A DNA stretch of 46,836 nucleotides from a virus: positions 1,417 through 48,252 of IMG/VR virus record IMGVR_UViG_3300030389_004010, one strand, 5' to 3'. Below, piece by piece: positions 1-46,836 of this stretch; positions within the stretch are counted from its first letter, which is position 1; each line of letters starts with the position of its first letter. The translations under genes were made by a program, and so were the position numbers. A model generated the notes under the pieces. The model was not told the DNA's origin. It did no database searches and saw nothing but the letters and a program-made list of their open reading frames with translations.

Positions 1-3
1 ATA

Positions 4-168
4 TCAGTCTAATCTTTCGTATAATTCTTTTAACTTTATTAATAATTTCTGTCTATATTGACTAGTTTTACTATTATCTACTATATCATTTTCAATATCT
101 TCTATTAATATTTCAAATGCTTCTTTTACTAGTTCTGAATCTTTTACCCCTATTGTTACTGCTCTCAT
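4..168 (-). CDS. Small hypothetical protein, 54 aa
   Basis: This short minus-strand gene encodes 54 residues starting M-R-A-V-T-I-G and ending K-E-L-Y-E-R-L-D, with a TGA stop at 4-6. Its ATG overlaps the TGA of the upstream gene as ATGA (165-168), a typical translational-coupling arrangement that supports it as a real gene. It is rich in charged residues (E, D, K) and Ile/Leu and is probably mostly helical. I recognise no family. It would be the third gene of a leftward unit served by the promoter-like motif at 932-974. Confidence 0.6.
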   Translation of the reverse strand: MRAVTIGVKDSELVKEAFEILIEDIENDIVDNSKTSQYRQKLLIKLKELYERLD

Positions 169-668
169 ACTATATTATATTTTTGTCCGTTAATAATTAC
201 TTTTACTTCTGGTTCTTGAATGTGTTTAAAATGATTTAGTTGTCCTTCGTGATACCATTTAGGTACATACTCATTACTTGATCTAGCTACTTTGTTAGCA
301 TGACCTATGTAGTAGTTTTTGAGACAATAGGTTATTAAATACTCTAACCTATCTTGTTCGTTGGGTATTAACTTACATGTTCTTGTTGTCCATTTCTTGT
401 ATACTTTGTCACCGTTTGAATCTGTAGTATAATGGTAATACTCTGGCTCACCATCAACACGTTTGTTTAACTGATAATCACTAGTACCTCTACCTATAGT
501 CAACCTTCTGACGTAACCAGATTTGTAAGAAGCCACGTGTATAGCACTACCATCTTGACAGTATAAGTCTTTGATTGGTAACTTAAAAACACGAGTGCCA
601 TTTGCTTTTTGTCTACTTGTAGTAACTTCTTGTATATCAAGCAGTTGTAATGTTTTTTCTATATTCAT
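165..668 (-). CDS. Hypothetical early phage protein, 167 aa
   Basis: The 167-residue product is soluble, with no signal peptide or membrane segment, and is rich in Tyr, Lys and Thr. A central stretch (about residues 50-100) has alternating polar and aromatic residues suggestive of beta strands. I do not recognise a family. The start at 668 lies 32 bases inside the 3' end of the upstream gene (637-921), and the stop is coupled by ATGA to the next gene, so all three are probably one leftward transcript. Position among small leftward genes suggests an early host-takeover or regulatory role, which is inference only. Confidence 0.75.
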   Translation of the reverse strand: MNIEKTLQLLDIQEVTTSRQKANGTRVFKLPIKDLYCQDGSAIHVASYKSGYVRRLTIGRGTSDYQLNKRVDGEPEYYHYTTDSNGDKVYKKWTTRTCKLIPNEQDRLEYLITYCLKNYYIGHANKVARSSNEYVPKWYHEGQLNHFKHIQEPEVKVIINGQKYNIV

Positions 669-921
669 AATATTTATTTTTTAATGTTTCTATTATACTT
701 CTACCTGTTGCTGTGTGAAAACCATAATTGTGTGTATGTAACGATGGTATTGGATCGTTGAAGAATAATAACTTTAATAAATCCTTTGCTGTTACATCAT
801 CTTCATTAAACTGTTCAATGACTTCATTACATGCTTCTGATATACAATCAGGACAGTGTCTCAACTCTTCATCTGTTCGCCAAGAGAAATAATCTTGTAC
901 TTGTTTACTTGTTATTTTCAT
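637..921 (-). CDS. Hypothetical early phage protein, 94 aa
   Basis: A 94-residue soluble protein, acidic in its first half. It contains a CPDC pair (near residues 23-26) and a further Cys near residue 30, plus several His around residues 62-69, which could bind metal, but no known zinc-finger spacing is evident. No family recognised. The promoter-like motif 932-974 lies only about ten bases upstream of the ATG, so the transcript would have little or no leader. It is the first gene of a three-gene overlapping unit. Confidence 0.7.
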   Translation of the reverse strand: MKITSKQVQDYFSWRTDEELRHCPDCISEACNEVIEQFNEDDVTAKDLLKLLFFNDPIPSLHTHNYGFHTATGRSIIETLKNKYYEYRKNITTA

Positions 922-931
922 ATTATTATAT

Positions 932-974
932 TTTATTTATATTATCTTACTATTGTCGTATTTGTGTTGTGTTA
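932..974 (-). promoter_or_regulatory. Promoter-like bipartite motif, copy 1
   Basis: On the minus strand TAACACAA (974-967) is followed after exactly 20 bases by GATAAT (946-941) and an AT-rich tail running to 932. The same two elements at the same spacing recur before six other leftward genes. It overlaps the 3' end of the gene at 972-1196 and precedes the gene starting at 921. Promoter function is inferred from conservation. Confidence 0.65.
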
Positions 975-1196
975 AACATTTCTTAACATAGTGCCATAAC
1001 CACTACGTCTTGTTAGTTTACTAATTTTTATTGAATCACTCATAGACATTATTTGTATACTATTACCTGTCTTGTGGTTAATAACAGGTGCACAACCATA
1101 TCTTTCTACTGTTGAACAGTTAACACACGTAGTATACCCCAGGTCTAATCGACCTTGAGGTATTATATTATTACATTTACACTTCATTAGTTCCAA
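972..1196 (-). CDS. Small zinc-ribbon-like protein (TraR/DksA-like)
   Basis: A 74-residue protein with paired cysteines C6/C8 and C24/C27 and a further C35, followed by a G-C-A-P-V then H-K-T-G-N segment. This resembles small phage zinc-finger proteins related to TraR/DksA, which act on RNA polymerase; here the match is to the general Cys layout, not to a verified family. A second in-frame ATG at codon 4 is an alternative start. The 5' end overlaps the upstream gene by ten bases and both probably share the promoter-like motif at 1429-1467. Confidence 0.7.
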   Translation of the reverse strand: MELMKCKCNNIIPQGRLDLGYTTCVNCSTVERYGCAPVINHKTGNSIQIMSMSDSIKISKLTRRSGYGTMLRNV

Positions 1197-1396
1197 GTTT
1201 CAAAGTTATCTTCCGATATGAATATTAAACCGCTGTGACCCGTACCTAAAAACGGTACTTCAAACCAGTTAGTAATTTTATCTGTACCAAACTTTTTTGG
1301 TAATTCACCTAGTTTGTACGCTCTGTACTTTTGACCGTCTACTAAGTAGTTTAAATAATTTTTGTGAGGTGTTTTTAGTTTTCTTAATACTTTCAT
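1187..1396 (-). CDS. Hypothetical early protein, about 69 aa
   Basis: The frame opens at an ATG at 1429, but I prefer the internal ATG at 1396 (residue 12 of the longer form), giving M-K-V-L-R-K-L. The reason is the sequence AAAACAAACT on the minus strand (1409-1400) just upstream, a leader also found before the genes starting at 3211, 2577 and 1646. The longer form would start inside the AT-rich tail of the promoter-like motif at 1429-1467 and be practically leaderless. The product is basic at its N terminus, soluble and of unknown family. Its stop overlaps the next gene by ten bases. Confidence 0.65.
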   Translation of the reverse strand: MKVLRKLKTPHKNYLNYLVDGQKYRAYKLGELPKKFGTDKITNWFEVPFLGTGHSGLIFISEDNFETWN

Positions 1397-1428
1397 TTTA
1401 GTTTGTTTTAAATTATATATTATTTTCA

Positions 1429-1467
1429 TTTATATTATCTGTAGTCAATCGTTTTTATTTTGTGTTA
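1429..1467 (-). promoter_or_regulatory. Promoter-like bipartite motif, copy 2
   Basis: Minus-strand TAACACAA (1467-1460), 20 bases, then GATAAT (1439-1434) with an AT-rich tail. It precedes the 1187 and 972 genes and lies partly within the 3' end of the lipoprotein gene at 1455-1646. Confidence 0.65.
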
Positions 1468-1646
1468 AACTCATGATACAAAGAGTCTGTTTTGTATTTA
1501 TAATCTATCCAAAGTTTATCTAGTTCGTAGTTTATCTGTATTTGTTTCTGTGTTAATTGACTAGTACCACAACTACACATCAACATTGTTAACACTATTA
1601 AACCATATACTATAAAAAATATGTTTTTACTTTTTCTTTCACTCAT
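1455..1646 (-). CDS. Small predicted lipoprotein, 63 aa
   Basis: The N terminus has a basic stretch (residues 4-7), a hydrophobic segment (about 9-23) and an M-C-S-C-G motif (residues 23-27) that fits a signal-peptidase II lipobox with C26 as the likely lipidated residue. The remaining 36 residues are polar and probably helical. A short lipoprotein could be an outer-membrane spanin partner or an early surface protein; its place among leftward genes, away from the holin at 7954, argues against a lysis role. It carries the AAAACAAACT-type leader (near 1659-1667) and sits just downstream of a tRNA-like remnant. Confidence 0.65.
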   Translation of the reverse strand: MSERKSKNIFFIVYGLIVLTMLMCSCGTSQLTQKQIQINYELDKLWIDYKYKTDSLYHEFNTK

Positions 1647-1680
1647 AATTTTAATTTTAGTTTGTTATACATTTGTTTTA

Positions 1681-1740
1681 GTGGTAGGTGAGGAATCGAA
1701 CCTCACTTGTATACTTAACCGTTCTACCTATCGAGACACA
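1681..1740 (-). pseudogene. tRNA-like remnant lacking an anticodon arm
   Basis: On the minus strand a perfect T-arm is present: stem GTGAG/CTCAC enclosing GTTCGATTC (1706-1688), followed by CTACCAC (1687-1681) where the 3' acceptor strand belongs. Upstream, TCTCGATAGGTAGAAC (1736-1721) looks like a D-arm with the GG-T-A core. Only 14 bases separate the two arms where about 23 are expected, so no normal anticodon arm fits, and no convincing 5' acceptor strand pairs with CTACCAC. I read this as a degenerate tRNA or tRNA mimic. Confidence 0.5.
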
Positions 1741-1778
1741 CTCAATGGTCCTAAATGGACAAATCATAGTGTGGAATT

Positions 1779-2033
1779 TTAGTCTAGACTTGGTTCTCTA
1801 CCAATACTAATATCTATATCAATACAGTTTTTTATCGCTCTACTTAAAGGACTTATCTCACGTTTAGTTTCATTAGACCATATTTCTTCCGCTCTCTTTT
1901 CTAACTCTATATTATCTTCTTCATCTAAATGAAGATAGTAACCCATGTGATGTTCTTGTCCGTAACTATCTATTACTTTAACAGTGTAATGTGTGTTACC
2001 TTGGTACTTGTTAATTTTAATTTGTCTACTCAT
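1779..2033 (-). CDS. Hypothetical early protein, 84 aa
   Basis: An 84-residue soluble protein. Residues 1-35 look like beta strands with H-Y-T-V-K-V and a Gly-His-rich turn (E-H-H-M-G-Y-Y), followed by an acidic helical stretch (about 37-60). No family recognised. The ATG at 2033 is three bases beyond the TAA of the 49-residue gene at 2037-2186, so the two are probably co-transcribed from the motif at 2187-2230. Confidence 0.7.
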   Translation of the reverse strand: MSRQIKINKYQGNTHYTVKVIDSYGQEHHMGYYLHLDEEDNIELEKRAEEIWSNETKREISPLSRAIKNCIDIDISIGREPSLD

Positions 2034-2036
2034 AAT

Positions 2037-2186
2037 TTATATATCTTTATCTGTTAATAATTCTCTTACTTCGTCACTTACTGTCTCCATATACTTCTCG
2101 AAACAATCTGTTTCTGGGTTGAAGTCTGGTAAGTATTTTATTAATAATCTTTTTAATTCTTTAAGTTCAGTTAGTTTATTCATCAT
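2037..2186 (-). CDS. Small B-type paralogue (copy 2), 49 aa
   Basis: This 49-residue gene runs from ATG at 2186 (a second ATG directly follows at 2183) to TAA at 2039-2037. It reads M-M-N-K-L-T-E-L-K-E-L and ends R-E-L-L-T-D-K-D-I. It aligns with the 43-residue product of 2711-2842: both have a Leu/Lys-rich helix, then an acidic segment with E-(T/S)-x-C, E-K-(Y/W)-M-E-T and a D-x-(V/I)-(R/K)-x-L-L end. The conserved pattern supports a real gene. Function unknown; a short helical protein of this kind often binds another protein. Confidence 0.65.
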   Translation of the reverse strand: MMNKLTELKELKRLLIKYLPDFNPETDCFEKYMETVSDEVRELLTDKDI

Positions 2187-2230
2187 TTTTATTTATATTA
2201 TCTATTAGTATTCGTTTTTATTTCGTGATA
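2187..2230 (-). promoter_or_regulatory. Promoter-like bipartite motif, copy 3
   Basis: The most degenerate upstream element of the seven (minus strand ATCACGAA, about 2229-2222), then 19-20 bases and a perfect GATAAT (2202-2197) with an AT-rich tail ending at the ATG at 2186. Transcripts from here would be essentially leaderless. Confidence 0.6.
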
Positions 2231-2232
2231 GT

Positions 2233-2277
2233 GTGACAATAGGGTATTACTCTATTTATTTAACTACCTAATGTCAC
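2233..2277 (-). other. Hairpin upstream of promoter copy 3
   Basis: GTGACAATAGG (2233-2243) pairs with CCTAATGTCAC (2267-2277), an 11-bp stem with one mismatch and a 23-base loop. It lies between the terminator at 2281-2331 and the promoter-like motif at 2187-2230. It may be part of a 3' structure or an operator; nothing decides between them. Confidence 0.4.
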
Positions 2278-2280
2278 ATT

Positions 2281-2331
2281 AAAAAAGGAGGAGATGGTAC
2301 TCATTACTTAGTACTTCACGAGTACCACCTC
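2281..2331 (-). terminator. Rho-independent terminator downstream of gene A2
   Basis: On the minus strand GAGGTGGTACTC (2331-2320) pairs with GAGTACCATCTC (2302-2291), a 12-bp stem with one G-T pair and a 17-base loop, followed by CTCC and six T (2290-2281). It starts about 16 bases after the stop of the gene at 2347-2577, so it would end that transcript before the next promoter. Confidence 0.75.
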
Positions 2332-2346
2332 GACCTATCAAACAAA

Positions 2347-2577
2347 CTAAACTAGTTCTTTGTTTCTTAGTACTACTGGTATATTGTTGGTCGCGGTGTA
2401 AGACTTATACTTTGTCCAACATGGTAGAGTAGTTAGTTTTTCTTTCATAATTTCATACACTTTGTCGTGGTTATACTTAACAGTGTCACCTTTCTTATTT
2501 GTGAATACAATTACTTGATTTTTACCGATTAGAGACTGTCTTACTACAAATCTCTTTGATTTCATTAAATTTTTCAT
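2347..2577 (-). CDS. Small A-type paralogue (copy 2), 76 aa
   Basis: A 76-residue basic protein. It aligns along most of its length with the product of 2987-3211, sharing K-R-F-V-(V/I)-R, S-L-I-G, K-K-G-x-T, Y-N-H-D-x-V-Y and K-Y-K-S-Y-T-x-T-N-N-I-P. The pattern suggests a small beta-rich fold followed by a helix. Function unknown; the Tyr-Asn-His-Asp motif is the best conserved part. The AAAACAAACT leader lies just upstream (2591-2582) and the motif copy 4 further up. The transcript probably ends at the terminator 2281-2331. Confidence 0.75.
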   Translation of the reverse strand: MKNLMKSKRFVVRQSLIGKNQVIVFTNKKGDTVKYNHDKVYEIMKEKLTTLPCWTKYKSYTATNNIPVVLRNKELV

Positions 2578-2613
2578 AATTAGTTTGTTTTATTTAGTTA
2601 ATAATTTTGTTTG

Positions 2614-2655
2614 TTATTTATATTATCTTACTTACATCGAATTTATGTTGTGTAA
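2614..2655 (-). promoter_or_regulatory. Promoter-like bipartite motif, copy 4
   Basis: Minus-strand TTACACAA (2655-2648), exactly 20 bases, then GATAAT (2627-2622) and an AT-rich tail. It lies about 37 bases upstream of the ATG of gene A2. Confidence 0.65.
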
Positions 2656-2710
2656 AGTATATAGTTTGTTTACTTGTTATTATTAGTTAGTAGGTATTGT
2701 ACTACGTCTC

Positions 2711-2842
2711 TTACTTCCTCAATAAGAATTTAATATCGTCAATAGTAGTTTCCATCCATTTCTCACGACACTCCGACTCGTCGTACTTAAATATATTATT
2801 TAATAATAGTTGGAGTAATTTAATTTTTAAAGTTTCTAACAT
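2711..2842 (-). CDS. Small B-type paralogue (copy 1), 43 aa
   Basis: A 43-residue gene with ATG at 2842 and TAA at 2713-2711, starting M-L-E-T-L-K-I-K-L-L and ending I-K-F-L-L-R-K. It matches the 49-residue product of 2037-2186 in the acidic centre and the C-terminal helix, which is the main evidence that it is coding. It has its own promoter-like motif (2871-2912) and an AAACTTAAAAC-type leader (2864-2852). Function unknown. Confidence 0.6.
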   Translation of the reverse strand: MLETLKIKLLQLLLNNIFKYDESECREKWMETTIDDIKFLLRK

Positions 2843-2870
2843 TGTATATAGTTTTAAGTTTGTATTTTAT

Positions 2871-2912
2871 TCATATATATTATCTTCGAGTGGTCGAATT
2901 AAGTTTGTGACA
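2871..2912 (-). promoter_or_regulatory. Promoter-like bipartite motif, copy 5
   Basis: Minus-strand TGTCACAA (2912-2905), exactly 20 bases, then GATAAT (2884-2879) and an AT-rich tail, 29 bases upstream of the ATG of gene B1. Confidence 0.65.
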
Positions 2913-2986
2913 AGTGGAAGTGGCGCGCTGCTATACATCGTGCTATACACGAGTGCCTTTCGACACTTCGTGTTTCACACTTCGTT

Positions 2987-3211
2987 TTACCTACAGAACG
3001 TAGGTATGTTGTTAGTGTTTGTGTACGACTTGTACTTCTTGAAACAGTTCATTGAATCAAATCTTTCTTTGTTACGTGTATATACTTCGTCGTGATTGTA
3101 TGTGATCGTCTTTCCTTTCTTAGTAGTGAATGTTATTACTGTGTTAGTACCGATTAAAGATTTTCTGATTACGAATCTTTTAGTTGTGATGTTGTTTACT
3201 TTGTTTGACAT
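2987..3211 (-). CDS. Small A-type paralogue (copy 1), 74 aa
   Basis: A 74-residue basic protein and the closest relative of the 2347-2577 product: by eye more than half of the aligned positions are identical, including Y-N-H-D-x-V-Y and the K-Y-K-S-Y-T segment. Its last codons lie in a small hairpin (ACCTAC/GTAGGT, 2989-3005) that includes the stop, a possible weak 3' structure. The AAAACAAACT leader is at 3224-3215 and promoter-like motif copy 6 just upstream. Function unknown. Confidence 0.75.
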   Translation of the reverse strand: MSNKVNNITTKRFVIRKSLIGTNTVITFTTKKGKTITYNHDEVYTRNKERFDSMNCFKKYKSYTNTNNIPTFCR

Positions 3212-3236
3212 GTTAGTTTGTTTTAAGTTATTAATT

Positions 3237-3281
3237 AATTTATATATATTATCTATTGTTATACTTATTTAGTTTGTGTAA
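3237..3281 (-). promoter_or_regulatory. Promoter-like bipartite motif, copy 6
   Basis: Minus-strand TTACACAA (3281-3274), exactly 20 bases, then GATAAT (3253-3248) with an AT-rich tail, 26 bases upstream of the ATG of gene A1. It overlaps the last codons of the 41-residue gene at 3269-3394. Confidence 0.65.
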
Positions 3282-3394
3282 TGTTTATTTTTATATTTGA
3301 TATATGAAGTATGTTGTTTAGTATTATTTATTAGTGTATAAGTAATATTGTTTAATTTAATAGTAGTTGAGTTTATTTGTTTAATAGTGTTCAT
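3269..3394 (-). CDS. Possible small early gene, 41 aa
   Basis: A 41-residue frame from ATG at 3394 to TAA at 3271-3269, starting M-N-T-I-K-Q-I-N and very rich in Asn, Thr, Lys and Tyr. Coding support is indirect: it starts seven bases downstream of promoter-like motif copy 7, exactly where a first leftward gene is expected. The composition is close to what random AT-rich sequence would give, so it remains uncertain. If real, it is the first leftward gene next to the divergent region. Confidence 0.45.
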   Translation of the reverse strand: MNTIKQINSTTIKLNNITYTLINNTKQHTSYIKYKNKHYTN

Positions 3395-3400
3395 ATCTTT

Positions 3401-3442
3401 TTATTTATATTATCTACTGATAGTCGAGTTAGTGTTGTGACT
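3401..3442 (-). promoter_or_regulatory. Promoter-like bipartite motif, copy 7
   Basis: Minus-strand AGTCACAA (3442-3435), exactly 20 bases, then GATAAT (3414-3409) and an AT-rich tail. It is the outermost leftward motif, bordering the divergent intergenic region. Confidence 0.65.
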
Positions 3443-3636
3443 AAGCTAGGAGAAAAGGCAAAAAATTCTGCGGCGACAAAACAAAACGCAAAAAAATCTG
3501 TGGCAATGCATATATGGCAAGGGGGCCTGGCTTTTGTAGAAACGATTTTGCAAAACGAAAAAAAGCGGGGAGGCAGGGCGTAGCACTCTACTCCTACATA
3601 AGTAAATATTACTTTTTCTATGTGATAATACTATAT
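3443..3636 (+). promoter_or_regulatory. Divergent intergenic control region
   Basis: Between the last leftward gene and the first rightward gene lie about 240 bases with no convincing gene, visibly less AT-rich than their surroundings. They hold an imperfect 20-base direct repeat (3457-3476 and 3487-3506, 30-base period, core AAAAAATCTG-T/C-GGC), a TTTTGCAAAA palindrome (3546-3555) and, before the rightward gene, GATAATACTATATATG (3624-3639), whose first part matches the leftward -10-like element. I infer a bidirectional promoter and operator region; a replication origin is an alternative. Confidence 0.4.
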
Positions 3637-3876
3637 ATGACAGGCTCACCAATAAAACTAACAAAACAGAAATTATCAGCTAAGGCTGCGGCAGCTAAAA
3701 AACGTAGAGATATAGCTATGGCTAAAACACCTACGCGTAAAGCTCGTAAAGCACAAAACCAAAGGTTAGGCCAAAGATCTGATAGTGACATACACCACAT
3801 GTCAAATGGCAAAGTAAAAAGAGTGAGTATAAAAAGCAACCGAGGTAATTTTGGCCGAGGCACTAAAAATGAATAA
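3637..3876 (+). CDS. Small basic phage protein, 79 aa
   Basis: The frame is open further upstream, but that part has an unlikely composition and comes from the intergenic region, so I choose the ATG at 3637. The 79-residue product is strongly basic with an Ala/Lys/Arg helix (residues about 10-45), then a D-I-H-H segment and a conserved-looking end V-S-I-K-S-N-R-G-N-F-G. Small phage proteins ending in a similar SNRGN motif are known to me, but their function is not. Nucleic-acid binding is a fair guess from charge. The stop overlaps the next gene. Confidence 0.65.
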   Translation: MTGSPIKLTKQKLSAKAAAAKKRRDIAMAKTPTRKARKAQNQRLGQRSDSDIHHMSNGKVKRVSIKSNRGNFGRGTKNE

Positions 3877-4279
3877 CATGAAAAAAGAAAGCGGATTTAA
3901 ACTAAAGTCAGGAAATGACATAGGTAGCTCAGTTACAAAATTAATGAAACAAGCACCTCTAAGAGAAGATATGAAATTTTCAAAAAAAATTGCAAGAGTT
4001 AAAAATGTAGGAAGAAAAATAGCTGATGGAAACTATTTATTTCCAGAATTTGCCAAACATAAATTAGAAAGTAAAATAAAAGATTTTTTTGGATATGTGG
4101 TGCAACCTGGAGTTACTCAAGCGCAGCATAAAAACAGGATGTCTTCGTATAAAAGAGAAGATCAAACTGCTCGTATAGGTAATAAAATTACAAAAGCAAA
4201 AAATAAATTTGAAAGTAAAATTAAAAAAGCTGGTAAAAACATTAAAAGCAAACTAGAAAAATTTAGAAAAAATAAATAA
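3869..4279 (+). CDS. Basic hypothetical protein, about 136 aa
   Basis: I take ATG 3869, which overlaps the preceding TAA; ATG 3878 is equally possible, and an upstream TTG at 3851 is less likely. The product is Lys-rich and low in acidic residues, with helical repeats of the type K-x-K-x-x-x-K-I-K in the last 50 residues. There is no membrane segment. It is probably a nucleic-acid-binding or internal virion protein, but I recognise no family. Confidence 0.65.
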   Translation: MNNMKKESGFKLKSGNDIGSSVTKLMKQAPLREDMKFSKKIARVKNVGRKIADGNYLFPEFAKHKLESKIKDFFGYVVQPGVTQAQHKNRMSSYKREDQTARIGNKITKAKNKFESKIKKAGKNIKSKLEKFRKNK

Positions 4280-4317
4280 ATAAACTAATTATTAACCAAT
4301 ACATAAAACCAAAAACT

Positions 4318-4608
4318 ATGACTTATTTGTATTACAAGACTAGTACATATACTAGCAACCAAAAACCTAACGAAAAAACTATTAACCAGTGGAAGCATTT
4401 AGCTACTAAAGCTAACTGGCGTATCACACAACTAGCTAATGGTTATTATCAAACAGAGTGTTCAAACCCTGATAATGAAGAGTGGCACGCTGTAACAAGA
4501 AGAGAAACAGTTGAAGGTGCTGAAACAGCAATTAATGGTAGCATCGATCACTTCTCTAAAAAATTAGAGGCTACAAAAGGCCCTAAAGTTATAAAAACAT
4601 TTGAGTAG
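4318..4608 (+). CDS. Hypothetical protein, 96 aa
   Basis: A soluble 96-residue protein starting M-T-Y-L-Y-Y. It has a mixed alpha/beta look: a Tyr/Thr-rich strand at the N terminus, W-x-x-L-A-T-K-A-N-W (about 26-35), a strand with Y-Y-Q-T-E, and a helical acidic segment (about 60-85). No family recognised. The leader is A/C-rich without a Shine-Dalgarno sequence, as for all rightward genes here. Confidence 0.65.
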   Translation: MTYLYYKTSTYTSNQKPNEKTINQWKHLATKANWRITQLANGYYQTECSNPDNEEWHAVTRRETVEGAETAINGSIDHFSKKLEATKGPKVIKTFE

Positions 4609-4630
4609 AAACTAAATTAAATTAAATTAA

Positions 4631-6196
4631 ATGGAATATAATCTACCTAGTGAGATTGTCAAAGACGTAAACTTTGGCGATAACGCTAAAAAACGAATAA
4701 TAGCTGGCGTAAGTAAGCTGGCCCAAGCCGTAAAATCCACACTAGGCGCTTCTGGTAAGTGCGTAATATACGAAGATGGACGCGGTAAACCGGTAATCAC
4801 AAAAGATGGTGTAACCGTTGCAGAAAGCGTAGTCTTATTTGATCCGGTTGAAAACATGGGTGCTACTTTAATTAAAGAGGCAGCTAGAAATACAGTGAAA
4901 GAAGCAGGTGATGGTACTACTACAGCTACCGTCCTTGCTGAAGCACTTATAAAAGAAATTAACCACGAGCAAAACCATAATGTTTCTACTAGAGATATTA
5001 AAAGTGGTATTGCTTCTGGTGCTAAAAAAGTAAACGAATACCTTGATAGTATTAAAATTGAGGTAAAAGATGACATGTTAGATAATGTTGCTGCTATTAG
5101 TTGTAACAATGATGAAGAACTAGGTGCTATTATAGCCGACGCTTATAAAAAAGTTGGTAGTGATGGCGTTGTTTTAATGGAAAGCTCTGAAACTGATGAA
5201 ACTTATGTTGAATTAGTTGACGGTGTACAGCTTGAGTGTGGTTTAACATCACCTCATTTTGTTACAGACACAGAAAAACAACGTGCGGTACTAGATAATC
5301 CACTAGTTTTAATAGTAGCATCTGAAATACCTAACGTTAGAAAGATACAAAACATACTAGAGTTTGTTATTAAGAATAATAAATCACTTTTAATCGTGGC
5401 TTCAGTGTCACAACAAGTAAAAAGTGCGTTACTTATGAATAAAGTCAAAGGTAATATCAAAGTTAACATTATAGATTTACCTGGTTTTGGTCCTACTAAG
5501 AACGATACGTGTGAAGATTTAGCTATTTTAACTGGAGCTACAGTAATTAACGAGGAATTAGGTGATGATTTAGATGGAATATCACTAGATATACTTGGTG
5601 AAGCTGAAAAAGCGGTTACAGATGATAAAAATACAGTAATTACGCTTGAAAATATTGATAAAAGTGTAAAAAACCGTATAAAAGAAGTTAAAAAACTGTA
5701 CAAAGCAGAAAAAAATGGCTTTTTGAAGAAAAAAATACAACAAAGAGTAGCAATGTTATCAGGAAGCGTAGGTATCGTGCGTGTTGGCGCTAATTCTAAA
5801 GTTGAACTAAAAGAAAAACGTGATAGAGTAGAAGACGCAATATACGCTACTAAAGCTGCTTTAAAAGAAGGTATAGTACCTGGAGGTGGTATTGCATTAC
5901 TAAACGCATCGGAAAGAATATCGTATGCAAACGTAGGTGAAGCAATACTATTAAACGCTATAAAAGCTCCTTATAAAACTATATTGTCTAATGCTGGTAT
6001 AGATCAAACTGAAGAGCTTGCTAGAGGCAACGGTATAAATGTTATTACAGGTGAAGAAGTTAATATGATTGAATCAGGTATTATAGATCCTGTACTTGTA
6101 ACTAAAACAGCACTTAAAAATTCTATTTCTGTGGTGACTACTATTATATCTGCTGATTGTGTAATTTCAAACATACGTATCAATGAAGGCAGTTAA
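4631..6196 (+). CDS. groEL: Phage GroEL-type chaperonin (Hsp60), 521 aa
   Basis: An ATP-driven folding-cage subunit. The equatorial ATP site is intact: I-T-K-D-G-V (near residue 56), G-D-G-T-T-T at 93-98 and V-E-D-A with D402, equivalent to the catalytic Asp of bacterial GroEL, plus the G-I-V-P-G-G-G segment. The protein is about 27 residues shorter than E. coli GroEL, mainly because the Gly-Met tail is missing, and a few apical positions that bind substrate or GroES appear replaced (for example a His where Y203 lies). A repeated AAATTAAATT leader precedes the ATG. The downstream groES overlaps by 14 bases, the reverse of the usual bacterial groES-groEL order. Sequence divergence suggests a phage lineage rather than recent host capture. 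Confidence 0.97.
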   Translation: MEYNLPSEIVKDVNFGDNAKKRIIAGVSKLAQAVKSTLGASGKCVIYEDGRGKPVITKDGVTVAESVVLFDPVENMGATLIKEAARNTVKEAGDGTTTATVLAEALIKEINHEQNHNVSTRDIKSGIASGAKKVNEYLDSIKIEVKDDMLDNVAAISCNNDEELGAIIADAYKKVGSDGVVLMESSETDETYVELVDGVQLECGLTSPHFVTDTEKQRAVLDNPLVLIVASEIPNVRKIQNILEFVIKNNKSLLIVASVSQQVKSALLMNKVKGNIKVNIIDLPGFGPTKNDTCEDLAILTGATVINEELGDDLDGISLDILGEAEKAVTDDKNTVITLENIDKSVKNRIKEVKKLYKAEKNGFLKKKIQQRVAMLSGSVGIVRVGANSKVELKEKRDRVEDAIYATKAALKEGIVPGGGIALLNASERISYANVGEAILLNAIKAPYKTILSNAGIDQTEELARGNGINVITGEEVNMIESGIIDPVLVTKTALKNSISVVTTIISADCVISNIRINEGS

Positions 6197-6440
6197 TCAC
6201 TATATAATAATAGACCCTATAAAAAACGAACCTAAAAAAGTTGGTGGTTTAATATTAACTGACGAGGTAAACGAAGACAATAGGTATTTAAAAGCAAAAG
6301 TTGTATCTGTTGGTAACCTTGTAGAAGGTATACACATAGATGACATAGTGTACTACGACAGACATGCAGGCCACGGTATACAACATAAAGATAAATTTTA
6401 CGGCGTTATAAAACAAATGGACGTCGTACTTATAGATTAG
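6183..6440 (+). CDS. groES: Phage GroES-type co-chaperonin, 85 aa
   Basis: The lid of the GroEL cage. The sequence keeps the N-terminal strand (Y-I-I-I-D-P), the mobile loop with G-G-L-I-L (residues 21-25, matching the GGIVL that contacts GroEL), a K-A-K-V-V-S-V-G strand, an I-D-D-I-V-Y-Y stretch equivalent to the GD-I-V segment, and a C-terminal strand V-V-L-I-D. It is about 12 residues shorter than bacterial GroES. The start lies 14 bases inside groEL, so translation is probably coupled to it. Confidence 0.93.
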   Translation: MKAVNHYIIIDPIKNEPKKVGGLILTDEVNEDNRYLKAKVVSVGNLVEGIHIDDIVYYDRHAGHGIQHKDKFYGVIKQMDVVLID

Positions 6441-6516
6441 ACCTAAACCATAAACTAAAAATCCTAAAACTTAAAAACGACAATTAACCTAATTATTAAC
6501 TAAAAAACAAATTAAA

Positions 6517-6852
6517 ATGGAAAAGTATTTGTATTTTGCAGTCGGAGCTAACGACGCTTACACTTACCCATCATCTAGACTTACTGGATTTGAGGTAGAC
6601 AACAATGGAAAATTAAATATTTACTTCAAGCCTTTAGTAGATGCTGGTCAAGATACTACAGCTGACGAAGTTGATAAAATTATCTTAAGTGTAGGTGGTA
6701 CAGAAAAAGATTCAGCTAAAGCAATAGTTGAAGCTATATCTGCAACTGGTTCTATGAAAGAAGCGTTTATTACTATTGCAGATTCAGAAGCTGGAGTTTT
6801 CTTAGCAAATTCTGGTATTACTGCTTGTGACTCAGTTACACTAGCTGGATAG
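6517..6852 (+). CDS. Small hypothetical (possibly virion) protein, 111 aa
   Basis: A soluble acidic protein of 111 residues beginning M-E-K-Y-L-Y-F. The mix of short strands and one helix (about 67-80) and the Gly/Ala/Ser/Thr-rich C terminus resemble small abundant phage proteins of marine podoviruses, some of which may be capsid decoration proteins. I cannot assign a function from sequence. It follows a 76-base A-rich spacer after groES and precedes a winged-helix gene. Confidence 0.65.
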   Translation: MEKYLYFAVGANDAYTYPSSRLTGFEVDNNGKLNIYFKPLVDAGQDTTADEVDKIILSVGGTEKDSAKAIVEAISATGSMKEAFITIADSEAGVFLANSGITACDSVTLAG

Positions 6853-6855
6853 TAA

Positions 6856-7296
6856 ATGAGGCTAACCGCGCAAGATTTGCGTGAAATGAATATCCTTAAG
6901 TATTACAGGCTCACAAGAAAGTGGGCTTGTAAGACTTACGGATTAACAGACGCAGATTTAGAATTATTAATTTACTTAGATTGTAAAAGAAGATTTACAC
7001 GAAACGAATTTATAGATGGTACTTATACCATGAGCTGGGATAAAAACCGGTGGGAAAAACTAAGAAGAGAAGGTTGGATCGAAGTGTGGAGACAACGTAA
7101 TAGAACAACTATTAAATACTCTATATATAAAACTTCTTTTCAATGTTCACAATTAATAAGTAGAATATACAGGGTACTTTTAGGTGAAGAAGATTTACCA
7201 ACTTCAGAAAGAAGTACATTTTATAATAATAAATCATATACAGATAAAGTTTACAATAAAGCTATAGATGATATGATAAAAGATAAAGACAGATAA
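6856..7296 (+). CDS. Winged-helix DNA-binding protein (MarR-like)
   Basis: A 146-residue basic protein. Residues about 28-105 read as a winged helix: L-T-D-A-D-L-E-L-L (helix 1), K-R-R-F-T-R-N-E-F (helix 2), then R-W-E-K-L-R-R-E-G-W-I (recognition helix) and a beta wing with R-N-R-T-T-I-K-Y. The final residue pattern L-I-S-R-I-Y-R-V-L-L-G is a typical C-terminal dimerisation helix. I infer a transcriptional regulator, perhaps for late genes. It lies next to virion and lysis genes, and the ATG follows four bases after the previous stop. Confidence 0.7.
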   Translation: MRLTAQDLREMNILKYYRLTRKWACKTYGLTDADLELLIYLDCKRRFTRNEFIDGTYTMSWDKNRWEKLRREGWIEVWRQRNRTTIKYSIYKTSFQCSQLISRIYRVLLGEEDLPTSERSTFYNNKSYTDKVYNKAIDDMIKDKDR

Positions 7297-7297
7297 T

Positions 7298-7522
7298 ATG
7301 GCGTTTAAAATGAAAGGTTTTAGTGGCTTTGGTAATTCACCAATAAAGAAAAAGTTTCCGATAGATAAAGGTAAAACTTTTGACATAGATAAAATAACTG
7401 ATGAAGATGAAGAAAGATTTTTAAGAGAACAAAGAGAAGAAAGAGTTGCATATTCTGAGTTAGACGAAAAAGGCAAGGCTATTTATAACAAGTTAAAAAA
7501 AGAAGGTAAAATTAGGTTTTAA
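7298..7522 (+). CDS. Small charged hypothetical protein, 74 aa
   Basis: A 74-residue protein with a Gly/Phe/Lys-rich N terminus (M-A-F-K-M-K-G-F-S-G-F-G) and a strongly charged helix of Glu/Arg residues (about 35-70) likely to form a coiled coil. Similar N termini (M-G-F-K-L-G-K-G) occur in the next gene, suggesting a shared targeting or assembly signal. Function unknown. Confidence 0.65.
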   Translation: MAFKMKGFSGFGNSPIKKKFPIDKGKTFDIDKITDEDEERFLREQREERVAYSELDEKGKAIYNKLKKEGKIRF

Positions 7523-7528
7523 AATAAT

Positions 7529-7957
7529 ATGGGATTTAAACTAGGCAAAGGTAGAGTACAAAGTATGTATGGCGGCGTTATAAGTAAAAAAATGCGCTTT
7601 GGCCAAGAAGCAGGTAGTGACGCTTCTGTGCCTGGTACTCCTGTTGTTAGAAAACCATTAGGTGAAGGAATATTAGGTGAAGCTAATATGGATGGTAGTA
7701 TATATATTAACGAAAGCATAGTACCTGGTAGCAAAGAAGAGGCACAAGTAATTAACCACGAAATGAGACACGCTACAGATATGAAAACAGGTAAGTTAGC
7801 TTATGGAGATGATTTTGTTAAATGGAACGGCAATATATATCCAAGAGAAGATAGAAACGGTAAAGATATGATAAAAGTAGATGGGCAATGGAAAGAAGCA
7901 GGTACACATGACTTTCCTTGGGAAGAAGAAGCAAATAACGGAAATAAAAACGTATGA
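7529..7957 (+). CDS. HExxH metallopeptidase-like protein, 142 aa
   Basis: The motif H-E-M-R-H at residues 77-81 fits the zinc-binding and catalytic HExxH of zincin metallopeptidases; the downstream F-P-W-E-E-E stretch (about 129-134) could supply the third ligand. The preceding Y-I-N-E segment is where a supporting strand is usual. No signal peptide is present. It directly precedes, and overlaps by four bases (ATGA), the holin gene, so it could act in lysis, or it could process virion proteins. Activity is inferred from the motif only. Confidence 0.65.
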   Translation: MGFKLGKGRVQSMYGGVISKKMRFGQEAGSDASVPGTPVVRKPLGEGILGEANMDGSIYINESIVPGSKEEAQVINHEMRHATDMKTGKLAYGDDFVKWNGNIYPREDRNGKDMIKVDGQWKEAGTHDFPWEEEANNGNKNV

Positions 7958-8346
7958 GTATATTAGGAAAAATATTTTCAAGTGGAGCTAATGAATTAGT
8001 AAAAGGTGTAGGCGGCGTAATAGACGAACTACACACTTCAAAAGAAGAAAAGCTTGAAGCTGAAAGAAAAATAAAAGATATGATAATGGGTTACGAAGCT
8101 AATATGCAACAGCAAGTAACTAAAAGATGGAAAGTCGATATGGCTTCTGATTCTTGGTTATCAAAAAACATAAGGCCTTTAGTTCTTATATTTTTAGTAG
8201 TATCAACAGTATTAATGATATTTATTGATGCTGGTGTTATTGCTTTTGAAGTAAAAGACACTTGGGTAGACTTATTACAATTAGTATTAATAACCGTGAT
8301 CGGTGCTTATTTTGGCGGTAGATCACTAGAAAAAGTAAAAAAATAA
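7954..8346 (+). CDS. 3TM-family holin (gene-transfer-release type)
   Basis: A 130-residue membrane protein with a soluble helical N half, then the signature W-K-V-D-M-A-S-D-S-W-L-S-K-N-I-R-P, and two strong membrane segments (about residues 78-98 and 105-122). This layout and motif match holins of the type described for gene transfer agent release, which form holes in the inner membrane at lysis. It overlaps the HExxH gene by four bases and the next gene at TAATG. I see no endolysin in this window. Confidence 0.85.
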   Translation: MSILGKIFSSGANELVKGVGGVIDELHTSKEEKLEAERKIKDMIMGYEANMQQQVTKRWKVDMASDSWLSKNIRPLVLIFLVVSTVLMIFIDAGVIAFEVKDTWVDLLQLVLITVIGAYFGGRSLEKVKK

Positions 8347-8714
8347 TGGGAATAAATTCAACAGAGGTAAGTTACGGCTTTGGTCAACTTGGTAGTGTTT
8401 TTAATGATACTGCTGACGCTATAGTAGCTCCAACAGGAAAAGTTTTTGTAGCAATACACTTTTTAGAAGATACAACTTTAGAAGCTAGTGGCGGTTTAAA
8501 AGCTCAACAAGATCCTAGTAACGGTATAGAGTTTTTTGAAACAGAGTCTGCTGCTCACAACGCCTTGTTATCACCTGATCTTGGTGAGTCTGGTAGTGGT
8601 GGTGTTCAAGTTGACAATAACAATACTTTTCCAGCAGGAACTATAATATATGGTAGATATACAGAGGTACACGCTACATCAGCCGTAAGAATTATAGCTT
8701 ATATAGGTAACTAA
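8346..8714 (+). CDS. Hypothetical virion-type protein, 122 aa
   Basis: A 122-residue acidic beta-rich protein with S-Y-G-F-G-Q-L-G-S near the N terminus, F-V-A-I-H-F-L in the middle and a C-terminal strand R-I-I-A-Y-I-G-N. It is rich in Ser, Gly, Thr and Asn, as are phage surface or decoration proteins. I recognise the type from marine phages but no function. The start overlaps the holin stop (TAATG) and the stop overlaps the next start (TAATG). Confidence 0.65.
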   Translation: MGINSTEVSYGFGQLGSVFNDTADAIVAPTGKVFVAIHFLEDTTLEASGGLKAQQDPSNGIEFFETESAAHNALLSPDLGESGSGGVQVDNNNTFPAGTIIYGRYTEVHATSAVRIIAYIGN

Positions 8715-9421
8715 TGTTAGGATTAGGTAATAGCTTAACAGCTAAAAGATATTCAAGCGCTACTTGGAGTCCAAGTAATTTAGGATCTAAGTTAAAGGCT
8801 TGGTTTAAAAACGATACCGATATACTTGAAGGCACGAGTGATCCAGCTGAAAACAATGATAATGTAACGCAGTGGAGTGATCAATCAGGCAACGATAATC
8901 ACTTAACAGCGCCTAATAACTTTTTTCAATATGACTCTAGTACCGGAGGCATAATAAGTGCTGGAAGTTCTAATGATAAAATGCATTTAACAAACCAATT
9001 AACACTTTCAGGTCAGTTCGCTTTGTATATGCGAGTTTCTTTTAGTTCAATATCATCAGGTGCTCATGATTTATTTTTCTATGATAAAGACAGTAGTTCT
9101 TCAGATTTTTTTAGAATACAAAGCACAACTGAAGTAAGAGGTAAAATAAGTAATGGTGTTGTAAGAAAATTTACCCAACCAACACAATCTTTAGATACTT
9201 TTTTTAATTTCGGTATAGAGCGTGATAGTGATAATGATTTGTTAGCTTTTCGTGATAATAGCGCTTTATCAGCTACTACTGCAGTAACAGATACTGGTAC
9301 CTTAGATATTGATTCTATAGGAGGTAATTTTGATGGTACTATAAAAGAAGTAATAATATGTAATAGTTCTCTTAGTTCAAGCGAACGAACTGAACTACAA
9401 GCTTATTTAGCAAATATATAA
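8714..9421 (+). CDS. LamG / concanavalin-like lectin domain protein
   Basis: The 235-residue product has the typical opening of phage LamG-like proteins (L-K-A-W-F-K, then W-S-D-Q-S-G-N-D-N-H near residues 53-62) and their C-terminal end (I-K-E-V-I-I-C-N then S-S-S-E-R-T-E-L-Q-A-Y-L). This jelly-roll fold usually binds carbohydrates, so the protein is probably exposed on the virion and may help host attachment. No signal peptide is present, fitting a particle protein. It forms a TAATG-coupled pair with the upstream gene. Confidence 0.75.
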   Translation: MLGLGNSLTAKRYSSATWSPSNLGSKLKAWFKNDTDILEGTSDPAENNDNVTQWSDQSGNDNHLTAPNNFFQYDSSTGGIISAGSSNDKMHLTNQLTLSGQFALYMRVSFSSISSGAHDLFFYDKDSSSSDFFRIQSTTEVRGKISNGVVRKFTQPTQSLDTFFNFGIERDSDNDLLAFRDNSALSATTAVTDTGTLDIDSIGGNFDGTIKEVIICNSSLSSSERTELQAYLANI

Positions 9422-9443
9422 TAATAAAATTAAATTAAATAAA

Positions 9444-9707
9444 ATGGCAAAAAGAAAAACAAAGAAAGTCGAAAAGGCTACAAAAATTACAAACGACGAA
9501 TTAAATAAAGTACAATCAATTATTAATAACATAAATAGAGCTCAACTAGAAATAGGTGGTTTTGAAACTAAAAAACATAACATGCTACATCATATAGGTG
9601 TTTTGCAAGATGAGTTATCTAAACTTCAAGTTCAATTTAAAAAGAACTATGGTACTGACGATGTTAATATTCAAGATGGTACTATAAACTACGATAAAAA
9701 TGAGTAA
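9444..9707 (+). CDS. Small coiled-coil protein, 87 aa
   Basis: An 87-residue protein with a basic N terminus (K-R-K-T-K-K) and one long helix with heptad pattern (about residues 18-70), then a conserved-looking end N-I-Q-D-G-T-I-N-Y. I have a recollection of similar small proteins next to terminase genes in marine podoviruses, without known function. It overlaps the next gene by eight bases. Confidence 0.65.
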   Translation: MAKRKTKKVEKATKITNDELNKVQSIINNINRAQLEIGGFETKKHNMLHHIGVLQDELSKLQVQFKKNYGTDDVNIQDGTINYDKNE

Positions 9708-9921
9708 ACTAATTAGAAAAATTACTGTAGGTAAAGACTACAAGGAAAACGCTATGCACTACGCTGTAGGCCAAGATGTTTATGGTGGGCACACTATATG
9801 TGATATAATAGAAGAAAAAGACAAATATTCTATTTACATTAGAAAAAACAAAGATGTGCTACCTTGGAAAGACTTTAACAAAAACATGGCAGTATCTGTA
9901 GAGTATAACTTAGAGTACTAA
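9700..9921 (+). CDS. Hypothetical protein, 73 aa
   Basis: A 73-residue protein beginning M-S-K-L-I-R-K-I-T-V-G, with M-H-Y-A-V-G-Q, then alternating strands and a W-K-D-F segment, suggesting a small beta fold. No family recognised. Both ends overlap neighbours (eight bases upstream; TAATG downstream), so it belongs to the tight unit leading into the terminase genes. Confidence 0.65.
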   Translation: MSKLIRKITVGKDYKENAMHYAVGQDVYGGHTICDIIEEKDKYSIYIRKNKDVLPWKDFNKNMAVSVEYNLEY

Positions 9922-10511
9922 TGAAGGCACCTTTTGACTTTGTTATAGAGCCAAAAGGTAATAGATATAACAATACTAAAAAAGTTGGTGGTAAAGATCT
10001 TATATTAAACACAGAGATATTTAACCACCAGTTTATAAACAGAGAAGCTATTGTTAAGTCTGTACCTACGGCTTATAGTACTAAAATAAAACCAGGCGAT
10101 ACAATTATAGTGCATCATAACGTATTTAGACGTTGGCATGATGTTAGAGGTGTTGAAAAAAATAGTAGAAGTTACTTTAATGAAAACACATATCTTGTAA
10201 AGCCAGATCAAATATTTTTGTATAAAAGAAATAATAAATGGTTGGCTACAGATAAATATTGTTTTGTACAGCCTATAAAGCAAAGAGATAAACTAAAACC
10301 AGGAGAAGAAGAAGAGTGTATAGGTATAGTTAAATACACTGATGGCGTTAACAACATTGGTGATCTTGTAGGTTTCACACCTTTTTCAACTTACGAGTTT
10401 GTAATCGATGGTAAAAGATTATATAGAGTTTTAAATAAATTTATTACAATTAAATATGAATACGAAGGAAACGAAGAGGCTTATAATCCAAGCTGGGCAC
10501 AAGGCAGTTGA
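9921..10511 (+). CDS. Tandem GroES-like protein, 196 aa
   Basis: Both halves can be aligned by eye with GroES. First half: F-V-I-E-P (residues 7-11), a loop with K-K-V-G-G-K-D-L-I-L (20-29) resembling the GroEL-binding mobile loop, A-I-V-K-S-V (43-48), K-P-G-D-T-I-I-V (57-64) and N-T-Y-L-V-K-P-D-Q-I-F (89-99). Second half: C-F-V-Q-P-I (114-119), I-G-I-V-K-Y (134-139), G-D-L-V-G-F (147-152), and L-Y-R-V then I-T-I-K-Y-E at the end. The second half lacks a clear mobile loop. With a classical groES in the same window, this could be an alternative lid, an adaptor for capsid folding or a repurposed fold. The assignment is inference from pattern. Confidence 0.6.
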   Translation: MKAPFDFVIEPKGNRYNNTKKVGGKDLILNTEIFNHQFINREAIVKSVPTAYSTKIKPGDTIIVHHNVFRRWHDVRGVEKNSRSYFNENTYLVKPDQIFLYKRNNKWLATDKYCFVQPIKQRDKLKPGEEEECIGIVKYTDGVNNIGDLVGFTPFSTYEFVIDGKRLYRVLNKFITIKYEYEGNEEAYNPSWAQGS

Positions 10512-10734
10512 AGAATTAATTAACGTTGCAAAAGAAAAAATTATTACTAATACAGAAGATGACGTTAGTGCTGATAGATTAAAAAATGCCGCAGCTACTA
10601 AAAAACTAGCAATATTTGACGCATTTGAAATACTTAACAGAATACAAGAAGAAGAAAACTTGCTTGAGGGCAAAACACCTGAAAAGACAGAGAAAAAAGC
10701 TTTTAAAGGATTCGCAGAAGGTAGATCTAAGTAA
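10456..10734 (+). CDS. Probable small terminase subunit, 92 aa
   Basis: Directly before the large terminase, this 92-residue protein has an N-terminal helical segment (R-L-I-I-Q-A-G-H-K-A-V-E-E-L) and a central helix (about 45-68), consistent with the DNA-recognition and oligomerisation parts of small terminase subunits, but no helix-turn-helix is certain. The ATG lies 56 bases inside the preceding gene; no later ATG exists in frame, so the overlap is likely real. Assignment rests mainly on position. Confidence 0.55.
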   Translation: MNTKETKRLIIQAGHKAVEELINVAKEKIITNTEDDVSADRLKNAAATKKLAIFDAFEILNRIQEEENLLEGKTPEKTEKKAFKGFAEGRSK

Positions 10735-12832
10735 TGTACAAGCAAAAACTGGTAAAATTGGTGAAATACTTGAAATACAAAATTTGCGGGTGGCTTTGCC
10801 GTTGCTGCCAGTGCGACTGCAGCACGAAATAGGTAAGTGGCAAAAAATAGAGTATCCAAAACAACTAAGTAAACTTAAAAATATATTTGATTGGAGATCG
10901 TATCCTGAAGATCAAAAAGAAGAGTGGTATGATTATATAGACGAAGAGTTTAAACGTAGAGATGAAGGCTTTTGGTTTTTAAATAATAACAAGCCAACAT
11001 ATATAACAGGTAGTCATTACATGTATTTGCAATGGAGTAAAATAGATGTAGGTGCACCTGATTTTAGAGAAGCAAATCGTTTGTTTTTTATATTTTGGGA
11101 GGCTTGTAAGGCTGACAAAAGATGTTACGGTATGTGTTATCTTAAAAATAGACGTAGTGGTTTTTCTTTTATGTCTTCAGCCGAAACAGTTAATTTAGCA
11201 ACAATATCGAGTGATAGTAGATATGGTATATTATCTAAAAGTGGTGCTGATGCTAAAAAAATGTTTACAGACAAGGTTGTTCCAATATCGGTTAATTATC
11301 CCTTCTTTTTTAAACCGATACAAGATGGTATGGATAGGCCTAAGTCTGAGCTTGCTTATCGTGTACCTGCAAGTAAGTTTACGCGTAAAAAAATTACTGC
11401 AAATGAACAGCAAGAAGACTTGGTTGGACTTGATACTACTATTGATTGGAAAAACACAGGTGACAATAGCTATGATGGAGAAAAGCTTAGTTTACTAGTA
11501 CACGATGAGAGTGGTAAATGGGAAAGACCAGATAACATATTAAATAACTGGCGAGTAACAAAAACGTGTCTACGTTTAGGTGCTAGAATAGTAGGTAAAT
11601 GCATGATGGGCAGTACTAGTAACGCATTAGATAAAGGTGGTGGTAATTTTAAAAAACTATACAATGACTCAGACGTTACTAAGCGTAACAGAAATGGACA
11701 AACAAAGTCTGGTTTATATTCTCTTTTTATCCCAATGGAATGGAACTATGAAGGATTTCTTGACAAATACGGACAACCAGTATTCAATAACCCAGATCAT
11801 GATGTACACGGACCAGACGGTGAACTAATAGATTATGGAATTATTGACCATTGGAATAACGAAGTCGAAGGTTTAAAAGGAGACTCAGACGCGTTAAATG
11901 AGTTTTATAGACAGTTTCCAAGAACTGAAGAGCATGCGTTTAGAGACGAAGCAAAAAACAGTATATTTAATTTAACTAAAATATACGAGCAAATAGATTA
12001 CAACGAAGGTGTTGGTGCTCAAGGAAATATAAGTAAAGGAAACTTTCAATGGGTCAATGGTGTTAAAGATACGCAAGTAATATTTTATCCAGATCCAAAA
12101 GGTAGATTTAATATAAGTTGGGTACCACCAAGTTATTTGCAAAATAGAATAACAGTTAAAAACGGCATTAAATATCCTGCAAACGAACACATGGGTGCTT
12201 TTGGTTGTGATAGCTACGATATATCAGGAACTGTAGATGGCAAAGGTTCTAACGGTGCGTTACACGGCTTAACTAAGTTTAGTATGGAAGACGCGCCACC
12301 AAACCACTTTTTTTTAGAATATATATCAAGACCACCAACTGCTGAAATATTTTTTGAAGACGTGTTGATGGCTTGTGTGTTTTACGGTATGCCAATACTT
12401 GCAGAAAATAACAAACCAAGATTGTTGTATCATTTAAGACGTAGAGGTTATAGAGGTTACAGTATGAATAGACCAGACAAAATTTGGAATAAACTATCAA
12501 CTTCAGAAAAAGAAATAGGTGGTATACCTAATACAAGTGAAGATATAAAACAAGCTCACGCGGCTGCTATTGAAATGTACATACAACAGCATGTTGGTTA
12601 TTTACAAGATGGTGTTTATGGTAATATATATTTTAATGAAACGTTAAATGATTGGGCTAAATTTGATATAACTAAAAGAACAAAGTTTGATGCCTCAATA
12701 AGTTCTGGTCTCGCTATTATGGCTTGCAATAGAAACTTGTACAGACCAAACGCAAAAATTGAAAAACCTAAATTAAACATAAGTATTTCTAAGTATACTA
12801 ATACTGGTAATACATCAAAAATAATAAAATAA
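10734..12832 (+). CDS. terL: Terminase large subunit (packaging motor), start uncertain
   Basis: The ATPase-nuclease that packages DNA. The ATPase half has a deviant Walker A (N-R-R-S-G-F-S, near 11147-11167) and Walker B L-L-V-H-D-E-S (near 11492-11512). The nuclease half has G-C-D-S-Y-D (near 12204) and a final K-F-D-A-S-I-S (near 12684). The reading frame is open back to 10616 but lacks an ATG. The natural start, ATG 10734 overlapping the small-subunit stop as TAATG, is in another frame ending at 10832; a -1 shift at the five-A run 10744-10748 would join it, giving about 699 residues. In-frame TTG 10784 or GTG 10790 are alternatives. The function is certain; the N terminus is not. Confidence 0.95.
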
Positions 12833-12835
12833 AAC

Positions 12836-15262
12836 ATGGCAGAATACGTTAATAATTATTTTCCTAGTCAAGTTGTAAGTGACGCTGAAAAGCTTAGCTA
12901 TGACTATGGATTAAAAGTTGCCAAAGCTATAGAGCACGAGTGGTTTAACAAAGATCAAGGACTTAATAGATACCACAAGCATTACAACGATTTTCATAGA
13001 TTAAGATTATACGCGGAAGGTAATCAGTCAATACAAAAGTATAAGGACGAATTATCTATAAATGGTGACTTAAGCTATTTAAATCTTGACTGGACACCAG
13101 TACCTATTATACCTAAGTTTGTCGATATTGTAGTTAACGGTATGTCTGATAGAAGTTACGAAGTAAAAGCTTACTCACAAGATCCTTACGGAATAGAAAA
13201 AAGAACTAAGTACATGCAGTCTATAATAGACGACATGAATACTAAAGAAATAAATGATTTTGTTCAACAACAGTTTGATGTAAATTTATACGAAAACGAT
13301 CCAAATACTTTACCAGAAACACAAGAAGAATTAGAGCTACACATGCAACTTTCTTATAAGCAAGCTGTAGAACTAGCAGAGGAACAAGCTATAAACGTTT
13401 TGATGGATGGTAGTAAATACGAACTGACTCAAAAAAGATTTTATAGAGATTTAACAGTTTTAGGCATTGGTGCTGTAAAAACAGAATTTAATACTTCAGA
13501 AGGTGCTATTGTACAGTATGTTGATCCTGCAGATTTAGTGTATTCTTATACTGAGTCGCCTTATTTTGAAGACATATATTATGTAGGCGAAGTTAAAACT
13601 ATACCTATAAATGAACTAGCAAAACAATTTCCACATTTAGATCAATCAGATTTAGAAGAAATAATTAGTTCAAGATCTTTGTATACTAATAACTCTTACA
13701 AAAACGCTAGTAGTTACGACGAGTTTGATAATAACAAAGTACAAGTGCTTTATTTTAATTACAAAACTTATATGAACGAAGTTTATAAATTAAAACAAAC
13801 TGCTACGGGCGCTGAAAAAGCAATAGAAAAAGATGATAGTTTTAATCCACCAGAAGATATGGAAGGAGGATTTACTAAATTGCATAGAGCTATAGAAGTT
13901 TTATACGAAGGAGCTATGGTTGTAGGAACTAATAAACTATTAAAATGGGAAATGGCTAAAAACATGATGAGGTCAAAAAGTGATTTTAACAAAGTTAAAA
14001 TGAACTATAGTATAGTAGCACCTCGTATGTATAAAGGCAATATAGATTCATTAGTAAAACGTATAACAGGTTTTGCTGATATGATTCAATTAACACATTT
14101 GAAGTTACAGCAAGTGATGTCGCGTATGATACCTGATGGTGTTTATTTAGATGCAGACGGACTTGCTGAAATAGATTTAGGTAACGGAACAAACTATAAT
14201 CCACAAGAAGCTTTAAATATGTTTTTCCAAACAGGTAGTGTTATAGGTAGATCGTTTACACAAGATGGTGATATAAACCCTGGTAAAGTACCAATACAAG
14301 AAATAACGTCTGGTAGTGGTGGTAATAAAATACAAGCTCTTATTGGTAATTATAATTACTACTTACAAATGATAAGAGATGTAACCGGATTGAACGAAGC
14401 TAGAGATGGTAGTATGCCAGACGATAGAGCCTTAGTAGGAATACAAAAAATAGCAGCTGCTAACTCAAATGTAGCAACTAGACATATACTAGATTCTGGT
14501 TTGTTTTTAACTGCTGAAGTAGCAGAGCAATTATCACTTAGAATATCTGATATTATAGAATATTCTCCAACAAAAGATGCTTTTATACAAAGTATTGGTG
14601 TTCATAATGTAGCTACATTAGAAGAGATGTCTGATCTTTACCTGTATGACTTCGGTATATTTATAGAGTTAATGCCAGACGACGAGCAAAAAGCTATGCT
14701 TGAAAATAACATACAAATGTCGCTGCAACAACAGACTATTGATTTGGAAGATGCTATTGATATTAGAGAAATAAATAATGTTAAGTTAGCTAATCAAGTT
14801 CTTAAAATTCGTAGAAAAAAGAAAATAGAACAAGATCAGTTACTTAAACAACAGAATATGCAAGCGCAGGCGCAAGCTAACGCACAACAACAGCAGGCAG
14901 CAGCGCAAATGGAAGTTCAAAAACAACAAGCGTTATCACAGTCACAAGCGCAGTTAGAACAACTAAAATCACAGCTTGAGTTACAAAAAATGCAACAAGA
15001 AATAGAAGCTAAACAACAGTTAATGGCTTTAGAGTTTGAGTTTAATATGAGATTAAAAGGCATTGAAACTGAAAACTTAAAAACAAGAGAAAAACAAAAA
15101 GAAGATCGTAAAGATGAAAGAACTAGAATACAAGCTAGTCAACAATCTGAATTAATAGAGCAAAGAAAAGGTAACCAACCTGCTAAAAAGTTTGAGTCAG
15201 CAGGTAATGATATATTAGGAGGAAGAGATGTTACTGATATGTCTGGTTTTACACCTAGATAA
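12836..15262 (+). CDS. Portal protein, 808 aa
   Basis: Forms the dodecameric channel at the capsid vertex. Identification rests on its place directly after the large terminase, its size, typical for podovirus-like portals of this type, and internal features: Y-V-D-P-A-D-L-V-Y, and V-T-G-L-N-E-A-R-D-G (about 515-525), a stretch typical of portal stem and crown regions. The last 150 residues are Gln-rich coiled coil (Q-A-Q-A-Q-A-N-A-Q-Q-Q-Q and beyond), probably the barrel reaching into the capsid. The C terminus ends G-R-D-V-T-D-M-S-G-F. No frameshift seen. Confidence 0.9.
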   Translation: MAEYVNNYFPSQVVSDAEKLSYDYGLKVAKAIEHEWFNKDQGLNRYHKHYNDFHRLRLYAEGNQSIQKYKDELSINGDLSYLNLDWTPVPIIPKFVDIVVNGMSDRSYEVKAYSQDPYGIEKRTKYMQSIIDDMNTKEINDFVQQQFDVNLYENDPNTLPETQEELELHMQLSYKQAVELAEEQAINVLMDGSKYELTQKRFYRDLTVLGIGAVKTEFNTSEGAIVQYVDPADLVYSYTESPYFEDIYYVGEVKTIPINELAKQFPHLDQSDLEEIISSRSLYTNNSYKNASSYDEFDNNKVQVLYFNYKTYMNEVYKLKQTATGAEKAIEKDDSFNPPEDMEGGFTKLHRAIEVLYEGAMVVGTNKLLKWEMAKNMMRSKSDFNKVKMNYSIVAPRMYKGNIDSLVKRITGFADMIQLTHLKLQQVMSRMIPDGVYLDADGLAEIDLGNGTNYNPQEALNMFFQTGSVIGRSFTQDGDINPGKVPIQEITSGSGGNKIQALIGNYNYYLQMIRDVTGLNEARDGSMPDDRALVGIQKIAAANSNVATRHILDSGLFLTAEVAEQLSLRISDIIEYSPTKDAFIQSIGVHNVATLEEMSDLYLYDFGIFIELMPDDEQKAMLENNIQMSLQQQTIDLEDAIDIREINNVKLANQVLKIRRKKKIEQDQLLKQQNMQAQAQANAQQQQAAAQMEVQKQQALSQSQAQLEQLKSQLELQKMQQEIEAKQQLMALEFEFNMRLKGIETENLKTREKQKEDRKDERTRIQASQQSELIEQRKGNQPAKKFESAGNDILGGRDVTDMSGFTPR

Positions 15263-15290
15263 AAATTATTAATTATTATTATATTATATT

Positions 15291-16499
15291 ATGGCAAAAA
15301 AGAAAAAAGAAGAAGTAGTAGAAAATACTACTAAAGACAACGTTACAAAAGTTGATCTTAATAAAAACAAAATAAAAGAAGATGATAATATCATCAAAGT
15401 AGATTTAACTAAAAAACCAGAAGAAAATGCCGTTCCAGAGCAAAGCACAGATGAGGTTTCTGTACGCGACGAACCCGAAACTAGCGAAAAAGTACTCGAA
15501 GAAAACGTCGAAACAACAGATGAAAAACCTACCGGAGAAAGTACCGACAACGTTCAAGATGAGCAACCCGTTGTTGAAGAAATTACAGAAGAAGAAGTAA
15601 AAGAACAAGTTGAAGAGCTAACTGAACAAGCTGAAGAAGCTGTAGCAGAAGCACGAGAGAGTGGTAAGCCACTTCCAGAAAATATACAAAAACTTGTAGA
15701 TTTTATGAACGAAACTGGTGGTAGTTTAGAAGATTACGTAAAGTTAAATCAAGATTATTCTCAGTTAGATAATTTATCTTTATTAAAAGAATATTACAAA
15801 CAAACAAAACCTCATTTAAACTCAGAAGAAATAGACTTTATGATGGAAGATTATTTTTCTTTTGATGAAGATTTAGATGACGATAGAGATATAAAAAGAA
15901 AAAAATTAGCTTTGAAAGAGCAAGTTGCTCAGGCAAAGTCGCATTTAGAAAATGCAAAAACCAAGTATTATGAAGAAATACAATATGGTAATAAGTTGAC
16001 AAATGAACAACAAAAAGCCATTGACTTTTTCAACAGATACAACAAAGAGTCAAAAGAACAGCAAGAAGTAGCTGAAAAACAAACTCGTACTTTTTTAAAT
16101 AAAACTAATCAATTGTTCAACAAAGACTTCAAAGGTTTTGAATACAACGTTGGCGATAAAAGATTTAGGTATAATATAAAAGATACTAGTTCTGTTAAAG
16201 AAAATCAAAGTGACATTAATAATTTTGTTAAGAAGTTCTTAAATAAAAATAATGAAATGGAAGACACCAAAGGCTATCACAAGTCTTTGTTTACAGCAAT
16301 GAACGCTGATGCTATTGCAAAACACTTTTACGAACAAGGTAAAGCTGATGCTTTAAAAGAAAGTATAGCTAAATCTAAAAACGTTAGTATGGACCCGAGA
16401 CAAGAGTTTAATGGTCAAATTAATGCTGGCGGTATAAAAGTAAAAGTGCTAGGTAATAACTCTAATGACTTTAAATTCAAAATTAAAAACAAAAATTAA
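15291..16499 (+). CDS. Scaffold-like head assembly protein, 402 aa
   Basis: Between portal and capsid, the usual place of a scaffold. Residues 1-125 are extremely acidic and low complexity (Glu, Asp, Val, Thr), likely disordered; the middle (about 200-280) has heptad helices, and the last 30 residues are basic (K-V-K-V-L-G and K-F-K-I-K-N-K-N), as in scaffold C termini that contact the capsid protein. No enzyme motif is seen. Alternative: an internal head protein. Confidence 0.7.
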   Translation: MAKKKKEEVVENTTKDNVTKVDLNKNKIKEDDNIIKVDLTKKPEENAVPEQSTDEVSVRDEPETSEKVLEENVETTDEKPTGESTDNVQDEQPVVEEITEEEVKEQVEELTEQAEEAVAEARESGKPLPENIQKLVDFMNETGGSLEDYVKLNQDYSQLDNLSLLKEYYKQTKPHLNSEEIDFMMEDYFSFDEDLDDDRDIKRKKLALKEQVAQAKSHLENAKTKYYEEIQYGNKLTNEQQKAIDFFNRYNKESKEQQEVAEKQTRTFLNKTNQLFNKDFKGFEYNVGDKRFRYNIKDTSSVKENQSDINNFVKKFLNKNNEMEDTKGYHKSLFTAMNADAIAKHFYEQGKADALKESIAKSKNVSMDPRQEFNGQINAGGIKVKVLGNNSNDFKFKIKNKN

Positions 16500-16519
16500 C
16501 AATTTAAAAATTATTAAAA

Positions 16520-17998
16520 ATGGCAATTACAAATGGACCGTTGTTAAATAGTGTTCCTGCTCAAAAGCAACAAACACTTGCAACGAATTATTTAGATCTT
16601 GCGTCAACTGCTAATCAAGGCTGGGCGCAACAATATGTACCAGATTTAATGGAGCAAGAAGCTGAAGTTTTCGGACCGAGAACTATTTCAGGTTTCTTAG
16701 CACAAATTGGAGCTGAAGAGGCTATGACTGCTGATCAAGTAGTATGGTCTGAACAAGGTAGATTACATTTATCTTACAAATGTAAGTTAACTGATGCTAC
16801 TTCTTTATTAATACAAGCTGATATAGACGAAGCTGTATCTACAACTGCTGGTATTTCTAATGGTTTAACAGGTACTCATCATGGTGTAAGAGTAAACGAC
16901 ACTCTTATTATTGCTGATGTTAACCAAGTTAAAAAAGTTATAGTAACAGCAATTTCTGGTGACGATTGTACTATCGCTACTTATGACGGTAGTACTTTAA
17001 CAGCTACAAACACAAACTTAGCTACTACAGCTTTAGTTTATGGTTCAGAGTTTAAAAAAGGTGATAACTACCAAGGTTCAACTAGTAGAACTGCAAACGA
17101 ACCTAAATTTAAATCTTTCCAAAACAAACCAATTATTATGAAAGATTACTACGAAGTATCAGGATCTGACGCTTCTAGAATTGGTTGGGTTGAAGTTTCT
17201 GCTGAAAACGGACAATCAGGTTACTTGTGGTACTTAAAGGCTGAAGCTGATACTAGAGCTAGATTTACTGATTATATTGAAATGTCAATGTTAGAAAGTG
17301 AAATTGGTTTAGACTCAACTGCTGAAACTACTGTTGATGATTATATCTATGGTGCTGATGGTGGTGAAAAAGTTGGTACTGAAGGTTTATTCGCTGCTAT
17401 CACTTCAAGAGGTAATATTACTACTGGTGTAACTGGTGTTAACGCTGCTACTGATTTAGCTGAGTTTGACGCTATATTAGCTGAGTTTGATAAGCAAGGT
17501 GCTATTGAAGAGTATATGATGTTTGTTAACAGATCAACTAGCTTGGCTATTGATGATATGTTAGCTTCAATGAACTCTTACGGAGCTGGTGGTACTTCTT
17601 ACGGAGTATTTAACAACTCTGAAGATATGGCATTGAACTTAGGTTTCTCTGGATTTAGAAGAGGTTCTTATGACTTCTATAAGTCTGACTTTAGATACCT
17701 AAACGACAAAGCTACTAGAGGTGGTATAAATGATGCTAATACTTCAGAAGCAATTAGAGGTGTCATGATACCTGCTGGTACTTCTTCAGTTTACGATCAA
17801 ACTGTTGGAGCTAGTATGAGACGTCCTTTCTTACACGTAAGATTTAGAGCTTCTCAAACTGATGACAGAAGAATGAAGTCATGGGTTACTGGTTCTGTTG
17901 GAGCTGCTACATCTGCTTTAGATGCAATGCAACTACATTTCTTAACTGAAAGATGTTTAATCACTCAAGGTGCTAACAACTTTATGTTAATGAAGTAA
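16520..17998 (+). CDS. Major capsid protein, 492 aa
   Basis: Follows the scaffold-like gene and precedes a strong terminator. The sequence is rich in Ala, Gly, Thr and Ser, with no motifs of enzymes, an N-terminal helical region, and an acidic insertion with R-G-N-I-T-T-G-V (about 290-300). The length is right for an HK97-fold capsid protein of crAss-like and related podoviruses. Codons look optimised (many GCT, ACT, GGT and TTC), as expected for the most abundant virion protein. The fold itself is inferred. Confidence 0.88.
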   Translation: MAITNGPLLNSVPAQKQQTLATNYLDLASTANQGWAQQYVPDLMEQEAEVFGPRTISGFLAQIGAEEAMTADQVVWSEQGRLHLSYKCKLTDATSLLIQADIDEAVSTTAGISNGLTGTHHGVRVNDTLIIADVNQVKKVIVTAISGDDCTIATYDGSTLTATNTNLATTALVYGSEFKKGDNYQGSTSRTANEPKFKSFQNKPIIMKDYYEVSGSDASRIGWVEVSAENGQSGYLWYLKAEADTRARFTDYIEMSMLESEIGLDSTAETTVDDYIYGADGGEKVGTEGLFAAITSRGNITTGVTGVNAATDLAEFDAILAEFDKQGAIEEYMMFVNRSTSLAIDDMLASMNSYGAGGTSYGVFNNSEDMALNLGFSGFRRGSYDFYKSDFRYLNDKATRGGINDANTSEAIRGVMIPAGTSSVYDQTVGASMRRPFLHVRFRASQTDDRRMKSWVTGSVGAATSALDAMQLHFLTERCLITQGANNFMLMK

Positions 17999-18013
17999 AC
18001 TATTTTTAAAAGA

Positions 18014-18037
18014 CCGGGGCTTCGGCCTCGGCTTTTT
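18014..18037 (+). terminator. Rho-independent terminator after the capsid gene
   Basis: CCGGGGC (18014-18020) pairs with GCCTCGG (18025-18031) around a TTCG tetraloop closed by C-G, an extra-stable hairpin, followed by C and a run of five T and an AT-rich tail. It begins 16 bases after the capsid stop and would protect or end the capsid transcript. Confidence 0.9.
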
Positions 18038-18066
18038 ATTTTATTAATTTTATTATATATTATATT

Positions 18067-18885
18067 ATGGCAAAGAAAACAAAAAACGAAGAGGTAGAGG
18101 TACCTGTTGTTGAGACACCTGTTGTTGAAACACCAAAACCTAAAAAAACTGAACTTAAAAAACCAAAGTGGGAAATAAAAGATAGAGTTTATTATTTAAA
18201 AGGAAATAAAAAACCTTTATCATATATGTTAAGAACAAATAATATATACTACTTTGATGAGAAAAAAGGTTACGAAAGAGAGTTAAAATACTGTCAAAAT
18301 CAAATAACACCCTTTGTAGATGAAATGACTGGAGACCAAAGACTAGAGCATATAATTTTTAGAAACGGTAGTTTATTTGTTGCAAAAGAAAAAACAGTAT
18401 TACAAAAACTTTTATCTTTATACCACCCTCATAAAGACAAGTTATTTTATGAGTATAACCCAGTCAAAGAAGCTACAGATGATATTGAGATGTTAGAGCT
18501 TGAAGCAGACGCAATAGTTATAGCTAGAGATTTAGATATTGATATGGTAGAAGCTATTATGCGTGTAGAAAAAGGTTCTGAAGTGTCTAGTATGAGTTCT
18601 AAAGAACTTAAAAGAGATTTATTAGTGTTTGCACGAAATAATCCTGCTTTGTTCTTAGAATTAGCTTCTGATGATAATGTGCAACTTAGAAACTTTGGTA
18701 TTAAAGCTGTTGAACTTGGTATTATTAAATTATCTAACGATCAAAGAAACTTCTTATGGGGTTCTAATGATAGAAAAATAATGACAGTACCATTTGACGA
18801 GCATCCGTACACTGCTTTAGCGCATTGGTTTAAAACCGATGAAGGTATGGAAATATATGCAAATATAGAAAAAAGATTAAACTAA
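18067..18885 (+). CDS. Hypothetical head-associated protein, 272 aa
   Basis: Residues 1-35 are a low-complexity Val/Glu/Pro/Lys stretch (V-V-E-T-P repeated twice), followed by a folded part with mixed helices. The C-terminal third is helical with D-D-N-V-Q-L-R-N-F-G-I-K-A-V. It lies just after the capsid gene and terminator, where head-completion or head-fibre genes are found. No family recognised. No signal peptide or membrane segment. Confidence 0.7.
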   Translation: MAKKTKNEEVEVPVVETPVVETPKPKKTELKKPKWEIKDRVYYLKGNKKPLSYMLRTNNIYYFDEKKGYERELKYCQNQITPFVDEMTGDQRLEHIIFRNGSLFVAKEKTVLQKLLSLYHPHKDKLFYEYNPVKEATDDIEMLELEADAIVIARDLDIDMVEAIMRVEKGSEVSSMSSKELKRDLLVFARNNPALFLELASDDNVQLRNFGIKAVELGIIKLSNDQRNFLWGSNDRKIMTVPFDEHPYTALAHWFKTDEGMEIYANIEKRLN

Positions 18886-18891
18886 TCAAAC

Positions 18892-18928
18892 TGTAGAGCG
18901 GTCGCCTTACGGGGCGATCGTAACTACA
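18892..18928 (+). other. Stable intergenic hairpin
   Basis: TGTAG (18892-18896) pairs with CTACA (18924-18928), enclosing CGGTCGCC (18899-18906) paired with GGCGATCG (18913-18920). It is GC-rich in an AT-rich genome but has no T-run, so it is more likely a transcript-end or processing structure than a standard terminator. Confidence 0.55.
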
Positions 18929-18938
18929 AAATATTATT

Positions 18939-19091
18939 ATGGAATCAAAAGGCTTAGGCGACACAATAGAAAAAATAACAACCGCAACAGGAATAAAGAA
19001 GTTTGTACATAAAGTAGCAGGAGATAACTGTGGTTGCAATAAAAGAAAACAAATACTTAATAAAGTATTTCCTTATAAAAAAAGTAAATAA
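18939..19091 (+). CDS. Small Cys-Gly-Cys protein, 50 aa
   Basis: A 50-residue gene with ATG 18939 and TAA directly abutting the next ATG at 19092. It reads M-E-S-K-G-L-G-D-T-I-E-K-I-T-T-A-T-G-I-K and continues with A-G-D-N-C-G-C-N-K-R-K and V-F-P-Y-K-K-S-K. The D-N-C-G-C-N-K-R-K motif recalls small conserved phage proteins found beside tail-connector genes; the two cysteines could bind metal. Too short for common thresholds, but the stop-start junction and motif support it. Confidence 0.75.
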   Translation: MESKGLGDTIEKITTATGIKKFVHKVAGDNCGCNKRKQILNKVFPYKKSK

Positions 19092-19775
19092 ATGGTAAAT
19101 ATAGATACAGTATATCAAAGAGTTTTAGCTTTAGCAAACAAAGAACAAAGAGGCTATATAACACCACAAGAATTTAACTTATTTGCTAATCAAGCTCAGA
19201 TGGATATATTTGAGCAATATTTTTATGATAGAGCGCAATTTGGTAGATTGCCTGGTAATAAAACTATGTATGCTGATCCAATAGACATACTTGAAGAAAA
19301 AATAGAAATATTTCATGACTCAACTTCTTTAACAGGTAGTGGTAATATTTTTACTTTACCAAGTAATCTTTATAGGCTAGCTAGAGTTAATAATCCTGAA
19401 AATAGTGCTACTATAGAAAAATTAACTCATCAAAAATTTACAACAGCTAGAAACTCACCTTTAACAGCTCCAACAATATCAAGACCGATTTATTATGTAA
19501 AAGGAAATCAAGTTATAGTAAACCCTAATACTATAGAAAACATAAATATAGATTATATAAAAATACCAACGCCAGTTGAGTGGAACGGTTTTGATGCTGG
19601 TACTAATCAATTATATAATGAAACAAATAGTGTTAATTTTGAATTACACATATCTGAAGAACCAAATTTAGTTTTAAATATATTAAAGCTAGCTGGTATA
19701 GCTATGAAAGATGCTAGTTTATATCAATTAGGCGCAGCAGAAGAAGCAAAAGATATTCAACAAGAAAAACAATAA
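19092..19775 (+). CDS. Head-tail connector or tail protein, 227 aa
   Basis: A soluble 227-residue protein. The N terminus reads V-Y-Q-R-V-L-A-L-A-N-K-E-Q-R-G-Y-I-T-P-Q, a strongly conserved-looking segment that I have met in marine podovirus structural proteins. A beta-rich middle with P-S-N-L-Y-R-L follows, and the end is helical (L-N-I-L-K-L-A-G-I-A-M-K). Its place after the head genes suggests an adaptor or ring protein between portal and tail. The start is fixed by the abutting stop of the 50-residue gene. Confidence 0.7.
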   Translation: MVNIDTVYQRVLALANKEQRGYITPQEFNLFANQAQMDIFEQYFYDRAQFGRLPGNKTMYADPIDILEEKIEIFHDSTSLTGSGNIFTLPSNLYRLARVNNPENSATIEKLTHQKFTTARNSPLTAPTISRPIYYVKGNQVIVNPNTIENINIDYIKIPTPVEWNGFDAGTNQLYNETNSVNFELHISEEPNLVLNILKLAGIAMKDASLYQLGAAEEAKDIQQEKQ

Positions 19776-19778
19776 TAA

Positions 19779-21287
19779 ATGGGAATATTAAATCAAACAC
19801 AATACGATTATTATAACGAACCTTCTAATTTTGGTAATTATCAATTCACTTCTTTAAATGACGTTATAAATCAGTTTATGGTAGCTTATGTTGGTGAAGA
19901 AAAAATTATAGGTAAAGCAAGTAGAACAGATGTACAGTTTCATGCTATGAGAGCTTTAGCAGAGTTAAGCTTTGATACTTTTAAATCTATAAAATCTCAA
20001 GAAATAGAACTGCCACCATCACTTACAATGATACTTCCACATGATTATGTTAACTACACTAGAGTTTTATGCGTAGATAACGCTGGTATAAAACAACCTT
20101 TATACCCAACTAAACATACGCAAAATCCTTTTAAAATACTTCAAGACGAAGATAAGTCTTACGATTTTATAGTACCTTCAACTACGCTACTTAATAATGG
20201 AGACTTTAAGGCCGCTATACCTAATCCTAACTCTTCTGGAGAAGACTGGAATAAAACACCAGCATTTTTAGGTAGCGCATCAACAACTTCTACAGACAAA
20301 GTTCACGTAGTAAACGAACAGTTAGTTTTTGAACATGGTAGTACTGCTCCAGTTCCAGATACTACTGATAGTACTAGTAGAGCTTATGCTTGTTGGCAAA
20401 AAGTTAATGTTGAAGGTATAGATCTTATAGATCTTTCAGCACTTGGTAAGTCTGCTGCAGCTGTTACTGGTAAGGGCGTTGGGACTCTTAGAGTTGGAAT
20501 AAGCACTTTAACATATCCAGGTTTTAATCCTATAATATCAAACCCAAATTTAGATAGCGATCCTTCTTTAAATAATACTGATGAAATATTTGATTTATAT
20601 TTAACAAATGGAGATAGAGCTGTTATGACTTTTAATGATGGTTTAAATACAGCTTCTACAAAAACATTAACAGATGTAGACGTTAGTAACGAAACAGAAG
20701 TTTTTGTTTTAATAACTAGTTTTATAGAAATCTTTACTGACAATACACTTACTAATAGCGAAAATATAATAGATGATGTTGTTATAAGTTGCGATGCTTT
20801 ATCTAAAACATTAATTGAAGGCGGTGAGTCTACAACTTGGGGTAATTATAAATCTAACAAACCTAGTGAAAACAAGCAGCACGATTATGATTATGACGAT
20901 CATATATTTGAAGCTAACGTTGGTAGAAGATATGGTTTAGAGCCTAGTCACGCTCAAGACAACGGTTCTTATTACGTAGATAATCTTAGAGGTAAAATAC
21001 ATTTTAGTTCAAATTTGAGTGGCAAAACAATTGTGCTAGATTACATTAGCGACAGTCTTGGCACTGACGCTGAGATGCAAGTTCACAAGTTTGCAGAAGA
21101 AGCTATGTATAAAAGTATAATGTATGCAATATTATCTACAAGAGCTAATACGCCAGAATATATAGTTCGTAGATATAAAAAAGAAAGGTTCGCAGAAATA
21201 AGAAAAGCTAAACTTAGATTATCTAATATTAAATTAGAAGAAATTACGCAGATATTTAGAGGTAAGTCTAAACATATAAAACACTAA
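19779..21287 (+). CDS. Tail tubular/adaptor-type protein with inserted domain, 502 aa
   Basis: The N terminus (residues 1-130) and C terminus (about 345-502) look like a tail adaptor: helices with R-A-L-A-E-L-S-F-D-T and, at the end, R-R-Y-K-K-E-R-F-A-E-I-R-K-A-K. Between them (about 140-345) lies a beta-rich segment that starts N-N-G-D-F-K and ends I-I-D-D-V-V-I-S-C, a pattern of galactose-binding or CBM4/9-like carbohydrate-binding modules. I infer an insertion of a sugar-binding domain into an adaptor protein. Neighbours on both sides are tail genes. Confidence 0.7.
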   Translation: MGILNQTQYDYYNEPSNFGNYQFTSLNDVINQFMVAYVGEEKIIGKASRTDVQFHAMRALAELSFDTFKSIKSQEIELPPSLTMILPHDYVNYTRVLCVDNAGIKQPLYPTKHTQNPFKILQDEDKSYDFIVPSTTLLNNGDFKAAIPNPNSSGEDWNKTPAFLGSASTTSTDKVHVVNEQLVFEHGSTAPVPDTTDSTSRAYACWQKVNVEGIDLIDLSALGKSAAAVTGKGVGTLRVGISTLTYPGFNPIISNPNLDSDPSLNNTDEIFDLYLTNGDRAVMTFNDGLNTASTKTLTDVDVSNETEVFVLITSFIEIFTDNTLTNSENIIDDVVISCDALSKTLIEGGESTTWGNYKSNKPSENKQHDYDYDDHIFEANVGRRYGLEPSHAQDNGSYYVDNLRGKIHFSSNLSGKTIVLDYISDSLGTDAEMQVHKFAEEAMYKSIMYAILSTRANTPEYIVRRYKKERFAEIRKAKLRLSNIKLEEITQIFRGKSKHIKH

Positions 21288-21290
21288 TAC

Positions 21291-24200
21291 ATGCCGAACA
21301 TTAATAAAACTTTTACTAGAGGTCGTATGAACTTAGACCTCGATGATAGAATAATACCTAATGGAGAATATAGAGAAGCTTTAAATGTTCAAGTTTCTAC
21401 ATCTGACGATTCTGACGTAGGTAGTGTTCAAAATATTTTAGGTAATACATTAAGAAATAGAATTGATGATAGCCAAAATATTGTTATACCTGATGATTCT
21501 ATTTGTGTAGGACAAATTGCTGATGAAAAAAACGAAAAGCTTTATTATCTTGTAACTGACGATACATTTAGCGCTATAATAGAATACGATATAGCAGCAG
21601 ATGAAAATCAAATAATTTTAGTAGACTCTGATAACACTATTTTGAAATTTGTTGGTGGAGATCCGAATAATAATATTCCTACTAATCATATAACAGGAAT
21701 TAATATTATTGATGACTTTTTGTTTTTTACTGATGGCGAAAACGAACCTAAAAAAATAAACATAAAACAATTTAAAAATAATACTCATACAGACTTTACT
21801 ACAACAAGTGATTTTTATGTTAACGGTGTTTCTCAAGGAACTTTATTAGAAGAGCATATAACTGTTATAAAAAGAAAACCAGATCATCCATTAAAAGTTG
21901 AATTAGTTGGAGTAAACGCTCAAGGAACATTTGGTACTACACAGCCTATTAGTGTAACTACTGCTGATGTTTTTAGCACCACTAATACGTCTCTAGTGCC
22001 TATAACTATAAATTTAAATACATTTTTAATAACTGTTCAGCCTAATCAAACAGTATTTTTGGTAGATGGAACTTCATATACCGCGCCTACTGGAGGAGGT
22101 GGAAGTGCTGTTAGTGTTTTAGACGGTACACTTTTAAATATAAATGCTGGTGATATTTTACTTTTATCAGATCCTAACGCCGCTGGCGCTTTACCTACCA
22201 ACGCACAAATTAGAGCAAGAGTAGATAGTATCGCTGTTAATCCTATAGGTCAACCTATTGGTACAGTAATAACTAACCCTATAAATGTTGGACCTTATTC
22301 AGGATATACAACAGTTGTTAATGTTGAAATATTATCTGTAGACTCTTCAACGCCTGTGGCTAGCATACCGTATGATTATCAAGTAGAAAACTTAAATGAT
22401 GTTCTATTTGACAAAGATTTTCCAAGATTTGGTTATAGATATAAATATCAAGACGGAGAATATTCTGCTTTTTCACCTTTTACTCAAGCTGCTTTTTTAC
22501 CAGGTATATATAATATACACCCAACTAGAGAGCCGTATAATACTGGTATGCAAAATACTATTAAACAAATAAATCTAACTGAGTTTGTTACAAGTGATAT
22601 ACCAAGTGGTGTTGTAGAAATAGATTTACTTTATAAAGCAGAGTCTAGTCCAGCTGTTTATTCTATAGACACTATAAAGCCTAAAATTCCAACACCTTCT
22701 GGTCCTTCTGATAATCCACAGTGGTTTACTATAGACGGCTCAAGTTATACAGTTAATTTAATAAGTACAGATCCAAACACTACTCCTCCCACACCAATTG
22801 CTATAAGTGCCTCTAACACAGGTTATTACTCTATTACTTCTGATACGATATACGGTATACTTCCTGAAAATCAATTATTACGTCCTTTTGACAACGTACC
22901 TACAAAAGCTAAAGCACAAGACTTTACTGCTGGTAGATTAATATATGGTAATTATACACAAAACTTAAGTGTTAATTTTGACAAAGCTATGAATTTAAAT
23001 ATAGACTTTGAAGATAGAAAAATACAAGATATAAATGACTTAGGTAAAAGATCTATAAAATCTTTAAGAGATTATCAGTTAGGTGTAGTTTATGTTGATG
23101 CCTTTGGTAGAGAAACTCCTGTATTCACAGGTGGAGATAGATCAACTAAAAAACTACCTTTTGATATAGGTGTTGGTAATAATTTTAAAGGCGCAGCAAG
23201 TAATCCTAACTCTATTGTAGTAAGTAATATACCAACGCTTACAGGTGACACTAAATTTTTAAAGTTTTATATAAAAGAAACAGCATCTGAATATTATAAT
23301 TTAGTTTTAGATAGAGTTTATAGAGCAGAAGAAGATGGTAATTTATGGCTTTCGTTTCCTTCTTCTGATAGAAATAAATTACAAGAAGATGATTTTATAA
23401 TACTTAAAAAAGCATTAGAAAGTGATCTACAAGTAAACTCTGATAATAAATTTAAAGTAATAGCTATAAGCAACGAAGCACCTGATTTTATACGTAAAAA
23501 ATATAGAGAGCTTGGAAGATTAAATGGTGATGGAGCTTTATCTACTCTTTATACAAACGTAACTTTACAACCTAGGCCTTTATTTAATAAAATAGCATTT
23601 GATAAGCCACAAGCTTCTTCTGAAGACTTACAAGATCTTGAAGCTTTAACAAAACAAGGTAAAATACTACATATAAGATTTGAAGCTACTGACGCTGGTG
23701 GAGCAACTTTAAAATCAAAAAGGTACAAAGTAGTTGCTTTAGAATTAGTTGGTGACGAGTATTTTTTAACTTTTGATGAGCCTATAGTAAGTGCTGATAG
23801 TTGGATAGAAAGTAGTTCTGGCGTTTTAAACGCGTCTTTAAATACTCAAGTTCTTATTGAAGAAAAAGAATTATTTGAAGAGTTTGAAGGTAGATTTTTT
23901 GTTAAAATATTATCAGATATTATTACTGATGAATTTTTAGAGAGTCAAATAGGTTTAAATCCTGTTATAAATAATGTATCTCTTTTTGATGTTTTTTCTT
24001 TAAGAAACGCAGATAGCGCTACACAGCTTTGGGGAAGTTATATATCAAATAATAACAGTGGTATTTCGCTTGCTACTACTGCAAACACACCTACTAATTT
24101 TAGTGACACGGCTGCTGAATATGATGGTTCACAAAGTAATACTAACAACGGTGTTTTAACTTTTGGAACTGGCGTAGCGGCTTCTAGTGGTTGGTTTGTT

Positions 24201-26903
24201 GACCAATTACACATGTCGTCTCAACAGCCTACTGTCGATCCTTACGCTAATAGCGGACAACCTACAGCTTATCAAAATCCTCCTAATAACTCTCCTACTC
24301 TTGGTTACAACTTTGATGTTTCGTTAAGTGGCAGTTTGTTTAAAGGTATTGGTAATTCACCTGGTATAAGTTGGATTACAACTACTGGAAATAATAATAT
24401 TAATGATGGCAGTAATAGCAGTACTACGGTTTTTGTCAAAGATTACAACATAATAAACTCTTTGGATGGCGCTGTAACTACAACAACGCATCATTCTTTA
24501 GACTCTAGTGGTGGTGGTGGTGCAAAAGCTTGGAAAAAATATTTAGGAGCTTTTGGCGACGTTGGAGAACAAGTTTATGGTCAGCCTGGTGAAACTGGTA
24601 AATTCTTTTTACATTTATCTTTTTCTGCTGTAGGTGAGGATCTTTACGATGGAAGTAGTCCAGTGGCAAGTGTATATGCTGGATATAATACTAGTGTTCA
24701 AACAGGACCTCGATATCACGCTGATGGAGGTGATAGATGGGCTAGTAATGTTTCAACTAACAACTCTGGTCAAGTAACAGCTGAATCACAAGCAAATAGA
24801 ATAAATTTACAAAACATTGAAAATCATAATAATCAAAAAGCCTATAGAGACAAGGTTTGTGATATAGTTACAGCGTCTATAAGTAATAGTAATCAAATAG
24901 GTTATAACTCGCAATATGATATTAATAAAATTAAAAATCAATGGAATCCTGCGGCTAACAACCCTGCTAATCAACAAATAATAGATAATCTTGTACCAGG
25001 TAATAAAATAAAAATAGATGGTGATAGTGATCCAACTAGAGTTTTTAAAATATTAAATGTAACTAAAAAAAGAATTTACAATCATACTTCTTGGAATAGA
25101 AGAGCTATATGGGATGGTAGTGATTGGGTTGAAGATGAAAAAACAGTTCATTACGCTTGGTGGGATTTAAAATTAAACGCAACAGTTAGTGACGGGCAGG
25201 ATAAAATAGATCACTTAGCGGAGACTTTAAAAAATTTTGGCGCTGCTCACAATAGAAGAGTTTGTTATATATTAGAGTTAGATCAAGATGTTGGTAGTAC
25301 AAACACTATAGATTCTGGAATAGAAGGTTTAGCCTTTGATACTAGTACTGTTTTTTCTATACAGCAAAACTTTGTTGATGAAAACTCTACAGTTTTAAGT
25401 GATAATCCTGCTGTGTTTGAAACAGAGCCTAGAACAGATGAAGGACTAGATATATACTTTGAAGCTTCTGGATCTATACCTGTTAATATTTCTAATGCAG
25501 GTAATAAGCACGTAGAGTCTATAATACCAGTTGGAACTAAAGTAGAAGTCGATGCTACTACTTCTAGCTCTGCTACACCTTTTGATGGCGATTGTGTTGT
25601 TGAAAGTTGGAACAATAATATTGTTACTTTAGATCCTGGATTACTTGATGTTCCTAGTATAAATTACAATGGCGCTAAAATAAGATTTGTCAATAAAGAC
25701 GGTAGCTATATACAATATGATATTTTTAACACTGGAACTGCTACTTCTGGAAAATTTAAAAACATAACTTTAAACTTTTCACCAGATAAAGTTGGATTAC
25801 CTTATTATAATTGTTTTACTTTTAACAACGGTGTTGAGTCTAATAGAATAAGAGATGATTTTAACAGATCTTTTATTAAAAACGGTGTAAAAGCTTCTTC
25901 TACCATAGAAGAACAGTACGAAGTTGATGAAAGAAAAAGTGGTTTAATTTATTCTGGTATTTATAATAAAAATACTAGTTTAAACGAATTAAATCAATTT
26001 ATAATAGCAGAGGCTATAACAAAAGATTTAGAACCTACTTATGGTAGTATACAAAAGCTTCATGCTAGAGACAGTGATTTAATTGCTTTGTGTGAAGACA
26101 AAATAGTACAAATAGCTGCAGATAAAGATATTATATTTAATGCCGATGGTAATCCTCAGTTAACAGCTTCAAACAAAGTGTTAGGACAGTCAAGACCTTT
26201 TGTTGGTGAATATGGCATATCAAAGAACCCAGAGTCGTTTGCTTCTGCTTCTTATAGAGCTTATTTTACAGATAAACAAAGAGGCGCTGTAATGAGATTA
26301 TCAATGGATGGATTAACGCCTATATCAGAAGCTGGTATGAAAGACTGGTTTAGAGATAAATTTAAAGGTAACTATCCTTTTGGTATAGTTGGAAGCTACG
26401 ATGACAACAAAGACACGTATAATTTAACTTTTGACACTGGAGATGATTTTGTAGAAAATCCACCTGACGTTGATTATAGACATGACAGTAGCATTACCGT
26501 TAGTTATAAAGAGGGCGTAAAAGGTTGGGTTAGTTTTAGATCTTTTATACAAGAAGGTGGTTTAACTTTAAACAACACTTATTTTACATTTAGATTAGGT
26601 AGACTTTATAGTCACGATAATGAAACTAGAAATAATTTTTATACTCAACAACACAGTTCTTTTATTTCAGCTGTTTTTAATGATATACCTACTTCTGTTA
26701 AAAACTTTAATACATTAAATTATAGCGGTAATAGTGGTTGGATTGTAGAAAATATTATAACAGATATAGAAACTGGATTATCATCATCTTTTATTGAAAA
26801 AGAAAATAAATATTTTAGTCACATATATAACGAAAATACAAGCGATGACACTAGTTCTTTTAGTTTTCAAGGTATAGGTAATGCTAGCACTATAGATATA
26901 TAA
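21291..26903 (+). CDS. Large tail protein (tail stabilisation/muzzle type), 1870 aa
   Basis: The N terminus has R-G-R-M-N-L-D-L-D-D-R then N-G-E-Y-R-E-A-L-N-V-Q-V, a start I recognise from tail-tip or stabilisation proteins of crAss-like and other podoviruses. The rest is beta-rich; residues about 1560-1690, with repeated strands and S-D-L-I-A-L-C-E-D-K-I-V-Q-I-A, look like a beta-propeller, while about 920-1210 is an Asn/Ser/Gly-rich, low-complexity-like insertion probably exposed and variable. It probably closes or extends the tail. No membrane segment. Homology is recalled, not computed. Confidence 0.7.
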   Translation: MPNINKTFTRGRMNLDLDDRIIPNGEYREALNVQVSTSDDSDVGSVQNILGNTLRNRIDDSQNIVIPDDSICVGQIADEKNEKLYYLVTDDTFSAIIEYDIAADENQIILVDSDNTILKFVGGDPNNNIPTNHITGINIIDDFLFFTDGENEPKKINIKQFKNNTHTDFTTTSDFYVNGVSQGTLLEEHITVIKRKPDHPLKVELVGVNAQGTFGTTQPISVTTADVFSTTNTSLVPITINLNTFLITVQPNQTVFLVDGTSYTAPTGGGGSAVSVLDGTLLNINAGDILLLSDPNAAGALPTNAQIRARVDSIAVNPIGQPIGTVITNPINVGPYSGYTTVVNVEILSVDSSTPVASIPYDYQVENLNDVLFDKDFPRFGYRYKYQDGEYSAFSPFTQAAFLPGIYNIHPTREPYNTGMQNTIKQINLTEFVTSDIPSGVVEIDLLYKAESSPAVYSIDTIKPKIPTPSGPSDNPQWFTIDGSSYTVNLISTDPNTTPPTPIAISASNTGYYSITSDTIYGILPENQLLRPFDNVPTKAKAQDFTAGRLIYGNYTQNLSVNFDKAMNLNIDFEDRKIQDINDLGKRSIKSLRDYQLGVVYVDAFGRETPVFTGGDRSTKKLPFDIGVGNNFKGAASNPNSIVVSNIPTLTGDTKFLKFYIKETASEYYNLVLDRVYRAEEDGNLWLSFPSSDRNKLQEDDFIILKKALESDLQVNSDNKFKVIAISNEAPDFIRKKYRELGRLNGDGALSTLYTNVTLQPRPLFNKIAFDKPQASSEDLQDLEALTKQGKILHIRFEATDAGGATLKSKRYKVVALELVGDEYFLTFDEPIVSADSWIESSSGVLNASLNTQVLIEEKELFEEFEGRFFVKILSDIITDEFLESQIGLNPVINNVSLFDVFSLRNADSATQLWGSYISNNNSGISLATTANTPTNFSDTAAEYDGSQSNTNNGVLTFGTGVAASSGWFVDQLHMSSQQPTVDPYANSGQPTAYQNPPNNSPTLGYNFDVSLSGSLFKGIGNSPGISWITTTGNNNINDGSNSSTTVFVKDYNIINSLDGAVTTTTHHSLDSSGGGGAKAWKKYLGAFGDVGEQVYGQPGETGKFFLHLSFSAVGEDLYDGSSPVASVYAGYNTSVQTGPRYHADGGDRWASNVSTNNSGQVTAESQANRINLQNIENHNNQKAYRDKVCDIVTASISNSNQIGYNSQYDINKIKNQWNPAANNPANQQIIDNLVPGNKIKIDGDSDPTRVFKILNVTKKRIYNHTSWNRRAIWDGSDWVEDEKTVHYAWWDLKLNATVSDGQDKIDHLAETLKNFGAAHNRRVCYILELDQDVGSTNTIDSGIEGLAFDTSTVFSIQQNFVDENSTVLSDNPAVFETEPRTDEGLDIYFEASGSIPVNISNAGNKHVESIIPVGTKVEVDATTSSSATPFDGDCVVESWNNNIVTLDPGLLDVPSINYNGAKIRFVNKDGSYIQYDIFNTGTATSGKFKNITLNFSPDKVGLPYYNCFTFNNGVESNRIRDDFNRSFIKNGVKASSTIEEQYEVDERKSGLIYSGIYNKNTSLNELNQFIIAEAITKDLEPTYGSIQKLHARDSDLIALCEDKIVQIAADKDIIFNADGNPQLTASNKVLGQSRPFVGEYGISKNPESFASASYRAYFTDKQRGAVMRLSMDGLTPISEAGMKDWFRDKFKGNYPFGIVGSYDDNKDTYNLTFDTGDDFVENPPDVDYRHDSSITVSYKEGVKGWVSFRSFIQEGGLTLNNTYFTFRLGRLYSHDNETRNNFYTQQHSSFISAVFNDIPTSVKNFNTLNYSGNSGWIVENIITDIETGLSSSFIEKENKYFSHIYNENTSDDTSSFSFQGIGNASTIDI

Positions 26904-26917
26904 TAACACTATATAAA

Positions 26918-28198
26918 ATGAAAAAAATAACAGGATTTACAGTAAACGCAAACACTTTAAAAACTTCTGCAACTAAATTAACATATTTAATAACAGGAGA
27001 ACAAGATGCTGTTTTTAGTCTACAAGTAAAAGATAATTCAACTCCAAATAAATTTTATAACTTTGTAACTAATGCTTTTACTAATGATATAACTTCAGAA
27101 AATACATTGGCAAATGTAAAAATTTCAGGAACTTATAATGGAGCTATAGACATACCTGCTGCTACTGGTGGTAACACTTATAGGTTTATGTTGTTTGCAA
27201 ATCCAAGTTTTGATACAGAAATAGATAGATCGGTAAGTGTAGACAAGTTTTTTGCCGGTATAAATGTAGAGCAAGAGTCACAAGTAACTGTTAGATTTAG
27301 TACTTTTTCAGAGCAAGACAATACTAACTTAGTTGGTATAGGGGCTTTTGTTGGTTCAACAACTGGAAGTTCTAATGCCGTAGCAAATGTAAAAGTAGAT
27401 TTTACAGAAACTTTAGCTGACAGTTCTACCGGGTCTCATGGTTATAAGTGGACAGCGCCTACTGGTACTAATCCAAGTAATAGTTTAGCTAGTAACTTAC
27501 AACCTAACGAGTCTGATTTTTACGTAGAAAAAACACACGAAACTGTTGGTAGTGGTAGTAGTATTACATCTATGGTTTTAGATAGTGTAGATAACTTGGC
27601 TGTTGGTATGAATTTATTTAGTATAGAAAGTAGTAGCGTTACAACTAGTGGTAGCTTAGGCGTTTTAACATACCCAACTATTACAGCTATAGATATTGGT
27701 AACAAAACAGTAACGCTATCAAGCGCGCATAGCTGGGCTACTGGCAAAGATGTTAAGTTTAAGGCTTATGGATCTAGCTTAATAACAAAGTCTTCAAACG
27801 GTATATTTGAGTTTGATTTAACTGTGTTTCCAGAGTCAGGACATCCTACGTCAACTAGAACTAAAAATTGGGGTAGAGCTACGGTTAATGGAGCAGTTTC
27901 TGCTAGTGACAGCATAGCTATTACTGGTGCTAGAGGACTTTCTACTGGCGCTAAAATTGTAGGGCCCAGAGTCGACAGCACAGATGGTGCCAACGTTATT
28001 ACAGCAGTACACAGTAGTGGCACACCTATAACCGTTGCAGGAGCACAAAATTTAGCTGATAAAACAGTACTATTAATACATGGTGCTAGTGAGCAAGGTA
28101 CAATAGAAGGCACAATAACAATTAAAAAATTTCCAAGCGCAAGCACTGATGTTTACTTTGATGTAGACAGAGCGTTTACACTTTCAACATTAACTTAA
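26918..28198 (+). CDS. Beta-rich virion protein, 426 aa
   Basis: Ser/Thr/Ala-rich, with regular beta-strand spacing over the whole length. Residues about 1-130 look like one domain, and later parts repeat patterns of the type S-S-x-I-T-x-M-V-L-D-S and A-I-T-G-A-R-G-L-S-T-G, typical of tail-fibre or appendage proteins. No signal peptide, so it is more likely a particle protein than an exported one. Function in host contact is inferred from composition and place. Confidence 0.65.
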   Translation: MKKITGFTVNANTLKTSATKLTYLITGEQDAVFSLQVKDNSTPNKFYNFVTNAFTNDITSENTLANVKISGTYNGAIDIPAATGGNTYRFMLFANPSFDTEIDRSVSVDKFFAGINVEQESQVTVRFSTFSEQDNTNLVGIGAFVGSTTGSSNAVANVKVDFTETLADSSTGSHGYKWTAPTGTNPSNSLASNLQPNESDFYVEKTHETVGSGSSITSMVLDSVDNLAVGMNLFSIESSSVTTSGSLGVLTYPTITAIDIGNKTVTLSSAHSWATGKDVKFKAYGSSLITKSSNGIFEFDLTVFPESGHPTSTRTKNWGRATVNGAVSASDSIAITGARGLSTGAKIVGPRVDSTDGANVITAVHSSGTPITVAGAQNLADKTVLLIHGASEQGTIEGTITIKKFPSASTDVYFDVDRAFTLSTLT

Positions 28199-28199
28199 T

Positions 28200-28553
28200 A
28201 TGGCAACAATAACTTTTTCAAATAATATAAACGTTTCAGCACAAGTTGGTGATATTTTATTTTATCATACTTTTGCTGGTGATCCTGGCACAAAGCTAGG
28301 TGCTATAACAGCAATAGGATCTAACTTTGTAGAAATAGATAACGCTAATATTGGCGGCGCTGCTATAGGTAATTTTTTTAGTTTTAAAAAATCTAATGGA
28401 GTTTTTGAAGATGATAATGGTAACGAGATAGGATATTATCATAGCAACTCTAGTATAAAAGGTTATTATGCCAAGGTAAAGATTACAAATACTCAATCAA
28501 CTAAAAAAGAGCTTTTCTACTTAGGCTCTGAAATAACTGAAAGTAGTAAATAA
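28200..28553 (+). CDS. Small beta-rich virion protein, 117 aa
   Basis: A 117-residue protein starting one base after the preceding stop. Short strands (I-T-F-S-N-N-I, G-D-I-L-F-Y-H, F-V-E-I-D-N) and a Tyr-Tyr-rich C-terminal strand suggest a compact beta fold. It probably forms part of the same appendage as the upstream gene. No family recognised. Confidence 0.6.
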   Translation: MATITFSNNINVSAQVGDILFYHTFAGDPGTKLGAITAIGSNFVEIDNANIGGAAIGNFFSFKKSNGVFEDDNGNEIGYYHSNSSIKGYYAKVKITNTQSTKKELFYLGSEITESSK

Positions 28554-28593
28554 TTGATAAATAGTGTAATTATAAATACATAAATAAAATAAT

Positions 28594-29361
28594 ATGAATA
28601 TAGTAGGATATCAATCACCATTTAAAAAAATATCATCAGTAACACCTTCGCCATTAAAAAGCGCTGTACTTGGTCAAGTAGCTTTAGCCGCTGCGCCAGG
28701 TATTATAACTGCTGTTGGTAGTTTATTTGGTAGAAAAGCAAGGCTAAGAGAGCAAAGAAAGGCTAGAGAAGAAATGAAAAAAGCTAGAGCTGCTTTTGAA
28801 GCTATAGAGTATGTAAATCCTTATGCTGATTTAACTAACCCTTACGCTGAAAATATATACGAAGATATGACTGTAGATACTCAAGCTGCAGACTATTTAA
28901 AACAACAACAACAACAATCACAAGCTAATATAATGCAACAGTTTAGAGGCGCTGCTGGTGGATCTGGTATAGGTGCTCTAGCGCAGTCACTTTCTAATAT
29001 AGCTGCTAGCCAAGCACAACAAGCTTCTGCTCAAATAGCACAACAAGAAAGATCTAACGAAGCCCTTAGATTACAAGGCGCTCAAAGAAAACAAGAAGGA
29101 GAGTTTGGTGTCGATAAAATGAAAGCTTATGGAGAAGCTTTACGTAGACAACAAGAAGACACTAGGACAGAAGCTTTATTTGGTTTGTCTATACAAAGAA
29201 AAACAGCTGCAGACAGAGCAAGACAATTAGCTAGACAACAATTAATAAGCGGTATAGGTAGTGCTGCTGCTGGTGTGGCTGGATTATACGCTCCAGGCGG
29301 TGCTAGAGCAGGCAAGTTTGGTGATGACTATAAAGATTTAACAGAGTTTTTTACTAAATAA
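28594..29361 (+). CDS. Internal virion/ejection-type protein, 255 aa
   Basis: The N terminus has an Ala/Gly-rich hydrophobic segment (L-G-Q-V-A-L-A-A-A-P-G-I-I-T-A-V-G) followed by a basic stretch, then a long Gln/Ala-rich helix (about 100-190), then a second small-residue segment (L-I-S-G-I-G-S-A-A-A-G-V-A-G-L) near the C terminus. This mix of glycine-zipper-like hydrophobic segments and Gln-rich helices is typical of podovirus internal core proteins that are ejected into the cell envelope. The next two genes fit the same role. Confidence 0.7.
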   Translation: MNIVGYQSPFKKISSVTPSPLKSAVLGQVALAAAPGIITAVGSLFGRKARLREQRKAREEMKKARAAFEAIEYVNPYADLTNPYAENIYEDMTVDTQAADYLKQQQQQSQANIMQQFRGAAGGSGIGALAQSLSNIAASQAQQASAQIAQQERSNEALRLQGAQRKQEGEFGVDKMKAYGEALRRQQEDTRTEALFGLSIQRKTAADRARQLARQQLISGIGSAAAGVAGLYAPGGARAGKFGDDYKDLTEFFTK

Positions 29362-29368
29362 GTTAATT

Positions 29369-31831
29369 ATGGCAGAAGAAAATAACGAAAATAATAAAGA
29401 CATGTTTGCTGTAGACGAGGCTTTAGGTACTATAATGGGTGCAAAAGGTCCTAAGCTAGTAGACACTAAAAAAGTAGACGAAGCTATTAGTCAAATAGAA
29501 AAACCACTTAGTAGTAGTGTTTATGATCAACTAGCAGCTATGTATAGATCAAAAGGTGAAGGCGCCGTATTACGAGCGCAAAAAAACATGCAGAGTTTAT
29601 TTTTACCTACTATAAATTTAATAAAAGAAAGAGAAGCAGATGCTAAAGCTAGATATGCTTTATTAAAAGATCAATTAGAAGAATTTGATGACTCTACTAT
29701 ATTTGGTCAGGCTGATGGTACTGAAATGCCTATAGTTGATGAGATTAAGAATTTAGCTAACACAACAAAAGAATACATGCGTGAGCTTTCTCGTTTAAAT
29801 CCAACTGACGATAGGTACGACGAACTGCGTAAAAAAATCAAAAAAAACAATGATGCTATAGCTAAGTTTGATGATATAAACAAAAAATTACTAGAGATTA
29901 GAAACGCTCAAGATGGTAGTGATGATGATAGTCTTTGGAGTACATCGATGACTGAGACTGAAAGAGATATGTGGATGGATATATACAATGGTAGAGGCGC
30001 TAATATAAAAATTCAAAACGGTGAACTAGTTTGGACAGATACTAGCGGTAAAACAAAATATAATTTTAGTGATATTTCTGACTATGGATCTAAACGGGAT
30101 GCGTTAGGTGGTGACGATACTGACTTAGGTACTCTTCATTTTCTTACTATGGATGGCAGTGAACAAGGCACTAGAAGTTCAGGTTTTTTTAATGACAAAA
30201 AAGGTGATGTTAAAAAAATACAAACAGCGTTAAATAATCTAGGCTTTACTGATGATGATGGAAACAAATTAAAAGTAGATGGTAATTTTGGTGACAAAAC
30301 AGAAGAAGCTTATAATAAATACTTAGCAAAAAAAGATGAGTTAGAACAAGCTTATTTTGATGAAAATTTATCTGAAGATGATATAAAAAAATATAATATT
30401 ACTACTGAAGTTACGGGTGTAGGCGAAACAAGAACTATTGAATTAAGTAAAATTAATAGTGGACCTACTTTATTAGCTAATGATGCTACTAACGCAGAAA
30501 TAATAATACAAGGAAAAATTTCAGAACTTATAAATCAAGGCGTAACTACTGAAAGTCCTATTTATCAAAGAGCTATTAAATCTATGATTTTTCAACTTGG
30601 TCAATTAAAACCAAATGGTATAAAATCTTTAATATTTGACGGTATTGGTGCAGATGATGATGATATATTTACAAGTATAAACACTGATAGTTTTATACAA
30701 AGTATAATAAGTAATCAAAAAAACGCTGAAGTATTTAACATTAAAGATGTTGATAATATTACTCCACAAGAGTTACAAAATGCTATTGAAAAATTAAAAA
30801 GTAATGATATAACTTTTTCTTATTTTAATCAAAATAATGAAAAGAAAAGTTTACGTAAGCTATTTTTAGAGTGGTACAAAGGACAAGCAGATGCTAGAGT
30901 TGATGCTGGCGTTGTTGATGCTGGAGTTAGAACAAATATAAAAGGCGGAGGTAGTGGCGGACGTAGTGGTGGAGGTGGTAATAAAAACAAACCAACTTCA
31001 TCTAGCTTTAAAGATTATACTAGCACTTATGGCGATGGTAAAACTTATCTTCCGTCTAGTGCAATTTCTGTTCCTGTTTTTGGTAATGATGGACAGCCAT
31101 TGCTTGACGCAAATGGTAATCCAGTTACAAGAAGATTTGATGCTAATCAAATACAAATTACTTTTGAAAATGGACAACCTGCAATACAGTATGATCCAAA
31201 CGATGAAAACACCAAATACCAACTGTCAAGAAATGAAACTATAGATACCTACGTACGTATTTATGGGAAAAAGGAAAGAGAAAATATAGTAAAATTTGTT
31301 GATGAGCAAATAGCAAGTGCTACTACAGAAACAGGTGAAGATTTAAACACAACTTATAGTGGTGAACCAATACTTAAAGTCGAAACGATGAACGAAGAAG
31401 ACAAAATTAAATATGACGAACTGACTAGAAAGCTAGATAATTTACTAGTAAAAGACACTGCTGTAGGTGGTAGACAATTAAGCGGTGGTATATTACTAAA
31501 TTATGGAGATGATGATTTTGTTGTTAATAGCTTGAATAGAGAGTTTGGAAAATTTGGTTTTGAGTTTGAATACGAAGATTTGGGTATGTTTGAATCAGAT
31601 GCTTTTATAGTTAGGTATAAAAATAATGGCTTTACCATAAAATTTGATACTACGATGGACGACTATGAAAATACTAGAAAATTAATAGCGATTATGAAGG
31701 CCTTGTATTTAAAAGACGAGAAAAAAGCCGCTAGAATATACTCTGGTGAAGATACATCATATAAACCACAAATAAACCCTGAAGATATAGCGACTTATAG
31801 TACTGGTGAAGGACCTGGAGTTAGGTATTAA
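29369..31831 (+). CDS. Ejection-type protein with peptidoglycan-binding motif, 820 aa
   Basis: A largely helical, charged protein. Residues about 278-322 read as a peptidoglycan-binding repeat: V-K-K-I-Q-T-A-L-N-N-L-G, then K-V-D-G-N-F-G-D-K-T-E-E-A-Y, the classic Q-x-x-L-x-x-L-G and V-D-G-x-F-G-x-x-T pattern. A Gly-rich linker (G-G-G-S-G-G-R-S-G-G-G-G, about 526-537) separates the N-terminal half from a C-terminal beta/alpha part. As the neighbour of internal core proteins it is a candidate for guiding DNA through the cell wall. No lytic catalytic residues are evident. Confidence 0.7.
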   Translation: MAEENNENNKDMFAVDEALGTIMGAKGPKLVDTKKVDEAISQIEKPLSSSVYDQLAAMYRSKGEGAVLRAQKNMQSLFLPTINLIKEREADAKARYALLKDQLEEFDDSTIFGQADGTEMPIVDEIKNLANTTKEYMRELSRLNPTDDRYDELRKKIKKNNDAIAKFDDINKKLLEIRNAQDGSDDDSLWSTSMTETERDMWMDIYNGRGANIKIQNGELVWTDTSGKTKYNFSDISDYGSKRDALGGDDTDLGTLHFLTMDGSEQGTRSSGFFNDKKGDVKKIQTALNNLGFTDDDGNKLKVDGNFGDKTEEAYNKYLAKKDELEQAYFDENLSEDDIKKYNITTEVTGVGETRTIELSKINSGPTLLANDATNAEIIIQGKISELINQGVTTESPIYQRAIKSMIFQLGQLKPNGIKSLIFDGIGADDDDIFTSINTDSFIQSIISNQKNAEVFNIKDVDNITPQELQNAIEKLKSNDITFSYFNQNNEKKSLRKLFLEWYKGQADARVDAGVVDAGVRTNIKGGGSGGRSGGGGNKNKPTSSSFKDYTSTYGDGKTYLPSSAISVPVFGNDGQPLLDANGNPVTRRFDANQIQITFENGQPAIQYDPNDENTKYQLSRNETIDTYVRIYGKKERENIVKFVDEQIASATTETGEDLNTTYSGEPILKVETMNEEDKIKYDELTRKLDNLLVKDTAVGGRQLSGGILLNYGDDDFVVNSLNREFGKFGFEFEYEDLGMFESDAFIVRYKNNGFTIKFDTTMDDYENTRKLIAIMKALYLKDEKKAARIYSGEDTSYKPQINPEDIATYSTGEGPGVRY

Positions 31832-31853
31832 AATAATAAAATAAAATTATACA

Positions 31854-34800
31854 ATGTCTGATACATTACAACAATTAATTAATAAGAAAATCAACGAAAA
31901 ATTCGCTACAAACATTGTTTCTGGACAACCACAGGTAGAAACTAACATAAGTGACTCTGAAAAGTTTTTAAATATTTTTCAAAACGCAGGAAGAGGTTTA
32001 CAGCAAGCTTTTTATTCTACGCAAGTAGCTAGTTTAGAAATATCTGATTACTTAGGTTTTGGTAACGAGTTTATGATAGATAATTTAATTAAAGAAAAAT
32101 ATTCAGACATAGAAAAACTTAACAAAAAAATGGAATACACTGGCAAAGGTATTGTCGGTGGTTTTAAAGATGGTGACGTATCAGATATAGGTTTAGGAAT
32201 AACAAATGCTTTGACCAGTGTTGTAACCACAGTTGTACCCGCTATGCTTACGAGAGGTGCTTCTTTAGTACCACAAATTGCCGCTCCAATGTACACTGAG
32301 TACAATATGGAAAAAGCTAAGAATTTGTATGGTAAATATGATGTAGACGGATCTATAAAAAAATTATTAGATAATAATGAAGATGAAGTACTTGCTCCTG
32401 TAGTTTTAGGTCTTACCGCAGCTGCGCTTGAAAGAGTTGGTTACAAAGGTATAACTAATTACATGTTAGATAGAGCTAAAACACAAGGTGTTAAGCGTAT
32501 AATTGGTCTAGTTAGTACTGGAAATCGAGAGGGTTTAACAGAATATTTTCAAGGCGGATTAAACGCGGCTAATAAAGCTTTAGCAATAGGAAAAAATCCT
32601 ATTAAATCAGTTTTTAATCACTTAACTAGTCAACAAGCTTTAGAAGAGTATTTACAAGGTTTTGTTGGTGGTACTGGTATAAGTGCTAGTGGTAGAGCTA
32701 TAAACAATGCTATTAGAAGTGATCAAGATAATTTAATAATAAACTCGTATATTACAAAACTTGGCGCACTACAACAAGAAAAAGTAATGTCAAAAACTCA
32801 AGATGCTAAAAAAGCTATAGATAAAAAAATTAAAGAAGCTGAAAATGAGTTTAGAGATTTTTTAATAAAAAAACGTAAAAAATCTAAGTTTGTAACAAAA
32901 GAACAGGCAGATGAATTAATAAGTAATTTAGAGTCAAAAAAACAGTTAAATAAAAAGCTAGAAAATATTGAAAATCAGTTTAGAAACGGTGAAATAAACC
33001 AAAACGAATACAATATTATAGTAGAAGATATAAATAAAGATATACAAGCTTTAAATAAAAAAGCAGAAACTATAAGAATAGAAGCTAATAAAAAATTTTT
33101 AACACAAGATCTTAGCGTTACTAAAACAGCTATAAGTAAAGTGTTAGGTTTAGAACAAAAAGTTTATAAAACTGAACAAGAGTTTTTAGATGCTTATAAC
33201 GCTAAAACTGGTAAAAATCTTACGTTAAATGATATAGAAGGTGTAGACGGCGTAAAAGTAGGTGATGAAATAATGATAAATTTAGAAACAGCTGCTAAAA
33301 CTAATGCTGTTACAGTTGGTTCTCATGAATTATTGCACGCTATACTTAAATCTTCATTAACTAGTAAAGAATTCAGAAAAATTACAGATAAAGATGGTAA
33401 TATAATTAAAGACACTAAAGGTAACGCTATTGAAACAGATCTAACCGAGGAAGGCGAGAAATTAATAAGAGATTTTTTAAATACCTTAAGTAAAAAAGAA
33501 AGGGCTGTAGTAGACAAAAGAATAAATAACAATTACAAATTTAACGAAGATGGTTCAGAAAAAGAATTTGCAGAGTATGCTGAAGAGTACTTAAACGCTT
33601 ATGCTGATGCTGCTATAAAAAATGAACTAACTGATAGTATTTTAGTAAAAATAGGTAATTTTTTATCTAAAATATTTAATAAAGGTGATAAAGGTTATAA
33701 AAATTTAAAGTTTAAAACAGGTGAAGATGTCAAAGCGTTTTTAAAAGCTTATGTGTCTGATGCAAAAAAAGGTGAGTTTAGACAAGAGTTTATTGATTTA
33801 GCACAAGAAGGTGTAGATCAAGGTCCTACTACAAAAAAAATTCCAACTAAAAAAACAGGAAAAGGAAGAAAACAAATTGATAAAATTAAAAAAGATTATG
33901 AAGCTGCAAAAACTCCTGAAGAAAAATTAAATATAATACAAAGGTTTATTAACAATGTGTATCAAGGATCTGATGCTACTCAAGAAGAAATAGATTTTTT
34001 TAATAATGAAATAAAAGCTCTTAAAAAAGAAGGATTTGAATTAGAGATGAATTTTCAACCTGGAACTCAACTTTCAGAAGGAGATATTGTAGACATAACA
34101 GCTTCAATACCTGATAACACTTTACCAGAAGGAGTGACAATAGTAAGTCGTGTAAGCACTCCTGGTATCATTAAAGATGGTAAAAAAGTAAATAGAACAG
34201 TAGTAGAAACTAGAAAGGGAACTAAAAAAAGTAATAAAAGAGAGGCGTTAGTTAAAGAGGTAAATAGAGCTCAAGACATGCCAGGGCAAGGAAAAAATAA
34301 ACTAGAAGCAATAAAAAAAGCTAGACAAGCTCTTAGTGATTTTGATAAGCAATTTCAAAAAACTTTTAACCTTGCCGATGCAAAAGGTAAGCAATCTTCT
34401 GAGTTTGTAGAAAAAAAATCTATGTCTCGAGAAGCTAAGCAACAAATATCTGACAACGTAAAAGAAATAGGTGATACTTATAGTTTTGAAGGTGGTAAAA
34501 AAGCTTGGAACGAAGGTGGTGCTGATAACGCTATAACAGAAATAAAACAAAATAACTATTTAGATGATTTAATTGCAGCTAAATTTAAGGGTGATAGAGT
34601 ACCAGTGGACTTTGTAGATAAAGTATATACTGAACTTACTAGTCATATTAGAAATTTTAATCCAGAAACAAACGATAACTTATTTGGTTGGATAAACTCA
34701 CAAATAGGAAATAAAGCTGGTAACGTATTTAATAGAGAGTACAAGACTACTACAGAACAAAGAACAGCTAAAGATGTTGATGATAGAACAAAAGAGGGTG

Positions 34801-37800
34801 AAGTAAAAGTACAGGTTGAAGCAGAGCAAGACATTACTTTACAAGAACTAGAAGAGTTAGATTTATCACCTCAAGCTGTAGCTAAAAGAGAGGCGCAAGA
34901 AAACAAAAGAAAGGAAACAGTATATTCTAAGTTAAGACAAAAGTTAGGTATAGAAACTGGTAGTGAATTATATAATAGAGTATTAGACGCATCGAAAAAA
35001 GCTTTAATAAGAGCTTACGAAGTAGGTAAACCTGTTAGAAAGATCCAGAGAGACTTAAAAGACGCTGCTAATACCTATATATTCAAAGAGATTAAAAACA
35101 TGTTAGGTGTAGGTAAGAATTACATACCTACAATAAAAAATCTTAGAGAGTCTATTGTAGAGTCTATGTTCGTAGCAGACTTAGTACAAATGGAAAGAAA
35201 CGTACCAGATAGTGAAAAAGTATTTACTAGGTTTGTAAAAAATCTAACTTCAAAACAAGAGGTACAAGATGCTGTAGATCAAAACAAACTTCCACCATCT
35301 GCTTTAAACACTATAGATAAAGGACAGTCTGTTGCTTTGTATGAAAAAGTAATGCCTACAGAAAACGAGTTTGTAGGGTTTTTTGATCAACCACTTGTAA
35401 CAGCTCAAGGAGTAAGATCTGGTTTAAAAGGTACTAGAAAAGATCAGTTAGCTAAATATCTAGCTAATTCACTATCATTAGATGCTATGTTACAAGTAGC
35501 ACAAGACCCAGAAGTAGCACAAAAAAGACAAGACTTTGCAGAGTTAAGAGGTGAGTCTATAGCTGAAAACGATTTACAAGTATTAGCCGCTACAATTGGT
35601 AGAGATGTTAACGTTAAGTTTTCTAAAAGTAATGCTGTTACAGATATTGATGCTGCCATAGACAACAGTGAAAATACTGATGTTTACTTGCAAATTAAGT
35701 TTTCTAAAAGCCATAGAGATCAGTATGAAGCAAGGTTAGAAAAGAAAAGACCTGATCTTACAGAAGATCAAAGAAAAAAAGCTGTACAGTCCGTATTTGA
35801 TTTTATAGATGGTAAAGATATACCAAACAACAAAAAAGCTAAGTACGAAAAAATGGCTATGCACTACATGGCTAATGGTTATTTAATACTACCTGAAGAC
35901 GGTTATAAAGTTATAGAAGCTGATAGAATAGCAGGTATAAAGAAAATAGATCCGTTATCTTACAAAAATCCTAATGTTTTAATAGAAGAAAACGTAGCTG
36001 ATGTTAAAGGAAAGAAAACTAATCCAGATAAAGTTAAAACATTTACTAATAAAACAGAGTACGGTAATGGTGTTGTGGTATACGATGTAGAAGACTCTAA
36101 ACAAGGACAAGAAGACGTTAGAAAAGTAATCGATACACACTTTGGTAAAAAAGCAAACCCTTGGTGTTTATGCGCTAGAGATGAAAGAGTTGATCAGCAG
36201 TACAAAAAGTTTGATAACAAACAAGAAGCCAAACGTTATGCTGACGAGATGAAAGCTAGAGGTTATAAAATAGAAATAGGAGTTCTTCAAAACGAGTACG
36301 AAGTGTTTGCTGATTTAATAGGTGATAAAAGCAAAGAGTTAGATGCTGCTTTTGGTGCGTGGAAAAGCTACAATAAACAAGGCAATGGATTTAAAATAGC
36401 TTTTCATAATGGTAACTTAGTTTCTTTTAGAGACGGCAACAATATGAAGTGGTGGGACAGAATGGATAAACCTACGGATGCTGTTGTTGTAAAAGGTAAA
36501 AAAGTTGGTGATGGTTTTAGAGAAGTCATACAAGTAGATGAAAATAAAACTACTTTACTATATACAGAAAAACAAATTGGTGATTCAAAAACTGGTAGTT
36601 ATACTAAGAAAAACCTTGATGGTGACATAGTAGAAATAATAACTACGAAAAACGGTTTTAAAGATGGTAAACAGTTTGAAGTAATAGATAAAGTATATTA
36701 CAATGCCGAATTTACCACTATATATGAAAATGGAGACGCGATACGTAAAGAAGAAGTAAGAACGCCATATAAAAAAATTAAAGGAAAGGCAAAGACTGAG
36801 AGAATAGGAGTAGGTAATGATGAACTTCGTTTAAAAAATATTACTAAATGGAAAAGAGTAATTATTAAAGAAAGTCCAGGTAAATCTTATGTAGAACTAG
36901 AAGGTACGGTTAGTCAATCATACTTTGAACAAGCTCAAAATCCTGAAGCTATTACAGACCCGTTTATAAAGAAAAACTTTAATTATTTAGTAGAATCTAA
37001 CCAAAGATATTTTCCTTTACAAGATAAAAAAGTAAGTGTTGTTAAAAAATCTAAACCTCAAAGTTTCTTACCTGATGGCGAAGTAACTATAGACGGTGAA
37101 GTACAAACAGAAAAAGTTAAGTTTTCTAAAAGCGCAGTTAATGATGTTAAATTTAGTTTAAGTGAACTTCAACAAGATAGAAAAACTTTACCTGCTATAT
37201 TAAAGAAACAACTTGAAGTTGAGCAAAGAGTTTTAGATAATCCAACAGCAGAAGATATATATTTGTTAGAAAAATTAAATGATTTAGAAATTGCTATAAA
37301 AGATAATGTTAGTTATAAAGAAGCTTTTGAAACGTTTTTAAATGGCATGCCTCAAGATGTTAGTAGTTTATTAGTTGACTTTAAAGATATTAATAGTTTT
37401 GAAAACTATATTAAAAATGTTTCAGTTCCAGCAATAAGAACTTTAGGATTTAAAGCTGCAAAAACTTATTTTAAAAATAAATTTGACTCTTTAACAGAAA
37501 CTAAAGACAAAGTAGATTTAATAGCTAGTTTCTTAAAAAATATAGGTATATCTGTTAGAGCAGGAAAAGGACTAGAAGTTAGTTTTATTAATCAAGAACT
37601 TCTTGATGGTCCTATTACAGATATTTTTGGAAAAGAGTTTGTAAGCAAACATTTTAAAATAGCTGATATAAACGAAGGTGGTAAAAAAGGTAAAACAATA
37701 ACTTACAGCTACGATGGTAAAAAAGGAAGTTTTGAAAAAGTTTCTTTATATAAAGACATAGATGCTATAAAAAATTCTAGAGGTGAATCTAATATTGTAA

Positions 37801-40800
37801 CAGAGGTAAATAGAGAAGCTTTAGAAGCTAGAGAATTTGTCAACGAAATAATAGAAAGTGATTTAAGTATATCAGAAAAACTAGCTATAATTGATTTATT
37901 ATCACTAAACCAAAGAGGTGCTATTAGAAAAATGTATATGTTTGGTGAAACTGTTACCGAACAAGTAAAAACGCCTAGTATAGGTTTGGTTCTGGAACAT
38001 GAAATAACTGTTAAAAACATGACTAAATACTTAAGACAAAGAGTCAAAGGTATTTTAAGTGAATCACAATTAAAAGAAATTGTAGACCAAGCTAAGGTTC
38101 ATGTTTGGCCAAAACAAATAGACACTATTTTAAATGAACAAAAGTTACGTCAAGAAGGTGGTAGATCAAGGTATCAAAATGTTAAAGTAAAAAAATACTT
38201 ACAAAATTTAGCTAACAAAGGGCAAATAACTAACATGCCTAATAAATTACAAGAAGTTAATAATTTAAAAGAAGCTGTTAAATTTTCTAGATCTACTAAA
38301 AATCCTACAAAAGGTATTACTATATTAGACTTTGACGATACATTGGCTACTAGCGCTTCTTTAATTAAGTTTACTAGACCTGATGGAACTAAAGGAACAT
38401 TAACACCTGAGCAGTATGCTAGTACTTATGAAAGCTTATTAGATTTAGATTATAAGTTTGACTTTTCTGAATTTAGCAAAGTAGTTGATGGCAAGCCAGC
38501 GCCGTTATTAAATAAAGCTAAAAAACTGGCAGGTAAATTTGGTACTAAGAACATGTTTATATTAACTGCTAGACCAGCTGATTCAGCACTTGCAATACAA
38601 AAGTTTTTAAAAGAAAATGGTTTAAATATACCATTAGAAAATATTACTGGACTTGGTAACTCAACAGCTGAAGCTAAAGCTATGTGGGTTTTAGGTAAAG
38701 TATCTGAAGGTTATAATGATTTTTACTTTGCAGACGATGCAATACAAAATGTTAAAGAAGTAAAAAACGTGTTAGAGCAAGTAGATGTTAAATCAAAAGT
38801 ACAGCAAGCTAAACTAAAATTTAGTAAATCATTAGACAAAGACTTTAACGATATAATACAGGATGTAAAAGGTATAGAATCTAAAAAACGTTTTTCAGAA
38901 GCAAAAGGTAGAGCAAGAGGCCAAGGTAAAGGTAGGTTTAGATTTTTTATACCACCATCACACGAAGACTTTGTTGGTTTGTTATATAACTTTATAGGTT
39001 TTGGTGAGAAAGGTAATAAACATAGAGACTTTTTTGAAAAAGCATTAATTAAACCGTTAAACAGAGCGTTTAGAGAATTAAACGTAGCTAAACAAGCTAT
39101 AGCTAATGACTATAGAGCTTTAGTTAAAAGCATGCCAGAAGTTCGTAAACGTTTAGGTGAAAAAATATTAAAAAGTGATTACACTGTAGAAGACGCTATA
39201 AGAGTTTACTTGTTTGACAAAGCTGGTTTTGAAATACCTGGTTTAACTAAAACTGATTTAAAAAACCTAACTAATTTTGTTAAACAAAACTCTGACATAT
39301 TACAGTTTGCTGATCAAGTAGGTAAAATATCAAGAGTTGAAGAAGGTTATATATCACCAGGTGATAGTTGGCAAGCTAGCAATATTAGATATGATTTAGT
39401 TGATGCTACTGGTAGAGTTGGTAGAGCTAAGTTTTTTACAGAGTTTCAAGAAAATGTAGATATAATATTTTCTGATGAAAATATGAATAAAATTAGAGCT
39501 GCATTTGGTGACAATTTTGTAGAAGCTTTACAAGATATGCTTTATAGAATTAAAACTGGTAATAATAGACCTACTGGTAATAACCGTATAGTTAATAAGT
39601 TTTTAGACTGGATAAATGGATCTGTTGGTGCTACGATGTTCTTTAACGCTAGATCTGCTGTATTACAGACGTTATCTACAGTTAACTTTATAAACTTTGG
39701 TGATAATAATATATTTAAAGCAGCAGCAGCTTTTGCTAATCAAAAACAGTTTTGGAAAGACTTTTCGTTTTTATTTAACTCTGACTTTTTAAAACAAAGA
39801 CGTAGTGGCGCTGCTTTTGATGTAAACGCAAACGAAATAGCTAGAGAAGTTGCAGGCTCTAAAAATCCTGTTTTAGCGGCAATAAAATATTTATTAAACA
39901 TAGGTTTTTTACCTACGCAATTAGCCGATAGTTTTGCTATTGCTAGTGGTGGTTCTACTTTTTACAGAAACAGAATTAATTCTTACTTAAAACAAGGTTT
40001 ATCACAACAAGAAGCAGAGTCAAAAGCATTTATTGATTTTCAAGAAATAGCTGAAGCTACACAGCAGTCTGCTAGACCTGACATGGTATCGCAACAACAA
40101 ACTTCTACACTTGGTAGAATTATACTTGCGTTTCAAAACGTTACAGCACAATATGCTAGATTAATTAAAAAAGCTACACTAGACTTAGTAAACAGAAGAA
40201 GAAGCAGGAGTTATCAAACACAGATACAAAGCGACATGTCTAATATATCAAGAATAATATATTATGGTGCAATACAAGCTGTTATATTTAATGCTTTACA
40301 AAATGCTTTATTTGCTATGATGTTTGATGAAGAAGAAGAAGATGAAAAGAAAACTGAAAAGTTTTTTGATACTAAAAAACAAAGAGTAATAAACGGTACT
40401 ATAGACAGTTTATTAAAAGGTTTAGGTGTTGGAGGAGCTGTTATTGCTACATTAAAAAACTATGCTATTAAACTTAGTGAAAATTTAAAAGATGATAGCT
40501 TCTTTAAAACACCAGCTTGGGAACAGTTGTTACAACTATCACCACCTATTGGTATTAAAATAAGAAAAATAGCTAGAGCTGAAAGAAACTTAGAGTGGAA
40601 TAAAGATGTACTTACAGAATTACCATTAGATAATCTTGATAATCCTATATATGAAACAAGTGCTACGTACATAGAAGGTTTTACAAATGTACCTACAGCA
40701 AGATTACTTAGAAAGATACAAAACTTAAACGCTGCACTTGATAGTGAAAACAAATGGTGGCAAAGAATAGCTTTAGCAGCTGGTTGGAGTAGATGGGACG

Positions 40801-41270
40801 TTGGTATACAAGATAACGAAATGAAAGAAGCTAAAAACGCTATAAGAGAAAATAACAAGCGTATAAATAAAGAAACTAAGTTAAAAGAAGCTACACCAGA
40901 AGAAAAACTAAAAATAGTAGAAAAGTCTGTATTTGATTTAAATAAAAACGAGCAAGTAAAAATACTTGAAGCTAATAATTTAAATCCTAAAAAATATCCA
41001 AAAGAAGCAGATAGAGTAGATGCTATTATGAATTTACGTAATAAAAACAAAAGAAAAATAGATTCTACAATTACTGCTATTGAAAATTATATACCTACAG
41101 AAAAAGAGCAAAGATCTATAGACTTATTTAAAATGAACAAAAAAGACCAAGTAAATATGTTGATTGATTTAGGTTTGTCTTCAAAACAAATAAAAAAATT
41201 AAAATACGAAGAAGACAGAGTAAATAAAATTATAGAGCTACAAGATAAAAATAAAAGTAAAAAACGTTAA
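31854..41270 (+). CDS. Giant polyvalent ejection protein, 3138 aa
   Basis: A multi-domain protein of the phage large polyvalent type. In order: helical part with a small-residue stretch (residues about 105-150); zincin motif H-E-L-L-H at 491-495 with a later E-E-Y-L-N-A-Y-A-D as possible third ligand; a region resembling a sigma-factor fold (about 925-1000, weak); unknown modules with N-P-W-C-L-C-A-R-D near 1435; HAD phosphatase with D-F-D-D-T at 2159-2163, I-L-T-A-R-P and F-A-D-D-A; a long helical C-terminal region with hydrophobic segments; two helical repeats at the end. K-F-S-x-S linkers occur at 1255, 1282, 1756, 2143 and 2322, with variants at 1766 and 2346. Probably packaged and ejected with the DNA; enzyme activities are inferred from motifs. 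Confidence 0.85.
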   Translation: MSDTLQQLINKKINEKFATNIVSGQPQVETNISDSEKFLNIFQNAGRGLQQAFYSTQVASLEISDYLGFGNEFMIDNLIKEKYSDIEKLNKKMEYTGKGIVGGFKDGDVSDIGLGITNALTSVVTTVVPAMLTRGASLVPQIAAPMYTEYNMEKAKNLYGKYDVDGSIKKLLDNNEDEVLAPVVLGLTAAALERVGYKGITNYMLDRAKTQGVKRIIGLVSTGNREGLTEYFQGGLNAANKALAIGKNPIKSVFNHLTSQQALEEYLQGFVGGTGISASGRAINNAIRSDQDNLIINSYITKLGALQQEKVMSKTQDAKKAIDKKIKEAENEFRDFLIKKRKKSKFVTKEQADELISNLESKKQLNKKLENIENQFRNGEINQNEYNIIVEDINKDIQALNKKAETIRIEANKKFLTQDLSVTKTAISKVLGLEQKVYKTEQEFLDAYNAKTGKNLTLNDIEGVDGVKVGDEIMINLETAAKTNAVTVGSHELLHAILKSSLTSKEFRKITDKDGNIIKDTKGNAIETDLTEEGEKLIRDFLNTLSKKERAVVDKRINNNYKFNEDGSEKEFAEYAEEYLNAYADAAIKNELTDSILVKIGNFLSKIFNKGDKGYKNLKFKTGEDVKAFLKAYVSDAKKGEFRQEFIDLAQEGVDQGPTTKKIPTKKTGKGRKQIDKIKKDYEAAKTPEEKLNIIQRFINNVYQGSDATQEEIDFFNNEIKALKKEGFELEMNFQPGTQLSEGDIVDITASIPDNTLPEGVTIVSRVSTPGIIKDGKKVNRTVVETRKGTKKSNKREALVKEVNRAQDMPGQGKNKLEAIKKARQALSDFDKQFQKTFNLADAKGKQSSEFVEKKSMSREAKQQISDNVKEIGDTYSFEGGKKAWNEGGADNAITEIKQNNYLDDLIAAKFKGDRVPVDFVDKVYTELTSHIRNFNPETNDNLFGWINSQIGNKAGNVFNREYKTTTEQRTAKDVDDRTKEGEVKVQVEAEQDITLQELEELDLSPQAVAKREAQENKRKETVYSKLRQKLGIETGSELYNRVLDASKKALIRAYEVGKPVRKIQRDLKDAANTYIFKEIKNMLGVGKNYIPTIKNLRESIVESMFVADLVQMERNVPDSEKVFTRFVKNLTSKQEVQDAVDQNKLPPSALNTIDKGQSVALYEKVMPTENEFVGFFDQPLVTAQGVRSGLKGTRKDQLAKYLANSLSLDAMLQVAQDPEVAQKRQDFAELRGESIAENDLQVLAATIGRDVNVKFSKSNAVTDIDAAIDNSENTDVYLQIKFSKSHRDQYEARLEKKRPDLTEDQRKKAVQSVFDFIDGKDIPNNKKAKYEKMAMHYMANGYLILPEDGYKVIEADRIAGIKKIDPLSYKNPNVLIEENVADVKGKKTNPDKVKTFTNKTEYGNGVVVYDVEDSKQGQEDVRKVIDTHFGKKANPWCLCARDERVDQQYKKFDNKQEAKRYADEMKARGYKIEIGVLQNEYEVFADLIGDKSKELDAAFGAWKSYNKQGNGFKIAFHNGNLVSFRDGNNMKWWDRMDKPTDAVVVKGKKVGDGFREVIQVDENKTTLLYTEKQIGDSKTGSYTKKNLDGDIVEIITTKNGFKDGKQFEVIDKVYYNAEFTTIYENGDAIRKEEVRTPYKKIKGKAKTERIGVGNDELRLKNITKWKRVIIKESPGKSYVELEGTVSQSYFEQAQNPEAITDPFIKKNFNYLVESNQRYFPLQDKKVSVVKKSKPQSFLPDGEVTIDGEVQTEKVKFSKSAVNDVKFSLSELQQDRKTLPAILKKQLEVEQRVLDNPTAEDIYLLEKLNDLEIAIKDNVSYKEAFETFLNGMPQDVSSLLVDFKDINSFENYIKNVSVPAIRTLGFKAAKTYFKNKFDSLTETKDKVDLIASFLKNIGISVRAGKGLEVSFINQELLDGPITDIFGKEFVSKHFKIADINEGGKKGKTITYSYDGKKGSFEKVSLYKDIDAIKNSRGESNIVTEVNREALEAREFVNEIIESDLSISEKLAIIDLLSLNQRGAIRKMYMFGETVTEQVKTPSIGLVLEHEITVKNMTKYLRQRVKGILSESQLKEIVDQAKVHVWPKQIDTILNEQKLRQEGGRSRYQNVKVKKYLQNLANKGQITNMPNKLQEVNNLKEAVKFSRSTKNPTKGITILDFDDTLATSASLIKFTRPDGTKGTLTPEQYASTYESLLDLDYKFDFSEFSKVVDGKPAPLLNKAKKLAGKFGTKNMFILTARPADSALAIQKFLKENGLNIPLENITGLGNSTAEAKAMWVLGKVSEGYNDFYFADDAIQNVKEVKNVLEQVDVKSKVQQAKLKFSKSLDKDFNDIIQDVKGIESKKRFSEAKGRARGQGKGRFRFFIPPSHEDFVGLLYNFIGFGEKGNKHRDFFEKALIKPLNRAFRELNVAKQAIANDYRALVKSMPEVRKRLGEKILKSDYTVEDAIRVYLFDKAGFEIPGLTKTDLKNLTNFVKQNSDILQFADQVGKISRVEEGYISPGDSWQASNIRYDLVDATGRVGRAKFFTEFQENVDIIFSDENMNKIRAAFGDNFVEALQDMLYRIKTGNNRPTGNNRIVNKFLDWINGSVGATMFFNARSAVLQTLSTVNFINFGDNNIFKAAAAFANQKQFWKDFSFLFNSDFLKQRRSGAAFDVNANEIAREVAGSKNPVLAAIKYLLNIGFLPTQLADSFAIASGGSTFYRNRINSYLKQGLSQQEAESKAFIDFQEIAEATQQSARPDMVSQQQTSTLGRIILAFQNVTAQYARLIKKATLDLVNRRRSRSYQTQIQSDMSNISRIIYYGAIQAVIFNALQNALFAMMFDEEEEDEKKTEKFFDTKKQRVINGTIDSLLKGLGVGGAVIATLKNYAIKLSENLKDDSFFKTPAWEQLLQLSPPIGIKIRKIARAERNLEWNKDVLTELPLDNLDNPIYETSATYIEGFTNVPTARLLRKIQNLNAALDSENKWWQRIALAAGWSRWDVGIQDNEMKEAKNAIRENNKRINKETKLKEATPEEKLKIVEKSVFDLNKNEQVKILEANNLNPKKYPKEADRVDAIMNLRNKNKRKIDSTITAIENYIPTEKEQRSIDLFKMNKKDQVNMLIDLGLSSKQIKKLKYEEDRVNKIIELQDKNKSKKR

Positions 41271-41310
41271 AAACAAGTGATTGTATAAATATATATAGAC
41301 TTAACTAAAA

Positions 41311-41589
41311 ATGGCAAAAGAATTAAACGAAGATACAGGTTTTGTATTAAGCATAAAAACATTAATAGGTATAGGATTTGCAATAGCAACTATAGCTGGT
41401 ATGTGGTTCACGTTACAAGCTGATATTGCAGAAGCAAAAGAGTTACCAGCACCACCAGATCCTGAAGTCACACGTTTGGAGTTTGATATGAAAGACCAAA
41501 TGATACGACAAACTATTATGACTACACAAGAAGACGTTAAAGAAATTAAGAAGTCTATTGAAAAAATAGAAGAAAAACTTTACGAATAA
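41311..41589 (+). CDS. Single-pass membrane coiled-coil protein, 92 aa
   Basis: Residues about 12-35 form one hydrophobic segment (L-I-G-I-G-F-A-I-A-T-I-A-G-M-W-F), followed by a Pro-rich hinge (L-P-A-P-P-D-P-E-V) and a charged coiled-coil helix (about 50-92). The layout fits an inner-membrane spanin or another lysis accessory protein, but a structural anchor is possible. The stop overlaps the start of the next gene (TAATG), linking it to the exported-protein cassette. Confidence 0.7.
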   Translation: MAKELNEDTGFVLSIKTLIGIGFAIATIAGMWFTLQADIAEAKELPAPPDPEVTRLEFDMKDQMIRQTIMTTQEDVKEIKKSIEKIEEKLYE

Positions 41590-41927
41590 TGAAAAAAATT
41601 ATATTAATAATATTAATGTTTTTATTTGTGAGCGCTAATGGCCAAAACATTTGCAAAACAGATGTGTGTGTAGTTGAGTTTAATGCTAGTTGGAACAAAG
41701 CTAATAGTGTAGACTGGTTAAGTAAATTAAATGATTGTGGTGTTAAAAGAATAAATATAGATGAAGGTGATTGGCAAAAAAAGTATAATATAGTTGTAGT
41801 ACCTACAATTATAATTTTTAACGGTGAAGAAGTAAAACGTTATCAAGCAGATCTTAGTTTTACCATGTCTGCTACAAGAAAAGAAGTACAAGAAGAAGTT
41901 GACGAACTAATAATGAGTGACTTTTAA
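41589..41927 (+). CDS. Exported thioredoxin-fold protein without CXXC
   Basis: A signal peptide (residues 1-19, M-K-K-I-I-L-I-I-L-M-F then S-A-N-G-Q) precedes a 93-residue thioredoxin-like domain: V-V-E-F-N-A-S-W (28-35), then N-K-A-N where the catalytic C-x-x-C should be (36-39), and V-V-V-P-T with the conserved cis-proline (P72). Cys remain at 22, 27 and 50. It is shorter than thioredoxin at the C terminus. A catalytic disulfide role is unlikely; a binding or scaffold role in the periplasm is more plausible. Coupled to the upstream membrane gene. Confidence 0.7.
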   Translation: MKKIILIILMFLFVSANGQNICKTDVCVVEFNASWNKANSVDWLSKLNDCGVKRINIDEGDWQKKYNIVVVPTIIIFNGEEVKRYQADLSFTMSATRKEVQEEVDELIMSDF

Positions 41928-41928
41928 A

Positions 41929-43839
41929 ATGAAAAAACTACTACAATATATATTTATATTTTTATTATCCATTAATACGGCTTACTCGCAATGCCCTCCT
42001 GGTACGTGGAATTTAAATATTACTATAAATCCAGATCAATATCCAGAAGAAACTTCTTGGTATATAATGGATTTTTGGGGTGACACACTTGTATACGGCG
42101 GTCCTTATACTAACATAATAGATTATGAACCACAATACGCTAGTGTGTGTGCGCCTATAGATAGTTTTTATATTGTTATAAATGATTTATACGGAGATGG
42201 TGTTGCAGGTAGTCAGTGGGGTGGAAATGACGGATCTTTTTATATAGAGCAATGTGGAGATACTATATGGGAATTACCGTTTGCTGCTTTTGGCTTTCAA
42301 ATATATGATACGATTTATACGTCTGGTTGTCCACCACCACCGCCTGTATTTGGTTGTATGGATATTAATTATGTAGAGTTTAATCCAGCCGCTACACTAG
42401 ATACAGGTATGTGTTTTACACAAAAAATATATGGTTGTACTGATTCTTTAGCTTTTAATTACGTAGACACGGCTAATACTAATATAAATATAGACAGCTG
42501 TTTACACGAGCTAGAATTAACAGATTTAGCTGGTAATGGTTGGGCTGGCTCTAGTTTAAAACTTTCACAAGCTACAAGTGTAATACCACCGTTTAACTAT
42601 CAAGACATTGGAACTTATACTTTGATAGATGGTTTTGATACGACATTTTTTATAAATTTAGTAGCAGGTTATCCTGTTAGAGCGGTTTTTGAAATAACAC
42701 AGCAGTCTGATTTTACAGCTGTACAATGTGGTTATAGCCTATATTCAGAAGATTATGTAGCAATAGATATTGAAGGTGGCTTTGTAAATCCAATACCACC
42801 GTTTTTTCCTGTTACAGGCCAACCTTACTGTGGTAATACTTGCATAGAAAAAATATTTGGATGTACTGATACTATAGCTATAAATTACGATAGTCTAGCA
42901 AACACTGATGATAATACGTGTTACTATAATCCAGGCTGTATGAATCCTATTTATTTAGAGTACGATACTTTAGCTGATTATGACGATGGTAGCTGCTCTA
43001 CATTAGTAGTGCTTGGCTGTATGGACTCAACAGCTTTTAATTACAATCCTGATGCTAACGTAGAAATACAAGGCTCTTGTATACCGGTTGTAACTGGGTG
43101 CATGGAAAGTCTAGCATTAAACTATAATCCGCTAGCTAATACGCCTGATACGTGTATAGCATACGTTTACGGTTGTACTGATAGCACGATGTTTAACTAT
43201 GATAGTTTAGCAAACACCGATGACGGTAGTTGCCAGCCATTTGTCTATGGTTGTATGGACTCAACAATGTTTAACTTTAATCCGCTTGCTAATGCTCAAG
43301 ATACTAATAATCTTTGTGTTCCTTATATATATGGTTGTACTGATCCGAGTATGTTCAACTACCAAGCTGAAGCTAATACAGAAGATTTTAGTTGCATACC
43401 ATTTATTTATGGGTGTACTGATAGTACCGCTATTAATTATAACCCACTTGCTAATACTGATAACAGCTCGTGCATTGAAGTGGTTGTCGGGTGTATGGAT
43501 CAAGACGCGTGGAACTACGAAGAACTAGCAAATGTACCTGACACTTGTTTATTTGCTGCTGAGTGTATAACAGGACCAGGTGAGCCGTATTGGTTAAACG
43601 ATCCGTGTTATGCTTGGGTAATAGATGTAGATGAGTATTGTTGTACAAACGACTGGGATAGTATATGTCAATTAACTTACGATTACTGCGAAGGAACTTG
43701 GGTAGGGCCAGTGCCCCAACGTATATCACAGCTAATAATGATAACAGATATATTAGGTAGACCTGCTGAAATAGGAAGAAATAAATTATTGTTCTTTATA
43801 TACAAAGATGGAACAGTTGAAAAGAAATTTATAAAATGA
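41929..43839 (+). CDS. Secreted repeat protein with T9SS sorting tail, about 636 aa
   Basis: I choose ATG 41929 over the upstream GTG 41917, because it opens a good signal peptide (M-K-K-L-L-Q-Y-I-F-I-F-L-L then T-A-Y-S-Q). Two beta domains with G-D-G or G-N-G-W turns alternate with 11 Cys-rich repeats of the type G-C-(T/M)-D-S-x-x-x-N-Y-x-x-x-A-N-T-x-x-x-x-C. The last 37 residues (I-T-D-I-L-G-R-P through F-F-I-Y-K-D-G-T-V-E-K-K-F) match a type IX secretion C-terminal sorting domain. The protein should cross the outer membrane through the host T9SS. Its N terminus follows the thioredoxin-like gene, and its stop overlaps the next gene (ATGA). Confidence 0.8.
   Translation: MKKLLQYIFIFLLSINTAYSQCPPGTWNLNITINPDQYPEETSWYIMDFWGDTLVYGGPYTNIIDYEPQYASVCAPIDSFYIVINDLYGDGVAGSQWGGNDGSFYIEQCGDTIWELPFAAFGFQIYDTIYTSGCPPPPPVFGCMDINYVEFNPAATLDTGMCFTQKIYGCTDSLAFNYVDTANTNINIDSCLHELELTDLAGNGWAGSSLKLSQATSVIPPFNYQDIGTYTLIDGFDTTFFINLVAGYPVRAVFEITQQSDFTAVQCGYSLYSEDYVAIDIEGGFVNPIPPFFPVTGQPYCGNTCIEKIFGCTDTIAINYDSLANTDDNTCYYNPGCMNPIYLEYDTLADYDDGSCSTLVVLGCMDSTAFNYNPDANVEIQGSCIPVVTGCMESLALNYNPLANTPDTCIAYVYGCTDSTMFNYDSLANTDDGSCQPFVYGCMDSTMFNFNPLANAQDTNNLCVPYIYGCTDPSMFNYQAEANTEDFSCIPFIYGCTDSTAINYNPLANTDNSSCIEVVVGCMDQDAWNYEELANVPDTCLFAAECITGPGEPYWLNDPCYAWVIDVDEYCCTNDWDSICQLTYDYCEGTWVGPVPQRISQLIMITDILGRPAEIGRNKLLFFIYKDGTVEKKFIK
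42349..43548 (+). repeat. Eleven Cys-rich 22-residue-type coding repeats
   Basis: Repeats 1-2 lie in about 42349-42500 and repeats 3-11 in about 42856-43548, with a beta domain between. The unit is about 22 to 24 codons, with G-C-(T/M)-D at the start and a Cys at the end; each probably holds a Ca-binding or disulfide-stabilised loop, as in bacterial thrombospondin-type-3-like repeats. DNA identity between units is moderate, so they are old or codon-diversified. Confidence 0.8.
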
Positions 43840-44864
43840 AAAAAGTATTAGTATTATTATTACTACCTCTATTTAGTTATTCGCAAATAGACATAAAAAA
43901 AACATTTAAGTTCTCTACATTTTATGCAGCTGTAAATGGTGGTACTTCTATATCAGATGTAGAAACTTATAGCGTTACAGACGGTTTAGGTATCGAAACA
44001 ATACAAACGCCTTATGATTATAACCTAACTTTAGGCATACGTAAAATAGCTAGATTTGGTTATGAAAATAGAGCTAATACATTTTATGATGGTACTGAGT
44101 CTAATTATAGCGACGCTGCTACAATAGGTAAAAGAAATGGTACAGAGTTTTTATTTCAAGTAGATTATAAAAGACAAGAAGGTGTAGAATACTTAGATCA
44201 ACATCACTTTGTGAGATATGTAGCTAATGACTGGATAGCTAAAGCAGAATATTTAGTAGATGGCTTTGCAGATATAGAATATTTTGAAACGTCACAGAGG
44301 TATAGATATAATCTTGGTAAAATAAGTTTTAATATTGGAGCTGTACAAAGATTATCTGAGCCTTATGGTTACGATCCGCTTGACAGTTGGAGACTTGATA
44401 ATGGTAACATACATTACACATATTTAGCTTTACAGGAAGGTTATAACGTAGACGTTTATCATGACATGTATTATAACCCAGATGGTGATATAGTAGCTTA
44501 TTCATCAGATGTATGGGAACAAGTTGTAATACCAGAAGTATTAGCTAACTATGTTGAAAAGAAACGTAATGAGTTAGATAATAAACTACAACACTCATTA
44601 GTTGTAGGTTTAGATTATTATTACTATAATAAAAGTGTTTGGATACACACTTGGGCTAACTTAATGCCATACCACTATAATGACAAAGACAAGTTTAGCT
44701 ATCATAACTACATTGATGGACAATGGTTAGATTACTCTGGTGGTTTAATATTTGGACAGAAGATAAATAAAAGATTAGGTGTATTTGTAGAGGGTAAATA
44801 TAATAAGTACTGGAACAGAGAGTGGTACGATTTTAAAATGGGTATTAATTATATAATAAGATAA
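43836..44864 (+). CDS. Exported outer-membrane beta-barrel-like protein, 342 aa
   Basis: A signal peptide (M-K-K-V-L-V-L-L-L-L-P-L then S-Y-S-Q, residues 1-17) precedes a Tyr-, Asn- and Asp-rich sequence of alternating strands (for example F-L-F-Q-V-D-Y, I-S-F-N-I-G-A-V, S-L-V-V-G-L-D-Y-Y-Y-Y), ending with a strand M-G-I-N-Y-I-I-R. The pattern suggests a small beta-barrel in the host outer membrane. It could block superinfection, alter adsorption or take part in surface display. Overlap by ATGA with the T9SS-type gene indicates co-translation. No specific family recognised. Confidence 0.7.
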   Translation: MKKVLVLLLLPLFSYSQIDIKKTFKFSTFYAAVNGGTSISDVETYSVTDGLGIETIQTPYDYNLTLGIRKIARFGYENRANTFYDGTESNYSDAATIGKRNGTEFLFQVDYKRQEGVEYLDQHHFVRYVANDWIAKAEYLVDGFADIEYFETSQRYRYNLGKISFNIGAVQRLSEPYGYDPLDSWRLDNGNIHYTYLALQEGYNVDVYHDMYYNPDGDIVAYSSDVWEQVVIPEVLANYVEKKRNELDNKLQHSLVVGLDYYYYNKSVWIHTWANLMPYHYNDKDKFSYHNYIDGQWLDYSGGLIFGQKINKRLGVFVEGKYNKYWNREWYDFKMGINYIIR

Positions 44865-44865
44865 T

Positions 44866-45264
44866 ATGCCAGGAAGTGAAAGACAAAACAATATGTTTGA
44901 TGCATCGCCATTAGATTTTAAACAAAAAAATAATCCTTTTAGCGTTACTAGTTGTGGTAGACGTAGAAATACAGGTACACCTATTTTTGCTAAAGCTGAA
45001 CCACGTAGAACAATAGGTAAAGGTAAAAACTTTAATAAAGTATCTAAAAATAAAAAAGCTAGAGGTGGCGCAGCTGGTGGTGGTATGACTGAAAAAGGCG
45101 TAAGAGAATATAGACGTAAAAATCCAGGTAGTAAATTAAGAACAGCTGTAACAAGTAAAAATCCATCAAAAAAAGATGCTGCTAGACGTAAGTCGTTTTG
45201 TGCTAGATCAAGAAACTGGAAAAGTGAAAGAGGTTTAGCAGCAAGACGTAGATGGAGGTGTTAA
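44866..45264 (+). CDS. Basic DUF6321-like protein, 132 aa
   Basis: Strongly basic. The C-terminal half reads G-M-T-E-K-G-V-R-E-Y-R-R-K-N-P-G-S, then R-R-K-S-F-C-A-R-S and a terminal R-R-R-W-R-C, the pattern I recall for the DUF6321 family of viral proteins. The N-terminal half is Asn- and Lys-rich. Probably nucleic-acid binding. It starts one base after the OMP-like gene and begins a run of small basic genes. Confidence 0.7.
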   Translation: MPGSERQNNMFDASPLDFKQKNNPFSVTSCGRRRNTGTPIFAKAEPRRTIGKGKNFNKVSKNKKARGGAAGGGMTEKGVREYRRKNPGSKLRTAVTSKNPSKKDAARRKSFCARSRNWKSERGLAARRRWRC

Positions 45265-45275
45265 AATAATAAATT

Positions 45276-45521
45276 ATGAGTAAACAAAAATTAAAAACAA
45301 TATCCGGTAAATTAAAAAAAGCTAGTAAAGCACATGCTAGTCAAGCTAAAAAAATAGACGGAATAATATCAGCAATGCCTATGAAAAAAATGAAAAAATC
45401 ACCTGCTTTAAAAAAACTAAGTGCTAGTTGTAAGGCAGCAGCGAAAAGAAAATTTAAAGTTTATCCATCTGCGTACGCTAATATGTGGGCTGCTAAAACG
45501 CAGAGACAAGGTAAGTGTTAA
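45276..45521 (+). CDS. Small basic protein with Y-P-S-A-Y-A-N motif, 81 aa
   Basis: An 81-residue Lys-rich protein. The C-terminal part R-K-F-K-V-Y-P-S-A-Y-A-N-M-W-A-A-K is a motif I recognise from small viral and phage proteins (DUF5872-like), often with a final Cys as here. Probably binds nucleic acid. Overlaps the next start (TAATG). Confidence 0.7.
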   Translation: MSKQKLKTISGKLKKASKAHASQAKKIDGIISAMPMKKMKKSPALKKLSASCKAAAKRKFKVYPSAYANMWAAKTQRQGKC

Positions 45522-45793
45522 TGTATACGCAAGGTAATAATCCATTTAAAAAGCGTATGGGTAAATTTAAACACTCAGACGCGCCAGATGCTAAAGGTAA
45601 ATTTAAAAGTTTATCACCATCGGCTTTAGCAAGTTGGATGATTAAGTCTCGTAAAGGTAACTTGTCTAGAATAATAAGTAGTTTAAATCAGCAAGTTGTT
45701 TTTAATAGAGGTAAAAATCCTAGTTATGCTGCTAAAATGAAAACTACTATGAATATAGTTAGAAAACGTTTAGGTAAAAAGAAAGATGAGTAA
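45521..45793 (+). CDS. Small basic hypothetical protein, 90 aa
   Basis: I choose ATG 45521 (M-Y-T-Q-G-N-N-P-F-K-K-R), which overlaps the previous stop as TAATG, rather than the upstream GTG at 45515. The 90 residues are Lys/Arg-rich with helices (A-S-W-M-I-K-S-R-K-G-N-L-S-R-I-I-S-S-L). The N-terminal N-P-F-K-K-R is similar to motifs in neighbouring genes. Function unknown; probably nucleic-acid related. Confidence 0.65.
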   Translation: MYTQGNNPFKKRMGKFKHSDAPDAKGKFKSLSPSALASWMIKSRKGNLSRIISSLNQQVVFNRGKNPSYAAKMKTTMNIVRKRLGKKKDE

Positions 45794-46244
45794 AGCATAT
45801 AGAGGTGTTTTAAAAGCTAGAATTAATAAAATTTACGGTGGAGATGTAACTATAAATAAATGCAGGCGTTTAAAAGCTAGAAAAAGTGCTACTGCTAGAG
45901 ATAAACAACTATGTAACTGGTTTATTAATATGCAGACTAACAGGCCATCACCAACTAAAAAACGTAAAGATCCTTTAGTAGGCACAGGTAAAAAACCTAA
46001 AGGTAGTGGTAGGCGTTTGTATACAGATGAAAATCCTAAAGACACTGTACGTATAAAATTTGCTACTCCTAGTGATGCTAGGGCGACCGTAGCTAAAGTA
46101 AAAAGAATAAATAAGCCTTACGCACGTAAAATACAAATATTAACTGTAGGAGAGCAGAGAGCAAAAGTAATGAAGAAGACACAAGTTGCTGCAATATTCA
46201 AACGTGGTAAAGAAGCAATAAGAAAAGCAAGAAAAAATGTTTAA
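45786..46244 (+). CDS. Basic hypothetical protein, 152 aa
   Basis: A 152-residue basic protein with a central G-T-G-K-K-P-K-G-S-G-R-R-L-Y-T-D-E-N-P then V-R-I-K-F-A-T segment, which I recall in other marine phages, and a C-terminal helix ending R-K-A-R-K-N-V. It overlaps the upstream gene by eight bases and the downstream gene by eight. No known function. Confidence 0.7.
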   Translation: MSKAYRGVLKARINKIYGGDVTINKCRRLKARKSATARDKQLCNWFINMQTNRPSPTKKRKDPLVGTGKKPKGSGRRLYTDENPKDTVRIKFATPSDARATVAKVKRINKPYARKIQILTVGEQRAKVMKKTQVAAIFKRGKEAIRKARKNV

Positions 46245-46779
46245 AGATTTTAACATATCAAGTTTTAAAAAAATGAAGCCACCAGGTGATAATACATTTG
46301 ATACTTCACAAGAAATTAAAGCGCTTGCTAAAATACCTTTAAAAAAAGAGTTTGTAAAGAAGTTTGACAATATAGAGTCTGCGTTTGCTAAAACAGCTAA
46401 AAACAACAATATAGAAAACTACGATAAAAAAATACCGGCTAAACTTATAAAAGAGTCTGCGCCAATAATATTAGAATTAAAAAAACATTTTAACAGGCCA
46501 AGACCAAAAGTATTAGCTAAAAAAATGAATATAAAAATGAAAGATTATGAGATGTCTTCAATGAAAACACCTTCATATCCTTCAGGACACTCTGTTCAAG
46601 GCATATTAATAGCTAAAGTTTTAGGTGATAAATACCCTAAAGCTAAATCAGCTTTTGTTAAAACAGGTGAAAATATATCTTATAGTAGAAGGGTTGCCCA
46701 CGCTCACTATAAGTCAGATAGTAAAATGGGCGAAAAACTAGGTAACTCAATGTATAAACATATAAAAAACAAAATTTAA
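46237..46779 (+). CDS. Soluble PAP2-superfamily phosphatase, 180 aa
   Basis: The three signature motifs of the PAP2 (acid phosphatase/lipid phosphatase) superfamily are in order: K82-x6-R89-P90, P115-S-G-H118, and S150-R151-x5-H157-x3-D161. H157 would be the nucleophile and H118 the acid/base. There is no membrane segment or signal peptide, so it is a soluble phosphatase acting on phosphate esters in the cytoplasm or in the virion. It lies in a run of small basic genes, which gives no clear substrate. High confidence in the family, low in its role. Confidence 0.85.
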   Translation: MFKDFNISSFKKMKPPGDNTFDTSQEIKALAKIPLKKEFVKKFDNIESAFAKTAKNNNIENYDKKIPAKLIKESAPIILELKKHFNRPRPKVLAKKMNIKMKDYEMSSMKTPSYPSGHSVQGILIAKVLGDKYPKAKSAFVKTGENISYSRRVAHAHYKSDSKMGEKLGNSMYKHIKNKI

Positions 46780-46780
46780 A

Positions 46781-46836
46781 ATGAAAAAAGATCCTGCAAT
46801 GAAAATGAAAAAAGCATCAATGGCTAAAAATAAAAT
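46781..46836 (+). CDS. Partial gene at window end, basic
   Basis: An ATG one base after the PAP2 gene's stop opens a Lys/Met-rich frame (M-K-K-D-P-A-M-K-M-K-K-A) that is still open at the window edge. It continues the run of small basic proteins. Incomplete; no function can be given. Confidence 0.5.
   Translation, partial: MKKDPAMKMKKASMAKNK

Follow-up and report, generated by a model that had tools for sequence, protein, structure and literature searches.

P0001, a gene in the window (the 46,836-nucleotide stretch analysed here, which sits within a 48,252-base IMG/VR virus record), encodes a chain of seven or more units: N-terminal membrane-type segments, a zincin, a sigma-2-like module, the WWDR and EH modules, a Pnkp-like HAD and a helical C-terminal module. 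We favour, with a probability of roughly 0.58, the reading that P0001 is a polyvalent ejection polyprotein of a short-tailed Bacteroidetes phage, which would be packaged, threaded into the host and processed by its zincin, and would bring sigma-2-like and HAD activities with it. Its architecture, its conservation, the exchange of its modules and its genomic context were observed directly and are described below.

P0001 is the last gene of a conserved virion block

The following features define the gene, its two upstream neighbours and its terminal regions.

31854..41270, + strand: P0001 polyprotein gene; ATG start, 3138 aa, one unbroken ORF
28594..29361, + strand: 255-aa protein, first of the three-gene block that ends in P0001 (genomic context)
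29369..31831, + strand: 820-aa virion-block protein with a peptidoglycan-binding domain (Pfam PG_binding_1, E=2.2e-5)
32187..32249, + strand: N-terminal hydrophobic segment 1, aa 112-132 (Kyte-Doolittle window)
32388..32444, + strand: N-terminal hydrophobic segment 2, aa 179-197 (Kyte-Doolittle window)
38871..41267, + strand: conserved C-terminal module with three hydrophobic segments, aa 2340-3138 (relatives' coverage, Kyte-Doolittle window)

The unbroken ORF occupies about 20% of the window, in agreement with the fifth given by the first-pass annotation. The hydrophobic segments that this annotation placed at both ends were also recovered, two near the N-terminus and three in the C-terminal module (aa 2673-2691, 2805-2824 and 2849-2867). 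The gene is under purifying selection: dN/dS against the relative L001 was 0.06-0.45, module by module, with the HAD at 0.06.

TerL, portal and MCP of the window matched head-and-packaging PHROGs and were nearest to those of the Flavobacterium elemovirus, Cellulophaga phages, Maribacter phage Panino and MW202828. The virion block is syntenic with those of elemovirus, MW202828, phi38:1 and Panino, each of which carries a giant last gene (3694, 3859, 1691 and 1829 aa, respectively). P0001 is likewise the last gene of its block. The positional counterparts in elemovirus and phi38:1 are annotated as 'structural protein'; the one in phi38:1 goes back to similarity with a different Cellulophaga phage and is therefore not counted as direct proof. 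The source phage is marine and of flavobacterial type, and P0001 is probably carried in the virus particle. That P0001 might instead be an early, non-virion multifunctional enzyme acting inside the cell is improbable, given that every relative has the gene within the virion block and that the elemovirus and phi38:1 counterparts are annotated as structural.

Several other genes of the window were recorded in passing. GroEL-like (521 aa) and GroES-like genes (4631-6440) are also present in elemovirus, phi38:1 and MW202828. Downstream of P0001, positions 41589-41927 encode a protein with a signal peptide that weakly resembles thioredoxin (TIGR01068, E=0.0012, under the cut-off) and lacks a CxxC motif. 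It is followed by a 640-aa secreted-looking protein (41917-43839) with GC(M/T)DSxAxNYNxxANTxDxSC-type repeats and no Pfam or NCBIfam match, whose C-terminal end, ...GRNKLLFFIYKDGTVEKKFIK, resembles a type IX secretion sorting signal by eye. Four small, very basic Lys/Arg-rich proteins are clustered downstream of the virion block (44866-46244), and a PAP2-superfamily phosphatase (Pfam E=2e-7, past the cut-off) is encoded at 46237-46779.

Relatives share a constant core and exchange upstream modules

Searches of whole P0001 against Pfam, PHROG, NCBIfam and PADLOC returned nothing significant, and the module claims therefore rest on IMG/VR relatives. With tblastn, no relatives turned up among INPHARED phages; the one stretch matched, at 28%, lay in a gut contig lacking annotation. 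From IMG/VR we collected 4 loci with whole P0001, 65 with a C-terminal profile and 20 with the WWDR module (with some overlap), in all 64 distinct proteins of usable length plus further contigs with one module. The mid modules of 51 relatives gave no convincing Pfam match.

The HAD and the C-terminal module (aa ~2150-3000) are common to all relatives, and upstream of the HAD the coverage of P0001 ranges from 0 to about 30 relatives. L001 is 86% identical to P0001 over aa 846-3138 and only 24% identical where the N-terminal part aligns. L002 and L003 share 68-71% identity with P0001 up to aa 1257-1261, are divergent until aa 2130-2135 and then return to about 80%. The WWDR module precedes the HAD in P0001 and follows it in L021, L029 and four more contigs; the module is headed by [IV]K[FY]S[KR] in nearly all cases. 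By sequence comparison, then, the HAD and C-terminal unit is constant, and phages exchange the modules upstream of it, in many cases at [VIL]KFS[KR]S linkers. Profile comparison of the C-terminal module with the counterparts in cultured phages yielded no recognisable match.

These data bear out the description of P0001 as a polyvalent protein with several enzyme modules, a zincin and a HAD among them. As to the suggestion that each module is a candidate early effector, the HAD and the C-terminal part form a constant core, so that not every module is equally likely to be an accessory effector. The module list of the first-pass annotation held for the zincin and the HAD; it missed the sigma-70-region-2-like module (aa ~864-1250) and the polynucleotide-kinase affinity of the HAD.

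K-F-S linkers mark module borders

Five linker features were assigned.

35613..35630, + strand: linker VKFSKS, aa 1254-1259; homology with 10+ relatives stops here
35694..35711, + strand: linker IKFSKS, aa 1281-1286; borders the WWDR module on its N-terminal side
37116..37163, + strand: double linker VKFSKS..VKFSLS, aa 1755-1770; no homology break of relatives within 15 aa
38277..38294, + strand: linker VKFSRS, aa 2142-2147; homology with 29 relatives begins within 15 aa
38814..38831, + strand: linker LKFSKS, aa 2321-2326; junction where L021 and L029 carry the inserted WWDR cassette

The motif [KR][FY]S[KR] occurs at five sites in P0001 versus none in the 8,329 residues of 14 other window proteins. 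Across the 64 relatives, KFS[KR] was found 64 times versus 6.4 times in shuffled sequences (maximum 13 in 100 shuffles), an enrichment of about 10-fold, and KFS.S 49 times versus 2.5. Of the internal C-terminal ends of homology blocks, 31% lay within 12 aa of [KR][FY]S, compared with 3.4% at random positions, in a set where relatives are not independent and BLAST ends tend to halt at conserved words. A broader border test gave a 4.6-fold enrichment of the linker motif, with controls at 0.8, 1.1 and 3.0; the last of these is a KF[TA]K-type motif, and part of the border signal may therefore be general to linker-like sequence. Permutation of linker placement within P0001 itself was not significant (P=0.11) because homology breaks are dense in this protein, and the junction claim therefore rests on the family-wide tests and on the relocation of the WWDR cassette. 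Together with this movement of the WWDR module along with its linker, the enrichment over shuffles and the ends of homology blocks uphold the K-F-S linkers that had been proposed at module borders, and on sequence grounds we regard the motif as a real junction marker. Some relatives carry a looser [FY]S[KR] in place of the strict linker.

Serine codons of both families (TCN and AGY) are used at different KFS junctions, so the motif is kept as a peptide and not as DNA. For the same reason, a role as DNA recombination sites was rejected as the main explanation of the linkers. A preference for AAG ahead of F runs through these genes in general (366 of 575 KF pairs).

A zincin with invariant catalytic residues and the question of linker cleavage

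33144..33653, + strand: zincin metallopeptidase domain, aa 431-600; HELLH at aa 491-495, Glu at aa 578; 32-sequence alignment

The predicted zincin motif was confirmed as HELLH with a downstream Glu, both invariant in 32 relatives; these were picked by HE[LVFYI][LM]H, and the downstream Glu was found independently of that selection. In nearly all full-length members HExxH is present as a single copy upstream of the other modules, and it is absent from 5 of 72 (L019, L037, L038, L055 and L059). With the zincin profile, the domain was also recovered in MW202828 and in elemo gp18 (26 bits; 3.3e-9 among the 11 proteins searched). The giant protein of MW202828 (3859 aa; L078:741-12320) contains HExxH twice, and its N-terminal ~100 aa are also present in L069 and L060. 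Elsewhere in the window, a small protein with HEMRH and a weak Peptidase_M91 match (7529-7957; E=0.038) is a second possible zincin.

A rather unlikely idea is that the zincin cuts at the KFSKS codewords and thereby frees interchangeable effector cassettes in the infected cell, including a sigma-like unit that would redirect host RNA polymerase ahead of all phage gene expression. The linkers may be only flexible joints or borders tolerated by recombination. One such account, which we take as a serious contender somewhat short of even odds, holds that the K-F-S motifs are border peptides tolerated or favoured at joins, for instance as a helix cap at many module starts, left behind by shuffling rather than serving as protease sites. 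It accommodates the motif that heads the WWDR module in each of its locations, as well as the several zincin-bearing relatives without a strict linker, but it sits less easily with a peptide that is kept at non-homologous junctions with different codons. Four of the five members without HExxH also lack a strict [KR][FY]S[KR], which again speaks against it, in small numbers and related sequences.

A sigma-70-region-2-like module

34443..35603, + strand: sigma-70-region-2-like module, aa 864-1250 (profile, Pfam, Foldseek, hhalign)
34497-34781, + strand: sigma-like core inside this module, aa 882-976

The 'FNPETNDNLFGWI / YKPESGVPLAAYI' motif of the module at aa 864-1250, which is present in 43 proteins of the collection, pointed to sigma-70 region 2 before any search. 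A profile built from 35 relatives (A8) and run against all PDB sequences placed SigE first (E=0.0013), with SigK at 0.02 and RpoH at 0.31; sigma factors made up 7 of 11 among the matches listed. Pfam Sigma70_r2 was matched by one member at 7.6e-4, and the window's own sequence had no Pfam match. The AF2 model of the module reached a pLDDT of 80. In Foldseek, the N-terminal domain of SigE had the highest probability among the matches listed (0.63, TMt 0.66), and several other sigma factors were also among them; no match had an E-value below 0.001 and overall TM-scores were low. With hhalign, a small sigma alignment gave E=6e-4, and P0001 tiles outside the module gave 0.05 at best; this alignment was entered by hand, and its RpoH row matched PDB exactly. 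Profile A4 found no match in PDB to a region-4 helix-turn-helix, the part of a sigma factor that serves the -35 element, which is why we call the module 'sigma-2-like' and not a sigma factor.

We consider it more likely than not that the module is a true sigma-70 region 2 homologue. The competing explanation, a convergent helical bundle with no role in transcription, is a less probable but credible one, for the E-values are modest, the overall TM-scores low and region 4 missing, and one sigma subtype searched alone was not significant. Convergence would have to account for the fact that profile, Pfam, Foldseek and hhalign independently point to the same family, and for the lack of any coherent PDB family in the profile searches with five other modules (C-terminal, WWDR, EH, HAD and zincin).

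WWDR and EH modules

35712..37103, + strand: PWC/WWDR module with a MORN-like beta-rich tail, aa 1287-1750 (motifs, AF2)
37164..38273, + strand: EH module, aa 1771-2140 (conserved [ED]H motif)

The WWDR module of P0001 carries NPWCLC at aa ~1434 and KWWDRMD at aa ~1532. In line with the conserved Trp/Cys motifs noted earlier, most relatives that have the module also carry PWC and the W-x-R-M/N-D core. AF2 models of the WWDR and EH modules were confident (pLDDT 79) and had no PDB match; no Pfam family matched either. The pLDDT values of about 79-80 for the modelled modules support the separate folds anticipated between the linkers. The sole significant match of the WWDR/EH models in BFVD was an uncharacterised protein of Virus NIOZ-UU157 (6e-18), followed by MORN-repeat proteins at E about 0.01. 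An assignment of the EH module as an HNH nuclease was dropped, as neither profile nor fold supported it. In L003 (aa ~1220-1290) and L002 (aa ~1200-1260), the module that replaces WWDR/EH shows a PD-(D/E)xK nuclease-like pattern by eye (GANDIMISNKRGDVYSVEIKMD; FGFESKLGIA).

A Pnkp-like HAD phosphatase

38295..38807, + strand: HAD-superfamily phosphatase, Pnkp-like, aa 2148-2318 (four motifs, phrog_415, Pfam HAD)

All four catalytic motifs of the predicted HAD phosphatase (DFDDT at aa 2159, LTARP, K and DD) are invariant in 26 relatives, which substantiates the original assignment. Sixteen of these 26 matched phrog_415, polynucleotide kinase (best 1.7e-5; P0001's own module 6.4e-4), and five matched Pfam HAD; the HAD profile had no match among PDB sequences. 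L017, L026, L031 and L067 contain a P-loop kinase nested inside the HAD, between motifs I and II, which was Pfam AAA_33 (3e-12) or Zeta_toxin in the two tested. Judged by these matches, the HAD is closest to phage polynucleotide kinases. Its phrog_415 affinity and the nested kinase point to nucleic-acid end healing, with substrate and purpose put forward here as proposals.

Proposed role of P0001

In the reading that we favour, packaging, injection, cleavage, RNA polymerase binding and end healing are the steps that we infer. Late packaging would proceed through the constant C-terminal part, and the chain would be threaded into the host together with the first DNA to enter. Either before or after this transfer, the zincin would cut in cis at the linkers or close to them. 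The freed sigma-2-like unit might then bind host RNA polymerase and favour early phage transcription, the HAD could heal 3'-phosphate ends where host defence has damaged DNA or RNA, and the WWDR and EH modules may act as early effectors.

P0001 could also be mainly a structural or ejection-channel protein, similar to T7 gp16. Its terminal helices would then span the envelope, most of the inner domains would serve as passive spacers, and the zincin would target the cell wall or virion assembly. Its place as the last of three genes, after the 255-aa protein and the 820-aa protein with its peptidoglycan-binding domain, would fit such a channel, as would the hydrophobic segments at both ends and the constant C-terminal part. 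Passive spacers, however, are hard to reconcile with invariant catalytic residues in zincin and HAD and a HAD dN/dS of 0.06, and whole modules of distinct families are swapped, a behaviour more characteristic of effectors than of channel proteins. We rate this alternative as unlikely.

Comparison with known systems

The ejection proteins gp14, gp15 and gp16 of T7 are encoded by three consecutive late genes, the largest last, and have membrane-type segments. The gene order of the 255-aa protein, the 820-aa protein and P0001 resembles this ejection block; P0001 differs from the T7 proteins in its many more enzyme-like modules, and no lytic transglycosylase domain of the T7 gp16 type was matched in it by Pfam. 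T4 Pnkp is a polynucleotide kinase/phosphatase with kinase and phosphatase in tandem. P0001 resembles it in its HAD of phrog_415 type, to which four relatives add a P-loop kinase. In contrast to T4 Pnkp, these relatives have the kinase nested inside the HAD and not next to it in tandem, and the unit forms part of a polyprotein.

Polyvalent proteins of phages and conjugative elements were proposed in 2017 to be injected early effectors, with injection and autoprocessing as part of the proposal (Iyer et al., 2017, PMC5512222). P0001 resembles them in joining unrelated enzymatic domains in one chain, in its zincin, a hub domain in that class, and in its late virion gene context with portal and terminase. 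With zincin, sigma-2-like, HAD, WWDR and EH modules, it contains the two or more disparate domains by which the class is recognised. P0001 thus belongs to a known class, and what is new is the module resembling sigma region 2, the HAD core of Pnkp type and the shuffling at linker borders; the words sigma, phosphatase, haloacid and linker do not occur in the main text of that study (PMC5512222). No report of a virion sigma factor was found in the open-access literature searched, coverage of which is incomplete.

N4-like phages (Schitoviridae) have a virion RNA polymerase, likewise a giant polyprotein of the virion that includes a zincin, which serves to start early transcription (PMC5512222). 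Pfam, PHROG and NCBIfam detected no RNA polymerase domain in P0001, whose link to transcription would be the sigma-like module instead. For PhicrAss001, a podovirus of Bacteroidetes, large proteins stored in the virion have been proposed to be threaded into the host (PMC10172136); unlike P0001, this cargo consists of separate proteins, including RNA polymerase subunits, and a zincin is not mentioned in that report. If the sigma-region-2-like module of this virion-type protein is what it appears to be, early transcription would start in a manner unlike that of the N4-like and crAss-like virion RNA polymerases.

A cultured counterpart is gp18 of Flavobacterium phage elemo (Elemovirus; 3694 aa), which shares the syntenic position and a homologous zincin with P0001. 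Homology to the HAD, the sigma-like module and the C-terminal part was undetected in elemo, and strict KFS linkers are absent there. As a cultured phage with a homologous zincin, elemo makes packaging in this class and processing by that protease testable, in a protein without linkers or sigma-like module. In P0001 and its relatives, one recognisable linker marks many borders, so that the sequence itself reveals module limits and offers defined sites at which to test for cleavage. Such linker-marked borders bear on the question of how the domains of polyvalent proteins are joined, swapped and released.
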